A stretch of DNA of 64,000 nt, taken from positions 1 to 64,000 of the forward strand of contig MSYE01000182.1 in the NCBI GenBank assembly GCA_002176905.1, read 5' to 3'. Every line of letters begins with the position of its first letter. Positions within the stretch are counted from its first letter, which is position 1. The notes under the pieces are model-generated. The model saw only the letters and a program-made list of their open reading frames with translations. It was not told the origin of the DNA and searched no databases. The DNA is from a bacterium F11. GTDB lineage: Bacteria; Elusimicrobiota; Elusimicrobia; F11. A program made the translations under genes and the position numbers. Of this stretch, positions 1-64,000 are shown in pieces.

Positions 1-2691
1 TCTTCCTGTGAAACTGAGATCCGAAATGGTGTCATCGGCTCCCGTGATGGTTTTTGACACATGGGACCGAGACAAAATAAAAATCGCGGTATTGGTGGCG
101 GTTAAATCACTTGTTCGAATGATTCGGTCTCCGTTCAGATCTTCCATATCAAGCCGATTGTTCCCAGCCCCCACTCCGACAGAAGTATCGCCATTACCAT
201 CCTTCTCCAAATCGCCACCAGGTCCGTTGAAGGTCCACCCCAAATCTTCCCCAAGGTTAAGAACGCCATCCTGGGTTCCGGTGTCTTCCGTATCGGGTTC
301 TCCATCATCGTCTGTGTCTTCTCGAAAACTCCCATATTCAATAATGAGGTCAACTCCCTGACCAGCACTCCCAGCCCCTTCCAATTCCACTTCCAAGGTC
401 GCTTTTTTGGAAAAATCTCGACCACTTCGGGAAAGAACATTAACGATGGAAACCTGTTCATTAAAAATGGAACTTTCGGAGTTAAGGGAATACAGAACCT
501 GGAGTCCTTTTTGGGTTCCCTCTTCTGTAATATCAAAAGGTGACACATCAACATCCTGCCATCGAAGGTGACTTTCTTGAACGTCTCTTCCTCGAAAATC
601 AACAACGCTGTTGAAACTGGCTTCAAGAGGCGGTGCTGCAACCTGCCAGGACTCCTCAATCAAAGAAGAGGAATCTTCCTGTTTGACCCCTTCCATAGAA
701 TCCACGATGGCCTTTCCGAACAAATTGGGATTTTCAACAGATCGGGCCTGTTCATAAGAGAAATCACTGATAACAGGGATATTCCCGAACTTCACACCTT
801 TTAATTGCGTGTCAGCTTCGGTAACCAATAGACTTGAGGGAGCCGATCGAATATCAGGAGGGGCAGATGGCTTTGCAGCAAAATTAAATAAAAGGGTTGA
901 TCCCACTGCCCACTTTTCAAAATTTATTCCAAAGGCCCTTTTGTTCTCAATAACGTCATAGGTACCCCTCAAACCAACCAGCGTTTCCCCCAATTGTCCC
1001 CCAAAAGGGGCAAATTCATAGGTCACCTCAATAATGGTGGATTCCCTAATCAAATCGTCATTAAAAAAGGTGATATTTCCGAAATCGTAATCAATAAAAT
1101 AATCAAGATCTCGATTCAATCTCCTTCCATCCACTTCCACAATTTCTGATTGCAAAACGATATTTGGCCTCAAAGAAAAGGTCCGAACAACAGCTTGATA
1201 TTCCAATTTGAAAACGGCATGGAGGGCACTTCCTGAGGTCACATTTTCCGCATAGATGTCAGCAAAGGGAAAATGTCTTTTAATCTCAAATATTCCCGTC
1301 TCAAAATTCATTTCGATTTTGTTTTCGTCTGGATAATGAGGATAGGGATCATTGGGATCAGATGGATTGCCCAATTCTGTTTCCTGACTCGGGTCAAGAA
1401 CCGTGAGTTGAAAATTGCCCAAGCCATTATCGTGAACAATATTTCGCGCCTTGGCAGAATAAAAACGTTTGATTTCTTGGCTGACAAAGGGGTCTTCAGG
1501 GAGGGAATCTTTGATAAGAACCCCGAATACACCAGCCGGTATCCCGGGACGCGATATCAATTCGGTCTGACTGCTGGCAAAGGCATAATTGATGCCAACC
1601 CGTGCATCCTCTGGCAATTGATTGACAAAGGTAATAATCCCTTCTTCCCGATCAATGGTGTACTCCACGCCTCTGGAAAGGATTCGTGACCGAAAGGAAA
1701 TAACTTTGGTCGTGTCTGACGATGAAACAAAAGATCGAAGAACAACTTGGGGGTCGGAGGAATCATCTTCAATATAAACAAATTCTGGAATGGCATCGCT
1801 TATGGGAAGAACCTGAATTCCCCCTAACGGACAGGTCGAGCAGGTCATGGCAGGAGAAGTGGAAAATGTCAAATCGTAAAATCTTCGACGAATATATTCG
1901 GTATCATTAACAATTGTTTGCTGGGGTTTTGTGCTGCCAATAAATCGTTTTGTTTCGGTGTTACCTTTGGTACGCGAACCAATTGCCATGAGGCCTGCTT
2001 TCTTGTATTTCAGGGCGGTTCGAATACCAAAAAGTTGCTTATTATAGTTCACAAATTCCGTTGAGGGCAAAGAAAGGACCAGGTCTCCGAAAGCCGCTTC
2101 CTGAACAATTTCGTCAGGATCTCCTTTGTAAATCACCTGAAAATCGCGAACATCTTCTCTGGTGTCATCAAAATTCACGTTAATGGTGGTTTTTCTTGCC
2201 ACAACGCCTTGAATACGGGCTTGGAGTTCTTGTTCCATATTAAAGGATTGGGAATCTTGTGCGGTTCCCAATTCTTCCGCTCGCTCATTCGTGATATGGG
2301 TGTTTTTTAACTCAACCTTAATAACTTTACGCCCCGTAACAGACAAGGATGATTCATAAGGGAGTTCAACACGGATCTGCCCAGGAGGTGGTTTAGGGGG
2401 TTCAACTGTTGTTGTGGATTCCTCAACTGAATCAACCGGCAATTCACCAATTTCTTCTTTATCTTCAATGGCCCGACGCATATCATTCCAGTTTTTCTGA
2501 TCAAAATGAAAAGGAACGGGTTTCTCAGGCAGGGAAGGGATAACTTCCTCTTCTTCTTCGAGGGTGGGACCCAATCGAAAAGGAGAATCCGATTCTCCGT
2601 GAAGAGGACACTTAAAAAAGGCCAGCAACAAAATGAGACTGGCGACAATTGTTTTTAATACATTTGATTTTGAGCAACAAAATAAAGGCAA
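1..2691 (-). CDS. SprA-like giant surface protein, N-terminal part (C-terminus lies beyond the left edge)
   Basis: The frame is open from a TTG at 2691 to the left edge (897 codons), so the C-terminal part is missing from the window. The TTG is chosen because in-frame stops lie just upstream (about 2720) and AGGTGG sits 6 nt before it. Residues ~12-27 form a hydrophobic signal-like segment. Residues ~178-235 carry a pattern I associate with the N-terminal module of SprA, the channel of the type 9 secretion system: YKGDPDEIVQ, then GDLVLSLPS, then QLFGIRTALKYKK. Residues ~785-855 are rich in Asp and Gly (DTDDDGEPD, EKDGNGD, DLNGDR) and could bind calcium. SprA proteins usually exceed 2,000 residues, so about a third would be visible here. 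The gene is divergent from lptF. The family call rests on motif recognition, not on a database search. Confidence 0.68.
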   Translation of the reverse strand, partial: MPLFCCSKSNVLKTIVASLILLLAFFKCPLHGESDSPFRLGPTLEEEEEVIPSLPEKPVPFHFDQKNWNDMRRAIEDKEEIGELPVDSVEESTTTVEPPKPPPGQIRVELPYESSLSVTGRKVIKVELKNTHITNERAEELGTAQDSQSFNMEQELQARIQGVVARKTTINVNFDDTREDVRDFQVIYKGDPDEIVQEAAFGDLVLSLPSTEFVNYNKQLFGIRTALKYKKAGLMAIGSRTKGNTETKRFIGSTKPQQTIVNDTEYIRRRFYDLTFSTSPAMTCSTCPLGGIQVLPISDAIPEFVYIEDDSSDPQVVLRSFVSSSDTTKVISFRSRILSRGVEYTIDREEGIITFVNQLPEDARVGINYAFASSQTELISRPGIPAGVFGVLIKDSLPEDPFVSQEIKRFYSAKARNIVHDNGLGNFQLTVLDPSQETELGNPSDPNDPYPHYPDENKIEMNFETGIFEIKRHFPFADIYAENVTSGSALHAVFKLEYQAVVRTFSLRPNIVLQSEIVEVDGRRLNRDLDYFIDYDFGNITFFNDDLIRESTIIEVTYEFAPFGGQLGETLVGLRGTYDVIENKRAFGINFEKWAVGSTLLFNFAAKPSAPPDIRSAPSSLLVTEADTQLKGVKFGNIPVISDFSYEQARSVENPNLFGKAIVDSMEGVKQEDSSSLIEESWQVAAPPLEASFNSVVDFRGRDVQESHLRWQDVDVSPFDITEEGTQKGLQVLYSLNSESSIFNEQVSIVNVLSRSGRDFSKKATLEVELEGAGSAGQGVDLIIEYGSFREDTDDDGEPDTEDTGTQDGVLNLGEDLGWTFNGPGGDLEKDGNGDTSVGVGAGNNRLDMEDLNGDRIIRTSDLTATNTAIFILSRSHVSKTITGADDTISDLSFTGR

Positions 2692-2912
2692 TTCTGACCA
2701 CCTATTTGTATTAGGAGGCTAACATCAATACCCCCATTTTTCAAGGCGTTTTTGAATTTTAGCTATTCGGAATTATATGTGGGTATATGAGAATAATTTT
2801 ATCCTTAAAATCATAAAAATCGGCAATGTCCTTTTGGGATTTTGACCTCTTCCCGAATGCAACAAAGCCTCTTGCGCCATGATGACGCGGTTCTGTGGAT
2901 ATATTAGAATGA
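2692..2912. promoter_or_regulatory. Divergent intergenic region between the SprA-like gene and lptF
   Basis: These 221 bases separate two divergent genes and must hold both promoters. On the minus strand there is a perfect TATAAT at about 2772-2777, but no good -35 box at 17 nt from it. On the plus strand TTGCGC (2871-2876) and TATATT lie upstream of lptF with poor spacing. I see no long inverted repeat and no other open frame. Exact promoters cannot be assigned by eye. Confidence 0.4.
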
Positions 2913-4004
2913 TTGAAAATGCGTCTCTCTCTTTATTTTTTTAGGCAATACCTTCCTCCCTTTTTCTTTGGGTTTATCCTATTTTCCTTTGTGTTTTTAC
3001 TGGACAAACTTTTTGATCTTGTGGATCTCATCCTTAACAAAGGGGTGGCGGCTTTAACAGTTCTCCAGATGATCGTGTTGTTTATCCCCACCACCTTTCC
3101 CTTAACCCTTCCGATGGCCATCCTTCTTGGGTGCATGGTGTCTTTTGGACGCCTATCAGAAGAGAATGAGATCACAGCTGTTCGTGCTGCTGGTATTTCA
3201 TTAGCGAAAATCCTATGGATTTTCCCCCTTTTTGCTTTTGTTATAAGTGCCCTCCTTGTTCCATTTAACACCCAGCTGGCCCCGTGGATCAACCGGGCTT
3301 TTCGAAGCAAGTACGAACAAATCGCGCAATCGGATCCGCTTATCAAAGTCCTGCCCAAGAAATTCTTTTCTATTAAAAATTTAAAAATTTATGCGCACCA
3401 AGTGGACAACAAAAATCAAAAGATGAAGGATTTGTTTGTTTATCAGGTGGGTGAGAAAAGTCAACCATCGGAACGGATTTTTGCCCGAACAGGCCATATT
3501 AACTCTAACGATGAATCTTTCCAGTTGATTCTGCAGGCAGGTCAACTCCAGAGATTGGACAACATAGATCCACGAAAACTCCTGCATGTGTCATTCGATG
3601 AATATATCATCAATATTCCCCTTAATATTGATAAGGATCATCGGAGCATGCGTTTTCGTAATATTTCAACCGAAGAGTTGAGGAAAATGATTCAGGATCA
3701 TCAAAAGAAGGGATTTAAGACCCATCACATGGAATCAGAAGTTGGGCTTCGTTATGCTTTGGCTTTTGCTCCCTTTGCATTTGTCCTCATTGGGATCCCA
3801 CTGGCCACCAGTTTTAAACGAGGAGGACGAGCTTATAACACAGGCATGTCTTTGGTGGTCATTTTCATTTACTACCTTTTGTTGATTCTGGGCCTTACTT
3901 TGGCAGAAAAAGGCATTTTCCCAGCACATCCTTCTCTCTGGATTGCCAACGGGGCTTGCTTTCTGTTGGGGTGTATTCTTCTAAGGAATCTCATACGAAA
4001 ATGA
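2913..4004 (+). CDS. lptF: LptF, LPS export ABC transporter permease
   Basis: Inner-membrane permease that with LptG and the LptB ATPase extracts lipopolysaccharide from the inner membrane and passes it to the LptC-LptA bridge. The 363-residue protein has the family plan: three N-terminal membrane segments (about residues 12-35, 50-78 and 100-120), a periplasmic jellyroll-like domain (~130-260), and three C-terminal segments after LRYALAFAPFAFVL. Translation can begin at TTG 2913 or at ATG 2919; neither has a strong Shine-Dalgarno. The stop overlaps the lptG start by 4 nt (ATGA), so the two are translationally coupled. No lptA, lptB or lptC lies in the window. Confidence 0.93.
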   Translation: MKMRLSLYFFRQYLPPFFFGFILFSFVFLLDKLFDLVDLILNKGVAALTVLQMIVLFIPTTFPLTLPMAILLGCMVSFGRLSEENEITAVRAAGISLAKILWIFPLFAFVISALLVPFNTQLAPWINRAFRSKYEQIAQSDPLIKVLPKKFFSIKNLKIYAHQVDNKNQKMKDLFVYQVGEKSQPSERIFARTGHINSNDESFQLILQAGQLQRLDNIDPRKLLHVSFDEYIINIPLNIDKDHRSMRFRNISTEELRKMIQDHQKKGFKTHHMESEVGLRYALAFAPFAFVLIGIPLATSFKRGGRAYNTGMSLVVIFIYYLLLILGLTLAEKGIFPAHPSLWIANGACFLLGCILLRNLIRK

Positions 4005-5083
4005 CCATCTTAAATCGTTACATTCTAAAGAAATTCATTGGACCATTTCTGGGCATATTTGGTCTGTTGTTGATTATCATCTTTGTCTCCCAAATTATTG
4101 AGAGACTGGACCGCTTTCTTGCTGATGGCGTCAATTTCTCTCATGTTTTTGGGTTTCTTCTCACTTCCATGCCCTTTCAAGCCCTTCAGATTCTGCCGAT
4201 TGCTTCCTTTATGGCCACCCTTTTCGTTGTTGGCAACCTGGCACGCACCAGAGAGTACATTGCGGGTTTGGCGGGTGGAGTTGCTCCAGAAAAATTCCTT
4301 GGTGGCTTATTTTGGGCAGGATTTGTCTTGTCGTTATTGGCCTTTATGGCCAATGAAACCATCATTCCAGCCGCCACCCGATACTCCCGACAAGTTTACC
4401 GAGAGAAAATACGACGACTGGGAGAATGGAAACAAAATCTATTTTATGACCATTTTGTTAGCGGTTCCGAAGGCCGAATTTGGACGGCCAAGCTGTTTAA
4501 CCAAGACACAGGCTATATGCAGCGGGTGGTCATAGATACTTTTGTTAATGGAAAAGTGGGTACCCAAATAGATGCATTAAAGGCAAAAAAAGTAACTAAT
4601 GGATGGACCTTTTATACGGGCTCCATCCGAGAATTTGGTCCAGATGGAATCACAATCCTTAAAACCGAGCAATTTGATAAAAAAAATCTCCGCTACACCG
4701 AAAGGCCATCTGATCTTGTGACGCAAGAACCCCAACCCGAACAAATGAACTACAAGAAGCTAAAACGGCATGTAAAGAGGTTGTCAGCGCTGGGTATTCC
4801 TGTCAGAAAACTCAAAGTGGAACTGATGATGAAACTGGCCTTTCCTTTTTCCTGTTTCGTGGTAACTTTGCTGGGGGTGCCTCTTGCCATGAGAGGAAAA
4901 GGAAATTGGGGGTGGGGCATTGCCATGGCCCTTGTGGTGACCTTAAGTTACATGGTCTGCATGCAATTTGGAAAAGCGCTCGCCTTACGGTTTATTCCCC
5001 CTATCCTAGGGGCCTGGATGGCCAACATCATCTTCCTGATCATGGGATACTGGCTATGGATGCGAATGAGACAAACAGCTTAA
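4001..5083 (+). CDS. lptG: LptG, LPS export ABC transporter permease
   Basis: Second permease of the LptB2FG extractor. The start is set at ATG 4001 because it overlaps the lptF stop in an ATGA and gives the expected N-terminus MTILNRYILKKFIGPF; a longer reading from 3956 would run through lptF coding sequence. The 360-residue protein has three N-terminal membrane segments (~15-35, 50-80, 98-120), a periplasmic domain (~130-265) and three C-terminal segments beginning near KLAFPFSCFVVTLLGVPLA. The length is normal for the family. It forms a two-gene unit with lptF and converges on the PorV-like gene. Confidence 0.93.
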   Translation: MTILNRYILKKFIGPFLGIFGLLLIIIFVSQIIERLDRFLADGVNFSHVFGFLLTSMPFQALQILPIASFMATLFVVGNLARTREYIAGLAGGVAPEKFLGGLFWAGFVLSLLAFMANETIIPAATRYSRQVYREKIRRLGEWKQNLFYDHFVSGSEGRIWTAKLFNQDTGYMQRVVIDTFVNGKVGTQIDALKAKKVTNGWTFYTGSIREFGPDGITILKTEQFDKKNLRYTERPSDLVTQEPQPEQMNYKKLKRHVKRLSALGIPVRKLKVELMMKLAFPFSCFVVTLLGVPLAMRGKGNWGWGIAMALVVTLSYMVCMQFGKALALRFIPPILGAWMANIIFLIMGYWLWMRMRQTA

Positions 5084-5095
5084 ATTCTAAATCCC

Positions 5096-5139
5096 AAAAA
5101 AAAGTGGGATAAAGAAACTTGTTGTTTCTCTACCCCACT
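5096..5139 (-). terminator. Rho-independent terminator of the PorV-like gene
   Basis: Read on the minus strand, a 16-bp stem (arms 5139-5124 and 5118-5103, closed by two G-U pairs) with a 5-nt loop is followed by eight T residues (5103-5096). It lies 29 nt past the stop of the PorV-like gene. On the plus strand the same arms have two A-C mismatches and no T run, so it should serve mainly the minus strand. Confidence 0.85.
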
Positions 5140-5167
5140 CTCTAACGGCCAAACGTCAAAATAAGTG

Positions 5168-6622
5168 TTATTCAGGAATTTCTTCTGCTGCTGTCGGAGC
5201 CTCTGATTCGGCCGGCTTGGCTTGCTCAGGAGTTGTTTTATCGGAAGCCTCGGTTTTCTCAGCTCCTTTATCCGATTCTTCAGCAGAAGGTTCTTCAGCA
5301 GGCTCTGCTTCTGGCACCTCATCGGGCGAGGCCATTTTCTGCTGCTTTTTTCTTTCCTTGGCTTTAATGATCTTCTCTCGCGCTTCCACGTTACCTGCCC
5401 CAAACCGGAAGGCAATGGAGGCAATGTGGTTTCCTTGGCGACGATCCCCGGCTCGAGGACCAATTTCCCGGTTGTAAAACGCGTAATCCAATTTAACAAG
5501 GGGAAGGTCAAGCCCCAATCCAATGGTGGGATATCCTTCATTGATTCCACCTCTAAATCGGAACATTGCATATTTGAATTCGGTGCCCATATGAATATGG
5601 GTATAAAGATTGTCTCCGAAAGGCTTATCTATTCCCCCTTCAAAAAACAGATGTTCGTCTTTCACCAGAATATCACGCACATCCAACGCAAAAGACCAAC
5701 GATTATGGGTAGGGAGAATGAAGAATAATTTTTCCGGGAAGACCGCGATACCCACGTCTGTTCGAGGCCGGATTACCGTGTCCCGTTTCGGAAGTGAAGA
5801 GAACCCATTTTCACCCGTCACCTTATCAAAACTCATATTGGTTCCCAAGAAATCATGAACCATGATTCCCAAATTCAACCGATCGTTTATCTGATGAAGG
5901 ATACCGAGATCCATTCCTATTCCAAATCCATCTGCAATGGGAGGATCGAGCTCATCCAATGTTGTCACATTGATGCGTTCATTTTTAACACGGTACCGTT
6001 GGATTCCCTTTCCTGTAACACCAATTCCAATTTTCCCTGGAATAATCCAAGGAGCATCATATCGTTTGGCAATGGAAACAGGAATGACGATATCATTGTG
6101 AATATCATACGAGATCAGAGGTTGTCTACTGGGTCCAAGCTCCAATAAAAAACTTGAGTCCACAACACCGAACGCTCCAAATCCCACATGAAAAGGCAAT
6201 CCGCCTATTCCATTTGGACCCGACACATAAGAAGCAATGTCAGCTCCGACATAAATGCGCGGATCGAGCTTTGTTATGTCATTCTCAATTTCGGCGATGA
6301 CCGCATCTTTGGTCTCTTGGGGAATATTGGGATCATCAAAATCCGTCAGGATATCTTCATTGTCTGACACGAAATCAAGGACATCCAACGTATCTTCTGA
6401 AACACCTCCCGATATTTCGAGAATGGTAATCTCAGGGCCCGTTCGTTGAACCATCCCCGCTGGATTGAAGTTAAAGATATTGTGATCATCCGCGATGGCT
6501 GCAAACGCACCCCCCATTCCGAGAGGTCTCACAAAATCAAACCGAGCGGGTGGTTCCTCTGCCCTTGCCATCCCCAAAAAGGAACCGATCATGACGATTG
6601 TTAAAACTCTGGTTAATTTCAT
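5168..6622 (-). CDS. Outer-membrane beta-barrel protein, PorV/FadL-superfamily-like
   Basis: The start is set at ATG 6622 because AAAGGAG lies about 9 nt upstream and the product then begins with a clean signal peptide (MKLTRVLTIVMIGSFLGM, cleavage after ARA). A longer reading from 6661 would spoil both. The mature N-terminus has RPLGMGGAFAAIADD followed by FNFNPAGM, the pattern of PorV/PorQ-, TraF- and FadL-like barrels, where a Gly-rich turn precedes an N-x-P-A-G motif. The central region alternates polar and hydrophobic residues as barrel strands do. The last ~50 residues are a low-complexity Glu/Pro/Ala tail. PorV partners SprA in type 9 secretion; the SprA-like gene lies 2.5 kb away, but a shared role is inference. 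Confidence 0.7.
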   Translation of the reverse strand: MKLTRVLTIVMIGSFLGMARAEEPPARFDFVRPLGMGGAFAAIADDHNIFNFNPAGMVQRTGPEITILEISGGVSEDTLDVLDFVSDNEDILTDFDDPNIPQETKDAVIAEIENDITKLDPRIYVGADIASYVSGPNGIGGLPFHVGFGAFGVVDSSFLLELGPSRQPLISYDIHNDIVIPVSIAKRYDAPWIIPGKIGIGVTGKGIQRYRVKNERINVTTLDELDPPIADGFGIGMDLGILHQINDRLNLGIMVHDFLGTNMSFDKVTGENGFSSLPKRDTVIRPRTDVGIAVFPEKLFFILPTHNRWSFALDVRDILVKDEHLFFEGGIDKPFGDNLYTHIHMGTEFKYAMFRFRGGINEGYPTIGLGLDLPLVKLDYAFYNREIGPRAGDRRQGNHIASIAFRFGAGNVEAREKIIKAKERKKQQKMASPDEVPEAEPAEEPSAEESDKGAEKTEASDKTTPEQAKPAESEAPTAAEEIPE

Positions 6623-6679
6623 AAATGGTAACTCCTTTAAAATTTTTAATTTTTGTTTCATCTTACATCTCCCCTTTTC

Positions 6680-7651
6680 TTACAGTGCAGGACAACTGGA
6701 AGGAGGATCATCAAACACTTCCGTGTACGACGTAAAATCAGAAAGCTGTATGGGAGGAACCTGGTTCTCTAATAAAGTAATACAAGAGGCGGGAAGGATG
6801 GCTTCAGCACCACTTTCGAGAAGCTGTTGAAGACCATCTTCAATTTCATCTCGCAACTCAACAATAACAGCATTCCCGCTCGCTGCCAATAAATCAACTG
6901 CCCTTTTATACAAGGCGAATGCCCCTACAGCATCCTTTGCAATCTGAACGATTACTTCTTTATCAGTAGGATCTTGGCAGGCGGTATCGATTGCGGCCAT
7001 GTCAACCGTAAATTCATAATCCCCATTTACATTGGTCAAATCACCCCAATTTCCCCGAATCAATCGAAGGACACCACGAATTACACAAAGAAGTCCCAGA
7101 TCCAAAAGAATGTAAGCGTTATTGGGATTATTGGGATCGATGGTTCCATCGGCTACTCCTCCGACAATCAAGTTCATCCAGCAGATGACATTATCTATAA
7201 CGGCATTTAGAGGATCCAAATCAATACCAAACAAAACGCTGTCTTGATCTGCTGCAAAAGAGGCTGATGTGGATAGCCTGGATTGAGCAACAAGATCTCC
7301 AAGGTTATGGATGGAAGACATGGAAGAACTGTCTAGTTCATCAGTTAAGTTGGTCAGAAGTTTCCCCAAACTTAATCCCGTGTTTCCCATGGCAGCTGTC
7401 GCAGCACCATAAAGAGCCTCTGAATTGTTTGGTGCCTGGGCCAAAACCCGTTGATACAGGTTCAGAGCTTGGGAATAATTTCCCTCACGAATAGCCAGGC
7501 CGGCATCGGCGTTTAATGTTTCAATATCGCCTGAATCTCCTCGATCGTTTAAGCCACCAAAAAGGTTGCCATTTTCGCAACCGGTCAAACTTAGGGTACA
7601 TACGAGAAGGAAGGCTTGTAAAAGGCAAGAATAGCGTGGTCTCTGTCTCAT
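6680..7651 (-). CDS. TPR-containing lipoprotein of unknown function
   Basis: A 323-residue secreted lipoprotein. The N-terminus is a signal peptide with lipobox LTGC, so Cys25 should be lipidated. Residues ~45-90 contain at least one tetratricopeptide unit (AGLAIREGNYSQALNLY, then APNNSEALYG). The remainder is helical in character, with a segment near IDPNNPNNAYILLDLGLL, and I recognise no catalytic motif. GGAGGAG lies a few bases before ATG 7651. It is followed 57 nt later by the PorV-like barrel gene on the same strand, so the two probably form an operon and may act together at the outer membrane. Confidence 0.7.
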   Translation of the reverse strand: MRQRPRYSCLLQAFLLVCTLSLTGCENGNLFGGLNDRGDSGDIETLNADAGLAIREGNYSQALNLYQRVLAQAPNNSEALYGAATAAMGNTGLSLGKLLTNLTDELDSSSMSSIHNLGDLVAQSRLSTSASFAADQDSVLFGIDLDPLNAVIDNVICWMNLIVGGVADGTIDPNNPNNAYILLDLGLLCVIRGVLRLIRGNWGDLTNVNGDYEFTVDMAAIDTACQDPTDKEVIVQIAKDAVGAFALYKRAVDLLAASGNAVIVELRDEIEDGLQQLLESGAEAILPASCITLLENQVPPIQLSDFTSYTEVFDDPPSSCPAL

Positions 7652-7713
7652 CTATATCTCCTCCGCGGAATTATTTAAGGGATGTGACATATTAAGGCAG
7701 GTCCCATGTAATG

Positions 7714-7753
7714 AAAAAGGGAATTCCCTGTCAACCGGGAATTCCCTTTTTTT
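7714..7753. terminator. Bidirectional terminator between ahcY and the lipoprotein gene
   Basis: Two copies of the palindrome GGGAATTCCC, extended by five A/T pairs, form a 15-bp stem around an 8-nt loop, with a T run on either strand. It lies 40 nt past the ahcY stop. The loop on the minus strand holds a perfect TTGACA, but 17 nt further the -10 position reads only TTACAT, so a promoter inside the terminator is possible yet weak. Confidence 0.8.
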
Positions 7754-7793
7754 GAAAGTTTTTCACTCGAAAAAAAACGTGATGGAGATGGTT

Positions 7794-9053
<1,260 letters not shown>

Positions 9054-9064
9054 TTATTGGCTCC

Positions 9065-10291
9065 TTATGTACGGGAATAAGTTCGAGTTGAGGTTGAGGA
9101 TAATGATTTTCCGGTCCCATTGGTATGGCCACAGGCCTTTATGAGATCCGAAACTTTGTTGGTTTTTTCCCATGAAAACGTGGCTTCGTTTCGACCAAAA
9201 TGGCCGTAGGCTGCGGTTTTCTGAAAGATGGGACGACGCAGTTGTAAACTGTCGATAATTCCTTTTGGAGTAAGGTCAAATACCTTCTCGACAGCCTGAC
9301 TGATCATGGAATCCGGCACCACCCCAGTTCCTTCGGTGTCAACCAAAACAGAAACGGGATCAGCCACCCCAATGGCATAGGCCAGTTGCACGGTACATCG
9401 CGACGCCAGTTTGGCTGCCACAATGGTTTTGGCGATATGTCGGGCCATGTAAGCAGCAGATCTGTCCACCTTTGTCGGATCCTTTCCGGAGAAAGCCCCG
9501 CCTCCATGGGGACACCATCCCCCATAGGTATCAACAATGATTTTTCGTCCGGTCATGCCAGTATCCGATTGGGGACCCCCAATGACAAACTTACCGGTTG
9601 GGTTGATATAAAATTTTGTTTTGTTATCAATGAGATTTTTTGGGAGAACAGCAAGAGCAACTTTATTGATAATTTCCTCACGGGAAGCTTTGGATATCTT
9701 CTTTCCGGTTCGATCCAGAATATCATTGGTGTGTTGAGAGGAAAGGACAACGGTATCGATACGATAAGGCTTTCCTTCACGATATTCCACGGTAACTTGA
9801 GATTTTCCATCGGGTCCCAAATAGGGCAGGATTTTCTTCTTTCGAACCTCGGACAAACGCCGTGTGAGGGTTTGAGCAAGTTGAATGGGGGTTGGCATCA
9901 ATTCGGGGGTTTCATCGCAAGCATAGCCAACCATCAATCCTTGATCGCCAGCCCCTCCCGTATCTACACCTTGAGCGATATCCGGAGATTGTTGATGGAT
10001 GGCATTGAGAATGGAACAGGTTTCATAATTAAATCCGTATTTGGCGTCGGTATAGCCAATACCTTTGACCACATCTCGAACAAGTTCACCAATATCAACA
10101 TAAGTCTTTGTGGTTATTTCCCCTCCAACAATCACCAGGCCAACGGTGACGAAGGTTTCACAGGCCACACGGCCCCGGGAATCTTCTTTTAATACGCGGT
10201 CCAATACCGCATCGGATATCTGATCACAAAGTTTATCTGGGTGACCTTCGGTCACGGATTCTGATGTAAATACGAATCGATCTTTTCTCAC
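9065..10291 (-). CDS. metK: S-adenosylmethionine synthetase
   Basis: Makes S-adenosylmethionine from methionine and ATP. The 408-residue protein has the signature segments GHPDK (16-20), GAGDQG (113-118) and [19 protein letters not shown] (about 265-283). The start is GTG 10291, with AAGGAGG about 5 nt upstream. The C-terminus ends in a Ser/Thr-rich tail slightly longer than usual. It is the first gene of a metK-ahcY pair, a common arrangement. I looked for a SAM riboswitch in the 100-nt leader and saw none. Confidence 0.97.
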
Positions 10292-10392
10292 TCTAGCCTC
10301 CTTTTCGGCTATATCTAATTTAAAACATCAATTTCGCGGAAGATATCAAATATTGACTTGCTGGTCTACGTATTTTTCGTGCAGGAAATACG

Positions 10393-11862
10393 TTATTTAA
10401 CCAAAGGCGAGTGTTTTGATTTCTTTCTAGATCCGGCCTCTTTTCGGCCAGATTGTTTTGATTGGCGCGTCATGGGTATTTGAACCAGTCTCTCGGCTTC
10501 AGATAAGAGTTCATTAACAATAACGGCTGATTTCGCTTCCGAGTAGGTTCGAATAAGGGGTTCGGTACCACTGGGGCGCATCAATACCCAGGAGTCATCC
10601 TCCATGATAACTTTTACTCCGTCCAGTGGATTGATTTTCCGAATGACATGTTTGCCAAACTTCGAGCCAATATGGTTTGTTATTTTCTGTGTCCATAATT
10701 CTTTATCAATTGACTCTTTGAGTCGAAAATCCACTCTTTTAAAAATGGATTGACCATACTTTTCTTGCAATTGGTCGATAAGATCCGACAAGGATTTCTT
10801 GGTTTTACAAAGTGCTTCGAGTATCAATAACGAACATAACAATCCATCTCTTTCAGCTGACCAGAGGCCAACCCCATATCCCCCTGATTCTTCTCCACCG
10901 AACAAGACTTTTTTATCACGAATTTTACTGGCCACATGCTTAAATCCTACGGGAACTTCTTCGAAACCGAGCTTATGTTCTTTGGCAATTCGTTCAGGTA
11001 GATATCCCATCGAAACAGTTTGGATGATATCTCCTTTTAGTTTCCTGTTGACAATCAAATGTTCCATTAACAAAGGCATAACAAGATGAGGAGGCAAATA
11101 GCGTCCCTTGTTATCGATAACCCCAACACGGTCCCCATCCCCATCTAGGGCAAGTCCCACACCGGCCTTTTTTTGAATCATGACTTCTTTAAGAAATTTC
11201 AAATTCTTTTCTATTGGTTCCGGATTAATCCCCCCAAATAATGGATCGGATTCCTTCCTAATGAGATGGGTGATCTTGGAGCCAAATCCGTTCTCAAAAA
11301 TATTTCCTCCAGGACCATACATCGAATCCAACACGCAGGTTTCTTTGAGCTTTGAAAGAGATAATAAAGGAGTTAATTTTTTTAGCCATTTTAGATATCC
11401 CCCAACAAAATCGGTTCTTTTCCCAACCGAATCCCCCCATCTTGGCTCTGAGATATCTATCTGTTCTTCGATTTGACGGGTTAAGGATTCATCCACACTT
11501 CCCCCATGGGGCCCTTTTAACTTAAATCCGTTGAAAGGGGGTGGATTATGGCTGGCAGTGATCATGATGCCAATGGTGGCTTTTCGTGTTTTTACCTGAT
11601 ATGACAAAACCGGTGAAGTGATTGGTTGATCCGAAATTTCAACTCGGTAACCGTTCTCAACAGCAACCCTGGCAGCTGTTAAGGCAAAATCTTCCGATAA
11701 AAACCGATGGTCGTATCCAATTAAAATGAGCCTTGTCTTTGATTTTTGCCTCAAAACATCGCATGTGGCTTGGGCCACTCGCCTTACATTGTCATAGGTA
11801 AAACTTTCCCCCATGATAGAGCGCCATCCATCTGTACCGAATTTAATTTCGTTGTTCATCAT
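10393..11862 (-). CDS. Phosphoglucomutase/phosphomannomutase family protein
   Basis: Interconverts hexose 6-phosphate and hexose 1-phosphate, feeding nucleotide-sugar synthesis. The 489-residue protein has the four-domain family signatures: the phosphoserine loop ITASHNP (Ser104), the metal loop DGDGDR (240-245), the sugar-binding GGEESGGYG (~320) and the phosphate-binding RPSGTEP (~440). The last ~25 residues are a Lys/Arg/Ser tail not typical of the family. It lies 5 nt after a sugar-1-phosphate nucleotidyltransferase, so the pair could turn mannose-6-phosphate into GDP-mannose for the Gmd enzymes downstream. Specificity among glucose, mannose and glucosamine cannot be read from sequence. 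Confidence 0.9.
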   Translation of the reverse strand: MMNNEIKFGTDGWRSIMGESFTYDNVRRVAQATCDVLRQKSKTRLILIGYDHRFLSEDFALTAARVAVENGYRVEISDQPITSPVLSYQVKTRKATIGIMITASHNPPPFNGFKLKGPHGGSVDESLTRQIEEQIDISEPRWGDSVGKRTDFVGGYLKWLKKLTPLLSLSKLKETCVLDSMYGPGGNIFENGFGSKITHLIRKESDPLFGGINPEPIEKNLKFLKEVMIQKKAGVGLALDGDGDRVGVIDNKGRYLPPHLVMPLLMEHLIVNRKLKGDIIQTVSMGYLPERIAKEHKLGFEEVPVGFKHVASKIRDKKVLFGGEESGGYGVGLWSAERDGLLCSLLILEALCKTKKSLSDLIDQLQEKYGQSIFKRVDFRLKESIDKELWTQKITNHIGSKFGKHVIRKINPLDGVKVIMEDDSWVLMRPSGTEPLIRTYSEAKSAVIVNELLSEAERLVQIPMTRQSKQSGRKEAGSRKKSKHSPLVK

Positions 11863-11867
11863 TTTAT

Positions 11868-12938
11868 TTAAACCTTTGAAAATGGAGTCAAAATGGTTTC
11901 TTCCCCTAAAAAGGATCCTTCCTTAATTACCACACCAACACCTACTCTGCATTTTCGGCCTATCACCGTTTTCCGAATCTGTGCCCCCTTATCGATGCGA
12001 CAATGATCAAATATGACAGAGTCTTCAATTATACAATCATCATCAATCCGGACATTCTTTCCTACACAAACCGTCCCTTTCAACGACACATTGTTTCCAA
12101 TTTTGCTCTGATCACCGATAAGAGCGTAGCGTCCAAGCGAAACCGAACGTCCCAGCCATACACCTGATCCTTTTTGGATACCTCTTTTACGGAAAAATTC
12201 TCTCTGTGTCCAGTGATTCTTTAATCGAATCAACTCCAGATGGGCCCCCAGATAGGTTTGAGGCGTCCCGATATCATTCCAATATCCTTTCAAAAGATAT
12301 CCGTACATAGGGGTTCCCTTTTTGAGGTGTCCGGGAAACACTTCCCTTTCAACCGAGCAGGATCGCTTGGGAATTCCCTGTATAAGTGAAGAGTTAAAAA
12401 GATAAGCACCCGCGTTAATAAACCCTGGTTTTGATTGATTCGGTTTTTCCAGAAATTGCGTGATTTTTCCATTTCGATCAAATTTAACAAGACCAAAGTT
12501 TGTTACATTTTCTTTGTGCGTTAACGCTACACTGATATGAGATTTCTTTTTTTGATGAAAAGAAACAAATTTTGGTAGGTCCAAATTCAGAAAAATGTCA
12601 CCGTTAAGAACAGCGACGGGTTCGTTATCCCAACTCTTTCCTCTATTTCGCAATTTCTCATAAGCAAAACGAATGGCTCCACCTGTTCCAAGTGGTGTTT
12701 TTTCAATAGCCATAGAAACCCTCATCCCGCTTGGAACAAGTTTTTTCAAAGTGCGTTGCCACATATTGGCTTTGTATCCCAATGCAAAGACAACGTCTGT
12801 TACGCCGCCCTTCTTTAGAGCATCAAGTTGGTAGGATACAAAGGGACGATTAAAGATGGGCAAGAGAGGTTTTGGTTGATGAAGAGTAAGCGGCCTCAAT
12901 CGCGTCCCAAAACCACCCACCAAGATTATGGCCTTCAA
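11868..12938 (-). CDS. Sugar-1-phosphate nucleotidyltransferase with left-handed beta-helix
   Basis: Transfers NMP from an NTP to a sugar 1-phosphate. The N-terminal domain opens with the nucleotide-binding motif VGGFGTRLRP (residues 7-16) and contains VLNGDIFLNLDL for metal binding. Residues ~255-345 show hexapeptide-repeat periodicity (IGNNVSLKGTVCVG, IDDDCIIEDSV), typical of the left-handed helix in mannose-1-phosphate guanylyltransferases and glucose-1-phosphate enzymes. Its start overlaps the end of the upstream epimerase gene by 4 nt. The neighbouring mutase and the downstream Gmd/Fcl genes favour a GDP-mannose role, but this is inference. Confidence 0.88.
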   Translation of the reverse strand: MKAIILVGGFGTRLRPLTLHQPKPLLPIFNRPFVSYQLDALKKGGVTDVVFALGYKANMWQRTLKKLVPSGMRVSMAIEKTPLGTGGAIRFAYEKLRNRGKSWDNEPVAVLNGDIFLNLDLPKFVSFHQKKKSHISVALTHKENVTNFGLVKFDRNGKITQFLEKPNQSKPGFINAGAYLFNSSLIQGIPKRSCSVEREVFPGHLKKGTPMYGYLLKGYWNDIGTPQTYLGAHLELIRLKNHWTQREFFRKRGIQKGSGVWLGRSVSLGRYALIGDQSKIGNNVSLKGTVCVGKNVRIDDDCIIEDSVIFDHCRIDKGAQIRKTVIGRKCRVGVGVVIKEGSFLGEETILTPFSKV

Positions 12939-13873
12939 TTAAAATGTCCTTTTGAAGAACTCGTTGAAAAATATTGAATTGTTTTTTTAAGTCCCTCATT
13001 TAACTTAACCCTGGGAGCCCAGTTCAGCTTCTGTTTGGCTTTAACTATACTGACAAAACTTCTCTTTAGCTCTCCGGAGCGAGCCTTTTGATAAATGGGA
13101 GATTCTGAATATCCCACGATCCTTGCCATTCTCTGATAAAGGCCATAAACAGAGGTCTCAATTCCCGTTCCGATATTAAAAATACCATTGTGCCCTCTTC
13201 CCAGAGCCAAGCTATTGGCCCGGGCCACATCCTCGACAAACACAAAATCTCTCGTTTGTTTTCCTGATCCATAAATCTTTGATCGTTTTCGTTTAATGAG
13301 ATTCTTAGAAAAAATGGCCACAACACCAGCTTCACCATGAGGATCTTGGCGAGGACCATATACATTTCCATAACGAAAAATGGTGTATTTCATCCCATAT
13401 AAAGAAGAATAAGTTTCAATATACTTTTCACTGGCCAATTTGGACACGCCATAAGGAGATAGCGGACATTCTCGATCTCCTTCTTTGGCAGCCTTTTGAC
13501 AATCCCCATAAGCTGTCCCGCCAGAGGCCGAAAAAAGGACTTTCTTTACCTTCTTTTCTCTTGCTATCTCAAGAAGATTTAAAAGTCCCATTATATTGAT
13601 ACGGGCATCGTATTGGGGATCCGACACCGATCGCCTCACATCGATTTGAGCGGCATGGTGATTCAATACATCGATCTTTTTGTTTTTTAGAAATCTGACG
13701 AGGGAAGGACGATGACAAATATCCAGTTTTTTATAATCGGCCTTGGGATGGACATTTCTTTTGCATCCCGTCGATTCATCATCCACAACAAATACCCGAT
13801 GCCCCAATCGAATATATTCATCAACAACAGTTGACCCAATAAACCCGGCCCCCCCCGTCACAAGAATATTCAT
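12935..13873 (-). CDS. NAD-dependent epimerase/dehydratase (UDP-glucose 4-epimerase-like)
   Basis: Extended short-chain dehydrogenase acting on a nucleotide sugar. Visible: the NAD-binding TGGAGFIGS (6-14), the SASGG segment (~116-119), and the catalytic pair Tyr141/Lys145 in YGVSK. The sequence resembles bacterial GalE-type 4-epimerases of 310-330 residues. A run of eight G residues (13849-13856, plus-strand C) encodes the glycines of the NAD loop, and the frame is intact through it. It overlaps the nucleotidyltransferase gene by 4 nt and lies 1 nt past the phosphoglycosyl transferase. Confidence 0.88.
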   Translation of the reverse strand: MNILVTGGAGFIGSTVVDEYIRLGHRVFVVDDESTGCKRNVHPKADYKKLDICHRPSLVRFLKNKKIDVLNHHAAQIDVRRSVSDPQYDARINIMGLLNLLEIAREKKVKKVLFSASGGTAYGDCQKAAKEGDRECPLSPYGVSKLASEKYIETYSSLYGMKYTIFRYGNVYGPRQDPHGEAGVVAIFSKNLIKRKRSKIYGSGKQTRDFVFVEDVARANSLALGRGHNGIFNIGTGIETSVYGLYQRMARIVGYSESPIYQKARSGELKRSFVSIVKAKQKLNWAPRVKLNEGLKKTIQYFSTSSSKGHFN

Positions 13874-13874
13874 C

Positions 13875-15281
13875 TTAGTACGCCCCCTTTCCGATCATCA
13901 CAGCAGGGAATGTTCTTAACATAATTTTAATATCGAGTCCCGGAGACCAGTGTTCGATGTAAAAGATATCCAATTCGATCATCTCTTCGAAAGTCAATTC
14001 CGCTCGACCGCTGACTTGCCAGAGCCCCGTTATTCCGGGCAAAACATTAAGCCTCTTCCTTGCCCAGTCATTATAATTACTGGCTTCCCACAAAACCTGA
14101 GGCCTTGGCCCTACCAAGCTCATTTCCCCTCTCAAAACATTTAAGAATTGAGGAATTTCATCGATACTATAGCGCCTTAGAAAACGCCCAAGAGGAGTCA
14201 CCCTTGGATCATTTTTCATTTTAAAAACAGGACCACTTCGATCACTCAGATTTTTCAATTTCTCAAGAAGATCATCGGCATTTCGAACCATGGTCCGAAA
14301 TTTAAGAAACAGGAATGGCTTTGATCCATATCCCATCCTTGGGTGTTGATAAAAAATCGGTCCATCAGATTCCATCTTTATCAAAATGGCTATAAATGCC
14401 AATGGGATAAAGAAAATCCCCAAAAAGATACTGGTTAGCACAACGTCCATCAGTCTCTTCATAAAGAAGGCACTCCCATGAAGAGAAACAGGCTTCAACT
14501 GAAATGTTGGCACCCCCAAAGATTCATCAATTAAAACCTCGCCCATTCTTAGCTCAAGGATGTCCGGCAACAGCCGAAACTTAACCTTTCTTTCTTCACA
14601 AAAAGTGGCCAAAGAAATCACGTTAACATGACTAAAGTCCGGATTGGCAACGAGAACCTCCCTGATCCTGGAACGGGTGATTGTTGAGCGAATCTTGTCC
14701 AAATTTTTGTCACTCATACTCAATACAGCACGATCCCCTTCTTTCTCCAGGATATTCTTTAAGGTTTTAGAAAGGTAACCATTTCCAAGAATCAATACCC
14801 GCTGAGGTCTTCGGTTCTTGCGCACCCAAAAAAGGTAGGTAATTTTTAAAATTTCCCTATGAAAAAACACGAAAAACCAGGAAAGCCCCCCTCCCAAAAT
14901 AAAAACCAATCGTGAATAAGAGCTTTCCCTATACAAAAACATGGCTGACATCGATAGCATGGCACCAATGAAGCTTACACGGAAGAGGCGAATAAATTCA
15001 TCCAGGGCAGGGTAATTGATGCGACGGTAAGTTCCGAGTTGCATCAAAGATATAATCCATACAAGAAGAACCAACGGTCCGGCCTTCAAATAATCACTCA
15101 ATGGAGGAAATCCTTTTGTCACCGGGAAAAAGGTTACAACAGGGTCAAAATAAAACCGGATATAATAGGCAAGAAGGTATGCACCTGATACGGCCATCAT
15201 ATCTCCAACGCACACAAGAAATCGGTTCATCACCGATTTAAATTCTTTCCAGCCTGGAAGTCCGCGGTAATAGTCGCTCAT
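13875..15281 (-). CDS. Polyprenyl-phosphate sugar phosphotransferase (WbaP/WcaJ type)
   Basis: Starts a repeat unit by moving a sugar 1-phosphate from a nucleotide sugar onto undecaprenyl phosphate. The 468-residue protein has four N-terminal membrane segments within residues ~20-135, a Rossmann-like CoA_binding_3 region (~150-250), a membrane re-entrant helix (~272-295), and the catalytic Bac_transf domain with KFRTM, RRYSIDEIPQFLNVLRG, SLVGPRP and PGITGLWQVSGR. These are the hallmarks of polyisoprenylphosphate hexose-1-phosphate transferases. It sits 15 nt after a GT9 gene and before an epimerase that may supply the sugar. The sugar itself cannot be inferred. Confidence 0.93.
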   Translation of the reverse strand: MSDYYRGLPGWKEFKSVMNRFLVCVGDMMAVSGAYLLAYYIRFYFDPVVTFFPVTKGFPPLSDYLKAGPLVLLVWIISLMQLGTYRRINYPALDEFIRLFRVSFIGAMLSMSAMFLYRESSYSRLVFILGGGLSWFFVFFHREILKITYLFWVRKNRRPQRVLILGNGYLSKTLKNILEKEGDRAVLSMSDKNLDKIRSTITRSRIREVLVANPDFSHVNVISLATFCEERKVKFRLLPDILELRMGEVLIDESLGVPTFQLKPVSLHGSAFFMKRLMDVVLTSIFLGIFFIPLAFIAILIKMESDGPIFYQHPRMGYGSKPFLFLKFRTMVRNADDLLEKLKNLSDRSGPVFKMKNDPRVTPLGRFLRRYSIDEIPQFLNVLRGEMSLVGPRPQVLWEASNYNDWARKRLNVLPGITGLWQVSGRAELTFEEMIELDIFYIEHWSPGLDIKIMLRTFPAVMIGKGAY

Positions 15282-15296
15282 AAGGTGAGGGATTTT

Positions 15297-16427
15297 CTAG
15301 CAAATCTCCCCTTGATTGTCGATGAGAGATCGGACCGCTTTTTTCACTTGATCAAGGGGTATCTTTTTCATGCAGTCTTGATTTAATTGATGGTACTCAA
15401 ATCCGAGTTTTAACGAAGGGCACTGCGGACAAGGGCTTTGAATAACAACAGCATTTTTGTTCAATGGACCCCATATTTTGGGATCTGTCGGACCGTGCAA
15501 GGCAATTTGCTTCTTCTTAAAAGCAGCCGCCATATGCATAATCCCTGTGTTACCCGAAACGACAAGGTCCATCTCCATCACCAAGGACAAGGTGGCCTCC
15601 CAGGATAACCGTCCTCCAAAATCTATCACTTTTCGTCCCAATAGTTTTGAAAGTTGATCTGTTTTCCTTTGATCATCGGATCCTCCAGTCAAAAAGATTT
15701 TGCCCTGAAAGGTCTTCATCAACCAATGCCCAAGAAGGGCGTAATCAGACAAGGGCCACTCCCTCGGAAACCCATCCTTTCCACATCCGGGGTGAATCAG
15801 TATTTTTAAGTAATTCTTCTTTTTGAGATCTCCATTTCTGTTCATCTGGTGGCGGAGTTCTTCTTTTCCCCTTTCTGTTTCCCACAACTCCAACTCAGAA
15901 TGAACCTGGAGAGGATGCAGAAGGGAAAGAAGATGATAAAAGTCATAAATTTCGTGATCTTCGAACTTCTTTTCATGAACATGGGTAAACAACCCATCTC
16001 GATACTGACCTGGAGTCTTAAATCCAATTCGATAAGGAGCTTTTGTGAAAAAGGAGATAAACCCCGTTCCCCTTGACCATTGCTCCAAATCAACAACAAC
16101 ATCAAATTGCTCTTTTCTAAGATTTGTAATTAATTTAAAAATGGAAAAAGGACCCATTTTCGCCAGATTCCAGATTCGATCAATCCACGGAAAGGTTTGC
16201 GCAAGCGATTTATTAATGGGAGATACAAGCCAATGGATTTGGGCATCAGGAAATGCCTCACGAAGGGCCTTGATCACGGGTACCAATATAATGGTGTCTC
16301 CCATGGCTGCCAATTTAATTATTAATATCTTATTTGGCTTTGGAATCTCCCCCAATTTCCTTTCGGAAAAAAATCCCAAAAACCAAACCAATGGCACACC
16401 AACAGTAGCATCAACAAATCGTTTCAT
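15297..16427 (-). CDS. Glycosyltransferase family 9 (heptosyltransferase-like)
   Basis: GT-B enzyme of the ADP-heptose:LPS heptosyltransferase family, acting at the cytoplasmic face of the inner membrane. The N-terminal domain begins with ILIIKLAAMGDTIILVPV (about residues 34-51), the usual GT9 opening. The C-terminal domain contains LIHPGCG and SGNTGIMHMAAAF followed by ALHGPTDPKIWGP, the nucleotide-sugar-binding stretch of the family. The length of 376 residues is normal. Its ATG overlaps the stop of the upstream GT4 gene by 4 nt. The substrate could be heptose or another sugar. Confidence 0.88.
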   Translation of the reverse strand: MKRFVDATVGVPLVWFLGFFSERKLGEIPKPNKILIIKLAAMGDTIILVPVIKALREAFPDAQIHWLVSPINKSLAQTFPWIDRIWNLAKMGPFSIFKLITNLRKEQFDVVVDLEQWSRGTGFISFFTKAPYRIGFKTPGQYRDGLFTHVHEKKFEDHEIYDFYHLLSLLHPLQVHSELELWETERGKEELRHQMNRNGDLKKKNYLKILIHPGCGKDGFPREWPLSDYALLGHWLMKTFQGKIFLTGGSDDQRKTDQLSKLLGRKVIDFGGRLSWEATLSLVMEMDLVVSGNTGIMHMAAAFKKKQIALHGPTDPKIWGPLNKNAVVIQSPCPQCPSLKLGFEYHQLNQDCMKKIPLDQVKKAVRSLIDNQGEIC

Positions 16428-17512
16428 TTTGTCTTGTTTATATTCCTATCAACATCAACATAAACTTCCCAAAGTTTTTTTGTGAAGGAATCCCATGAAA
16501 ATCGTTTAACATTTTTGCTTCCTCTTTTCACAAGTTCCCTTCTCTTCCCTTCGTTTTCGAGGATCTCCCCCATCTTGCTCGCCATATCCTCGACAGAATT
16601 CGGATCAACATAAAGGACACTATCTCCGCACACCTCAGGCAGCGATCCCCGGTCGGAAGCCAAAACGGGCGTCTCGCAGGCCATCGCCTCCAATGGAGGC
16701 AAACCGAATCCTTCATAAAAAGATGGAAATACAAAGCCCACTGATCCTGAATAAAGCGCCGCGAGATGACTCTCCCTTACAACTCCCAAATATCGAATCC
16801 CTTTTGAAAAATCACTTGGATTTCTTTTTAAACTATTTTTTCCTGCCAAGACCAAAGGAGGAAGATCGCCTTTTTTCTTTTCATAAAGCATTGAGTAAGC
16901 TTTAAGGAGACCTTCCGTATTTTTGCTTGGCCTTAAATTTCCCAGATAGAAAAAATATCCCTTCTTGAGGTTATATATATTAAGAATTTCACTGATGGCT
17001 CCAGAAGAAGGCCGTCGGATATTGCGTGTCACACCAAGGTGAAGCACCCGAATCTTACTTTCCGATTTTGGGAAAAAACGGACCAGATCTTTCTTCGTGT
17101 TTTCTGAACAGACAACAATACGATGAGCTTGATTGGCTATTTTCTTCAAGAGGATATGTGAGTATATCTTTGAGAATGGTTTTGTGGAAAATTGGGGATA
17201 GAGATAATGCGTTAGGTCGAATACTGTTACTACCAAAGGTCCTCCATAAAAAAAGGGAATATCATAATGGGGCATATGGAAGAAAGAAAAAGGTTCTTTC
17301 TTTAAAATTTGAGGGTAGAACAAATGTTGTTTAAGCGAATATATTGAATAGGGTACCGTTACAGTCGAACATGGATAGGGATTTGACCAATTGGGAGGGG
17401 CCAAAAGGACCAATTGTCTCAACTGGGATTCATCAAGATGATTCAAAAATTCCCGGATGGTTGTCCCAATCCCAGAACTCTCAATCATTCTTACATCTAG
17501 TCCAATTTTCAT
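16424..17512 (-). CDS. Glycosyltransferase family 4
   Basis: Retaining GT-B glycosyltransferase of 362 residues. The C-terminal domain has YLGNLRPSKNTEGLLKAY and the E-x7-E motif EGFGLPPLE (about residues 260-270), which binds the nucleotide-sugar donor. The N-terminal half has the opening MKIGLDVRMIESSGIGTTIR, a Gly-rich start common in mannosyl- and rhamnosyltransferases of this family. It resembles its neighbour at 17523-18641, suggesting the two add successive sugars. Donor and linkage are not predictable. Confidence 0.9.
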   Translation of the reverse strand: MKIGLDVRMIESSGIGTTIREFLNHLDESQLRQLVLLAPPNWSNPYPCSTVTVPYSIYSLKQHLFYPQILKKEPFSFFHMPHYDIPFFYGGPLVVTVFDLTHYLYPQFSTKPFSKIYSHILLKKIANQAHRIVVCSENTKKDLVRFFPKSESKIRVLHLGVTRNIRRPSSGAISEILNIYNLKKGYFFYLGNLRPSKNTEGLLKAYSMLYEKKKGDLPPLVLAGKNSLKRNPSDFSKGIRYLGVVRESHLAALYSGSVGFVFPSFYEGFGLPPLEAMACETPVLASDRGSLPEVCGDSVLYVDPNSVEDMASKMGEILENEGKRRELVKRGSKNVKRFSWDSFTKKLWEVYVDVDRNINKTK

Positions 17513-17522
17513 AAAGTTCGAT

Positions 17523-18641
17523 TCAATCCTCGTGCCAAACCCTCGAAAAGATATCTTTCATTTGTTGCCCTGTTTTCTCCCATGAGAATTTTCGAGATTG
17601 GACCAATCCTTTTTCGATCATATCCCTCCTGACGTGAGAATTTGTTAACACATTCAATATTTTACTTGCCATATCATCAATATCCAAAGGATCGACAAGA
17701 AGAGCAGCGCTCCCCACCACCTCTGGTATGGAGGATGATTTTGAAGCAACGACAGCAAGCCCACAGGACATAGCCTCAAGAGGAGGCAAACCAAAACCCT
17801 CATAAAGAGAAGGAAAGAAAAAAAGATCAGCAGCAGAATAAATATCAGGAAGAAACTCATCTGGAACATATCCCAGAAAATGGATTCTATCCCTTACAGA
17901 ACTATTTTGTAATTCCTTCAAAGCTTCCTTATCCTTCCATCCTTTAGGACCAACCACAACCAAGCTATGCGGTATCTTAGAAGCAACAGAAGCAAAAGCC
18001 TGAAAGGCCCGGATCATATTTTTCCGTGGCTCAAATGTACCCACCGTTAATATAAAGGGACCTGACAAGGACCGAAACGCTTGGATATTGTTTCTGGCAT
18101 CAACTCTGTTACGAGGAGAAAATTGGTTCCCTTTTGCCAAGTGAACAACTTCCATTATTTCTTTCTTAGGCTTTAAATATTTCTTGAGGTCATTCATTGT
18201 TGAGTGAGAATCGGCAACAATGGCATCAGCCCGTGCGACAGACGGGGGCACAATCAATTTGTTAATGAAATATATTGAGGTTCTCATAGTATCGGGAACC
18301 GCAAAATGGACCATATCATGAATTGTCAGAACTGTTTTGACCTTTTTTGGTGCTCGTATGGGAAGCACGTGTTGGGTTCCCCAAAAAATATCAATTTTGT
18401 CTCGCCTCAACCAAAAAGGAAGCTCAACCTGCATCCAAAGGCTACCAGGACGAGTGAAACCTTCCACTTTTTTCTTCCAACGTTCCGAAGGTAGCGAGCA
18501 ATCAAATTCCCGATGAGAGTAGAGCACATACTCATTCTCTCTATCCATTTTACCCAGTTGTTCAACAACGTTTCTCACATGGGCAGTGATACCATTGGTA
18601 TGGTTAAATGAAAGTGGTCGGCTATCTATTCCAATTCTCAT
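17523..18641 (-). CDS. Glycosyltransferase family 4
   Basis: GT-B enzyme of 372 residues, a relative of the preceding gene. It begins MRIGIDSRPLSFNHTNGI, has TVGTFEPRKNMIRAFQAF in the middle and the donor-binding E-x7-E motif EGFGLPPLEAMSCG (~280-293). The ADAIVADSHS stretch (~147) fits the inter-domain region of the family. It lies 10 nt before the next GT4 and 27 nt after the flippase in a continuous minus-strand run. The family is secure; donor and acceptor are unknown. Confidence 0.9.
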   Translation of the reverse strand: MRIGIDSRPLSFNHTNGITAHVRNVVEQLGKMDRENEYVLYSHREFDCSLPSERWKKKVEGFTRPGSLWMQVELPFWLRRDKIDIFWGTQHVLPIRAPKKVKTVLTIHDMVHFAVPDTMRTSIYFINKLIVPPSVARADAIVADSHSTMNDLKKYLKPKKEIMEVVHLAKGNQFSPRNRVDARNNIQAFRSLSGPFILTVGTFEPRKNMIRAFQAFASVASKIPHSLVVVGPKGWKDKEALKELQNSSVRDRIHFLGYVPDEFLPDIYSAADLFFFPSLYEGFGLPPLEAMSCGLAVVASKSSSIPEVVGSAALLVDPLDIDDMASKILNVLTNSHVRRDMIEKGLVQSRKFSWEKTGQQMKDIFSRVWHED

Positions 18642-18668
18642 TCAAACTCTTCTCATAATAATTTTTAC

Positions 18669-19940
18669 TCACAATGGCTCAATTGAAGCATAAACTTTTT
18701 CAATACGATGCTTCTTCCAATGGTTAACCAGAAAAATAGAAGTAAGACCAAACAAAATCAATTCAATCAGAAAAAGCCCAATGGCAGCCCCGTTGGAACC
18801 ATACCGAGGAATCAAAACCAAAAACAACAACAGCCCCAACACAAATGCAACAACCTCATGAAGAGCATGTCTTTTCTGATGATTGATAACAACCATAAGA
18901 TGGGTAAAGAAATAATTTATAAAGACCATAAAACCAGCCAAAGAGAACAATCTGAGCACAACAATTGAATTCACAAATCTCTCACCGAAAAGGAGCTGGA
19001 TGATCCATGGACTAAAAAGAAAAATGAATAAACTCCACATCAATCCAAGAGAACCCATCAACGCCAATATTCTCTTAAAATCCGATTCAAATTTATGGTT
19101 TTTGTTGTAAAAGACTTCCGATAGATGGGGGACACCAATACTCATAATGGCCCAGGGAATAAGATAGGTCATTTCAAATATTCTGAATGCAGCTGAGTAT
19201 TCCCCCACAACACGCGCGTTCCAAAACCACAATATGAGGATGGCACCCATTCGAATATACCAAGTCCCAAAAATACCTCCGATGGCATTGGGGAATGATA
19301 CCCTAAGAATTCTTTTCCACTCTTTTACCGGCATAGAAAAGGACAACCTCATTCCCGATATTTGAAACAATCTCACGAACGCTCCGATACCACCCAAGAA
19401 GGAGGCAACCCCCAAAGCAACCAAAACCATTTTCAGGCTTGGAAAAAAGATCAATGTTAACCCGACAATGGTAACGACGCATCCTCGGTGAACCAACATA
19501 AGATGACGAGCCATATCCATCCGACCGAGGCCGTTACAAACAACTTGGTTAAAATCCAGGGAGGCATTCCCCAACATCCATAGAAGCGCAAAAATCAGAA
19601 CCCAGGGTATTCTGCCTTTCCATAAAGCAAAGGATATCGGAATAAAAAGAAAGAAAACCAAAACCATCAGAATCATCTTTAACTGCCAATAATTAAACCA
19701 CAAATCTTTTTTCTTGTTTCGATTGGCTCCCAATTCCTTGACAAGTTGCAGGTTCAATCCGAGATCGGTAAACACATAAAACATCATGGCCAATGACGTC
19801 GCATAATTATAAATCCCAAATTCTTGAATCGACAATACACGGGCGATACAGATGGTCAGAACAAGAAAAGTTCCCCTCGAGAAAACATCAAGCGAGAACC
19901 TCCATATCATTTGGGAGATGAAATTAGGCAATCTTAGCAC
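18669..19940 (-). CDS. Wzx-like polysaccharide flippase
   Basis: Integral membrane protein of the MATE/MVF superfamily that would move the undecaprenyl-linked repeat unit to the periplasmic face. The 423 residues hold about twelve hydrophobic segments. The N-terminal LSIQEFGIYNYATSLAMM and the cytoplasmic Lys/Arg positions match the RfbX/PST family, whose members open with E-F-G-x-Y/F. It overlaps the end of the upstream Wzy-like gene by 17 nt. Flippase, Wzy-like protein, phosphoglycosyl transferase and glycosyltransferases together imply a Wzx/Wzy-type pathway. Confidence 0.88.
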   Translation of the reverse strand: MLRLPNFISQMIWRFSLDVFSRGTFLVLTICIARVLSIQEFGIYNYATSLAMMFYVFTDLGLNLQLVKELGANRNKKKDLWFNYWQLKMILMVLVFFLFIPISFALWKGRIPWVLIFALLWMLGNASLDFNQVVCNGLGRMDMARHLMLVHRGCVVTIVGLTLIFFPSLKMVLVALGVASFLGGIGAFVRLFQISGMRLSFSMPVKEWKRILRVSFPNAIGGIFGTWYIRMGAILILWFWNARVVGEYSAAFRIFEMTYLIPWAIMSIGVPHLSEVFYNKNHKFESDFKRILALMGSLGLMWSLFIFLFSPWIIQLLFGERFVNSIVVLRLFSLAGFMVFINYFFTHLMVVINHQKRHALHEVVAFVLGLLLFLVLIPRYGSNGAAIGLFLIELILFGLTSIFLVNHWKKHRIEKVYASIEPL

Positions 19941-21456
19941 GTTGGCGTGAACGATCTTTTAAGATCCGCGAATACGAAGGAAGAGGAGCAAAAATGGCCA
20001 ATTGAAACCAAAATAAAAAACTCACGGAAAAGCTTAACAGGTGACCACCAAAGAAGATAGCGACAAGCAGACCAATAAACGATGAGAAAGATGCCACTTC
20101 AATAATTTTCTTTTTCTTAATTTCCTCGGTGACAAATCTCCTAACAAAGGTTCCTAGTAAATAAATAAAGACGATCAACCCCAAAACTCCATTTTCGGCA
20201 GCAATATGCAAATACATATTCCCAGAATTATCATTTACTATCATACTGATTTCGTCCTTATATTCAGGCATTCTCATTAAGTACTGCCCCGTCCCGACTC
20301 CAAAAATAGGATTCTTTTTAAACGTGACCCACCCAGCCTGCCAGAGGATGACACGATCACCCAATATCTTTTTAAGGTGGTCAACATCCCATTTAGTACT
20401 AGCCAAATTATTAACATAATTTGTAATTCGTGTCGGACCATTTAATTTTTTATGGAAGTTGAACATGGCAACAAACACAAACAGCGATATACATATTATG
20501 AAAATGGAGAATTTTTTCTGCTGAATCAATGTTACACCGACGAAAACCAAAATACCGACAAGCCCCAATAGAACAGCAGAACGGGAGCCTGAGATAAGGA
20601 TTAAAAACATCAACATAGGACCGCAAATCCAATATATCTTATGCCCGTTGTACAATATATAGCCAAGCCATATCGCAAAGGATAAGGCACAAAAAATACC
20701 CAAGGAGCTTGGATCGATAAATGTTGTATTGTATCGAGAACCGCCAAGGAAGAAATTCTGGAATATTCCTCCCAATGGCAATATTCGCATGACCTGCCCA
20801 AGACCAAAAAGAAAAGAAATAATTATGCCAATCATCAACATCTTTATAAACAGATAAACATTTTTCTTCTCGACCGTTATTGTCAAAACCCATTCAAAAA
20901 ACAATATCCCAGCGATAAGATTTAGAAAACTCAGCATAATCCACCCAAATGCGTTTGCTAACGGCACTTCTGCCCAAGGAAGATGAGCAACAATCCTTTT
21001 CCAATCTGGAATATATTTTACATGAGATAAGATGGAAAAAAAGGCAAAGAGGGTAAACACGACCAGGAAAATCCATACAGGTTTGGGAAGGATGATTTTA
21101 TCACCAGAACGAGATGGTATTTTTCTCAAGAAACGCCCAATACATCCCGACAAAAAGATTGGCATAAGAAGATGAATGGCCTTTAAAGATAAGACAGCAT
21201 TCAGAAATCCCGCCAAGGGAAGAATAAGAATAAAACAACAAAGAAAATAAAGGGGATTTCGATAACCAAGAAATATTGCCAAGAAACAAAATGGAATGTA
21301 CCACCAAAACATTTGCAGGTTGGAATATCCAAGGATTCCCAACCCCAATATCCAACACAAACACAGTCCTGAGATAACAACATAAGGCGGAAACACGATT
21401 GGAATAAAAAATCCGGAGGATTTGAACGATAATATTTTTTCTATGGTTTTTTTCAT
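19924..21456 (-). CDS. O-antigen polymerase/ligase-like membrane protein (Wzy/WaaL family)
   Basis: A 510-residue protein with about twelve membrane segments and a large periplasmic loop (~330-410). The loop includes WQAGWVTFKKNPIFGVGTGQY, the G-x-G segment typical of Wzy_C/O-antigen ligase family members, which use a periplasmic loop to act on lipid-linked glycan. Because of its place next to the flippase I favour polymerase, but polymerases and ligases share this fold. A second protein of this type occurs at 25678-27282. ATG 21456 has only a poor Shine-Dalgarno. Confidence 0.85.
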   Translation of the reverse strand: MKKTIEKILSFKSSGFFIPIVFPPYVVISGLCLCWILGLGILGYSNLQMFWWYIPFCFLAIFLGYRNPLYFLCCFILILPLAGFLNAVLSLKAIHLLMPIFLSGCIGRFLRKIPSRSGDKIILPKPVWIFLVVFTLFAFFSILSHVKYIPDWKRIVAHLPWAEVPLANAFGWIMLSFLNLIAGILFFEWVLTITVEKKNVYLFIKMLMIGIIISFLFGLGQVMRILPLGGIFQNFFLGGSRYNTTFIDPSSLGIFCALSFAIWLGYILYNGHKIYWICGPMLMFLILISGSRSAVLLGLVGILVFVGVTLIQQKKFSIFIICISLFVFVAMFNFHKKLNGPTRITNYVNNLASTKWDVDHLKKILGDRVILWQAGWVTFKKNPIFGVGTGQYLMRMPEYKDEISMIVNDNSGNMYLHIAAENGVLGLIVFIYLLGTFVRRFVTEEIKKKKIIEVASFSSFIGLLVAIFFGGHLLSFSVSFLFWFQLAIFAPLPSYSRILKDRSRQRAKIA

Positions 21457-21491
21457 GTATTTTTCTTTTTTTTTAAGCCTCCCCCCTTATC

Positions 21492-22550
21492 TTAAAAGGA
21501 GGATTGGGCTAGTTTTGAAGCCATTTCAATGGCTTCTGTCATACTGGAATTTGAAGCCAGTCCCTTTCCGGCAATATCATATGCTGTTCCGTGAAAAGGC
21601 GTAACCCTGATAAAGGGCAATCCCATTGTTATTAAAGCCCCATTGTAACAGGCATCTTTTTGAGATTTGCGGTACCGAGTGGTTAGTAATTTCATAGGAA
21701 TTTGCCCTTGATCATGATACATCGCAATCCCAGCATCGTAAATTTTGGCCCATACCCTGGGCCACACAACATCGGAAGATAAAGGCCCCGTTACGGGAAT
21801 GCCTTTTTTCTGACACGTTTCAATGGCAGGGGTAATTCTGTTTGTTTCTTCCTTCCCAATGATACCGCCATCTCCCGCATGTGGATTTAAACCACAGACA
21901 GCAATCTTCGGGTTCCTTATCCCAATTTTTTTTAATGTCTTCCAAGTTAATTGTATGGCCAAGACAATTCTTTTTTTTGTTAAAAATCGACTTACATCAT
22001 TCAAAGGAATATGAGCAGTAGCTTGAACAGCATACCTCCCTTTAAAAGAAATCATGGGAAATAGATATTTGATCCCTGTTTGGCTTGCCAGCATTTCTGT
22101 GTGATCAACATACCTATTTCCCCATCCTCCCATTCGAAAAGAAAACTTATTTATAGGTGCAGTCACAAGACTATGAATAAGCCCCTTCTTGGCAACCTTG
22201 ATGCCAAAAACGATATATTCTCCAGCTGCTCTCCCACCACCTATTGTTGACTTCCCAATTTTGACCACATTCTTTGGAACGTTCTTAAAGTCTACACAGG
22301 TTATTCCGCTCCCTTTTGTTTTCAATCCCTTACTTTTAAGAAAAATCTCTTTACTCAGTCTTTCAATTTTAAAATTCGATACCTTTTTTGTCTTTGACAA
22401 ACGATTTTTCAATCCACATAAGAACTCATAATCTCCAAAGAGCACAAATCGATAAGGCTTCTTTTTAATGAGATCCCCAATGGCTTTAAGAGTAATTTCT
22501 GGTCCTATTCCGTTTGGATCTCCAGCTGTAATCCCAATTATTGGTTTCAT
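21492..22550 (-). CDS. pdxA: 4-hydroxythreonine-4-phosphate dehydrogenase (PdxA family)
   Basis: NAD(P)-dependent oxidative decarboxylase of the pyridoxal-5-phosphate pathway. The 352-residue protein has ITAGDPNGIGPE (7-18), LVTAPINK (128-135) and all three metal-binding histidines: His150 in YVDHTE, His224 in LNPHAGDGG and His279 in MYHDQGQIP. Its location inside a glycan locus, 19 nt after kdsD, is unexpected for a vitamin gene. PdxA-like enzymes with other substrates exist, so it might serve a sugar or acid precursor; the conserved active site does not decide between these. Confidence 0.9.
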   Translation of the reverse strand: MKPIIGITAGDPNGIGPEITLKAIGDLIKKKPYRFVLFGDYEFLCGLKNRLSKTKKVSNFKIERLSKEIFLKSKGLKTKGSGITCVDFKNVPKNVVKIGKSTIGGGRAAGEYIVFGIKVAKKGLIHSLVTAPINKFSFRMGGWGNRYVDHTEMLASQTGIKYLFPMISFKGRYAVQATAHIPLNDVSRFLTKKRIVLAIQLTWKTLKKIGIRNPKIAVCGLNPHAGDGGIIGKEETNRITPAIETCQKKGIPVTGPLSSDVVWPRVWAKIYDAGIAMYHDQGQIPMKLLTTRYRKSQKDACYNGALITMGLPFIRVTPFHGTAYDIAGKGLASNSSMTEAIEMASKLAQSSF

Positions 22551-22569
22551 GAAAAACGGGGTTCTTTCA

Positions 22570-23559
22570 TCAAGGCTCAGGCAAAAGCCCTTTCATGATC
22601 AAATCATGAAGATGAAGCATTCCAATACAATTTCGATTCCTATTGACCACGGGCAAAACGGTAATAGGTTTCTCACGATTTTCCATCAGATCAAGTGCCT
22701 TTGAAATATTCTCATCATCGAACATATAAACAGGGGAAGGATTCATAATATTCTTAAGTGTTAATTCGGATATCTTTTCCCCCTTAGCAAAGGCACGACG
22801 AATATCAAAATCTGTTACCAAACCCACAAGCTTATTTTGGGAATTAACGACAGAGGCAGCGCCCGTCCATTTGGTGGTAATTTCAATGAGCAACTTTTTT
22901 AAAGAGGCATTATCTTTCACTATCGGATTCCGGTTTCCCTTCCTCATAATATCAGCTACCTTCAACAACAAACGCTTCCCGAGTATGCCTCCAGGATGAT
23001 AAAGAGCAAAACGTTCCGAATTAAATCCCCGAAGTTTCATTAGAGCGACAGCAATGGCATCCCCCACAACCAAAAAGAGAGTTGAACTGGTTGTGGGCGC
23101 CAAGTTCAGGGGGCACACCTCCCTGTTAACAGGCAAATAAAGAACATGCGCCGAATTTTTCGCTAATGTTGATTTCCGATTGGAGGTCATTCCTATGATC
23201 TTTGCTCCAATCTTTTTTATAGATGGTAGGATATTAAGAATTTCCTCACTTTCCCCTGATTTTCCGATCGCAAGAACGATGTCAATTTTACTAACAACAC
23301 CCAAGTTTCCATGAACGGCTTCAACAGGGTGAAGATAGATTGCGGGCGTTCCCGTCGAGACCAAGGTTGATGCAATTTTCTGAGCCACCAATCCCGACTT
23401 GCCGATTCCGGTGACAACGATTTTTCCTCTGCAACGGAAAATCAATTTAACCACCTGTGAAAAGGATGAACCAATCATCTTCCGTGTAGCCAAGATACTA
23501 GCCGCCTCTACAGACAAAACATTTTTTATTTGGGATACGATATTTATTTTTTTTGCCAT
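22570..23559 (-). CDS. kdsD: Arabinose-5-phosphate isomerase (KdsD/KpsF family)
   Basis: Converts ribulose 5-phosphate to arabinose 5-phosphate, the first committed step to Kdo. The 329-residue protein has an N-terminal SIS domain with VVTGIGKSGLVAQKIA (48-63) and HPVEAVHGNLG (77-87), the latter specific to this family, and two C-terminal CBS domains (~205-325) that probably sense a nucleotide ligand. It lies upstream of pdxA in the same transcript. Its presence supports a Kdo-containing LPS or capsule, in line with lptFG in the window. Confidence 0.94.
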   Translation of the reverse strand: MAKKINIVSQIKNVLSVEAASILATRKMIGSSFSQVVKLIFRCRGKIVVTGIGKSGLVAQKIASTLVSTGTPAIYLHPVEAVHGNLGVVSKIDIVLAIGKSGESEEILNILPSIKKIGAKIIGMTSNRKSTLAKNSAHVLYLPVNREVCPLNLAPTTSSTLFLVVGDAIAVALMKLRGFNSERFALYHPGGILGKRLLLKVADIMRKGNRNPIVKDNASLKKLLIEITTKWTGAASVVNSQNKLVGLVTDFDIRRAFAKGEKISELTLKNIMNPSPVYMFDDENISKALDLMENREKPITVLPVVNRNRNCIGMLHLHDLIMKGLLPEP

Positions 23560-23576
23560 AATTTAACAGAAACCTT

Positions 23577-24428
23577 TTATCTATTTTTTTTAAGTGATTT
23601 CATCTTTTCTTTTACGAGCAAAGCCACAAAAACCGCGTTACCAAGGATATATCTTTTCCATAAACGCCTCGGCTCACACGCGAAGCGATAAATCCACTCC
23701 ATCCCTGATTTTCGTAAAAATTCGGGTGCCCGAGAAATTTTCCCCGACAAAAAATCAAAGGCTGCCCCAACAGCCAGATTTAAGGGAACATTTATCTTAT
23801 GAATATTGCTGGCAATCCATCTCTCTTGCTTCGGGCTTGAGACACCAACAAATAAAATATGAGGTTTTGATTTGTTGATCTTTTCAACTATGACATTTGT
23901 TTCCTCATCTGGAATACGATCACAAAGAGGCGGGCTGTGCATACCAACGATTCTCAAAGTTGGATATTTCCCAAGCAATCGTGCCTTTAACTTTTCAAGG
24001 TTTTCATTATAACTTCCCATAAGATAAATACTGTATTTTTTAATATGAGCCAGTTTGCATACGTTTTCCATGACATCCGGACCTGCCACACGTTCTGGAA
24101 GGTTTCCCCCCAACCAACGCGCCCCCCAAACGATGGACATTCCATCAGCCAACACCAAATCCGTCTCGTTTATGAGCCCTCGATATTCACCATCGCGGCA
24201 GGAATTATAAACGGTCTGTGCATTCACAAAACAAACATGTTTTGATTTTCGAGATTGGATTATTTGATCCATAACCCCCAAGGCATCCTTTAATGTTAGG
24301 GAATGGACTTTTAGACCAAGCAGATTAATTTCTTTTATGTTTGATAACGAATAATGGGACATATCATCGCCTGAATTATTGATTTTAATTTCACCTGATT
24401 TTTCTTTTATTGTCGAGACCATAGCCAT
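23577..24428 (-). CDS. WecG/TagA/CpsF family glycosyltransferase (GT26)
   Basis: Membrane-associated transferase that adds N-acetylmannosamine(uronic acid) or a related sugar to a polyprenyl-linked acceptor. Signature stretches are VCFVNAQTVYNSCRDGEY (~57-74), ADGMSIVWGARWLGG (~89-103), PERVAGPDVM (~106-115), FVGVSSPKQERW (~194-205) and a C-terminal PEFLRKSGMEWIYRF. The C-terminal basic tail is thought to anchor the family to the membrane. A start at ATG 24428 gives 283 residues; an internal ATG 22 codons later is also possible. A WecC-type UDP-ManNAc dehydrogenase is encoded at 44123-45442, which may supply its donor. Confidence 0.9.
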   Translation of the reverse strand: MAMVSTIKEKSGEIKINNSGDDMSHYSLSNIKEINLLGLKVHSLTLKDALGVMDQIIQSRKSKHVCFVNAQTVYNSCRDGEYRGLINETDLVLADGMSIVWGARWLGGNLPERVAGPDVMENVCKLAHIKKYSIYLMGSYNENLEKLKARLLGKYPTLRIVGMHSPPLCDRIPDEETNVIVEKINKSKPHILFVGVSSPKQERWIASNIHKINVPLNLAVGAAFDFLSGKISRAPEFLRKSGMEWIYRFACEPRRLWKRYILGNAVFVALLVKEKMKSLKKNR

Positions 24429-24452
24429 GACACTATATCGTTCTAAATAGGC

Positions 24453-25676
24453 TTAATCAAGATTTGCTATTAATTCTGAATTCCGGGACTTTAAGATTGA
24501 TTTGTACAAATTCTCAATTCGCTCAATCCAGACCTTCTTATCAAATCGCGCTTTTGCTTCTTCTCGCGCATTTCTCGTCATCGATGGCCACTGCGAGAGG
24601 TTTTCCATCGCTTTAACGAGAACAGCATTCAATTGCGAAGGAGATCCACTCTCAAAAAGGTATCCCGTTGTCCCATCATTTATCAATTCTGGAATCCCCC
24701 CCCGATCTGACCCAATCACGGGAATCCCTAGGCTAAGACTTTCCAAAATAACATAAGGACAATTCTCATAACATTCAGAGGGAAACATTAAAAATGTCGA
24801 TTTTTTTAGAAGCTGATCCCGATCATAAGCCTGCAAATAACCATGCAAAAAAATCTTCAGGTTCGAATTTTCTTCTTTAAAATTTCGAACTTCACGTTCG
24901 AGCCGTCCCGTCCCAACCACATGGAGCGGAACGTCAGGTCGTTTTGTCGAAAATATAGCAAAGGCTTTTAACAAGGTGCGGATTCCTTTCTCTTCACTGA
25001 GTCGCCCAATATAGACCAATGAGGGAGATGAAGGAATCTCATCAGTCGCACAATCTCCGGAAAGATCAATCCCATTTGGAATTACTTCAATTTTTTCATT
25101 TGCTATACCATTTTCAACAAACTTGTTTCGGCTAAATTCGCTTAGGGCTATGAATCGATCAATTTTGCTATTCCATGTATTCAACATGCGATGCAAACAC
25201 AAAGTTAATGACATGGCTCCAGACGTAATGAATCCTTGCTGATAACATCGATGGACTGTTCCATTCAAAAGACTTCCTTTTAAACACAATTCACAAACAT
25301 TCCCTTCTCTATACAAGAGGCCGTTTAAACAAAACAAGCGGAAATTGTGGAGCGTCTGGACAATGGGGATTCCCATCTGCTTTCCAACAGAACAAACAGA
25401 AGGGGTCAAGAAAGGAAAAAGATTGTGAACATGGATAAAATCAGGCTGATATTCTCTACAAATGGTCGTTATTTTTTTAAGATTGTCCCACGAATAGACA
25501 ATTTGTAGACCTGTCCTCAATTTGGAGGCGATTCCTTTTTTACCCCAATCTTGACTAAACTCCCGAAAAAACTCAACCTGATGACCCCTGGCCTTCAAGT
25601 CAAAAGCCATTCTTTCTATTCCTTTTTCTTCCCCCCCTGTTTCACGATATACATTATGAGTCAAGAGTATTTTCAT
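24453..25676 (-). CDS. Glycosyltransferase family 4
   Basis: A 407-residue GT-B enzyme. The N-terminal domain opens MKILLTHNVYRETGGEEKG and contains DFIHVHNLFPFLTPSV, a common GT4 stretch, plus four cysteines (FCLNG, CELCLKG) that look like a small metal-binding insertion seen in some members. The C-terminal domain has YIGRLSEEKGIRTLLKAF and the donor-site segment PSECYENCPYVILES. An 8-G tract (24696-24703, plus-strand C) encodes the Gly pair in SDRGGIPEL and is in frame. It lies 1 nt past the next gene upstream. Confidence 0.9.
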   Translation of the reverse strand: MKILLTHNVYRETGGEEKGIERMAFDLKARGHQVEFFREFSQDWGKKGIASKLRTGLQIVYSWDNLKKITTICREYQPDFIHVHNLFPFLTPSVCSVGKQMGIPIVQTLHNFRLFCLNGLLYREGNVCELCLKGSLLNGTVHRCYQQGFITSGAMSLTLCLHRMLNTWNSKIDRFIALSEFSRNKFVENGIANEKIEVIPNGIDLSGDCATDEIPSSPSLVYIGRLSEEKGIRTLLKAFAIFSTKRPDVPLHVVGTGRLEREVRNFKEENSNLKIFLHGYLQAYDRDQLLKKSTFLMFPSECYENCPYVILESLSLGIPVIGSDRGGIPELINDGTTGYLFESGSPSQLNAVLVKAMENLSQWPSMTRNAREEAKARFDKKVWIERIENLYKSILKSRNSELIANLD

Positions 25677-25677
25677 C

Positions 25678-27282
25678 TTAAATCAGTTTCTGCTTAATCC
25701 TAATTTTCCTGACCATTTGCATCACCAACCCAATCATAATCCACAACCAAAGGCCCTTAAAAGAATTCTCCAATACAACATCTGTTAAGGAATGAACAAG
25801 CACATATGTCATCCCGGCTCCTGCCGCGACAAGCAAATGAAAATCATGACTTATATATTTTCTTTTGATTTTTAAGCGAAATATCTGAATATAAACAAAA
25901 ACAATCATCCCGATAAAAGCAAACAATCCGATAAATCCCATTCGATAAAAAATAGCAATAACAGAATTATGGGGATCATAACGATAAGGAGAGTTTAATC
26001 GATAAACAACTTGAGGAGGCAAAAATGGCTTCCCCATTGGAATACCGAACAGCATTCTAAAGCAACTTCCAATTGAATCGGCAATTAAAGACTTATCTTT
26101 ATCTCGCACAACGATTCGAACAATTTTATTTCTCAACCCTTTTGCAAGCGGTCGAATCTGCATCACGATTTGGCCACCACCGCGAGATTTTCCATCTTTG
26201 GATTCTTCCGGTTTTTCTAGCGAAACGGTTTCTATGCGAATCAAGGTATCTTGATCAATATCTTTGGGGAGTTTTGATTTGGGCAATTCATATTTATTTA
26301 ATTCGTGAAAAGCTAAGCCGCTCGAGTAAAGCCCCGTTGATACAACCTCAGATACAGCATCCTCCCACATTAACAAGCGTGTCTGCACATTACTGGATTT
26401 TAATATCCTGGAGAATGTCCCTATTTCTCTTGCAACTCTCCCATAAAGGGATTGACCCTTCTTATTTTGAGGAAGAAAAACCAGTATCAAACAAGCGAGC
26501 AAAAACAGCAAAAACATCCATTTTAAAGAGTCAGTTGAAATTTTCTTTTTATAAATAATAAAATAGGCCACAACCAAAAATAGCAAACCCGCTATTAATC
26601 CAACCCATGACGATCGTACCAATTCAACGAAAATATTCCATAGCAATATGAAGCACCAAAATATTTTCCATTTTGGTTGAAATCGAAATTCATCGAAAGC
26701 CAGGACAACCAACAATGCAATTGACAAATAAGCCGAACTTGCAGCTTCTTGCCCAAAGAAAGATGTCAACCAGGCACTCTCACTCCCAAATAAAACAAAT
26801 AAAAACCTTAAGAATATTCGCAAAAGGAGAATATTGGCCAGAACCAAAAACATCTTCTTTCGTTGAACATTACTCAGATTAAGAAGATAAACAAGAAAAA
26901 TGCTGACGCTGTAATAAACCAATGCCATATCTCGTCCCGCTTTTAAAAAGGAACTAACGAACAAACCTCGCAAAAAGGAAAAAACACCTATCAAAAAGAA
27001 GATTCCCCAGAAGAGAAGAAACAATCGATCCATCGAATTTATTTTCATTTTCATCTCATTCCGTTTAAAAATTAAGATACGAGAAATCCACATAAGAAGA
27101 CAAAATTCCGTTATATAAAGAGGGATGGTTCCGAGATTGATATGGATATATGCAAAATGTCGGTTAAAAAGAAGAAAACCGCCAAGTAGAAAAAGGAGTC
27201 CGTTAAATTCGTTTTTATAAAACAAGTAGGCGGCTATAGCAAATACAATGGGGGAAAGCAGAGAATGATAAAGAAATGACAT
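25678..27282 (-). CDS. O-antigen ligase/polymerase-like membrane protein with long periplasmic insert
   Basis: A 534-residue membrane protein with about ten hydrophobic segments and the motif RYDPHNSVIAIFYRMG near residue 440, matching the H-N segment of O-antigen ligase family proteins. Between membrane segments it carries an unusually long soluble region (~300-430), rich in charged residues (EKPEESKDGK), perhaps an additional periplasmic domain. It is the second Wzy/WaaL-type protein in the locus; one may polymerise and the other ligate. It is bracketed by a GT4 gene and by fcl. Confidence 0.78.
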   Translation of the reverse strand: MSFLYHSLLSPIVFAIAAYLFYKNEFNGLLFLLGGFLLFNRHFAYIHINLGTIPLYITEFCLLMWISRILIFKRNEMKMKINSMDRLFLLFWGIFFLIGVFSFLRGLFVSSFLKAGRDMALVYYSVSIFLVYLLNLSNVQRKKMFLVLANILLLRIFLRFLFVLFGSESAWLTSFFGQEAASSAYLSIALLVVLAFDEFRFQPKWKIFWCFILLWNIFVELVRSSWVGLIAGLLFLVVAYFIIYKKKISTDSLKWMFLLFLLACLILVFLPQNKKGQSLYGRVAREIGTFSRILKSSNVQTRLLMWEDAVSEVVSTGLYSSGLAFHELNKYELPKSKLPKDIDQDTLIRIETVSLEKPEESKDGKSRGGGQIVMQIRPLAKGLRNKIVRIVVRDKDKSLIADSIGSCFRMLFGIPMGKPFLPPQVVYRLNSPYRYDPHNSVIAIFYRMGFIGLFAFIGMIVFVYIQIFRLKIKRKYISHDFHLLVAAGAGMTYVLVHSLTDVVLENSFKGLWLWIMIGLVMQMVRKIRIKQKLI

Positions 27283-27287
27283 AGCTC

Positions 27288-28268
27288 TTATTTTTCACTG
27301 AATAGGGAGGCCGTGCGCGCCCGGTTCCCCTCATACCAATTGATGGTTTCCTTGAGACCTTCTTCGAAACCTGTCTGCGCTTCAAATCCAAAAAGCTCTT
27401 TGGCTTTGGAGGTATCCAAACGACGCCTTGGTTGTCCGTCTGGTTTTGACTGATCCCAAATAATGTCACCTTTAAATTCGGTTAAATTGCAAATTATTTG
27501 GGCAAGATCCTTAATTTTTATTTCTTGTCCGGAACCGAGATTGACTGGTTTTTCCTCATTGTAATTTTCCGTGGCCAATAAAATTCCCGTGGCAGCATCG
27601 TTAACAAACAAAAACTCTCTGGTTACCTGACCCGATCCCCAACAAACAACGCGCTTTTCTCCTTTCTCTCTGGCCTCGATAAATTTTCTAATGAGAGCAG
27701 GAATCACATGACTTGACTGAAGATCAAAATTATCACCTGGTCCATACAAATTAACTGGCAAGAGATAAACAGAATTAAATCCATACTGCTGACGATAGGC
27801 TTGGGATTGAACCAAAAGCATCTTTTTGGCCAGTCCATAAGGAGCATTTGTCTCCTCGGGATAGCCATCCCACAATTTTTCTTCTTGAAACGGAATAGGG
27901 GTAAACTTAGGGTAAGCACAAATTGTGCCAATGGCCACGAATTTTTCCACACCGAATTTACGAGCTTCTTCAAGGAGCTGAATCCCCATAACCAAATTCT
28001 TATAAAAGAACTCTCCTGGTTTTTCCATGTTGGCTCCAATCCCGCCACAAATGGCAGCAAGATGAACAACCAATTTGGGCTGAGCCTCTCTGTAAACTTT
28101 TCGAATATTTTCGATTTGGGTTAGATCACAATCTTTTTGCCTTGGGGTAACAATGTTCTGATAACCGCACGCCTTCATCTTTTTGACCAAAGCCTGCCCC
28201 AAAAAGCCACCCCCCCCTGTCACCACAACAGGCTTTTCTATCCATGCGCGACCATTGTTTGCTGTCAT
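27288..28268 (-). CDS. fcl: GDP-L-fucose synthase
   Basis: Epimerase-reductase that converts GDP-4-keto-6-deoxymannose to GDP-L-fucose with NADPH. The 326-residue protein has TGGGGFLG (17-24), the [17 protein letters not shown] stretch (71-87) very typical of the family, GTICAYPK (114-121) and catalytic Tyr144/Lys148 in YGLAKK. Its ATG overlaps the stop of gmd by 4 nt, coupling consecutive steps. An 8-G tract (28210-28217, plus-strand C) encodes the nucleotide-binding glycines and is in frame. Confidence 0.94.
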
Positions 28269-29344
28269 CGAACTTTTTCCACCGGACTTGATTTTGTCTT
28301 ATTCTCCGAAGATGATGAGGAACTTGAAGGGATAGGATTATCAAGCAGTATCCTTTCTCTGTTAGCCAAATCAAGATCCGATTGAATCATCATTTTAACC
28401 AGTCCCTTAAAACTCACCTTTGGTTTCCATTTAAGAACCGAACGCGCCCTTGAGCTGTCCCCAATAAGAAGATCGACCTCAGAAGGACGATAAAAATTCT
28501 GATCTATATCAACATATTTCTTCCAATCAAGATCGAGCAATCTGAAAGATTCCTCGACAAATTCCTGAACAGAATGAGTTTCTCCTGTGGCGATAACATA
28601 ATCATTCGGTTCATCGTGCTGAAGCATGAGCCACATGGCTTCGATATAATCCCCTGCAAATCCCCAATCTCTCTTCGAATTAAGATTTCCAAGGAACAAC
28701 TTGTCTTGAAGACCCAGTTTTATTCGCGTGGCAGCACGGGTAATCTTTCGTGTTACAAATGTTTCCCCCCTCCTAGGAGATTCATGGTTAAACAAAATCC
28801 CATTACAAGCAAACATTCCATAAGCTTCACGATAATTTAATGTTTGCCAAAAAGAATAAACTTTTGCACACCCATAAGGAGACCGCGGATAAAATGGGGT
28901 TTCTTCCGTCTGCGGTGTCTGACGAACTTGCCCATACATTTCACTTGAAGAAGCCTGATAAAAACGAGGGATTTTATTCAGATGCCGAATGGCTTCCAGA
29001 AGTCGAAGTGTTCCCAACGCGTCAATATCAACTGAGTATACAGGCTGATCAAAACTCACTTTCACATGACTCTGGGCACCCAAATTGTATACCTCATCTG
29101 GTTCAATCTTTTTTATAATTTCGTTGAGGCTATTCCCATCTGATAGGTCACCATAGAACAACTTCAGATGACCCGACGGATCGTGTGGATCAGAATATAT
29201 ATGATTGATCCGCTGAGTATTAAAACTCGAGGAACGCCGAATAATACCGTAAACCTCATATCCTTTTTTTAATAAGAATTCTGCTAAATAGGACCCGTCT
29301 TGGCCTGTTATTCCTGTAACAAGTGCTTTTTTTCTCACGCTCAT
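28265..29344 (-). CDS. gmd: GDP-mannose 4,6-dehydratase
   Basis: Makes GDP-4-keto-6-deoxy-D-mannose from GDP-mannose. The 359-residue protein has [13 protein letters not shown] (10-22), ASSSEMYG (131-138), catalytic Tyr157/Lys161 in YGCAK, and the NADP-contacting [16 protein letters not shown], all diagnostic. The C-terminus ends in a serine run followed by a basic tail, a low-complexity extension. It is coupled to fcl, so its product goes at least to GDP-L-fucose. A paralogue of the same family is the next gene upstream. Confidence 0.95.
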
Positions 29345-29374
29345 TTCTCTCCTTTCTTTTCCTTTTTCTTATAA

Positions 29375-29391
29375 CTTAAGCATACATAATT
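29375..29391 (-). repeat. 17-nt repeat upstream of gmd, copy 1
   Basis: The plus-strand sequence CTTAAGCATACATAATT matches the copy at 30405-30421 in 15 of 17 positions. Each copy lies 30-40 nt upstream of the start of one of the two gmd-family genes. It may be a shared promoter or regulator site, or a remnant of gene duplication. Confidence 0.45.
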
Positions 29392-29399
29392 GGCATAAA

Positions 29400-30365
29400 T
29401 TAAAGCATGCTCTCCCTTCGGAGATCCGCATCTACCATCAGCGACACCAAATCCTCAAAAGTCGTTTTGGGTTTCCACGGCAATTCATTGATGGCTTTTG
29501 AGATATCTCCTATGAGGGGAACGTCTTCTTCTGGTCTCCAAAATTGTTTATTAACCTCGACAAACTCCTGATAGTCAAGCCCCACTTTCTTAAAGGCCAA
29601 ATCCAACCAGTCTTTCACACAGTGGCATTCACCAGTGGCAATAACAAAATCTTCCGCTTCTTTTCTCTGCAACATTAACCACATGGCTTCAACATAATCC
29701 TTGGCGTATCCCCAATCGCGACGAGCATCGATATTGCCCATTTGCAATTTCTTCATCTTACCGGTTTTGATTTTGACCACACTGCTGGTAATTTTGCGAG
29801 AGACAAACTCCTGACTTCGCCTTGGGGACTCATGATTATATAGAATTCCTGAAACAGCAAATATCCCATAATTTTCACGATAATTCTTAGTTATAAAATG
29901 GCCATAAAGCTTGGAAATGCCATAGGGGGTTCTTGGGTTGAATGGGGTTGTTTCATTCTGGGGCGAGACAACAGCTTTCCCAAACATCTCGGAGCTACTG
30001 GCCTGATAAAATTTGATTTTATTGTTCACTTCCCGAATAGCGTCCAACATCCGCACCACCAGCATCGCAGTCAGTTCTCCGGTCGCAATAGGATTGCTCC
30101 AACTGGCCGGAACAAAGGACTGACCAACAAGATTATAGATTTCGTTTGGATTGACCTTTTCAATCAATGATCGAACAGATTCGGACTCGTTTAGATCAAT
30201 CTGATGCAATTTCAAATGGTCACGTATATGTTCAATACGAGCCAAATTTGATTCCCCACCTTTCCGAATAAGCCCATGAACCTCATATCCTTTGCTGATA
30301 AGAAGTTCGGCCAAATAGGAACCATCCTGACCTGTGATACCAGTAAGAAGAGCCTTTATTGCCAT
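29400..30365 (-). CDS. Second GDP-mannose 4,6-dehydratase family protein
   Basis: Paralogue of the neighbouring Gmd, shorter at 321 residues from ATG 30365 (a TTG two codons earlier is also possible). It has [25 protein letters not shown], catalytic Tyr and Lys in YGISK and NHESPRRSQEFVSRKI. It lacks part of the region seen in the longer Gmd (its HIRDHLKLHQIDL is compact), as in the short-form Gmd of some bacteria. Possible roles are a dedicated dehydratase for GDP-rhamnose or GDP-perosamine, or a GDP-6-deoxy-4-keto-mannose reductase of the Rmd group; the residues I can see favour dehydratase. Confidence 0.85.
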   Translation of the reverse strand: MAIKALLTGITGQDGSYLAELLISKGYEVHGLIRKGGESNLARIEHIRDHLKLHQIDLNESESVRSLIEKVNPNEIYNLVGQSFVPASWSNPIATGELTAMLVVRMLDAIREVNNKIKFYQASSSEMFGKAVVSPQNETTPFNPRTPYGISKLYGHFITKNYRENYGIFAVSGILYNHESPRRSQEFVSRKITSSVVKIKTGKMKKLQMGNIDARRDWGYAKDYVEAMWLMLQRKEAEDFVIATGECHCVKDWLDLAFKKVGLDYQEFVEVNKQFWRPEEDVPLIGDISKAINELPWKPKTTFEDLVSLMVDADLRRESML

Positions 30366-30404
30366 TGCCAATTCACTTGTTGAATTTAATTTCGATTTTA
30401 GACG

Positions 30405-30421
30405 CCTAAGCTTACATAATT
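30405..30421 (-). repeat. 17-nt repeat upstream of second gmd, copy 2
   Basis: The plus-strand sequence CCTAAGCTTACATAATT differs from the copy at 29375-29391 at two positions. It lies 39 nt upstream of ATG 30365, close to the 30 nt of copy 1 from its own gene. Confidence 0.45.
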
Positions 30422-30441
30422 ATCTAGATGGAGAGCACGAA

Positions 30442-32386
30442 TTAGAGAAGAGACCGCCCCTCTAAAGAAGAAGGAGAGGCAATCCCAAAAAACGACAAAA
30501 CCGTTGGGGCAATGTCATATAAGGAAGGCATTTTCGTTGGGGTAAGAGGACGGTTGCTCAACAGAACCCCTGGAACAAGACTCGGATCACACAGATGGTC
30601 TCCCCCCCCAAAATTTCATATTGTCTTCGATAAGTGGAATGGGAGCCGCACCAAGAGCGGTTTGCCAACTGGAACGATACCCTTTTTCAAATCCAATAAA
30701 CAGATCAGGTCCCCTGTTAGCAAATTCACCGGAGTAGAGGTCTTTATTCTGATAAACCGCCTTTATTAACGAGGCCCCATCATTTTCCTTCCATTTTAAG
30801 AGTTCCTGAATCAGCTCACCCTTTAAATCATCCGTTTCCCGACCAGGATAAACAATTCCCTTTTGTTCCCGTCCAAATTGGTTGATATAAATTCCTCCAA
30901 AGCCAAGACTATAAGCACGGGTTTTTTCCCAATTTACATTTTGATAAAGCTCTTTTCCTTCGGTTTCACCCTCATTTAAGACCAGAAATCCTTTTTCTCT
31001 TAACCATGCATTAACATGAACGGTACGACGAAAGGAACCAAACCCATGATCGGAAACAACAAAAAGAGTTGTCTCTGAATCGATTTTGCCCATAACCTCC
31101 CCCAGAACCTCATCCATATGACGGTAAGCCTTTTCAATGGCGTTGTTGACATTGGGATTTTTGCTTTTCCCCTTATTCGGATGAAGAGGATCAATATACC
31201 GCCAAAACATATGCTGAATAAGATCAGTCATCCCGAAATAACAAAATAAAAATCCACTTTGAAACCGATCCATTTCCAATTTCAGATGCTCTCGATTTTG
31301 TTTTTGGATCTCATAGGTCATTTCCAAAAAGGTTTCCTCGTCAATTCTCCCCTCATTGAGAGCCCACGTATCATACGGCATGCCCTGAGTATAATAGGGA
31401 CCGATGTTATGGAAAATCTCCTCTGAATAATCTTTGGGATAAGAAATGGGCATGGCCGGATCGGAAGGATCGATATTGACGGGAGAAGCATACAGAGCGA
31501 TATGGGGTTCCAAGGAATTCAAATGAAATCGAACCAATCCTCGAACGGAATGAAAAGTTGAGATCGGAAATTTCACATGAAACCACTCGCTCCAATCACC
31601 TATCCCCATGATTGATTCCTGATCTTGAATCCGAACTTTAATTGATCCATCATCCTCTTTGGAGATGTTCATGGGAACCTGAACTTCTTCAAGCCGATCG
31701 CCTTTTCTCACCTTGGGACCTGATAGGGAAGTGGCAATTTGTGATCCTTCCCATTGCACATGCGTGATACGCCCTTGGATTCCCGTTGACGGAATGTTTT
31801 CCGAAGTAAAATAGGAGAAAATTCCTTGTGTTCCCTTTATATCCGGTGTTCCCATTCCCGTTAACAGTTTCCCCTTAATCGGTTCGGCGGGAAAGGTAAC
31901 AGGGCACCGCATGATGACACAAGAAATTCCATGATCAGACAATTCATCCCAGAAGGCCCTTCCCTTTCTACGTGATTTGACCTTGGGGGCTTGAAAACTC
32001 TTAAAGATTGTCTTCCATGACTTCTTGGCCGGGGCAGCAGTTTCTGTCATTCCAATCTCTGGAAGATAGGTTTTTGGGTCTCGGTTGATAAAATCAAAAA
32101 TATCATGATGTCCGGGATTGCGCCCACAGATAAAATTTGACCAGGCAACGGGTGATTGAGGTGGATTGGAAGTTTTGATCTCGGTAAAACTTCCCTTTTT
32201 GGATAAGGCCTCAAAGTTGGGAAGAAAACCTTGATTCATATAACCCTGGAGGAGCGTTGGATCCAGGCCATCCATCCCAAGTATCACCATTTTTTTATTC
32301 ATGTCTTTCTTTTCCCCCACACAGGCAACAACACCGATGATGATAAAAAACACCAAAAGAATGTAAAACGATTTTCTTGAATTCAT
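30442..32386 (-). CDS. Alkaline-phosphatase-superfamily lipoprotein, frameshifted in an 8-G tract
   Basis: Type I phosphodiesterase/nucleotide-pyrophosphatase-like protein. The signal peptide ends in VVAC, so Cys22 may be lipidated. GMDGLDP (37-43) holds the first metal aspartate, PPQSPVAWS (~75-83) the likely nucleophile, and FVVSDHGFGSF (~425) the DH metal pair. As written, the frame stops at 30587 after 599 residues. Removing one G from the G8 tract (30602-30609, plus-strand C) restores an open frame to 30442 (647 residues). The restored tail contains GGDHLCDPSLVPGVLLSN and YDIAPTVLSFFGI, the normal end of the family, including a metal-binding histidine. So the gene is disrupted, phase-variable or misread; without this tail activity is doubtful. 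Confidence 0.82.
30602..30609 (-). repeat. G8 homopolymer at the frameshift of the phosphodiesterase
   Basis: Eight C residues on the plus strand (G on the coding strand). Seven would keep the phosphodiesterase reading frame open into its conserved C-terminus. The tract encodes the Gly-Gly just before the metal-binding histidine. Confidence 0.85.
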
Positions 32387-32478
32387 AATTTTCCAAAGGA
32401 GGGTAGTTTAGGAAGATCGAGCGACAGACTCAAATGAACCTTGAATTATTTTACTGAAAATCCCTTCCGTTCCTTACC

Positions 32479-32507
32479 TTGCAAAGAATAGGTTCAAGAA
32501 CTATAAT
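32479..32507 (+). promoter_or_regulatory. Sigma-70-like promoter for the plus-strand run starting at 32515
   Basis: TTGCAA (32479-32484), a 17-nt spacer and a perfect TATAAT (32502-32507). Transcription would begin near 32514, at or next to the GTG that starts the small membrane protein, implying a leaderless message. Confidence 0.6.
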
Positions 32508-32514
32508 CTTCTCA

Positions 32515-32736
32515 GTGAAAAATTTGATTCTCACAGCAGGTTTGATCCTGTTAATTTCTCGACAGAAAGCCTGGGGATACGTTGATCCGGGATTTCTCTC
32601 ATCTATCTATCAACTTGGATATCTTGTAATTCTGGGCCTTTTGAGCTTGTTTATTTTTCGTCCCCTCAATTTCTTCAAACGATTCATTAGCAAACTCAAG
32701 GGTGATAAAAAAACCTCTTCAGATGACCAACCTTGA
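32515..32736 (+). CDS. Small membrane protein with YVDPG motif
   Basis: A 73-residue protein from GTG 32515. A longer reading from TTG 32479 is less likely, because that TTG is the -35 box of a good promoter. Residues ~3-16 form a hydrophobic signal-like segment, then GYVDPGFLSSIYQLGY, then a membrane segment (VILGLLSLFIF) and a Lys-rich tail. Small proteins with Y-(I/V)-D-P-G after a signal segment are often found near alkaline-phosphatase-fold proteins in glycan loci; here two such proteins flank it. A second example is at 40981-41250. Function unknown. Confidence 0.6.
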   Translation: MKNLILTAGLILLISRQKAWGYVDPGFLSSIYQLGYLVILGLLSLFIFRPLNFFKRFISKLKGDKKTSSDDQP

Positions 32737-32765
32737 TCCCCATTTCACTTACTCTTAACTAAAAA

Positions 32766-34673
32766 ATGAGATTTCTTCGACTTTGGGCCAATATTCTCTT
32801 TGTTTCCCTCATTTTATCCATATCCTTTTTTGGTTTATCAGGAGACGTCTTATTTTTTGCCAGTGATCCACCACATGCCCTGTTTGCCATCGGGATTCTT
32901 TCGGTTTCATTAACCCTAATTCTTATCCCTCTTTTCTGGGCAATATCCCTCAAACTTGTTTCTATCGATCAATTGATTTCCTTTCTCAATCGCCTTGTGA
33001 CAACCCTCATCGGGGTGACTTTTATTTATTTTCTCCTTAATTTTATTGATGAACGATATCACCTAACAATCAGAGGGAAAGCTTATTTATCTCCCAAGAT
33101 ACCCTACTTCTATCCCGAATTTTTATGGTGGGTTTTATGGGTGATCCTTTTTATCGTAATTTGGCGAACCCTTAAAAAGGGCAACAAAAAAGAAATTCTT
33201 AGCAGAACCGATAGACTTATTTGGCCCATCGCAGGATTATTTATTCTTTTATGGGGTCCACTTTTTCTTTCAAAATTGCCCATTTTCACAACGAAAAAAG
33301 GACCAGGAGAACTGGATCGTCATTTTGTTTTTGTTGTATTGGATGGTTGGCCTTCGGAACAACTCAAACAAATATCGGATTCATCCCAACAAGAAAATAC
33401 CACGGGACTCTTTTCAGGTGGACGATTGTTTCAAAATGTTCGAACAAGCACGGTTTGGACGCATGCTTATTTCGGAATTTTTTATTCTGGAACGGGCACC
33501 CATATATTCAATTTTGCCCGAAAAACTTTTTGGTCCAAAGTTTTGCGACGATCTCAAGAATCAGGATCGAATTTGCTGTCCCTCCTTCAAGATAAGGGAG
33601 TCAAAATTCGTGGCTATTGCGACCATCGCAGTGGCATGTCAGAGGGTTCCTCGAGTCGTATTTCGAATTATAAAGGCTTTCGATCACTTTTCCTAACGTG
33701 TCACCACTCTTCTATCTTAAACTTGTTCAACCTAGATTACTTCATGGTTTTCACGGGACCGCGCCCGGGGTTGTCACTAACCAATGATCTTCGAAGTTAT
33801 TTTGTCACAAAATTGATTCCTTATTTACAACCCGATTTGGACTACAAAAACAGTCTAACCGAGTTTTTGATCCCTCAAATGCGTGATGTTCAAGGAAAAA
33901 ACAACCGATCCTTCCTTGTTTATCACGCTCGCTGGTCAACGATCAGCAATGCCGACATTTCCCTTGTGTGGCAAAAACGAAGCGATGAAGAGCAAGAAAA
34001 AGCTGAAAAAGTTATCCGTAAGAATGACTATCGCTACAGCGATAAAGATGCCTGGTATGCCCAGCAAGTCCAAGATGAAATCCTAGCCAAAAAATCGTTG
34101 TTCGAAGAAAAAATTAGGGAGTTTGTGGATTCCGTCAAAAAAGATCCCATCCTAAAGAATTCAACGGTTTTGATAACGTCCGACCATGGATTCATGTCCT
34201 CGAATGGGAAACTCTTCTATGGTTTTCATCCTGACGAAGGAACGACAAGGGTTCCCGTTTTTATTTTTGGAGGAGACACTCCCCCAGGAACAGACAACCG
34301 CCTTTTGGACACTTATGACATCATGCAAACGGTTTTGGAGTACTTCCATATTGAAACCAAATTCAATAATAGGGCGATTTCTCTATTTTCAGCGCTCTCA
34401 AAGGATTACGTTGTTTCGGCAACACAACCAAGCGATGTCAACAAGGAATGGTATTTCCTTATTTATAAGGATGAATTTAAATATTCTTTTAACATCCACC
34501 CCCAAGGAAACGGTGAAGCCAAGAAATGCAAGGTGGAAGACTTTCGGTGTGTCCCAATTGAAAGCGGAAAGCATCTCATAACGGAAAACCTATCAGAGTT
34601 AAAATTGGCGTTTGGAGAATTCGGGCTTGATGAAGGACTTCCCACTCATCCATCCTATTCCCAACTTAAGTAG
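32766..34673 (+). CDS. Membrane-anchored sulfatase/alkaline-phosphatase-fold protein
   Basis: A 635-residue protein with about five N-terminal membrane segments (residues ~7-30, 38-65, 75-95, 118-138, 155-175), then an external domain of the sulfatase/phosphoethanolamine-transferase type (~195-560). Recognisable parts are HFVFVVLDGWPSEQL, with the first metal Asp, and VLITSDHGFMSS (~468-480), with the Asp-His metal pair, followed by GTTRVPVFI. The LTAS/EptA fold uses the same plan to transfer or remove phosphate head groups. The usual nucleophile Thr/Ser is probably in the RTSTVWTHAYFG stretch. Substrate unknown. It lies 29 nt after the small YVDPG gene. Confidence 0.75.
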   Translation: MRFLRLWANILFVSLILSISFFGLSGDVLFFASDPPHALFAIGILSVSLTLILIPLFWAISLKLVSIDQLISFLNRLVTTLIGVTFIYFLLNFIDERYHLTIRGKAYLSPKIPYFYPEFLWWVLWVILFIVIWRTLKKGNKKEILSRTDRLIWPIAGLFILLWGPLFLSKLPIFTTKKGPGELDRHFVFVVLDGWPSEQLKQISDSSQQENTTGLFSGGRLFQNVRTSTVWTHAYFGIFYSGTGTHIFNFARKTFWSKVLRRSQESGSNLLSLLQDKGVKIRGYCDHRSGMSEGSSSRISNYKGFRSLFLTCHHSSILNLFNLDYFMVFTGPRPGLSLTNDLRSYFVTKLIPYLQPDLDYKNSLTEFLIPQMRDVQGKNNRSFLVYHARWSTISNADISLVWQKRSDEEQEKAEKVIRKNDYRYSDKDAWYAQQVQDEILAKKSLFEEKIREFVDSVKKDPILKNSTVLITSDHGFMSSNGKLFYGFHPDEGTTRVPVFIFGGDTPPGTDNRLLDTYDIMQTVLEYFHIETKFNNRAISLFSALSKDYVVSATQPSDVNKEWYFLIYKDEFKYSFNIHPQGNGEAKKCKVEDFRCVPIESGKHLITENLSELKLAFGEFGLDEGLPTHPSYSQLK

Positions 34674-34804
34674 AATAACCCACAAAGAAAAGGCCAAATG
34701 TCCCGTTTTTCCATTATTTTGTTCACAATAATAGGTAGTTTTGGTATGTTATCGCTCATTCCAGATTTTTCTATTTCAAAAAGGGGGCCTTTCTAGGCAA
34801 TATA

Positions 34805-35485
34805 ATGAACAGAACCCAAACGTTCGAACAATTTTTAGCTCAACAAACACCCCATATTGCGTTAAGCGGGTTTTTATTCAATCTTGTATTAACGGGTTTG
34901 CTCACCTATTGGCTCTACCGACTGTATGTGAAATATGGGAATGCCTTGTCCAATCGAGAAATTTTTGGTCGCAATTTCGTGATGGTGGGAACCACAACCA
35001 TGATCATTATCACAATCGTCAAATCATCCCTGGCCTTATCTTTGGGATTGGTTGGAGCTCTTTCTATAGTCCGTTTCCGAACCGCCATCAAAGAACCAGA
35101 AGAATTGGCTTTTCTCTTTTTTGTGATTGCGATTGGCCTTGGTTTTGGTGCCGACCAACGGATTATCACCCTCCTGGGTTTTGTGGCCATTTCCGCGATA
35201 ATATATTTAAGAGCCCAATCCAAAAAATTTGCAGAATACCAAAACGTATCCCTCACCATTCTCTCTGATAAATCATCCAAGTTTCCATTGGAGCCCGTCA
35301 TAGATGTCCTTAAAAACAGTTGTTCCAAGGTTGATCTCAAACGGCTTGATGAAAGCCACAAACTAACCGAAGCTATATTTGTATTAGAGATCCAAGACCT
35401 ATCCAATCTCATGGTTATCAAAGAGAACCTTAAGAAAGTTGATCCTGCCATAAGTGTTCGGTTTTTAGATACGCGAGGATTCTAA
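34805..35485 (+). CDS. DUF4956 family membrane protein
   Basis: A 226-residue protein with three to four membrane segments (~20-42, 55-80, 85-135) and the family hallmark GALSIVRFRTAIKEPEELAF (about residues 83-102). The C-terminal soluble part (~140-226) looks like a small alpha/beta domain. The gene is immediately followed by CotH and VTC genes. I recall this DUF4956-CotH-VTC set as a recurring neighbourhood in diverse bacteria, which suggests a joint membrane or envelope function, possibly linked to polyphosphate. No biochemical role is established to my knowledge. Confidence 0.85.
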   Translation: MNRTQTFEQFLAQQTPHIALSGFLFNLVLTGLLTYWLYRLYVKYGNALSNREIFGRNFVMVGTTTMIIITIVKSSLALSLGLVGALSIVRFRTAIKEPEELAFLFFVIAIGLGFGADQRIITLLGFVAISAIIYLRAQSKKFAEYQNVSLTILSDKSSKFPLEPVIDVLKNSCSKVDLKRLDESHKLTEAIFVLEIQDLSNLMVIKENLKKVDPAISVRFLDTRGF

Positions 35486-35491
35486 TTCCTT

Positions 35492-38164
35492 ATGGAATTA
35501 AAAAACAGGCCCCTCAGCCGCAAGGAGATTGTTAACTCAATTACGAAGCATGTCTCGAAAAATGTGATTTATGCTTTATTGATTTATAACCTCTTACTCA
35601 TTTCACTCTGCCTGATTGTTCTTCAGTCCCAACCTCGACTCAAACATATGGTTCTTAAAAAAGGAGAGATTGTTTTAAGAGGAGCTCTTCAAGCCCCCAT
35701 CCACTATGTAATTAATCTTTTTCAATTTAAGAAAACCCCTCGCATCAATCTGGATATCAAACACAAAAACTTTCTCAAAATCGCTTTCAAACGCCATCAA
35801 GCCCTTCAAGCTGAACGGTTACGAGGTGAGTTCTCCCCCTTTCTTGATAAAACGGACACTGATTGGGTGCCTGCTAAAATTCGGTTTGCCGGTGAAACCT
35901 TAAAAGCCAAGATTCGTCTGAAAGGCCGCATGGAAGACCATTGGGAAAAGGAAGACATGTGGTCACTCAACGTTCGAATGAAAGGGGGCAAGACACTCTT
36001 TGGAATGAAGGATTTCACTCTTCAGCACCCAAAAACACGAGATTATTTAAACGAATGGCTCCTTCACAAATTGCTGAATCATTTGGGATTAATTTCTCTC
36101 CGCTATGGATATGTCGATGTCTCCATCAATGGCAAAAAAGCCAAATTGTACGCCCTAGAGGAAGGGATTGAGAAAAGGCTACTGGAACACAACCGCCGGC
36201 GCGAAGGCCCCATCATCAAATATGATATGGATCCTTACTGGTCCTGGGGAGGACGGGGTATTAATGACATTGATTTCATTGACGCCCATATCCAGGTATA
36301 CAAAAAGAACCGGACACTTAATAACCCAGTTCTTCTGGAACAGTATCAGCAGGCCAAAAATCTATTGGAATCCTTTCGCCTAGGAAAATTGTCAACATCT
36401 GAGGTATTTGATTTGCATCAATTATCCCGATTCTTGGCCTTAATTGAAATAATGGGACACCATCATGCCCCAAGCCCCCTCAACTTACGACTTTACTACA
36501 ATCCTGTGACATCTCGACTGGAGCCCATCGGAGTAGACAACCAGCATGTCATTCCTGTCTCAAGAACCGGCCTCCAAGGAGCCAGAAGACAAATCAAGGA
36601 AAAAGCCCCTCATATCCCGACCGATTCGCCAGGTTATTATGACCTTCTATTTAAAGACAAACTGTTCTATGAGTCTTATATTCAGAACCTAGAGAAAATT
36701 TCCAAAGAGAAATTCCTTGATGATTTTTTTAACTCTATTGGCAAAGATTTTAGGATGACAGCCAGCTTACTAAGAAGCCGTTATTTCACATTCCATCCCT
36801 CTGCCTCTGAAATCAAGAAAATTCTTTATGGCAATCAAACATATATCAGGGACCTTCTAACCACCCAACAGAAACACATTCAAGCCTACTTCAAGAGATT
36901 TGATGATAAAAATAAAACATTAACACTGGTTGTTCATAATTCGTTTCGCCTTCCCATTGAACTCCTTGGCGTGACCATCGACGCCATTGAAAGCAAGGAT
37001 CTCTCAACTACCCTTCTTCAACCCAAAATGAAGCCACACCTCCCAACCTACCGTTTGATCAAGGTTCGGTTTCCTCAAAACTTTCAATGGTCTAAGGATT
37101 TTCTAACCAAATTGAAAATCCGTTTCCATATCCTGGGAGGCAGCAAAGTATTTGCAAACACGATATACCCCTGGGATTATGCCAACTTCAATTTCATTGA
37201 CTCCGATCTCCTTCGAAAGTCTCCCAATTTTCGTCAATTTCCTTTTTTCAAGGTTCACAAGAAAACAAAAATAATTGAATTTAAACCCGGTCGCTGGAAA
37301 ATCGATAAAAATCTTATCCTTCCTGAAGGTTATCGCATTGTTTCAAAAGGAGGATTGGTTCTCGATCTCACCAAAGGGGCCAAAGTACTCTCCTATTCCC
37401 CCTTGCGATTACTGGGCACCGCTCAATCCCCCATAGAAATAAAATCATCTGATGGATCTGGGGAAGGACTTGTCGTTCTCAATGCAAAGGACAAATCCCT
37501 TCTTAGCCACACATACTTTATTGGATTAAAGAATCCGAAAGAAAAAGGTTGGGGAATTACAGGTTCTATTACCTTTTACGAATCTCCCGTCACATTCACT
37601 TATTGCCAATTCAAGAAAAACAAATCTGAAGATGCCTTAAATATTATCCGGGGTGATTTCCGTATTGAAAAATGTATTTTTGATTCAACACAATCAGATG
37701 CTTTTGATGGGGATTTTGTCAATGGAACCATTGTTGACACAGTTTTTCTCAATTCCGGAAATGATGCCATTGACATCTCTGGTGCCAATATAACCATCAA
37801 CCTGGTCACAATTGATGGCGTGGGCGATAAAGGATTAAGCGCGGGTGAACGTACCGAATTAATGGCCGACCAGGTTGACATATTGAATGCCAATATCGCT
37901 GTGGCCAGCAAAGACTCTTCGGTTCTTACCCTCAAAAATTCCAATATTTCTGACAGCAAATTGGCTTATACGGTCTATCAGAAAAAATCTGAATTTGGCC
38001 CTGGAACCCTTTCTATTGAGAACACCTCTCTTCAATCCATCAGCCAATACCATCTTATTGAAAAAGGTTCGGAGGTCACGATAGACGGCATAAAGATCAA
38101 CGCTGAAGAGGTTAACGTCAAAGACAAATTATACGGAGTTGAATTTGGAAAAAGTAGCCGATAG
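35492..38164 (+). CDS. CotH-kinase-like protein with C-terminal beta-helix
   Basis: A 890-residue protein with one N-terminal membrane anchor (~26-46) and then an external CotH-type domain. KIRLKGRMEDHWEKEDMWS (~133-151) and FTLQHPKT fit its N-lobe, and LEPIGVDNQHV (~340-352) the metal-binding aspartate region. CotH proteins are atypical secreted protein kinases. From ~620 to 870 the sequence is repetitive in a way typical of right-handed parallel beta-helices (AFDGDFVNGTIVDTVFLNS, then GNDAIDISGANITINLVTI), a fold used to bind or cut polysaccharides. The combination suggests an envelope enzyme that recognises a glycan. It overlaps the VTC gene. Confidence 0.8.
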   Translation: MELKNRPLSRKEIVNSITKHVSKNVIYALLIYNLLLISLCLIVLQSQPRLKHMVLKKGEIVLRGALQAPIHYVINLFQFKKTPRINLDIKHKNFLKIAFKRHQALQAERLRGEFSPFLDKTDTDWVPAKIRFAGETLKAKIRLKGRMEDHWEKEDMWSLNVRMKGGKTLFGMKDFTLQHPKTRDYLNEWLLHKLLNHLGLISLRYGYVDVSINGKKAKLYALEEGIEKRLLEHNRRREGPIIKYDMDPYWSWGGRGINDIDFIDAHIQVYKKNRTLNNPVLLEQYQQAKNLLESFRLGKLSTSEVFDLHQLSRFLALIEIMGHHHAPSPLNLRLYYNPVTSRLEPIGVDNQHVIPVSRTGLQGARRQIKEKAPHIPTDSPGYYDLLFKDKLFYESYIQNLEKISKEKFLDDFFNSIGKDFRMTASLLRSRYFTFHPSASEIKKILYGNQTYIRDLLTTQQKHIQAYFKRFDDKNKTLTLVVHNSFRLPIELLGVTIDAIESKDLSTTLLQPKMKPHLPTYRLIKVRFPQNFQWSKDFLTKLKIRFHILGGSKVFANTIYPWDYANFNFIDSDLLRKSPNFRQFPFFKVHKKTKIIEFKPGRWKIDKNLILPEGYRIVSKGGLVLDLTKGAKVLSYSPLRLLGTAQSPIEIKSSDGSGEGLVVLNAKDKSLLSHTYFIGLKNPKEKGWGITGSITFYESPVTFTYCQFKKNKSEDALNIIRGDFRIEKCIFDSTQSDAFDGDFVNGTIVDTVFLNSGNDAIDISGANITINLVTIDGVGDKGLSAGERTELMADQVDILNANIAVASKDSSVLTLKNSNISDSKLAYTVYQKKSEFGPGTLSIENTSLQSISQYHLIEKGSEVTIDGIKINAEEVNVKDKLYGVEFGKSSR

Positions 38165-38855
38165 TCACCTTCATCGATATGAAAGGAAATACCCTCTCCC
38201 AAATGTCTCCCAGGCGGAAGTTGAGCAATGGATCAAACGTCACCCGTGCTTCTTTTCAGAGATTTATCACCAACGCCGAGTGAACAACATCTATCTCGAT
38301 TTGCCCCATCTGGAATATTACTATGCCAACAGAAACGGGCTCGCAGAGCGAAAGAAGATTCGAATTCGGTGGTACGGTGAAACATTTGGCCATGTTCATA
38401 AACCCATATTGGAATTTAAGATAAAAAGAGGAATTGTTGGCCGAAAGAGTTCCTTTGCTCTCCAAGATTTCACTTTTAATAACGATTTCAATATTTTTTC
38501 TCTTAACCACATTTTCGAAAGTTCGAATCTCCCCTCAAATATACGCGACGAACTTCGCCAAACCGAACCAACCCTGGTCAATCATTATTTTCGAAGATAT
38601 TATCAGTCAGCGGACAAAAGGTACCGCCTCACACTTGATTTTGGCCTTGAGTATGCTTCTATTCAAAAACACAGCAACTTTTTTCTTTTTTCCCATAAAA
38701 TCGATCAAGATGTCATTGTGGAAATAAAATACGATATCGAAACCGATCCCGAAGCCGAACACATCACCAACGCCTTCCCTGCCCGAATGGATAAAAATTC
38801 CAAATATATTAATGGTGTTGATTTGGTATTTGAATCTGGCCCCTTGAGGCATTAA
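38145..38855 (+). CDS. VTC-domain protein (polyphosphate polymerase-like)
   Basis: A 236-residue protein built on the triphosphate-tunnel fold of yeast Vtc4 polyphosphate polymerase. Typical elements are RYERKYPLP, RRVNNIYLDLPHLEYYYAN, ERKKIRIRWYGE, PILEFKIKRG and DVIVEIKYD near the end, with Arg/Lys and Glu alternating on the tunnel strands. The start TTG 38145 is preceded by GGAG at 6 nt; TTG 38139 is also possible. Either way it overlaps the CotH gene in another frame, so translation is coupled. The partner genes DUF4956 and CotH make a three-gene unit. Confidence 0.82.
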   Translation: MEKVADSHLHRYERKYPLPNVSQAEVEQWIKRHPCFFSEIYHQRRVNNIYLDLPHLEYYYANRNGLAERKKIRIRWYGETFGHVHKPILEFKIKRGIVGRKSSFALQDFTFNNDFNIFSLNHIFESSNLPSNIRDELRQTEPTLVNHYFRRYYQSADKRYRLTLDFGLEYASIQKHSNFFLFSHKIDQDVIVEIKYDIETDPEAEHITNAFPARMDKNSKYINGVDLVFESGPLRH

Positions 38856-38921
38856 AAAAAGTGTCCTTCACATCGGATATTTTATTCGAGTTCAAACTCG
38901 AGCTCATCCAAGGTTGGCAAT

Positions 38922-40316
38922 TTATTTCGCGCAGAGCAAAAGACGTCTTGTAGGCCGATCAGAATCAAAGACTTCAATCTTAGGAAAATAACGATGAAGC
39001 GCATCTATCACTGATTCCAGCGTATACCCAATATCCCTACCAACACTGATTAAATCATTATTATCATCATCCATGGCCACAAATTCAAAAATCAGCCATT
39101 TCTTTGACCATTGATTGAGCATGGAAGCAAGGCGATCAAAAGATTGGCGCCCAGCAATATGCAAATGGTGCATGAGCCCCAGACAAAGGACAAGATCCGA
39201 TGTGGAACGCTCAACCAGTGAAGAATATTGTTTTCCGAGAAAACCAAATGGGGGTGTGGGGCAAAGGACATTTGAAACGATTGGAACAATCTTCAATTTC
39301 TCTTTGCGTCCTTCTTGATAGAGGGCATGAATACAAGACTCACTTGCATCGATGGAAATGACATCGCTTCCACATTCCGCTGCAATAATAGAGAAGACAC
39401 CGGTGTTACATCCGAGATCGGTGACAGTTTTTGGAGCTAGCTGCTGAATCATTTTCTCAATTAAATGAATCTTGTGTTCCTTTTTCACATCTTTAGGAAT
39501 ACCGTCGTAATAGGCCACCCACAAATCGGACTCGATTGGAAATTTATAGGTTTCCAGTCGGGCTTTTAGCCGCTTAAAAAAATGCTCCCGCATTTCCCTG
39601 GTGATATTTGTCTTTATCGATGCCGCTTTCTTTTTTATTTTCTTCTTAAGATTCCCATGTTTTTGCACAAAATCATCCAAATGGTGATCCAAAACAGTCA
39701 AAGGATGGGTCATCTTGTAACCAAAGGACAGATGAAGATACTGTTCCTGCCGACTTACACCAGCGATATTGTCAAACAAAAGGGAACGGGCAAGTTTTCC
39801 TTTCCCCATCTGACCCAGCTGAAGGGGTCGTTGAAAAAAGGAAAGGAATTGGTCGTAGGCCGGCCATATGAGGTTTGTTGGAATCCGTGCGATAGAAGTA
39901 AAGTCAACAAAGACAGGTCGACCATCACGAAAAATCGTATTCCAAGGATAAGCATCCTGTAGCAAACAATCTTTTTCAAGAAGGGAAAGGGAAATATCAA
40001 TAAGGTTGACAGCGGCATCGCGTAACATGGCCGGACACCACTCAACACAATACGTAACCGGTTGTATGCGCTCATGCTCAACAACCAAGCCATCTTCAAT
40101 CTCATCCAACCTCAAATCGGCAATCTGAGTAGATACAAATTGATGTTTTTTGGTTAGTCCATTTATAAAGCCAGATGAGAGAAGTTCACTGTAGAAAGTC
40201 TTTTTCTCAGGATATATGGCACGATAAAATCGGTCCTCATGTTCAAAAACAAAGCCATTTGGGTCAACATAAGAAGACGGATTTTTTAGTATTTGGGATT
40301 TGGAAATTGTTTGAAT
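38922..40316 (-). CDS. Class I SAM-dependent methyltransferase with N-terminal module; probable ATT start
   Basis: The C-terminal half is a Rossmann methyltransferase (VTDLGCNTGVFSIIAAECGS, about residue 275). The N-terminal half has VEWCPAMLRDAA and DAYPWNTIFRDGRPVFVDF, resembling a known two-part methyltransferase group whose N-terminus contains DPSGFVF and later DASAYNIQF. The first ATG/GTG/TTG in frame is TTG 40115, which would delete conserved sequence. Upstream the same frame stays open through YVDPNGFVFEHEDRFYRAIY to a TAA at 40329-40331. The only plausible start is ATT 40316, with AAGGA 7 nt before it (464 residues). Alternatives are a sequencing error or a decayed start. Confidence 0.72.
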   Translation of the reverse strand: MQTISKSQILKNPSSYVDPNGFVFEHEDRFYRAIYPEKKTFYSELLSSGFINGLTKKHQFVSTQIADLRLDEIEDGLVVEHERIQPVTYCVEWCPAMLRDAAVNLIDISLSLLEKDCLLQDAYPWNTIFRDGRPVFVDFTSIARIPTNLIWPAYDQFLSFFQRPLQLGQMGKGKLARSLLFDNIAGVSRQEQYLHLSFGYKMTHPLTVLDHHLDDFVQKHGNLKKKIKKKAASIKTNITREMREHFFKRLKARLETYKFPIESDLWVAYYDGIPKDVKKEHKIHLIEKMIQQLAPKTVTDLGCNTGVFSIIAAECGSDVISIDASESCIHALYQEGRKEKLKIVPIVSNVLCPTPPFGFLGKQYSSLVERSTSDLVLCLGLMHHLHIAGRQSFDRLASMLNQWSKKWLIFEFVAMDDDNNDLISVGRDIGYTLESVIDALHRYFPKIEVFDSDRPTRRLLLCAK

Positions 40317-40416
40317 AAGAAAATCCTTTTATCGATTCCAGTCAAAACGAGTATATTTTTTCAATCTTTTCTTTGCAAGAACTAGGAGCCAAATCGACCC
40401 ATTATCCGTTACATCG

Positions 40417-40932
40417 TCATGGCACAATTTCAATTTTGGTCCCAATTGGCACCAAATTCAGCATTTCCTCTATTTCCTGATTGGTCACTGCAATACACCC
40501 ATCTGTCCAATCCATGAGCCTATGAAATCTTCCCAACCATCCATATCCATTTTTTATCCCGTGAATCATAATATCTCCTCCGGGATGAACACCTCTTTCA
40601 CTTGCTCTTTTCTTGTCCGCAGAACTTGGATATGAAATGTGAAGGGATTTATGGTATTTGCTCCGGTAATTAACCCAATCAACAATGTAGGTCCCTTCTG
40701 GTGTTTTCTGATCGCCTTCTTCAACCTTTCGACCTTTGGGATTGCCCCCTAAGGCAACTTTGTAGCTTTTGATGATGTCTTTCCCCTTTAACAAAACCAA
40801 GTTTCTTTTTGATTTATCGAGGACCAATCGATCTGGTGTTTGGATTGATTCCGGCGGCTTTGCATAGGTTGCCTGAATCAGCAATACGGATAATCCAATT
40901 CCCAATATTAAGTCAGCGACTCGGTTTTTCAT
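40417..40932 (-). CDS. L,D-transpeptidase catalytic domain protein (YafK-like)
   Basis: A 171-residue secreted protein with a signal peptide (MKNRVADLILGIGLSVLL, cleavage near TYA). The YkuD-type domain carries the catalytic signature: IMHGIKNGYGW, then DWTDGCIAVTNQEI, with Cys as the nucleophile and His upstream. TDGC instead of SHGC is characteristic of YafK-like members, which act on crosslinks between peptidoglycan and Braun lipoprotein. Start ATG 40932 is chosen because it begins the signal peptide; a longer reading from 40962 would add 10 residues. Confidence 0.85.
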   Translation of the reverse strand: MKNRVADLILGIGLSVLLIQATYAKPPESIQTPDRLVLDKSKRNLVLLKGKDIIKSYKVALGGNPKGRKVEEGDQKTPEGTYIVDWVNYRSKYHKSLHISYPSSADKKRASERGVHPGGDIMIHGIKNGYGWLGRFHRLMDWTDGCIAVTNQEIEEMLNLVPIGTKIEIVP

Positions 40933-40980
40933 AATCACTTTTCCACCCCATCTGGAGACCACTATCTTTTTAATTCAATC

Positions 40981-41250
40981 TTATTTCTTTTTATTAATTT
41001 TGGAAGTTATAAGAGAAAATAGATTTTTAATTCCTCTTGTCCAGCGTTTAAAGGTAAAGGAAAGGGCACCGAAGACGAAGGCAAAGGCGGCTAGGACCCA
41101 GGCTCCGATTCCGGATACAAAAGCCATTCCTGAACCAGGGTCAATATAGGCGTGAGCTGCAAAGGGAGGCACCAAAAGGAACAGGATAACGGTGACCCAG
41201 AAAAGGTTAATTTTCTTTCTTTTTAATTTATTGATTGTATGATTCCGCAT
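40981..41250 (-). CDS. Small membrane protein with YIDPGSG motif
   Basis: An 89-residue protein with a basic N-terminus, a hydrophobic segment (~16-32) ending in a signal-peptidase-like site AHA, then AYIDPGSGMAF, a second membrane segment (~48-68) and a Lys-rich end. It belongs to the same uncharacterised type as the protein at 32515-32736. Its ATG lies 28 nt inside the end of cysN, so it is probably translated by coupling. Function unknown. Confidence 0.72.
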   Translation of the reverse strand: MRNHTINKLKRKKINLFWVTVILFLLVPPFAAHAYIDPGSGMAFVSGIGAWVLAAFAFVFGALSFTFKRWTRGIKNLFSLITSKINKKK

Positions 41251-42455
41251 CCTGCCACCGCATCTTTAAAGTAGAAGAGGACTTTTGCAAAGGGATCAAA
41301 GGGATTTCCTTTCTTTACGAAGAGGGGTGTTTCCACTTGGACCTCAACGAAACCCACGTCCCCCTGTTTTAATGATTCAACGTGGTTCTGCCCCAATTCG
41401 TCTTTAATGGTTTTGATTCTTCCTTTCACCCGTTGCGTCCGACATTCCAAATAGATTTCATCTTCTATCTGAAGGAGGGTGGGGCAGGCCCAAAAAGTTT
41501 GAGAAGACACCGAATGGGTTATTGAAAGGTGGTTTTTGTTTGAAAGAAGAACGGTTCCTCTCTGTAATCCTTGAGGATGATTGATTTTCAGGGCTACAGA
41601 CTCCCCTTCTTTGATCTGTTTCTTTTTTCCATCAAGGGTTAAGATCTTCTGGACCTGCACCGCATCACCAGAAGGATATAGGAAAAGTTCCTGATCTTTT
41701 TGAAGCATCCCCTGTTCAAGGCGACCAAGCGCCAATATTTCTTTATCAATTTCATAAACCAATTGGACAGGGAAACATACATCTTTTGACCCATTTTCCG
41801 TTATCAAGTTATCACTCGGCAAGGCTCCCATATACTCGACCACGGTGGGCCCCTTAAACCACGACATGTGTTTGCTTCGACTCACAACGTGGTCGCCTTC
41901 TTTTGCAGAGATAGGAATAATCTCTTGTGGTTTCAATTGATAGCTTTCAAGAAGGACATCAATTTCTTTTGCCAACCTTACATATTGTTGTTGATCAAAA
42001 TCCACCAGATCCATTTTGTTGATGAGAACAGCCATTCTCTCTATTCCAATCATCTTTAAAATCTGAACATGTTTCTCGGTTTGTTCTTTTATTCCTTCTT
42101 GCACATCCAAGAGGAGAAGAGCATTCTTTGCTTGCGTGGCACCCGTGATCATATTTCGCAAATATTGTTTGTGTCCCGGGGCATCCACAAAAATGTAGGG
42201 TTGATCACTGAGCCGAAAGAAGGTCTGAGCGGTATCAATGGTGATATTGTGCTCTCTTTCTTCTCGAAATTGATCAAGTATGTGGGCGAACTGCATCCCT
42301 TCCGATGCATGGACATTTTCGGATAGTTCTGTTTTCTTATCGAGGGTCAGATTGTCGGTATCATAAAGCAGTCGACCTATAAAAGTTGATTTACCATGAT
42401 CAACATGTCCAACAATAACAATCCGTTTTGGATCTTGAGGTTTTTCCGAAACCAC
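41223..42455 (-). CDS. cysN: Sulfate adenylyltransferase subunit 1 (GTPase)
   Basis: GTPase subunit that drives adenylyl-sulfate formation together with CysD. G-motifs are clear: P-loop GHVDHGKS (16-23), DAPGH (91-95) and NKMD (146-149). The remaining ~200 residues are elongation-factor-like beta-barrel domains. At 410 residues it is not fused to an APS kinase (CysC). The GTG start directly follows the cysD stop TAG, so the two are coupled. Inside a glycan locus it could serve glycan sulfation as well as cysteine synthesis; no sulfotransferase, cysC or cysH is seen in the window. Confidence 0.93.
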   Translation of the reverse strand: MVSEKPQDPKRIVIVGHVDHGKSTFIGRLLYDTDNLTLDKKTELSENVHASEGMQFAHILDQFREEREHNITIDTAQTFFRLSDQPYIFVDAPGHKQYLRNMITGATQAKNALLLLDVQEGIKEQTEKHVQILKMIGIERMAVLINKMDLVDFDQQQYVRLAKEIDVLLESYQLKPQEIIPISAKEGDHVVSRSKHMSWFKGPTVVEYMGALPSDNLITENGSKDVCFPVQLVYEIDKEILALGRLEQGMLQKDQELFLYPSGDAVQVQKILTLDGKKKQIKEGESVALKINHPQGLQRGTVLLSNKNHLSITHSVSSQTFWACPTLLQIEDEIYLECRTQRVKGRIKTIKDELGQNHVESLKQGDVGFVEVQVETPLFVKKGNPFDPFAKVLFYFKDAVAGCGIIQSIN

Positions 42456-43259
42456 CTACATATACCCCAAAGACCGAAGTTTCTGCATCATAAATGCCGA
42501 TTCCTTATCTTGAGCCCGCCCAGCTCGCTCTGAGATATTGGTCTCTCTTATCTCTTTGATGATTTGATCAATATTCTGTGCTGAGGATTCAACGGGAGAA
42601 CAACATCTTTCGCATCCAATGCTTCGAAAACGCTTTTTTTGTTTGGCGTAATATAGTTTCACGCTCGGTAGTTTTTCTCGTCTTGTATAGAGCCAAATAT
42701 CCAACTCTGTCCAATCCAGGAGAGGGTGAATTCGAATATGGTGGTCCTCTTCGCGTCCCTTTCCGTATTGTTCCCAAACTTCCATGGGTTGATTCTTATA
42801 ATCCCACTGAAAATCGTCGTTTCGTGGTGAAAACACTCTTTCTTTGGCACGAATCCCATGTTCATCCCGTCGAATCCCAAGAAATATGGCATCAAACCCT
42901 TTTTCCTTGATTGTATTCTGAAGGGCTTTGGTTTTTAGAGCGGTGCAACAATTGAGTCGCCCTTCTTTCTCCGGGCTCATTCCCTTTTCGAGAGCCTCCT
43001 CGTTTTTAGCCACAAGAAGGTTTAGTCCCCACTTCTTAACCAATCTGTCCCGTTGCTCATACATTTCCTTAAATTTGTACGAAGTATCGATATGAAGAAC
43101 AGGAAAAGGAAGCTTCCCCAAAAAGGCCTTTCGACAAAGCCATAGAAGAGCGGTGGAATCTTTCCCAATAGACCAGAGAAGGGCACTAATGGGATGCTGA
43201 GCATAGGCTTCCCGAATGGTATAGATGCTTTTGTTTTCTAAATAATCCAGATGGTCCAT
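42456..43259 (-). CDS. cysD: Sulfate adenylyltransferase subunit 2
   Basis: Catalytic subunit that forms adenylyl sulfate from ATP and sulfate. This PP-loop ATP pyrophosphatase has SIGKDS at residues 30-35, with Ile in place of the second Gly of the common SGGKDS, as in some CysD lines. Family stretches are FPVLHIDTSYKFKEMYEQRD, FLGIRRDEHGIRAKER and FRSIGCERCCSPVES. The length of 267 residues is normal. It is the first gene of a cysDN pair, 5 nt downstream of rfbD on the same strand. Confidence 0.94.
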   Translation of the reverse strand: MDHLDYLENKSIYTIREAYAQHPISALLWSIGKDSTALLWLCRKAFLGKLPFPVLHIDTSYKFKEMYEQRDRLVKKWGLNLLVAKNEEALEKGMSPEKEGRLNCCTALKTKALQNTIKEKGFDAIFLGIRRDEHGIRAKERVFSPRNDDFQWDYKNQPMEVWEQYGKGREEDHHIRIHPLLDWTELDIWLYTRREKLPSVKLYYAKQKKRFRSIGCERCCSPVESSAQNIDQIIKEIRETNISERAGRAQDKESAFMMQKLRSLGYM

Positions 43260-43264
43260 AAAAT

Positions 43265-44119
43265 TTAAATTAGTTTATCTTTTATCGTTGATAAAAAGTT
43301 ATTCAATCCTTCTTGCCATGGCAAGAGAGGACACACCTCCCTCTCCCATTTGGATGTATCCAACAATGGCTTGGCGGGGCGGGGAGCTGCCAACCCCAAA
43401 TCCTTAAGCCCAACAGGTTCAAGTAGGGATAATTCCTTTCCTACCAATTTCTTCCCCAACGCTTTTGAAAATTCATATCGAGAGCAATATCCGGTATGGG
43501 CCAGGTGATAGGTTCCATATTTCGGTTTCTTTTCAATAAGGGCAAAAATCCATTTTGCCAGATCTCCGACATACGTGGGAGAGCCAAAAAGATCAACAAC
43601 GAGTTTAATGGGTTTTGAATCTTTCAGGGCCGCAATCACTCTTGAAGCGGGATTGGACCGACCTTCTCCATAAAGTGTTGTCACACGGAGGATGTAATGC
43701 AAAGGATGGCTTCGCACAGCTTCCTCCCCCTTAAATTTAGACCGCGCATATTCGGACAGAGGAGAGGGCGCGTCGTCCTCCCGATAAGCTCTCTCTTGCA
43801 AACCAGAAAAAACATAATCAGTTGAAAAATGAATAAAAGGAATTTTCCATCTAGAACATTCCTTTGCAATTGTTGCAGGACCCTCCGAATTGACCTGATA
43901 AGCTAAGGCAGACTCATTTTGGGCCTGGTCAACTTGATTGTAAGCAGCTGCATTGATGACCCAATCGGGCTTATCGTTTTGGAGGATTTTGGAGATTTCA
44001 AGAGGCTGGGTGATATCGACCTGTCGGTCATACCCTCTCAATTGAATATCAGAAGGGGACTGACGCTTAAGTTCCCCCCCCAACAAACCTTTCACACCAA
44101 AGAGAACGATCTTTTTCAA
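43265..44119 (-). CDS. rfbD: dTDP-4-dehydrorhamnose reductase family protein
   Basis: Reductase for the last step of dTDP-L-rhamnose synthesis or a similar keto-sugar. The 284-residue protein has an N-terminal NADPH loop GVKGLLGGEL (8-17), VINAAAYNQVD, STDYVFSG (~99-106) and the Tyr-x3-Lys pair in SEYARSKFKGEE (~124-135). No rfbA, rfbB or rfbC lies in the window, so the dTDP substrate must come from elsewhere or the enzyme acts on another nucleotide sugar. An 8-G tract (44074-44081, plus-strand C) in the Gly pair is in frame. Confidence 0.85.
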   Translation of the reverse strand: MKKIVLFGVKGLLGGELKRQSPSDIQLRGYDRQVDITQPLEISKILQNDKPDWVINAAAYNQVDQAQNESALAYQVNSEGPATIAKECSRWKIPFIHFSTDYVFSGLQERAYREDDAPSPLSEYARSKFKGEEAVRSHPLHYILRVTTLYGEGRSNPASRVIAALKDSKPIKLVVDLFGSPTYVGDLAKWIFALIEKKPKYGTYHLAHTGYCSRYEFSKALGKKLVGKELSLLEPVGLKDLGLAAPRPAKPLLDTSKWEREVCPLLPWQEGLNNFLSTIKDKLI

Positions 44120-44122
44120 TAT

Positions 44123-45442
44123 TTAAGAGGTCTTTCCTTTTATTGGGACTTTTGAGAAATCTGTTCCAAGAACGATAAATTCAAATCCATACGGAACCCA
44201 TCTTTCTGATTTTAGTTTGTTGTGGGTATCGAAAAACATTTTTCTTCTCATCAAAGGGGCTATCTCATCAGGATTGAGCGACAAATATTCTTTATGGGGC
44301 GTCAAAAGGATGGCCATATCAGCATCCTGAAAGGTGTCTTTGAGGTTTGATAACGGATAGGGACCTGATTTGACATGGGGTTCATAGATAGAAAAGGTCA
44401 GTTTTGGATGCTTGGTCTTTAGCTGTTCGATAATTTGAATGGCAGGAGATTCCCGAATATCATCAACATCCCCCTTGTAAGCCAGTCCGAGAATGGCCAA
44501 CTTCGGTTTTTCAATTCCCTCAATAAGGGATCCAATGATCTCAACCACTTTGCTGGGCATTTGATCATTGACACCACGAGCGGTTTGCACCAATTTCGCA
44601 TCAGATGGGAACTTCTCCACAATAAACCAGGGATCAACGCTGATACAATGCCCCCCCACACCCGGTCCGGGACGATGAACGTTAACACGGGGATGGCGAT
44701 TGGCCAGCTCAATAACCTCCCACACACTAATTCCAAGCTTTTGACATACAACGGAGATTTCATTGGCCAATGCAATATTGACGTCTCGAAAAGTGTTTTC
44801 AAGCAGCTTGACCATCTCCGCCACCGTTGGGTCGGTTAAGAATATATTTCCAGATACAAAAGATTTATATAGAGCCTTTGTCTTCTCAGCCCAAGTCTGG
44901 TCTATGGCTCCCACAATGCGATCGTTTTCAATCAGTTCCTTCAATGCCTGCCCTGGGATCACCCTTTCGGGACAATAAGCAACACCGATATCGGTAACGG
45001 GCAGAAATCCCACCTTCTTAACCAATGGGATCACCAAATCGCGGGTGGTTCCGGGTGGAGAGGTTGACTCCAAAATAATGAGATTCCCTTTCTTCAAATG
45101 AGGAAGAATTGACTCAATGGCCTTTTCAACAAAAGACATATCAGCTTTGGGAATTTTTTCATTTTCTACTGAAATAGATGGCGTGGGAACAGCGACAACA
45201 AACACATCCGCAGGAGCCGGAGTGGTACCCAATTGAAGATTTCCAGAAGAAAGGGCAGCCTTTACAACAGTTGATAAACCTGGTTCCTCAATATGAATTT
45301 CCCCGGCTTTAAGGGTATTTATGACATCCGCATTGTTATCAACCCCATACACTTTGTGGCCATTTGTTGCAAAAAGAGTGGCGGTGGGGAGACCAATATA
45401 GCCCAACCCTAACACACATATCTTTTCTTTTTTACTTCCCAT
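44123..45442 (-). CDS. wecC: UDP-N-acetyl-D-mannosamine dehydrogenase (WecC type)
   Basis: NAD-dependent four-electron oxidation of UDP-ManNAc (or UDP-GlcNAc-derived sugar) to the uronic acid. The 439-residue protein has VLGLGYIGLPTA (10-21), VAVPTP, the central LLENTFRDVNIALANE and the catalytic-cysteine stretch GPGVGGHCISVDPWF (Cys near 268), which is diagnostic for the WecC branch rather than UDP-glucose dehydrogenase. It probably supplies the donor for the WecG/TagA-type transferase at 23577-24428. It lies 3 nt before rfbD. Confidence 0.88.
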   Translation of the reverse strand: MGSKKEKICVLGLGYIGLPTATLFATNGHKVYGVDNNADVINTLKAGEIHIEEPGLSTVVKAALSSGNLQLGTTPAPADVFVVAVPTPSISVENEKIPKADMSFVEKAIESILPHLKKGNLIILESTSPPGTTRDLVIPLVKKVGFLPVTDIGVAYCPERVIPGQALKELIENDRIVGAIDQTWAEKTKALYKSFVSGNIFLTDPTVAEMVKLLENTFRDVNIALANEISVVCQKLGISVWEVIELANRHPRVNVHRPGPGVGGHCISVDPWFIVEKFPSDAKLVQTARGVNDQMPSKVVEIIGSLIEGIEKPKLAILGLAYKGDVDDIRESPAIQIIEQLKTKHPKLTFSIYEPHVKSGPYPLSNLKDTFQDADMAILLTPHKEYLSLNPDEIAPLMRRKMFFDTHNKLKSERWVPYGFEFIVLGTDFSKVPIKGKTS

Positions 45443-45472
45443 ATTGTCCTCGTGATCCCTGAAATATTATAG

Positions 45473-46792
45473 CTAACGGTAACGCTCGAAAGAGGATACC
45501 GGCGCCAAATCCACAAGATCTTTTTCCTCAAATTTCTTCAAATGATCCAACAATTGATTAAAAGGAACGTTAAAGATTTGGGCGATTTCAAAGATTGTTC
45601 GCTTTCCATCAAAATACCGTAACAACCCATCCTGCAACTGACCCAACCTTAAATCTTCGAGTTTGATTTTCTTTTTTACAACGGGATCTGGCCTCTCTAT
45701 ATAAAGATTGTATTTTGGATTTGACAGGGCAATTAATCCCTTAAATTTCCGCTGGATGGTCCGATCCTGTTCAAAAATCATCACCATGTCCTTTAAAACC
45801 TCCAAAGACTCGTTAATTTTATCGGGTGACATAATTTTTACATTATCTTCACTGGTGTGATACTCTTTGTAAGGCCATCGTGAAATGGACACCATTGGCA
45901 TCTCAACGCCTGGCGCCTCCCAGACTGTTTCATCATTTCCAACAACGGTCCGAAAATCGCCCACCTTCAACTTGGATTGGTATTTCCTTAAAACATATTC
46001 ACTTACTTTATCAATGATGCTTTGGCCGGTAAAACTCTTCTGTAGAACCCAAGGTGTTTTTGACCCGATCATCTCCACAAAAACACCCAATTTAAGTCGA
46101 GCCAAATCCTCCGGAGATAAACTGTTTATATAAAAAACTGTTCCAATGTGTTCGGGCCCAATCACACCTCGATAACTGAAATTTGTCTTCCTCCCTTTCA
46201 ACCATTTAAACAGTTCCAAAATTACCATCACGCCTGCCAATCCATCGTTGGCCTGACACGTGTGACAGGTATGGGCATTAAAAACCAGGGTCTCGGGGGA
46301 AGCCCCTTCATGATGCAATTCTCCTACCACCATTTCGTCTTTAATAAAATCGGTATCCAAATCTATTTGATAATTTCCAGAGGTCCATTTTCGACATATA
46401 TCATACGGAACGCAAAATCCCCAATGCTTGGCCCAGGGCCGATAATTGTTCATACAGTGATAGGCATAGGCCTTGGGAAACTTCTTTGTGAAAAAGAGAT
46501 GTTGATCCAATACTTTTTTTGAGACAGTTCCATTAAAAGGAGATGAATATCCCGCAACAGCCATGGGATGGACCATCCCATCAAAAAGAACTTTCCCATT
46601 TTTTCTTATCACCGCCTTCTTAACGACCCATTTATGAGGAATGATCCATCCGTTGTGTTCAATACCGGTTGGAAATCGTTTTATTTCAAAGGGAACAACC
46701 GACTGCAACATATCAAGCGTCGTTTTGTTCCCTTCTTGGGAAACCCCTAAGTTAAGCTTTAAAATATCATCTAACAAATTCAGATCAATCAT
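45473..46792 (-). CDS. DUF4910 family aminopeptidase-like protein
   Basis: A 439-residue cytoplasmic protein of the DUF2172/DUF4910 type, with an M28/M20-like zinc peptidase fold. The segment FNAHTCHTCQANDGLAGVMV (~188-207) holds candidate zinc ligands His and Asp, followed by GPEHIGTVFY, and YHTSEDNVKI near 340 supplies a further His. The C-terminal ~75 residues look like a winged-helix module (RTIFEIAQIFNVPFNQLLDHLKK). In glycan loci this family is often seen near glycosyltransferases, with no proven substrate. Its ATG overlaps the upstream methyltransferase stop by 4 nt. Confidence 0.75.
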   Translation of the reverse strand: MIDLNLLDDILKLNLGVSQEGNKTTLDMLQSVVPFEIKRFPTGIEHNGWIIPHKWVVKKAVIRKNGKVLFDGMVHPMAVAGYSSPFNGTVSKKVLDQHLFFTKKFPKAYAYHCMNNYRPWAKHWGFCVPYDICRKWTSGNYQIDLDTDFIKDEMVVGELHHEGASPETLVFNAHTCHTCQANDGLAGVMVILELFKWLKGRKTNFSYRGVIGPEHIGTVFYINSLSPEDLARLKLGVFVEMIGSKTPWVLQKSFTGQSIIDKVSEYVLRKYQSKLKVGDFRTVVGNDETVWEAPGVEMPMVSISRWPYKEYHTSEDNVKIMSPDKINESLEVLKDMVMIFEQDRTIQRKFKGLIALSNPKYNLYIERPDPVVKKKIKLEDLRLGQLQDGLLRYFDGKRTIFEIAQIFNVPFNQLLDHLKKFEEKDLVDLAPVSSFERYR

Positions 46793-47907
46793 AAGGAAAC
46801 CTCATTCAGGGGCTTAAGTTCCATCAAATTCCAAAGCGGGAATTCCTTTGCGAAAGAATATCCTCTTGGATCTGTCTTTTCATAAGCAGGATTTGGTGTT
46901 AAATCCTCCATCCAAGTAACGGAAAATCCTCCCTTGGCAAAGGATTGAACAATCTCGCTCATTGTTCCGGTGACATGAAACCGGCGATTCAGATATTCCG
47001 TCCGGATGGTAAAAGGCCTATCGGTATCTCCCAACCAAGGAAGAAGCCAAAATACTGGATGAGGTTCCACGCTAATAAAGGTCCCATTTGGCTTCAAGAT
47101 TCTCCTAATGTCTCTTAAAAGAACTGATAAATCCGCCTCTGGATTGGGAACCGGAGAGACATGATAAAAAAGAAGCGCATCACTGATAAAAACAAAATCA
47201 GCAAATCCGTCTTGTATGTTTTTCATTGCGTCCGGCTTCCCCACTTCAGCAACGTCAAATTGGGCCCGAGGATGAGACATCCCCTTCGCCATTTCAATGT
47301 ATTTTTTATTCGGATCAATTCCAAGAACCAATTTTGCATACTCCGCCATTTTATTGGAATAGTAGCCAATCCCACATCCAATATCGACCACGGTGCTTTC
47401 GGGAGAAAACCGTCGCTTAAAATAAGATTTCAAGGAGTGGTCTTGAACAGCTCCATAGAGGTTGTTCCGAACAGATTTATAATCTTCTGTGAATTTTTGA
47501 TGTACCCACCACTTTCCTGGATCGACCCGTTGCTTCAACATCAACTCTTGCCCCATTTGCTGGTGAAAATTCCCCAAATTCTCAGAGTCCAAGAATGATG
47601 TCTTTAATTTTCCACGGGATCGGTATTCTTTTTCGTTTGCTATCAAAATGAAATATTTCTCCAGCAAGGCTATCAGCTCCCCCCCATTTAGTGACAAAGG
47701 CGATGGCCATTGTTTGGGTTCTCTCCTGTAACGTGTGGGATCAGCAAGGAGCCCCTCTGAATTGGAAAAGAAAGACACCTCCCAAGCCTGAAATGGTCCG
47801 CTGCTCAAAAGGTTCCCCTCTTTGCCTTTCTCTTTTCCTTCGACTTCACGCAAGAATTTCACCCCATCCGAGTCAAGCATGACACAGGTTCGGGCAAACA
47901 CATTCAT
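46789..47907 (-). CDS. Class I SAM-dependent methyltransferase with ~160-residue N-terminal extension
   Basis: Residues ~168-300 form a Rossmann methyltransferase core: TVVDIGCGIGYYSNKMAEY (motif I), LGIDPNKKYIEMA (motif II) and DGFADFVFISDALLFYH (motif IV). The first ~160 residues, including WEVSFFSNSEG and DPGKWWVHQKF, do not resemble a domain I know and could hold a substrate. It overlaps the DUF4910 gene by 4 nt and sits 62 nt after the AAC(3)-fold gene. Candidate targets are a sugar hydroxyl or the acyl group made by the upstream genes. Confidence 0.82.
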   Translation of the reverse strand: MNVFARTCVMLDSDGVKFLREVEGKEKGKEGNLLSSGPFQAWEVSFFSNSEGLLADPTRYRREPKQWPSPLSLNGGELIALLEKYFILIANEKEYRSRGKLKTSFLDSENLGNFHQQMGQELMLKQRVDPGKWWVHQKFTEDYKSVRNNLYGAVQDHSLKSYFKRRFSPESTVVDIGCGIGYYSNKMAEYAKLVLGIDPNKKYIEMAKGMSHPRAQFDVAEVGKPDAMKNIQDGFADFVFISDALLFYHVSPVPNPEADLSVLLRDIRRILKPNGTFISVEPHPVFWLLPWLGDTDRPFTIRTEYLNRRFHVTGTMSEIVQSFAKGGFSVTWMEDLTPNPAYEKTDPRGYSFAKEFPLWNLMELKPLNEVSL

Positions 47908-47969
47908 GATAAGCCAAAGGCCTTTTTGCTCAGGAAAAATCGCGATGTCTTTAGGAACGATATAGATAA

Positions 47970-48845
47970 TTAACTCCCTTTTCCCAAACGAATATGTTCG
48001 GGAATGTATTTACCTGTGCTGCCATCCATGGGGATCTCACCAGGCACAAATTCTGGTTTCTGAACACAAAAATAGTAATTGTTTTCTTGGACCTTTTTGG
48101 CACCTTCCTCATAAATCTTTTTGGTGGAGGAAAGGTAATAAATCCATCCCCTCCCAATGGATCCCTTTTGAATGTAGCCTTTGTCTTCCAGATGGGTTTC
48201 AAAGGGCTTGGGGTTTTCCGAAATCTTAAACCGTGGATCGCGATAGCGAACACAAGATACAATGGGATAAGGAACAGGAACACCGTCCTCATAGACCGGT
48301 GTTGTGTAAATTTTATTGTAGAAATGAGGAACACCAAAGCGGGCTTGAATATATATCACAAATGTGAAGGCCTGACTCGGTCTGAGACCCAAAAAACACA
48401 TTTTGCTGTCATAATCATATAGCTTTTCCCATGGGGATCCAGCACCATATCCCGAACCGGATGGTTCATGACAAATACTCTTTGCAAGAGGTCCGACACC
48501 TGTAACAGAACTCAAGGGATTAAACGACCGAACGGATTCAGGCAAGCTGGTTATGTATTGACTAAAAACGCCCTGCCCCCGATCAACTGGACTTTTCCTG
48601 CAATCAAATGGTGTACCAAACCGCGCATAATCATCAAATGAAGTGGGTACCGTTAGGGTCCCCTCTTTACCCAAAACCTCGCGGAAGGCCTTTAGAACAA
48701 ATTTTGGGGTATCTCTTAAGGGGACATCGGCCATGGTTCCCAACGGGAACAAGGCACTGTGGACATGAACAACATCTCCCTTTTTAAGGCCCATCTCCTG
48801 GAGAACCCTAACAAGATCAGAATATGTGTAATCCCCTTTTGTCAT
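47970..48845 (-). CDS. AAC(3)-fold N-acyltransferase
   Basis: Member of the aminoglycoside 3-N-acetyltransferase family. Typical elements are the opening LVRVLQEMGLKKGDVVHVHSAL (first ~30 residues), GTLTVPTSFDDYARFG and GAGSPWEKLYDYDSKMCFLGL (~130-150), which correspond to the acyl-CoA pocket and catalytic region. Such proteins in surface-glycan or natural-product loci acylate amines other than drugs, and nothing here suggests antibiotic resistance. Its ATG overlaps the acyl carrier protein gene by 4 nt, which makes an acyl-ACP donor attractive, but that is inference. Confidence 0.82.
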   Translation of the reverse strand: MTKGDYTYSDLVRVLQEMGLKKGDVVHVHSALFPLGTMADVPLRDTPKFVLKAFREVLGKEGTLTVPTSFDDYARFGTPFDCRKSPVDRGQGVFSQYITSLPESVRSFNPLSSVTGVGPLAKSICHEPSGSGYGAGSPWEKLYDYDSKMCFLGLRPSQAFTFVIYIQARFGVPHFYNKIYTTPVYEDGVPVPYPIVSCVRYRDPRFKISENPKPFETHLEDKGYIQKGSIGRGWIYYLSSTKKIYEEGAKKVQENNYYFCVQKPEFVPGEIPMDGSTGKYIPEHIRLGKGS

Positions 48846-49105
48846 ACTTTTTTTAATTTGGATTCCAAGATCTCTAACAAACCGCCAATCGTTTTAAATT
48901 TGGGATTCTCAAGATCCTCATTATCCAAACGGAATTCGAATTCTGATTCAATCTTGGTAATTAGCTCCACAACGCCAAAAGAATCTATCAGTCCCGTCAT
49001 AATATAGTCACATGCCAGTTTTTCGTTCTCCGAATTTCCCGGTATGGATCCAAATTGGGAAAAGTAATCCAACAAGAACTCTTTTGGATTTTTTGGGATA
49101 CTCAT
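48842..49105 (-). CDS. Acyl carrier protein
   Basis: An 87-residue acidic four-helix protein. The phosphopantetheine site is Ser42 in GLIDSFGVVEL, where the usual D-S-L reads D-S-F. The rest fits: an acidic recognition helix (ELITKIESEFEF) and a C-terminal TIGGLLEILESKL. It is encoded between a cyclase-family gene and an AAC(3)-fold gene with 4-nt overlaps on both sides, so it is a dedicated carrier and not the fatty-acid ACP, which is normally found with fab genes. A phosphopantetheinyl transferase is not present in the window. Confidence 0.88.
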   Translation of the reverse strand: MSIPKNPKEFLLDYFSQFGSIPGNSENEKLACDYIMTGLIDSFGVVELITKIESEFEFRLDNEDLENPKFKTIGGLLEILESKLKKV

Positions 49106-49779
49106 TTACTCCTCCTTTCTTTTTCAATAGCAAAACATCTTGCCGCTGCGCCATCTCCCTTCACTATCCTTAATGGAGCGACGATCAATTCAACTTCCGG
49201 TCCTTCAAGTTGGTTCAAATTGCACAAGTATTCTACAAGAACAACATTCTTTCCCAAAAATATCTTATGAATGGGCGAATCGTTATCTGAATGAAATCCA
49301 TTTTTGGGGTTGTCCGGCATGGGGGTATCATACCCCACCAATTTGATTCCTTTCTCCACAAGCCATTTGGCGGCCTCTTCTGAAAAGAAAGGATGATCAG
49401 GATAATAATCAGATTTCCCCCAATGATCAGACCAGTCAAACCGAACCAAGATTCGCTCTGGCTTTTTGTCCCCTATTTGCGATTTAAAATCCTTAATTCC
49501 CATTTCTTGTTTGGGATTGGCGTAAGAGAAATCCAATAGAAGGGCTGGACCTACCAATATATCAATTGGAATCTCATCAATTGTTCTACCACCAGGGATA
49601 AAATGCTGAGGGGCATCGACATGCGTACCTGTATGGGTTCCGAAAACGACTTTTCTGGTTTCCCGTTTTTCGACTTCGTGACGGCCCAACACGTTTATCT
49701 CGACTTTGGGGTGCCAATGAACAGGGAAAACCGTCATCCCTTCATGAATAGGAAAAGACAGATCAACAATTTTCTTCAT
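49102..49779 (-). CDS. Cyclase-family (kynurenine-formamidase-like) hydrolase
   Basis: Metal-dependent hydrolase of the cyclase family (PF04199). The 225-residue protein has the family signature HTGTHVDAPQHF (residues 49-60), with His and Asp metal ligands, and then FIPGGRTIDEIP and LVGPALLLDFS. A second conserved region, FHSDNDSPIHKIFL, fits the C-terminal active-site strand. Members cleave amides such as N-formylkynurenine or act in polyketide cyclisation. In this operon it may hydrolyse or cyclise the intermediate loaded on the carrier protein. It overlaps both neighbours by 4 nt. Confidence 0.85.
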   Translation of the reverse strand: MKKIVDLSFPIHEGMTVFPVHWHPKVEINVLGRHEVEKRETRKVVFGTHTGTHVDAPQHFIPGGRTIDEIPIDILVGPALLLDFSYANPKQEMGIKDFKSQIGDKKPERILVRFDWSDHWGKSDYYPDHPFFSEEAAKWLVEKGIKLVGYDTPMPDNPKNGFHSDNDSPIHKIFLGKNVVLVEYLCNLNQLEGPEVELIVAPLRIVKGDGAAARCFAIEKERRSK

Positions 49780-50591
49780 TTACCGACCTCCACCAATTCA
49801 ACAAATTCGTTTCCTGGTCCCTGAAATACCTCGACCAATAATTTCTTGTTGTTAATTCCAATTTTAAAGGGACAGGTTGAATCTTTGGCCCCTGCTTCAA
49901 ACAATCGGTCCCGGTCTTTTTCAAGTTGCGTCGTAATAAAAGCCAAACAAGAAAATCCGGAATTATCAAGTTTCACAGGTGCAATTTCCTTTTTTTGATC
50001 AACCAGAACCATCTCTGTTGACCAGCTGGAAATGGGAGCGTAAAATTTCAATCTCAACCATTTCCCCTGTTTCCCAGAATTCGATTGCGTGTCCATCTTA
50101 AAGCCCAAACCCTTTTCCCAAAAATCCCTGGATTCCTCAAAGCGATCTGTCCTTATCAAAAGGCTCCTAATGATCATTTTTGATGAATCTGAATCTTTTT
50201 CCCACCAAAAAGGGATTTTAAGGTGTGACCAGACACCAAGTATAGAATTTTTTGAAATTCCCGAATCTTTCCATATTCTGGCCAATTTCTCATCTTCCTC
50301 ATGATTCAAACTCCACTGATCAAGGTTTCCTGTCCAATGAACCTCATAATTTGAAGGGCCTTCTTTTGGCTCGCTGCCATGATCGATAAGCTCAATAGGA
50401 ATACCACGGTCTTTTGTCAACAAAGCCAATGAATGTCCCTTTTGATAAAAATTCAAAAATTTCTTTTTTCCCTCATTATTGGGAGCATCTTTTTCCAGAA
50501 AAACCAACTCAAAACCTTTTTCCCGTAATTTTGCCGAATCAGCGTCGACATTCGCACACGACAAGGTTAAATGACTAACACCAATTATCAT
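49776..50591 (-). CDS. VOC superfamily (glyoxalase-like) protein with two domains
   Basis: The 271 residues contain two vicinal-oxygen-chelate modules: residues ~1-90 (IIGVSHLTLSCANVDADS to SLALLTKDRGIPIELID) and ~140-270 (RSLLIRTDRFEESRDFWEK to LLVEVFQGPGNEFVEL). HLTLSC and the terminal VEV-x4-G segment supply the usual His/Glu metal ligands. The family includes dioxygenases, epimerases and lyases, so the reaction cannot be named. The gene overlaps both the AMP-ligase and the cyclase genes by 4 nt. Confidence 0.78.
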   Translation of the reverse strand: MIIGVSHLTLSCANVDADSAKLREKGFELVFLEKDAPNNEGKKKFLNFYQKGHSLALLTKDRGIPIELIDHGSEPKEGPSNYEVHWTGNLDQWSLNHEEDEKLARIWKDSGISKNSILGVWSHLKIPFWWEKDSDSSKMIIRSLLIRTDRFEESRDFWEKGLGFKMDTQSNSGKQGKWLRLKFYAPISSWSTEMVLVDQKKEIAPVKLDNSGFSCLAFITTQLEKDRDRLFEAGAKDSTCPFKIGINNKKLLVEVFQGPGNEFVELVEVGK

Positions 50592-52163
50592 TGTTTTATC
50601 TGAGCAAACTTTTCCCTTAAAATGTTCTTTTTAACCTTCCCATTGACCGTCACAGGAAATGATTCCACCTCAAAATACTTCGAAGGAATAGAATCTGGAT
50701 TCAACATTCTTTTACAAAGTTCTCTGATCGTTTCTATTTCAATTGAAAACTCAAAACCTGGTTTTAATTTTATGGCTGCCACCACCTCTTCGCCAAAGAA
50801 ATCGTTGGGGATTCCCACCACCGCGACCTGCTCAACAGACTGATGATGCAGGATGGTTTCTTCAACGGCCTTGGGACTAACGTTCATTCCACCATGAATA
50901 ATCAAATCTTTTTTCCGCCCGGTGATAAATATATTTCCCTCAGAATCCCGGCACCCCACATCTCCCGTTGGAAACCAATCATAGGGATCTGTGTCAGAAG
51001 GATTGTTTGTTTTTTCATCCAGGTATCCCATCATCTTAAAGGGAGTTTGAATCCATATTTCACCTTCCTTTCCCCCCGTAACTTCTTCGCCGTCATCCCT
51101 CATAAATTTGATATTTATTCCTTCTAAAAGACGACCAACACTTCCCCCCATCCGTTTGTTTCTTGGTGTGTTTGCTGTGATAAAAAGCAATTCCGATAGT
51201 CCATAACTTTCCATTAATTCTTTCGTGTATTTTTCCTCAAAATCTCTTTTTGTTTTCTGGGGAAGAGCTGCGGTACCCACACATACCGTCCGAACCTTAT
51301 TTTGACAATAAATGGGCGCATCAAGATTCCGATCAACTCTTAAAAGAGTGGCCAAGATCGTGGGGGTCATCCAAAATGTATTGGCATCATGCTTCATCGC
51401 ATCCTTCCAAAAAGTCAGAATCGCCAGAGGGTCAAACGCACGGGTCAAAACAACACTTCCTCCTGCCACAAAAGGACAAAGAAGCAAGTTCAAAAATCCA
51501 GCCATATAAGACATGGGAAGAATGTGATAAAAACGGCTTTTTGAGTCAAAATCCATATGCTTATTAAAAACCCGTGAATTCTCAAGCAGATTAAAGGCAG
51601 AATGGGGAACGCCCTTCGGTCGACTCGTTGTCCCTGATGTAAAGGTTATGGACAATATCTGGTCTTTTTTAAGGGGATAAACAGAAATGGGAAGAAATTG
51701 CGATTTCTCATCAGAATCATCAGTATTTCCGATTTGAAGTCCATCCTTATTATTACCCCCCTCATTTAGGAGGGAAATTAAAAGCCCCCCCCCCTACCTT
51801 AACATCAATACTACTGTCTTTGAGGGTATTTGATGTTTTCTGGGAATAAATGAGCAATTTGGCACCAGAATGGTCCAAAATATACTGGATTTCATCTCGA
51901 TGCAATTGGGGATTAATAGGGACGATGGTGACCCCAAAAATAAGGCAGGTAAAATAAAGAAAGACAAATTCAGCCGAATTTGGAAGGAGAACAGCAATCC
52001 GATCTTGAGAATAAATTCCCCTATTATTCAACAGTTGGATGAATTTGACACATTTCTTATAAATATCGCCGTATGTATAGGCTCTGTCTGTTTGAGCATC
52101 AATAAGATATATCTGATTTCGTCTCTTCTCAAATATTCTCTTAATCTCATCTTCATTTATCAT
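50588..52163 (-). CDS. AMP-dependent acyl ligase, frameshifted in a 10-G tract
   Basis: Adenylate-forming enzyme that would activate a carboxylic acid for transfer to CoA or to the carrier protein in the operon. The start is ATG 52163, overlapping the aldolase stop by 11 nt. The first fragment (ending at 51762) has the N-terminal domain (YTYGDIYKKC, PNSAEFVFLYFTCLIFG). The second has FTSGTTSRPKG, ESYGLSELLF, DWFPTGDVG, GRKKDLIIHGGMNVSPKA and the C-terminal lysine in NGKVKKN. The frames meet in a G10 tract (51785-51794, plus-strand C). With nine G the whole reads as one open frame of 524 residues, and I found no stop between the tract and the second fragment. As written the protein is broken. 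Confidence 0.85.
51785..51794 (-). repeat. G10 homopolymer at the frameshift of the AMP ligase
   Basis: Ten C residues on the plus strand (G on the coding strand), the longest G/C homopolymer I saw in the window. Nine would restore a continuous 524-residue ligase. The tract falls in a poorly conserved linker, where a Gly-Gly-Gly run would be tolerated. Confidence 0.88.
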
Positions 52164-53232
52164 CAGCAGATTGCTCCGACCCGTGATAACGCTCCACATT
52201 AAAACGGGCGGTGTAAAATCCTTGCCCTTTTTCTATTAGGTTTTTGGCTTCATTTTCAACCAATTCCTTTGGGGCGCTAACTTTGTTCTTCTTTGTAACG
52301 GCCATAATAAGTTGACGAGGATCAACATCATACCGACTTGAATAATCACGAATCGTTGCCATAAAGCTGGAATGAAAGTCAGCCATTCCACAAACCGTAT
52401 CCAAAGATTCGTAACCACGTCTTTGAATCAATGGTTTAATGTATTTCTCACCGATATCCATTATTTTAATTGGATCCAATGCCGATGTATTGAGTCCCTT
52501 TTTCTCCAAGATAGAAACATACAATTCCGTTGGCGTATTTCCAGCACTACGCCCCAATCCTTGCAGGGATGTATCAACCAAATAAGCCCCCAGCTCCAAC
52601 GCCTTTAACGAATTGGCAATGGCCAATTCCAAATTGTTGTGACCATGAAACCCGATCTTCACATCACATACATCTTGAATGGCTCGGATATATTCCTCCA
52701 CATCCGAAGGTAACATTCCACCGGCAGAATCAACAACATAAACCACTTCGGCCCCGAATTTCTGACTCAATTTGGCTTTCTGGGCAAATTGCTTGGATTC
52801 CATTGCATAGGATTTCATAAAATTGGCACATACAAACATCCCATATTTCTTCGCTCGCTCTATGAAAGGTTCTGATTCTTCCATCCGCGAAACATCTGTC
52901 CCAATCCGAATAAATCCCATTCCATGTTGCCCGGCTTTATCCACATCTTCCAATCGGGCAATTCCCGGAATACAAAACATCCCAAACTTTGCCTTCTTCA
53001 AAACACGAGCCGCTGCCTCCATGTATTCGGTATCGGTTTGAGCCGCCTTACCCTGCCCGCTGTTCGAAGCATTCAAACCCACGCCATGACCAATTTCAAT
53101 AGTATCGAATCCCGCTTCTTCTAAGGCTTGGCAAATGCGTTCCGTATCTCGTGTCGTGAATTGAAAGTCAATTGTGTAACTACCATCACGCAATGTTGTC
53201 TCAAGTATTTTTGATTTTTCTTTTTTGCTCAT
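52153..53232 (-). CDS. DRE-TIM aldolase family protein (4-hydroxy-2-oxovalerate aldolase-like)
   Basis: A 359-residue TIM-barrel enzyme of the DRE-TIM metallolyase family. The name-giving motif is TTLRDGS (residues 13-19). Metal ligands appear in FHGHNN (~195), and VDSAGGMLPSDVEEYI and VDTSLQGLGRSAGNTP follow the family layout. The relatives 4-hydroxy-2-oxovalerate aldolase and homocitrate/isopropylmalate synthases make or break 2-oxo acids. Here it would provide or consume a short oxo/hydroxy acid for the ligase next door. It ends 11 nt inside the ligase gene and starts 27 nt before the asparagine-synthase-like gene end. Confidence 0.9.
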   Translation of the reverse strand: MSKKEKSKILETTLRDGSYTIDFQFTTRDTERICQALEEAGFDTIEIGHGVGLNASNSGQGKAAQTDTEYMEAAARVLKKAKFGMFCIPGIARLEDVDKAGQHGMGFIRIGTDVSRMEESEPFIERAKKYGMFVCANFMKSYAMESKQFAQKAKLSQKFGAEVVYVVDSAGGMLPSDVEEYIRAIQDVCDVKIGFHGHNNLELAIANSLKALELGAYLVDTSLQGLGRSAGNTPTELYVSILEKKGLNTSALDPIKIMDIGEKYIKPLIQRRGYESLDTVCGMADFHSSFMATIRDYSSRYDVDPRQLIMAVTKKNKVSAPKELVENEAKNLIEKGQGFYTARFNVERYHGSEQSADDK

Positions 53233-53259
53233 TGATTCCTCCAGTTATTTTTATATTTA

Positions 53260-55122
53260 TCAATTATATACTTCCAAAGGTTTCTTAATTCTCTCAATGG
53301 AATTTAACCATAATTCCAAATTAACCAACTGCCAAAAAAACATCATATGATTATCCTGCTCTTTTCCCTTTTGAATAATCTGGTTATGTTCCTCTATAAG
53401 ATTCTTAACGTATTCGACGTCATATATTCCTCTTTCACGAAAAGATTGCGAATGAACGATATCTTTAAGAAGCGTTTGTCCCTTCCCAGAAAACCAAACG
53501 TGCGCTGGGGCGTTCCAACCCGTCTTCTTTATTCGCGTTCTTGTTTCTTCAGGCAATATATCTTTCATTGCCAATCGGAGGAGATGTTTTGTTACCCCTT
53601 TTTTAATTTTAAGATCGCCAGGGATCCGAAACATAAATTCAACCACCCTATAGTCCAAAAAGGGCAAGAAATTGTCCAGTCCGAATGCCATTGTTTGTCG
53701 GTCTTCAGCCCGAAGACAACAAGGCATGGTTTCTCGATATATATCCTGATAGGTTCGGTTTTTTAAATATTTATTAAAAGAATGATCCATAATAGGCTCA
53801 AAATTCGTTAAATCGAAGAAATCTTTTCTTAAGGCAGGCACGTACCGGTTTAATCTCTTCTTGTCCGATAAGCAAACACCCGGCCTTGAGAAATCCACGA
53901 GTCTCGACAAGGCTTCTTCCATGACATCTTTGTTCTTTTTATAAATAGGGTGATCATGGTATTGAACCCAAAATTTCATTTCCTCATCTAACTCTTTTTC
54001 CTTTCCCTCTTTTCTCAAATCTGCAAAATGGAAAAAGAAATACTCATATTCACCCGCGTTTAATTCATCTCCGCCGAGACCACCAAAGATACTATCGAAT
54101 CCCTCTTGAGCCACCTTTTGACTCAAATGATAATGAGGAAGCCAGGTTGCGGTGGCCACTGGTTCATCATGAAGATCAATCATTTTTTCGACATCATCGA
54201 GGATATCCGGTTGTCCGATTTGAATGGGATTCCATTTTTCGACAGCAGAATCGAGCATGGATCCGATTTCCAATGATTCGTCATAGGTTTTATCTTCGTA
54301 AACTGTTGAAAAAGCCTGCTGTCTCTCTCTCTTTATCGAAACCGCCGACCCCAGGACAGAGGAGGAATCCATTCCCCCTGAAAGAGTAAAGGCCGGTTTG
54401 GATACCACCTTCAATCGATCCGAAACGGATTGCAAAAGAAGGGACCGATATTGTTCGGCTAAGGAATTCTCATCCTTCGCAATTTCGGCAGAATCCGTAA
54501 GACGCCAATATGCCGATTTCCTTATCGTTGAACCCTGAACCTGAATATAGTGCGCTGCCGGAAGCTGAGATATTCCTTCGTAAGGAGAGGCCTCCGAATC
54601 ATTATCAAATGAACGATAATGGGACGCAGCAAAGATGGCTACAAATTTTTTATTAAAACCCTGGAAAATACCAGGAATGGAAATCAATGATTTCAGACGT
54701 GACGAAAACAAAAACCGGTTATCCTTAAAATGGTAATAGAGGGGTTTACAACCAAATCGATCTCTTGCCAACCAAAGTAAATTTAGATGTGAATCATACA
54801 ATGCGATCGAAAAATCGCCATTGATTTTCTTTAAGGCACCTTCAAACCCATATTGCTGATACAATTCCAAGACAATCGCCGCATCGGACCCTTGCCTTGT
54901 AAATTCATCACGATTGAATAAGACGCCATCCATAACAACAAGGCAATTGTCTTTTTTCTCAATATTCTGATGTCGGGAACCTGCCCAGCCCATTGCAGCG
55001 TTTTTAAATACTTGAATCTTAACATCCCAATTCTGCGGGATATTGAGAGATCTTAGCATCTCCCCCACATTGATAGATTTTCCGGATTGATCCGTAAAAT
55101 AAGTACCCGCTATTCGTGACAT
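53260..55122 (-). CDS. Asparagine-synthase-like amide ligase lacking the N-terminal cysteine
   Basis: Two-domain protein of 620 residues. The N-terminal glutaminase-like domain opens MSRIAG, where true asparagine synthases have MCGIAG, so the Cys nucleophile is Ser and ammonia release from glutamine should be lost. The C-terminal synthetase domain has an intact PP-loop SGGMDSS (~247-253) and FGGLGGDELNAGEYEYF. Homologues with this loss, such as beta-lactam synthetase and lasso-peptide cyclase, join a carboxylate to an internal or external amine. It may attach an amine to the acid made by the adjoining module. It overlaps the gene at 55110 by 13 nt. Confidence 0.85.
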   Translation of the reverse strand: MSRIAGTYFTDQSGKSINVGEMLRSLNIPQNWDVKIQVFKNAAMGWAGSRHQNIEKKDNCLVVMDGVLFNRDEFTRQGSDAAIVLELYQQYGFEGALKKINGDFSIALYDSHLNLLWLARDRFGCKPLYYHFKDNRFLFSSRLKSLISIPGIFQGFNKKFVAIFAASHYRSFDNDSEASPYEGISQLPAAHYIQVQGSTIRKSAYWRLTDSAEIAKDENSLAEQYRSLLLQSVSDRLKVVSKPAFTLSGGMDSSSVLGSAVSIKRERQQAFSTVYEDKTYDESLEIGSMLDSAVEKWNPIQIGQPDILDDVEKMIDLHDEPVATATWLPHYHLSQKVAQEGFDSIFGGLGGDELNAGEYEYFFFHFADLRKEGKEKELDEEMKFWVQYHDHPIYKKNKDVMEEALSRLVDFSRPGVCLSDKKRLNRYVPALRKDFFDLTNFEPIMDHSFNKYLKNRTYQDIYRETMPCCLRAEDRQTMAFGLDNFLPFLDYRVVEFMFRIPGDLKIKKGVTKHLLRLAMKDILPEETRTRIKKTGWNAPAHVWFSGKGQTLLKDIVHSQSFRERGIYDVEYVKNLIEEHNQIIQKGKEQDNHMMFFWQLVNLELWLNSIERIKKPLEVYN

Positions 55123-56510
55123 TTTTCCCTCTCTTTTTCTTGGGACTCAACCGACTTGGAAAATCCATTGATTTCGTCTAATTCTCTTTTATCTTCCTCC
55201 GTAAAGGGATGGTTTTTATGGAATTCTTCTAAAAAGGGTCGGTATTTTTCATGAACCTCGTTTAGGACCAATTTGTTAAATATTTTTTTCAGCCGAACTC
55301 TACTACGAAATTTTGGGAGGAAATAAAAATAAGGTGAAAAATTAAATATAAATGTCTGCACAAACGCCCGTATCGCGTCAAAAAAGGACAGCTTGACTCT
55401 TCTTTTTTTCATATTTCCCTCAAGAGCTTTTTCAACAATGTAAGCGGCTCGCATATGATTCTTTCCATCATCCCACTCTATTGTTTCCCTTACGACTTCT
55501 CTTCTTCTTTCCTTTCTTTCATCAAATCCGGGAACGGCCCCTTTCTCGTAAAACAAATTTATCGCGTTTTGAATACTTTCATTTGACTCAAATATAGGTG
55601 AACCTGTTTTTACGTTGGATCTCAATATTTTTGAAGCATAAGGGCTGATCATAAATGTGGGCTTTCCCAAATTCCAAGCCTCGATACATGTTGTGGATTC
55701 ATAAGCCGTCCAGATATCACAAACATTGATACAATCACCAATCTGTTCCTCGTTCTGAATTGAAACCACGTTGGGATATTGTCCCAATCCAGAGAGCTCG
55801 GATTTGTCTCTCAAAACGGTCCCGGGATGTTCTTTCATGACAAACAAAATGGAAGGATTATCCATGACCATTTTCTTCAGCATTTGGTTCAGCTTGGTCC
55901 GATCCTTTTCAAATTCCTTCATTTTCTCTTCACCATTAATCTCAGTGGCCACCCGACGGGGCTCAGGTCGATCCAAAAAATCAAAACAAAAACCAGCAAA
56001 TCCAATAACCTTTTTGTAGTTCTCTTTATTATATTTTTTCAGAAACTCACCCCTGGTGAGGAATCGAAATATGGAATAAGAATCAAATCGAACTGCACCC
56101 GAAACCAACAACTTGTCTTTCCAACGAGGATCCACATCAAGAGCCATACCTCTTGTTCTTTCCGACCACAAGCAATGGTATTTGTGATAAATTACCTTAT
56201 AAATATTATGGCCCCATAAAAAACTCTCTGAGATAACCGGTATGAAATTTCCTTCCGCAATGAAGGAAACAACAGGAATCCCCCATTTGGCCAGCTGGCG
56301 AATAATCCAAACAGCCTCAATACCCCCTATTGGATTATTGTTAAAAATTACCTTGGGACGGTGTTTATAAATGGCATATCGCCAGTCAAGAAGGCTCTCT
56401 TCTTCAACCACGTACCCCTTCTTCCGAAGGGCAAAGCTGATCAGACTGGCCGAATCGCGATCCCGTCCTTCAGCACACCATTCAAGATTTAACACATCAC
56501 ATTGAGACAT
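55110..56510 (-). CDS. Surface carbohydrate biosynthesis protein (GT-B-like), function uncertain
   Basis: A 466-residue protein with features of capsule or polysaccharide glycosyltransferases of the GT-B type: an N-terminal SLISFALRKKGYVVEEE and PKVIFNNNPIGG, and in the C-terminal half LFVMKEHPGTVLRD, VCDIWTAYESTTCIEAW and GKPTFMISPYA, where the D-x-W...S/T-T-x-x-E-A stretch resembles CDP-glycerol and surface-carbohydrate transferases. The tail (~375-466) is basic and aromatic-rich and might touch the membrane. I would not name a donor. It lies 21 nt after the methyltransferase at 56531. Confidence 0.65.
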   Translation of the reverse strand: MSQCDVLNLEWCAEGRDRDSASLISFALRKKGYVVEEESLLDWRYAIYKHRPKVIFNNNPIGGIEAVWIIRQLAKWGIPVVSFIAEGNFIPVISESFLWGHNIYKVIYHKYHCLWSERTRGMALDVDPRWKDKLLVSGAVRFDSYSIFRFLTRGEFLKKYNKENYKKVIGFAGFCFDFLDRPEPRRVATEINGEEKMKEFEKDRTKLNQMLKKMVMDNPSILFVMKEHPGTVLRDKSELSGLGQYPNVVSIQNEEQIGDCINVCDIWTAYESTTCIEAWNLGKPTFMISPYASKILRSNVKTGSPIFESNESIQNAINLFYEKGAVPGFDERKERRREVVRETIEWDDGKNHMRAAYIVEKALEGNMKKRRVKLSFFDAIRAFVQTFIFNFSPYFYFLPKFRSRVRLKKIFNKLVLNEVHEKYRPFLEEFHKNHPFTEEDKRELDEINGFSKSVESQEKEREKCHE

Positions 56511-56530
56511 TGTTTTGATTTTCCCTCAGT

Positions 56531-57283
56531 TTACTTTACAGCGTAAACTGCCCACATGCTTTGTTTGTATTCGCCATATCCCCTGTTCTTTGCCTCTTCC
56601 TCTGGAAGGAAATACGAGGTTAAACAAGGGTCAATAATCGAAAATCCTTTCAGGAGCTGGTCAAACTCTGGGCGTGAATAAAAATGCGTTATCCCGATAT
56701 TTGTTAAATATATTTTTAACCCCCCCTCTTTGAGAACCAAGGTTCCGGGATCCTCTGGCAATTCATCTTTCTTTCTCTTTTGATAAACGGTATGCCCCAC
56801 ATCCAGCATATAACCAGCAAACAAACCCCCAGGTTTTAAAAGGCGCCGAATCTCACCAAAGGCTTTGGATCGTTCATCTTTATTTAAATGCTGGAATACA
56901 CAAGCCTCAAAGATACCATCAAAAGACTCATCTGGAAGAGGAACTTCGGTAGCGGAGGCCTCAATGAGATGATTCAGCTTATCCTGAAGCCCCAATTGAG
57001 TAAAGTTTTCCCGACACAATTTTAAGGTTACCGGCGAAATATCAACGCCAGACACTTTTATTCCTTTCTGAGCCAACCAAACCAGATTTGGACCAGCCCC
57101 AGATCCCATCTCCAAAAAATGCAACTTGTTATAATCTTTGGTTTCGTATCGTTTTCTCAAATAATAAGAAGCGTTTCTTACCAATGCCTCAACGGGCGAG
57201 GTATTAAAAGCCTGTATTTTTATTTGCTCTTCAAAGGACTCATCCCAATTCTGTTTTGCTGATTTTGTTGTACGGGTCACCAT
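56531..57283 (-). CDS. Class I SAM-dependent methyltransferase
   Basis: A 250-residue single-domain methyltransferase. Motif I is FLEMGSGAGPNLVWLAQ (~56-72), motif II VSGVDISPVTLKLC, motif IV DGIFEACVFQHL and motif V RLLKPGGLFAGYML, all in the expected order and spacing. The C-terminal region (TNIGITHFYSRPEFDQLL) is typical of enzymes acting on small molecules or sugars. Substrate unknown. It sits 18 nt after another methyltransferase, so two methylations of one glycan are plausible. Confidence 0.88.
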   Translation of the reverse strand: MVTRTTKSAKQNWDESFEEQIKIQAFNTSPVEALVRNASYYLRKRYETKDYNKLHFLEMGSGAGPNLVWLAQKGIKVSGVDISPVTLKLCRENFTQLGLQDKLNHLIEASATEVPLPDESFDGIFEACVFQHLNKDERSKAFGEIRRLLKPGGLFAGYMLDVGHTVYQKRKKDELPEDPGTLVLKEGGLKIYLTNIGITHFYSRPEFDQLLKGFSIIDPCLTSYFLPEEEAKNRGYGEYKQSMWAVYAVK

Positions 57284-57301
57284 AGTTATTTTCCCTCTCT
57301 A

Positions 57302-58129
57302 TTAATTTTTCACCAAAAATGATCGAAGCGTGTATTTGGTACTTGGTTCTTTTAGCGTTTCCAATTCCTTTACGGTTAACCCGGCTTGAGTAGCCAGGAT
57401 GCAAAGCGATGCGGAACTAAAAATGTGATGATGATCGATAAAGAATTCTTCCCGCCCATATCCCTCTTTTGATGCCCCTTCCCCATCCGGGAGTTCGAGA
57501 TAAATAAATCCACCCATGTTGAGATGCTCCATCGCCTTCTCCAAAAATACAATGGGCTCCCTCACATGCTCCAATACCTTATTGAAAGTGATCACATCAT
57601 ATTTTTCAAGCTTATCAACCGTCAGAAAGTCACCACAAACGGCTTTGATCCCCACCACTTCCTCTGCGTGCTTGGTTGCTCTCTGATCGGGATCAAGGGC
57701 CACGCAATTCCATCCTGCCAATTTTATTCGGTTTAAAAAAACACATAGTCCAGACCCCACATCCAGCACAGATGGCTTATCCGCCTTCTCTTGAAAGTGG
57801 GTGTCAGCAAACCGCAATATTCTATCAACGCGTCCCACATTATCAGATTTCTTCGGGTCCAAAGAATTAATCCGATTAAAGGCCTTAATTATCCCATCCT
57901 GACCATATGTCGAGTTGACATAGTCATCGGAGTACAACTGGCTCATATCCATGTCATGTTTTGAAAGAAAATGACCACAAGTCCCGCAACGCGTAATTTT
58001 TCTCTCATATTTATTTGATGAGCTAAATTTGAATTTGATCTCTCCGACAGGAGGCTCATGATACGTAAACATTAATTTTTGGTTCCCTGACCGACAGGGA
58101 CACTTTAATTCCTGACCGGTTTCAATCAT
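57302..58129 (-). CDS. SAM-dependent methyltransferase with N-terminal zinc-binding segment
   Basis: A 275-residue protein. The N-terminus holds four cysteines in two pairs (Cys10/Cys12 and Cys48/Cys51 in RCGTCGHF), a likely zinc site as in some sugar C-methyltransferases and class I enzymes of glycan loci. The Rossmann core has SVLDVGSGLCVFLNRI (~120), VALDPDQRATKHA and VITFNKVLEHVREPIVFLEK. ELPDGEGASKEGY and FFIDHHHIFSSASLCIL follow and are typical of polysaccharide-locus methyltransferases. Its ATG overlaps the stop of the small unknown gene upstream by 4 nt. Confidence 0.85.
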   Translation of the reverse strand: MIETGQELKCPCRSGNQKLMFTYHEPPVGEIKFKFSSSNKYERKITRCGTCGHFLSKHDMDMSQLYSDDYVNSTYGQDGIIKAFNRINSLDPKKSDNVGRVDRILRFADTHFQEKADKPSVLDVGSGLCVFLNRIKLAGWNCVALDPDQRATKHAEEVVGIKAVCGDFLTVDKLEKYDVITFNKVLEHVREPIVFLEKAMEHLNMGGFIYLELPDGEGASKEGYGREEFFIDHHHIFSSASLCILATQAGLTVKELETLKEPSTKYTLRSFLVKN

Positions 58130-58512
58130 ACGGTTTTCACGCCCTCCAATGACTCCAGTTTCTCTAACACTTTATCATTATCAAGCCAGCAAATAATCTT
58201 TAGATTTTCGTTCTTAATATAGGCATCAAACAATGGCTTCCTTTCATTCTCCACAAGAAAAATATAATACTTCCCATCAGGGCTTTTTATAAGAGCCGCA
58301 TGCAACCCAAATTTAAGGAGTCTTTGATTAAGAGATGGGGTTGCGTAATATCCCCAAGATTTCTTTACAACATCATACTCCGTTCCCGACTCTGTTGTGA
58401 AAGTAACCTGTTCATCCGAACCCAATTCCACTTTTCCACAATCATTTAAAGTTATCCTTCCGTCTTGTCCAACCCGAAAAGATCGGGGTGGTTCTTTTTG
58501 TGTAAATTTCAT
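58126..58512 (-). CDS. Small conserved-looking protein of unknown function
   Basis: I do not recognise this 128-residue protein. It is soluble, with no signal or membrane segment. The first ~50 residues look beta-rich (FRVGQDGRITLNDCGKVEL, VTFTTESGTEYDVV), followed by WGYYATPSLNQRLLKFGL and a C-terminal alpha/beta part (AALIKSPDGKYYIFLVE, LKIICWLDND). Both boundaries are tight: it lies 8 nt after the WbpG-type amidotransferase and overlaps a methyltransferase by 4 nt. Normal codon use and strict coupling argue it is real. It may be an accessory subunit of the amidotransferase or of the methyltransferase. Confidence 0.65.
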   Translation of the reverse strand: MKFTQKEPPRSFRVGQDGRITLNDCGKVELGSDEQVTFTTESGTEYDVVKKSWGYYATPSLNQRLLKFGLHAALIKSPDGKYYIFLVENERKPLFDAYIKNENLKIICWLDNDKVLEKLESLEGVKTV

Positions 58513-58519
58513 TTAAGTA

Positions 58520-59638
58520 TTACCTCCATTTCCAATCCTGAATTATAAAATCGGTTATCTTCCAAAGACCATTCTGCTTTTTCCATATATTTATATTTCG
58601 ATATTGTTCAGCGATATCAAAGAAATCCTTCTCTTTTATCTCCACGAATTCACAGAACTTCTTAATATCTTCATGAGGCGTATCATCTCCTCTTTCTCGA
58701 ATCATATCAATGGCTTTCTCACGGGTTATACGGTTGTTTCGAATTTCAATTGACAAATTATCGAATAACCGGGTAAATCCAAATTTGTACCACTTCAAAT
58801 AATGGTGGATCGAAATAAAATCATCGTCGATATCGGCGTAATTGTAAAGCCCCGTTCTGGGACCCTCTTCTCTGACTTTAAAACCCTTTTCCAAGGCCAC
58901 ACGCAAACTGATTTCCGGATCCCAGGGAAAGTAATAGCCCAAAAATATAGCGGAGAGAGGACCCTGATCCAATTCTTTTGGATCAGGGCCAAAATACGGC
59001 GTCAATTCCTTTTGGGTGAGCGAATCCGAGATCCAATCTTCGGCTGTTGTTCCATGTGTCACACCGAATTTACCAAGCCATTTGCTATCGAGTTTAAATC
59101 CTGTTTGTTCTTCTTCTTTTCCGCCATATTCAAAAGCGGTATTCTCCCCCCAAACCACCAAAGGAATTTCGTATTTCAAGGCAATTTTCAGTGGAATATT
59201 AAACAGGGCCATATGCATGGGAATGGCCGTGCTCCCGTATTTCTGTAGAGCTTGAAACATAAATTTTCTCTCAACCTTGGGATTAATTTGATAATCAATA
59301 TGATCAACACCTAATTGAATGAGATTCTCCAGGTTAAGATAACCCAATTTGGTTCGAGCAGGCGTTTTCCAGGTAACCGCCAATGGATTTAGCCCATATT
59401 CCAAGCACTTAACAACTTGCCAAGTGCTGTCTTTCCCGCCACTAACCGGAATCAAACAATCATATCCTTTGCTTTTTTTCTTCGCCCCCTGAACAATCTT
59501 CTGGAACGATTCCTCTCTTTTCTCCCATGGGATCTGTGGCTTTGTTTCTGAAGCCCGACAGGCGTTACAAACTCCCTTAGAATCAAATTCAATATTGGGT
59601 CTCGAGTCTGGGATGACACACCGGATGCAATACCTCAT
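58520..59638 (-). CDS. N-acetyl sugar amidotransferase (WbpG/PseA/LegG family)
   Basis: ATP-dependent enzyme that installs an amidino group on an N-acetyl sugar. A treble-clef zinc site is formed by Cys4, Cys7, Cys24 and Cys27 (YCIRC, CNAC). The PP-loop SGGKDS is at 66-71, and WGENTAFEYGGKEEE and GYYFPWDPEISLRV are family stretches. ATG 59638 is preferred over ATG 59647 because it overlaps the asnB stop in an ATGA with GAGGA 9 nt upstream (372 residues). Usual partners are HisH/HisF-like proteins that deliver ammonia; none is visible, and asnB takes that place in the operon. Confidence 0.9.
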   Translation of the reverse strand: MRYCIRCVIPDSRPNIEFDSKGVCNACRASETKPQIPWEKREESFQKIVQGAKKKSKGYDCLIPVSGGKDSTWQVVKCLEYGLNPLAVTWKTPARTKLGYLNLENLIQLGVDHIDYQINPKVERKFMFQALQKYGSTAIPMHMALFNIPLKIALKYEIPLVVWGENTAFEYGGKEEEQTGFKLDSKWLGKFGVTHGTTAEDWISDSLTQKELTPYFGPDPKELDQGPLSAIFLGYYFPWDPEISLRVALEKGFKVREEGPRTGLYNYADIDDDFISIHHYLKWYKFGFTRLFDNLSIEIRNNRITREKAIDMIRERGDDTPHEDIKKFCEFVEIKEKDFFDIAEQYRNINIWKKQNGLWKITDFIIQDWKWR

Positions 59639-61467
59639 ATTCGACATTCCTCAAGGAACAATTTTGATGACAAGAAATAAAATAGGAATTTGCTTTCACT
59701 ATTGGGCAGATCGGGCTTCTGCATCAACTTCTCAATCGATTCACGATTAACCAAATCGAATATTGGACTTTTATCCAACAGTTGTTCCCTAATGGTGCGA
59801 TCATTAACATCAAGGAAGGAATAAATTGGTGAATTAAATCCAACTTTCCTGGGACTATCCAACACCTTATCAGGAACAATCCCCCTCATGGCTTCTCTTA
59901 AGACGGCCTTTGCTCGTCCGTCCCTTATCAACAATCGACTCGGTATTTGAGAACAGAAATCAAATAAGCGACGATCAAGGAAGGGGGACCTGTTTTCAAT
60001 GGAATAAAACATTGAGTTCAGATCATCTTCATGCAAAATAACCGGAATGGCCTCATGAAACAATTCATTCATCATACGGTTCCTGAGCAAATCATCTGTG
60101 TATGAAGTCTCAGAAAAAGGTTGAAACCAATCTCTTTTTAGGTATTTTGAAAAATCACGTGCGTCCAAGTAGATATGATCCCTAAATTTGGCATCCTCAA
60201 TAAACAAATCCGGGTTCCTCAAAAACGGATTTCGAACGATGGGCTTAATGTTCTCCATCCAGGCTGCACGAGAAGATTGATGCAAGGCTTTGTCTTTTCT
60301 TACTTCATAAAGATAGGCCAGATGATGATCAAAATAGCCCGTAAAGAATTCATCGGCTGCCGAACCACTAATAGATATTTTGTATCCATGCTTGGCAATA
60401 CTCTCGATAAGAAGCCATTGTGTGAAATAGGTTATTGTGATAACAGGCGCATCATGCTGGCGGACAAGGGTTCTCATTTTGGGGAGGAAATCTTTTGTAT
60501 TAACAGGAATTGTTGTGTGGCGTATCTTTAATTCCGAGACAGAATGCTCGACCATTTCCCTCTCATCGTATCGAGGATCGGTGTTCACAATGGTAAATCC
60601 GTGAACATCATAATCAAAAACCCGCTTAGCAATACTGATGAGAGAATTGGAGTCCACCCCTCCGCTCATACAAAAAGCCAAGGGCACATCCGATCTCAAT
60701 CGCAACTTTACCGAATCAATAAGTTTTTCACGGGTCCCCTCCACGGCTTGTTCAAATGTCATCCCATCCTTTGGATTGTACTGAGGAATCCAATACTTCT
60801 TGTTAATTTCTTCCCCTTTTTCATTAAAGATGGCGTATGTGGCAGGATGCAATTCCCGCAGATTCCTATAAAATTTGTGATCTTCCTTATAAAGAGATTT
60901 ATATCCATTCACCAGATAACGAGAAATATGATCGAGGTTGAATTCCAAAGGTTTTCCAAGGAGACTCTGGATAAATTTTACTTCAGAACCAAAATACAGC
61001 CCTGTTTTATCCCGATAAATATAAAGTGGTTTCTCTCCAAACCTGTCTCTTGAAAAAGAAAGGGTTTCCTTTGCCTCATTATAGATGGCAAAAGCCCACA
61101 TTCCCTCAAGTTTATCGAGGACTTCCCATCCATTGACATCGATGGCTCTTAAAAGAACTTCGGTGTCCGATGAGGTTGAAAAAGAATGACCTTTTGCCTC
61201 CAGCTCTTTGCGAATTTCAAGGTAATTGTACAATTCGCCATTAAAAACCATCCAATTTGGACCAATCTTGGAGGGCTGATGAGAACGGGGATCCAGATCA
61301 ATAATGCTCAGGCGGGAATGAAGCAAATAGACGTTTTTTCCAGCTTTTGTTTTCCACTGACCAAAATCCGAATGATCGGGGCCTCTCCTTTTCATAAGAC
61401 CGAGACATTGTTCAATTTGACTCGGAGAGAGCGATCTCGTTCCAAAATATCCAGCTATTCCACACAT
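59635..61467 (-). CDS. asnB: Asparagine synthetase (glutamine-hydrolysing) family protein
   Basis: Full-length 610-residue enzyme. The glutaminase domain starts MCGIAGYFG with the catalytic Cys2 and contains RRGPDHSD, HSRLSIIDL and VFNGELYNYLEIR. The synthetase domain has the PP-loop SGGVDSNS (~270) and GSAADEFFTGYF. It therefore should make ammonia from glutamine and form an amide, with aspartate or another acid as acceptor. It overlaps the sugar amidotransferase gene by 4 nt and lies 1 nt before the NeuB-like gene, so an accessory role in glycan amidation is more likely than housekeeping asparagine synthesis. A second family member at 53260 lacks the cysteine. Confidence 0.92.
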   Translation of the reverse strand: MCGIAGYFGTRSLSPSQIEQCLGLMKRRGPDHSDFGQWKTKAGKNVYLLHSRLSIIDLDPRSHQPSKIGPNWMVFNGELYNYLEIRKELEAKGHSFSTSSDTEVLLRAIDVNGWEVLDKLEGMWAFAIYNEAKETLSFSRDRFGEKPLYIYRDKTGLYFGSEVKFIQSLLGKPLEFNLDHISRYLVNGYKSLYKEDHKFYRNLRELHPATYAIFNEKGEEINKKYWIPQYNPKDGMTFEQAVEGTREKLIDSVKLRLRSDVPLAFCMSGGVDSNSLISIAKRVFDYDVHGFTIVNTDPRYDEREMVEHSVSELKIRHTTIPVNTKDFLPKMRTLVRQHDAPVITITYFTQWLLIESIAKHGYKISISGSAADEFFTGYFDHHLAYLYEVRKDKALHQSSRAAWMENIKPIVRNPFLRNPDLFIEDAKFRDHIYLDARDFSKYLKRDWFQPFSETSYTDDLLRNRMMNELFHEAIPVILHEDDLNSMFYSIENRSPFLDRRLFDFCSQIPSRLLIRDGRAKAVLREAMRGIVPDKVLDSPRKVGFNSPIYSFLDVNDRTIREQLLDKSPIFDLVNRESIEKLMQKPDLPNSESKFLFYFLSSKLFLEECRI

Positions 61468-61468
61468 C

Positions 61469-62485
61469 TTATGCCCTCCCCCCTTTTTTAAAAGGGATAA
61501 GCTCTCCCTTCTTAATTGATTCTCTCACCTTTTGACCAATGATATCTGACACCTTCGTATAAGATGACTTCCCTTGCATTCGAATCCACATCAGGTCCTC
61601 TTTTCCAATCTTTTCGCCGGGCATCAAATCTCTTTTTGCGGCCAATCCTCTCCTAACAATATTTAATAAAGGTTTTTCACAGACTTGCACTTCTTTCATT
61701 CCTGAGCCCATCATCCGTGAAATCTTTCTAATGCTTTCTACCAGATGTTTCAATTCACCGGGATCTGCTGATAATTTGTGATCTCGAAATTCAGATTGGT
61801 TTTTATCAAGGGTGAAGTGTTTCTCAATGATACGGGCCCCCAGGGCCACCGATGCAAGAGATCCTTCAAAACCCAAAGTATGGTCGGAATATCCAATTGT
61901 ACAATCAAATGCTTGAATCATATGCGAAACGGCTTTGATATTGGCCTGAAGGTCTGGAACAGGATACGAACTCACACAATGCAAAAGAGCCAACTTTCTA
62001 TTTATTTCATTTTTGCTCCACACTTTCTTGATTCTGGCCATTAATTTCCGACATTCTTGTATACCAATCAGTCCCGTTGAGACGATTGTTGGCCTCTTTG
62101 TCTTAAGTACATAATCAATGAGAGGAGTAAAATTGTTATCACTTGAAGCGATTTTAAACGCCGATACGATCCCATTAAGAAAATGAGCACTCTCCATATC
62201 AAGAGGGGTGGAGATAAAATGGATTCCCTCTCCTTTTGCGATTTCGCTCAGCTTTTCAAACTCATCATATGCCAATTCAAATCGTTTTAGCTGTTGAAAT
62301 CGTTTTTCATCACAAAGACCCACAAATTGTTCCGTCTTAAAAGTTTGAAATTTGACAGCATCAACACCGCACTCAGCAGCCCTTTTTACCATCTCCACGG
62401 CCTTCGAAAAGTCGCCCTCATGGTTATTTCCCACCTCAGCAACAACAAAAATGCCTTTATCGGTATCGAATTGGCCTATTTTCAT
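61469..62485 (-). CDS. N-acetylneuraminate synthase family protein (NeuB/LegI/PseI-like)
   Basis: Condenses phosphoenolpyruvate with a six-carbon N-acyl sugar to make a nonulosonic acid. The 338-residue protein has the TIM-barrel opening VVAEVGNNHEGD (14-25), AVKFQTFKTEQF and IGYSDHTLGFEG, with metal-binding histidines. Residues ~275-335 form the C-terminal SAF antifreeze-like domain (RRGLAAKRDLMPGEKIG). The family includes sialic, legionaminic and pseudaminic acid synthases, and I cannot choose among them. The CMP-transferase and the epimerase for a full pathway are not in view, but a UDP-sugar epimerase-like gene and a GNAT gene follow on the right. Confidence 0.88.
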   Translation of the reverse strand: MKIGQFDTDKGIFVVAEVGNNHEGDFSKAVEMVKRAAECGVDAVKFQTFKTEQFVGLCDEKRFQQLKRFELAYDEFEKLSEIAKGEGIHFISTPLDMESAHFLNGIVSAFKIASSDNNFTPLIDYVLKTKRPTIVSTGLIGIQECRKLMARIKKVWSKNEINRKLALLHCVSSYPVPDLQANIKAVSHMIQAFDCTIGYSDHTLGFEGSLASVALGARIIEKHFTLDKNQSEFRDHKLSADPGELKHLVESIRKISRMMGSGMKEVQVCEKPLLNIVRRGLAAKRDLMPGEKIGKEDLMWIRMQGKSSYTKVSDIIGQKVRESIKKGELIPFKKGGRA

Positions 62486-62519
62486 GTTTTTTTCTCAATT
62501 GCCATTGAATTCGTAAATA

Positions 62520-63269
62520 TCAGAAATGCCCGTGCAAAACATATTGGGTTCCAATTAACCGAAATCCGCATTTCTCATACAATCGAACAGAAGGAATATT
62601 AACAGCCTGTGTTCCAACTTGAAACAAAGCTTTTTTGCTCTTAAAAGACTTCATGAAACCATAAATTAAAGATAGCCCGACCCCTTTCCCCTTGGCTTTG
62701 TTCGTTGTGGCAATGAGGTCAATGATATTGACTTCCTTTCTCCCTTTGCCTTTCTTTAAGGACAACAAAAAACCAAGTATTCTCCCCTTTTTTTCTGCAA
62801 CGAAGAGGGCGTTTCCCCTCTTACCCGAATAAAAATTATCAACCCATTTCATTTTGATCTTATTGGCTATTTCCTTTGAAATAAGAGGATCAGAGTGAAA
62901 CCGCGAATACCGAAAAGACGTTTTTGCAATTCTCAAAACATCTGCGCGGTCTTTCTCACTGGTCTGGCGAATCACCATGCTTCCCTTAGAGGTTCCCTTC
63001 ACGACTGAACCAATCCGCTGGAAAGTGAGACCAACATCAACAACATAAAATCCCATCGTGGTCAGTGTCTTCAAAAGAGAAGTCTCATTTGAATGGATTT
63101 TCACATAGAAGAAGGAGGGCCGGGACAAACGCTTTAAATGCTTTTTCTGGAGAGAAACTTTACGACTTATGGATCTGGGAAAATCAAGCCGAAACACGTT
63201 TTTCCCAATAATGTTTCCCAGCCAGGGGTCCGGATGAGATTGGGCCGATCCCTTAAGAAGTGGCAACAT
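62520..63269 (-). CDS. GNAT acyltransferase, WecD-like
   Basis: A 249-residue acetyltransferase with the GNAT core: FVAEKKGRILGFLLSL (~150-165), the acetyl-CoA loop TTNKAKGKGVGLSLIYG (~190-206) and a C-terminal VRLYEKCGFRLIGTQYVLH. The segment FRYSRFHSDPLISKEIANKI (~122-141) and the two-part architecture resemble WecD, which N-acetylates dTDP-4-amino-4,6-dideoxygalactose. It thus probably acylates an amino group on a nucleotide sugar. Its ATG falls 17 nt inside the end of the epimerase gene. Confidence 0.8.
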   Translation of the reverse strand: MLPLLKGSAQSHPDPWLGNIIGKNVFRLDFPRSISRKVSLQKKHLKRLSRPSFFYVKIHSNETSLLKTLTTMGFYVVDVGLTFQRIGSVVKGTSKGSMVIRQTSEKDRADVLRIAKTSFRYSRFHSDPLISKEIANKIKMKWVDNFYSGKRGNALFVAEKKGRILGFLLSLKKGKGRKEVNIIDLIATTNKAKGKGVGLSLIYGFMKSFKSKKALFQVGTQAVNIPSVRLYEKCGFRLIGTQYVLHGHF

Positions 63270-64000
63270 GGGAACGTCTCCTATCCCTCATTCCCTTATA
63301 CCATTCAATATACTTTGGTATACCCTTCTCAATGGGATATTCTGGTTTATATCCCAATAACTTTTCTGCCTTCTTGACGCTCAGTGTTCCTCTAAATGGC
63401 ATCAACTTATCACGAACCACGCTTTCTATTTTCAGATTGGGAAATTCTTTTTTAATCTCTCCCAGCAAATCTTTGACTGTTCGAGATTTTCCAAATGTCA
63501 AATTGAAGATATGATTTCGAGAAACCTCCTTTTCAATCACAAGAGAAATCCCCTGAACAAGGTCGTCTATATATGTAAAGTCGAGACGCTCACTCCCATC
63601 ACCATCCATTCTCAAGGGTTTGTTTTCAAAGGCATTTTCAATAAATATCTGTCCAACCCGACGGCTGACACAGCGTGGCCCATAAAGAGCGGATGGCCTA
63701 ATAATTGTATAAGGAAGATTGAAAACCTGGTTGTAGGCAATCACCATTTTCTCCCCGGCTTCTTTTAATGCTCCGTATATTCCGATGGGTTTAAGGATTT
63801 CTTCCTCTGTCACCTCGGGAACCTCAAAGTTTCCATACACCATACTGGAAGAAAAATAAATAAAATGCTCCACCCGATCTCGACTGCAATCCAAGGCGTT
63901 TTCCAGGGTCCGCAAACTATGATCAAAAGTACTATAAGGATCTTTGTTGGATCGTCCCGCATGGGCCACGGCAGCAAGATGAATCACGGTTTGGGGTTGT
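63253..64000 (-). CDS. NAD-dependent epimerase/dehydratase, cut by the right edge
   Basis: The C-terminal ~249 codons of an extended short-chain dehydrogenase; the N-terminus with the NAD loop lies beyond 64000. VIHLAAVAHAGRSN, IYFSSSMVYG and IYGALKEAGEK hold the catalytic Ser, Tyr and Lys (Y-G-A-L-K), and RPSALYGPR is the usual nucleotide-sugar segment. RLDFTYIDDLVQGI and LLGYKPEYPIEKG are also standard. It belongs to the UDP-glucose 4-epimerase/UDP-glucuronate epimerase group, but its product cannot be told. It ends within the GNAT gene. Confidence 0.88.
   Translation of the reverse strand, partial: QPQTVIHLAAVAHAGRSNKDPYSTFDHSLRTLENALDCSRDRVEHFIYFSSSMVYGNFEVPEVTEEEILKPIGIYGALKEAGEKMVIAYNQVFNLPYTIIRPSALYGPRCVSRRVGQIFIENAFENKPLRMDGDGSERLDFTYIDDLVQGISLVIEKEVSRNHIFNLTFGKSRTVKDLLGEIKKEFPNLKIESVVRDKLMPFRGTLSVKKAEKLLGYKPEYPIEKGIPKYIEWYKGMRDRRRSHVATS

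Follow-up and report, generated by a model that had tools for sequence, protein, structure and literature searches.

The window, by which we mean the whole 64,000-nt stretch of DNA analysed here, carries on its minus strand a compact cassette whose gene set recurs in unrelated genomes. We regard the layout of this cassette as real; the strong argument against a chance arrangement is the preservation of the gene set in organisms that are not related. The families encoded make it somewhat probable, in our opinion, that the cassette produces a short hydroxy or oxo acid and attaches it to the amino group of a nonulosonic acid of the pseudaminic or legionaminic type, or of an amino-sugar precursor. 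The gene set, its coupling, its conservation and several residue changes were observed directly and are described below, where numbers with G denote genomes and numbers with L denote loci.

Gene layout and the broken ligase frame

The cassette and its neighbours comprise the following features.

61469..62485, minus strand: NeuB-family nonulosonic acid synthase, context (Pfam NeuB)
58520..59647, minus strand: N-acetyl sugar amidotransferase of the WbuX family, context (TIGR03573, 346.7 bits, cutoff 203.2)
53260..55122, minus strand: asparagine-synthase-like amidotransferase, neighbour
52153..53232, minus strand: DRE-TIM aldolase of the RDGSY clade, kin of 4-hydroxy-2-oxovalerate aldolase (Pfam HMGL-like, NCBIfam TIGR03217 score, clade residues Y19/H287)
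51762..52163, minus strand: AMP-forming acyl ligase, N-terminal piece, 133-aa frame (Pfam AMP-binding)
51785..51794, minus strand: run of ten G on the coding strand, point of the ligase frame change
50588..51793, minus strand: AMP-forming acyl ligase, C-terminal catalytic piece, other frame (Pfam AMP-binding and AMP-binding_C)
49776..50591, minus strand: two-domain VOC protein (glyoxalase-fold family), fast-evolving (Pfam PF00903)
49102..49779, minus strand: cyclase-family (PF04199) metal hydrolase with an HxGTHxDxP motif
48842..49105, minus strand: dedicated acyl carrier protein (ACP), D-S-F phosphopantetheine site, Ser42 (NCBIfam and PDB carrier-protein matches)
47970..48845, minus strand: AAC(3)-fold protein resembling N-acyltransferases, from a clade in which the AAC(3) catalytic His is missing
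46789..47907, minus strand: SAM methyltransferase (Pfam Methyltransf_11)
45473..46792, minus strand: DUF4910/DUF2172 (M28-like) protein, a recurrent partner

The coordinates bear out the order from aldolase to methyltransferase given in the first-pass annotation, together with its 4-nt overlaps, present at all four junctions from the ligase through the AAC(3)-like gene, and its 11-nt overlap of aldolase and ligase, the ligase start being taken at 52163. A 62-nt gap separates the AAC(3)-like gene from the methyltransferase, which is in turn overlapped by 4 nt by the DUF4910/M28 gene, left out of that annotation. Junctions of 4 nt make up 9 of the 42 in the window's gene list, and four consecutive ones have a p of about 0.04 by shuffling; taken alone, such a run is weak evidence against chance. 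The NeuB-family protein of the window scored under the cutoffs of both NeuB_NnaB and PseI.

The ligase had been described as one gene, and this description has to be abandoned for the given sequence, in which no single open frame exists. The first frame, from 52163, ends in a stop at 51762, and the frame breaks at the ten-G run, from which the catalytic part is open in a different frame to 50588 (listed ORF 50588-51655). The N-terminal piece corresponds to positions 6-106 of 384 of Pfam AMP-binding (run on the 145-aa ORF 51762-52199) and aligns to intact relatives as far as about residue 118; the C-terminal piece corresponds to positions 167-384 plus AMP-binding_C and scores 47% to the intact ligase of L057. 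Both Pfam domains of an AMP-forming acyl ligase are present across the two pieces. The tract itself is the window's longest homopolymer; runs of at least eight G or C number six in the window against 1.6-3.1 expected, a mild excess. With C or G runs of at least ten expected 0.10-0.26 times per window, the case for calling the tract remarkable by itself is weak.

Slippage, decay or sequencing error may each have caused the break, so in the sequence as given the pathway would be off in this copy, or subject to switching, or else the G run would be misread. We give a sequencing or assembly error in the tract, with an intact ligase, a little short of an even chance: homopolymers are places where sequencing errors fall, and protein searches returned a single contig for the window's own proteins. 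Nothing decisive speaks against such an error, while the mild excess of G/C runs suits a tract-bearing genome and proves nothing. The broken frame might also mean that the cassette has decayed here, the ligase being a pseudogene and the remaining genes on their way out. This we hold to be improbable, given that the remaining module genes are open, that both ligase pieces are open and similar to relatives on each side of the break, and that the break falls on the longest homopolymer.

Conservation in unrelated genomes

The search for conserved neighbourhoods suggested by the first-pass annotation gave a positive result. In G1322 (locus L060), the order aldolase-ligase-VOC-cyclase-ACP-AAC(3)-DUF4910 is that of the window, only the methyltransferase that the window has between AAC(3) and DUF4910 being absent, and in G436 and G748 all seven families lie on one contig each (re-checked by tblastn). 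A PseI gene (465.5 bits, cutoff 340.25) is located 0.7 kb from the G1322 cassette, and the same contig encodes PseG and PseC, with FlgL and FlgK lying at a distance of about 9 kb. More partial arrangements were an ACP-ligase-cyclase-aldolase row in G733, where the stretches read showed no VOC, AAC(3) or DUF4910; aldolase-ligase-VOC-cyclase only, on a 31-kb contig of G348; and, on a 7.7-kb contig of G404, nothing of the set but the aldolase. Overall, in five of the six genomes with the aldolase clade, the aldolase has ligase and cyclase as adjoining genes, whereas both were absent from the 1.5-kb flanks of all 29 DmpG-like loci used as a control (29 of 41 places listed), three of which had an epimerase-like neighbour only. 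With the gene set conserved in this way across unrelated genomes, we reject a chance cluster.

A NeuB-family synthase, present in the window, accompanies the cassette in two of the six relatives, G1322 and G733 (L071); the stretches read of the other four, G436, G748, G348 and G404, showed none. DUF4910 shares a locus with AAC(3) in L002 and L004-L007, and it also occurs in the aldolase loci L054, L057 and L060. Order-level searches around G748, G1322 and G733 yielded no further example (one of four, one of 13 and one of one, in each case the centre itself). The aldolase clade had no match in seven genomes searched, in 50 genomes of the phylum of G004 or in the phylum of G007, of which 245 genomes were covered (two DmpG-like proteins only), few first-look candidates being scored per genome, so that absence here is not proof.

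The smaller partners are conserved to different degrees. A search of 5.8 billion proteins returned for the VOC protein only itself; relatives at 23-27% occupy the same place in L053, L054 and L060 and follow the ACP in L066. Its structure predicted from the single sequence was unusable (pLDDT 39.8). The cyclase scores 38-63% to those of L053, L054, L057, L058 and L060. It carries HTGTHVDAPQH, an instance of the HxGTHxDxPxH pattern that we take to be the metal motif of PF04199 cyclases and kynurenine formamidase; four of five aligned relatives have the motif, and L058 has HVSTHIDAPLH. Its score for the arylformamidase equivalog stayed under the cutoff (78.8 bits, cutoff 223.05). As for the ACP, the phosphopantetheine Ser in D-S-F is present in six of six aligned sequences; Pfam PP-binding gave no match for the window protein, and the L060 relative scored above the threshold (24.9, cutoff 20.8).

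Active-site changes in two of the proteins

Two of the proteins belong to clades that lack the defining catalytic residues of the families by which they had been named. The aldolase narrowly missed the TIGR03217 equivalog (284.7 bits, cutoff 286) and passed the wider subfamily PRK08195 (310.9 against 229); 23 relatives were used of 120 listed, out of 2549 matches. The RD motif (R15, D16) and the HxH metal ligands (H196, H198) are present in 32 of 32 clade rows, as are Tyr19 and His287 (the 32 rows represent 29 genes, with second copies L022/L052, L023/L053 and L024/L054). At the same two positions, DmpG-like rows have His in 29/29 and Tyr in 25/29, respectively. Presuming that His20 and Tyr290 of BphI are the catalytic pair of 4-hydroxy-2-oxovalerate aldolases, we read the alignment as an exchange of the catalytic His and Tyr in this clade. 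The window aldolase has in common with DmpG and BphI (PDB 1nvm) the fold family, the RDG motif and the HxH ligands, but differs in the exchanged pair and in the clade-specific K140, Y142, Y181 and R228. Plasmid-borne relatives were considered and set aside, since the best 25 of 457 records were at most 36% identical, with 24 annotated dmpG. Scans of viral contigs found no relative of either the aldolase or the AAC(3) protein.

The AAC(3)-like protein keeps the AAC(3) fold and failed the NCBIfam equivalog NF033082 (86 bits, cutoff 270). The histidine mutated as H183, H154 and H168 in the titles of AAC(3) PDB entries, presumably the catalytic one, is replaced by Ile164 in the window protein. All 18 clade members have a residue other than His at this place, while His is retained in all nine outgroup proteins (P0139-P0147). 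The same 18 members show HxxE changed to xxxQ and a new invariant His (H126), differences that set the clade apart from AAC(3) acetyltransferases (PDB 6mn3, 3ijw) and FrbF (3sma) alike. Seventeen of 26 relatives were used, the other nine forming the outgroup for this comparison. The three full-set relatives L054, L060 and L066 have an AAC(3) protein of a different subfamily, with HxxE; that of L060 is fused to DUF2172. Aminoglycoside resistance is disfavoured as a function of the AAC(3)-like gene by the missing catalytic His and by the best 15 of 3243 plasmid records, which are at most 31.1% identical to its product.

Because the clade lacks the catalytic His throughout, the AAC(3)-like protein may not be a transferase of the known kind. 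One could go further and suppose that an acyl group is made and carried by the ACP while the AAC(3)-fold protein, without the AAC(3) mechanism, serves some other purpose, the acyl going to oxygen, into a diffusible small molecule, or onto its acceptor by means of a GNAT protein. The xxxQ and H126 changes favour this supposition, as does the presence of GNAT proteins in L054 and, at 62520-63269, in the window; we consider it unlikely nonetheless, in view of the retained fold, the good conservation of the clade (16 relatives share 45-60% identity with the query) and the position of the gene, coupled to the ACP in the window and directly behind it in L001. A comparable doubt concerns the aldolase, which might run as a lyase and feed aldehyde or pyruvate to sugar synthesis, apart from any acyl group. 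DmpG-type relatives do act in the cleavage direction, but the strict company of AMP ligase and cyclase (in G733, also of ACP), shared by none of the 29 DmpG-like loci, makes such a role rather improbable.

A putative route to an N-acylated sugar and its meaning

We return, then, to the reading of the cassette as a source of an N-acyl group. The aldolase would form a 4-hydroxy-2-oxo acid by joining an aldehyde with a pyruvate-type enolate. The VOC and cyclase-family proteins might rearrange this acid or keep its lactone open, which is the weakest step of the scheme. The AMP ligase would then adenylate the acid and load it onto Ser42 of the ACP, as suggested by the families and by the row in G733. 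The AAC(3)-fold protein, with its altered active site, would move the acyl to a sugar nitrogen, and the methyltransferase may O-methylate the product. No obvious reductase for the 2-oxo group was seen among the module genes with Pfam. The acid product, the loading and the transfer are predictions from sequence, and the acceptor sugar is suggested by neighbour genes. The first-pass annotation had credited the set with all parts for making an acid, loading it and placing it on an amino sugar; the glycan setting finds support (the NeuB-family gene, the Pse genes of G1322, the amidotransferases), while acid and transfer keep a conditional status and the ligase frame is broken.

It had also known of no described pathway with this exact set. 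The half with ACP, N-acyltransferase and DUF4910 has a precedent in print. Neighbourhoods of CA_C2195 (DUF4910), such as Clostridium acetobutylicum CA_C2186-CA_C2199, for which a role in a modified surface sugar was proposed in 2014 (PMC4000134), already unite a NeuB-family synthase, a glyoxylase, DUF4910, an aminosugar N-acetyltransferase and an acyl carrier protein. They differ from the window in an ATP-grasp ligase, with neither AMP ligase nor cyclase in the table rows seen, and the word aldolase is absent from the main text. Of the aldolase-containing half we found no account: no description appeared among the matches listed from open-licence literature joining aldolase to carrier protein or glycan, the cyclase being unnamed, and the consulted parts of PMC13317340, PMC5109656 and PMC3438082 contain no occurrence of aldolase or acyl carrier. 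The sfmABCDE operon of Shewanella oneidensis, as presented in the portion consulted of PMC3765264, serves a flagellin sugar and likewise has a NeuB-family gene, accompanied by a methyltransferase and a predicted 3-oxoacyl-ACP reductase; where the window has aldolase, AMP ligase, ACP and AAC(3), it encodes a TPP enzyme and an ATP-grasp protein.

A product can be pictured by analogy. Pyruvate plus glyceraldehyde would give the carbon skeleton of the acyl group of the Treponema denticola flagellin glycan, a candidate likeness at the level of structure. That glycan is reportedly, after work by Kurniyati in 2017, a legionaminic-type sugar with a 2-methoxy-4,5,6-trihydroxyhexanoyl group at N7. The mass that we computed for it, 450.185, agrees with the 450.2 Da given in the part consulted of PMC9481697. 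A polyhydroxyhexanoyl group of this type would fit as the product of the cassette. It is tempting to extend this picture to a new pathway for polyhydroxyacyl nonulosonic acids, in which the His/Tyr-exchanged aldolase would join pyruvate and a hydroxyaldehyde into a 4-hydroxy-2-oxo acid of sugar-like length, the ligase and a private ACP would activate it, an enzyme of AAC(3) fold, its catalytic His relocated, would transfer it, and the G tract would switch the ligase. We rate this full version as quite unlikely; if true, it would provide the route that is lacking for groups like that of T. denticola.

Among the decorations of bacterial flagella and cell surfaces are unusual N-acyl groups, carried by sialic-acid-like sugars. 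For many of these groups, we know of no established source of the acyl group. The cassette represents a full candidate set for such a source, recurring in unrelated genomes, and the same gene company there makes loading and transfer open to test with purified proteins. For these clades, names such as 4-hydroxy-2-oxovalerate aldolase or aminoglycoside acetyltransferase may be misleading annotations.

Module layout and the interrupted ligase

Six-frame ORFs and Pfam searches confirmed the minus-strand order proposed in the first-pass annotation, from the aldolase (52153-53232) through the ligase, VOC protein, cyclase-family hydrolase, carrier protein (ACP) and AAC(3)-fold protein to the methyltransferase (46789-47907), and the ORFs also reproduced the gene overlaps described there. 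The module does not, as had been supposed, end at the methyltransferase, the series being continued by one more gene:

45473-46792, minus strand, DUF4910/M28-like gene with 4-nt coupling to the methyltransferase

By themselves, the overlaps are weak evidence against chance, because 9 of the 42 junctions in the window's gene list are of the 4-nt type, and four in a row have a p of ~0.04. EF-Tu-like GTPase and PAPS-reductase-like genes (41223-43259), presumably a CysN/CysD-like pair, follow the DUF4910 gene some 2 kb downstream and suggest sulfate activation for the glycan.

The ligase, previously read as one frame, is split. Its N-terminal frame runs from 52163 to a stop at 51762; the catalytic part lies in another frame, open from a ten-G run (51785-51794) onwards. 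Aligned with intact relatives, the break maps to the region between their residues ~118 and ~154. This run is the longest homopolymer of the window, where 0.10-0.26 C or G runs of at least ten are expected. The break may reflect phase switching, decay or sequencing error. Five further runs of eight G on the coding strand (13849-13856, 24696-24703, 28210-28217, 30602-30609 and 44074-44081) all lie within open genes of the locus, three of them in the first 60 nt, and on the plus strand of the window no run of G reaches six. These five might be sites of slippage or might encode glycine (GGG codons) within Rossmann motifs.

Conservation of the gene set

A search built on 23 aligned aldolases of the RDGSY clade, related to DmpG, found this clade in six genomes in total. 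Among 398 genomes drawn from the phylum of genome G001, there were three clade matches (478-500 bits), all within one order (48 genomes); the remaining 39 places among the matches listed scored at most 261.3 bits and were DmpG-like. The class of G001 (385 genomes) gave two matches (565.1 and 350.7 bits) and the class of G589 (369 genomes) one (541.9 bits), and the clade was not found in 245 genomes from the phylum of G007 or 50 from that of G004.

The order of the window recurs, without its methyltransferase, in one of the six, G1322.

Genes of the G1322 cassette (locus L060)
9719-10846, aldolase
8227-9735, ligase, open, 502 aa
7442-8230, VOC protein
6682-7374, cyclase
6425-6685, ACP
4863-6464, AAC(3)
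3577-4878, DUF4910

The opposite strand of this contig encodes PseI, 0.7 kb away and scoring 465.5 bits against a cutoff of 340.25, together with PseG and PseC. It also carries an amidotransferase resembling the WbuX-family one of the window and, about 9 kb off, FlgL and FlgK. G436 (16-kb contig) carries an aldolase-ligase-VOC-cyclase run and a separate ACP-methyltransferase-AAC(3)-DUF4910 run, and in G748 (31-kb contig) the genes are divided between the two strands as aldolase-ligase-cyclase-DUF4910 and AAC(3)-ACP-VOC. G348 has aldolase-ligase-VOC-cyclase, with no match to ACP, AAC(3) or DUF4910 on its contig; G733 has ACP-ligase-cyclase-aldolase, and the 48 kb examined there contain no match to VOC, AAC(3) or DUF4910; G404 has the aldolase alone, on a contig of only 7.7 kb. 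Overall, ligase and cyclase occur in five of the six genomes, VOC and ACP in four, AAC(3) and DUF4910 in three, and all seven families in three, while control loci of DmpG-like aldolases (1.5-kb flanks) had ligase in 0/29 and cyclase in 0/29. Such conservation is strong evidence that the gene set exceeds chance.

The window's VOC protein matched only itself in a search of 5.8 billion proteins, yet relatives sharing 23-27% identity with it occupy the same position in G348, G436 and G1322 and follow the ACP in G748; it is apparently fast-evolving. The three full-set relatives share a methyltransferase of about 230 aa (57-60% identity), whose closest counterpart in the window (56531-57283) reaches just 23-28%. 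In G748 (locus L066), two B12-binding radical SAM proteins (12706-14409 and 3101-4558), one directly after the VOC gene, might possibly methylate or rearrange the acyl group. Two of the three genomes with the full set also carry GFO/IDH/MocA oxidoreductases (L054:7630-8574 in G436; L066:4745-5692), which could serve a putative reduction step.

Starting from the AAC(3)-like protein, a profile built on 17 relatives picked up seven loci among named genomes. In Alphaproteobacteria bacterium UBA6544 (L001), an ACP immediately precedes the AAC(3)-like gene; the other six show 30-36% identity, with DUF4910 within ~3 kb in five. In the Pelagibacteraceae locus (L006), AAC(3) is followed by the ligase, a small ORF judged ACP-like by eye and alignment, and DUF4910, with NeuB upstream. 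AAC(3) matches occurred in 5/385 genomes from the class of G001, including G748. The AAC(3) domain bears a long C-terminal extension in L060:4863-6464 and L054:11414-13063; the former matches DUF2172, part of the DUF4910 protein, and a DUF4910 gene also adjoins; by BLAST, the latter is similar to the DUF4910 protein of the window. Metallo-hydrolase-like genes (by eye) with similar N-termini lie near AAC(3) genes (L001:4832-5287 and, at a further locus, L067:4872-6149), and a pyruvate-kinase-like and sulfate-adenylyltransferase-like fusion (by eye; L001:1230-3434) lies upstream of the ACP-AAC(3) pair.

Published precedents and the proposed glycan

PMC4000134 describes neighbourhoods in which DUF4910 proteins are encoded next to NeuB, a glyoxylase, an aminosugar N-acetyltransferase and an acyl carrier protein, and it proposes a modified surface sugar for them; the word aldolase is absent from its main text. 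The sfmABCDE operon of Shewanella oneidensis, as described in the available part of PMC3765264, differs from the cassette. Neither aldolase nor acyl carrier occurs in PMC13317340, PMC5109656 and PMC3438082. When aldolase was paired with terms for carrier proteins or glycans (cyclase not named), no description of such a cassette appeared among the open-licence papers listed.

The gene set, its order and coupling, the ACP serine and the residue changes are plain to see. In the pathway that we propose, the aldolase would make an acid, which the VOC and cyclase proteins would trim; it would then be adenylated and loaded on Ser42 of the ACP, and the acyl group would be transferred to a sugar nitrogen, with possible methylation.

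The N7 group of the Treponema denticola glycan is reportedly 2-methoxy-4,5,6-trihydroxyhexanoyl, the carbon skeleton of which equals pyruvate plus glyceraldehyde; placed on a legionaminic acid frame, this group gives a computed mass of 450.185. The flagellin glycan of this species is given as 450.2 Da in the available part of PMC9481697, a match that we regard as a chemical fit and not as evidence of identity. The gene setting points to nonulosonic acids.
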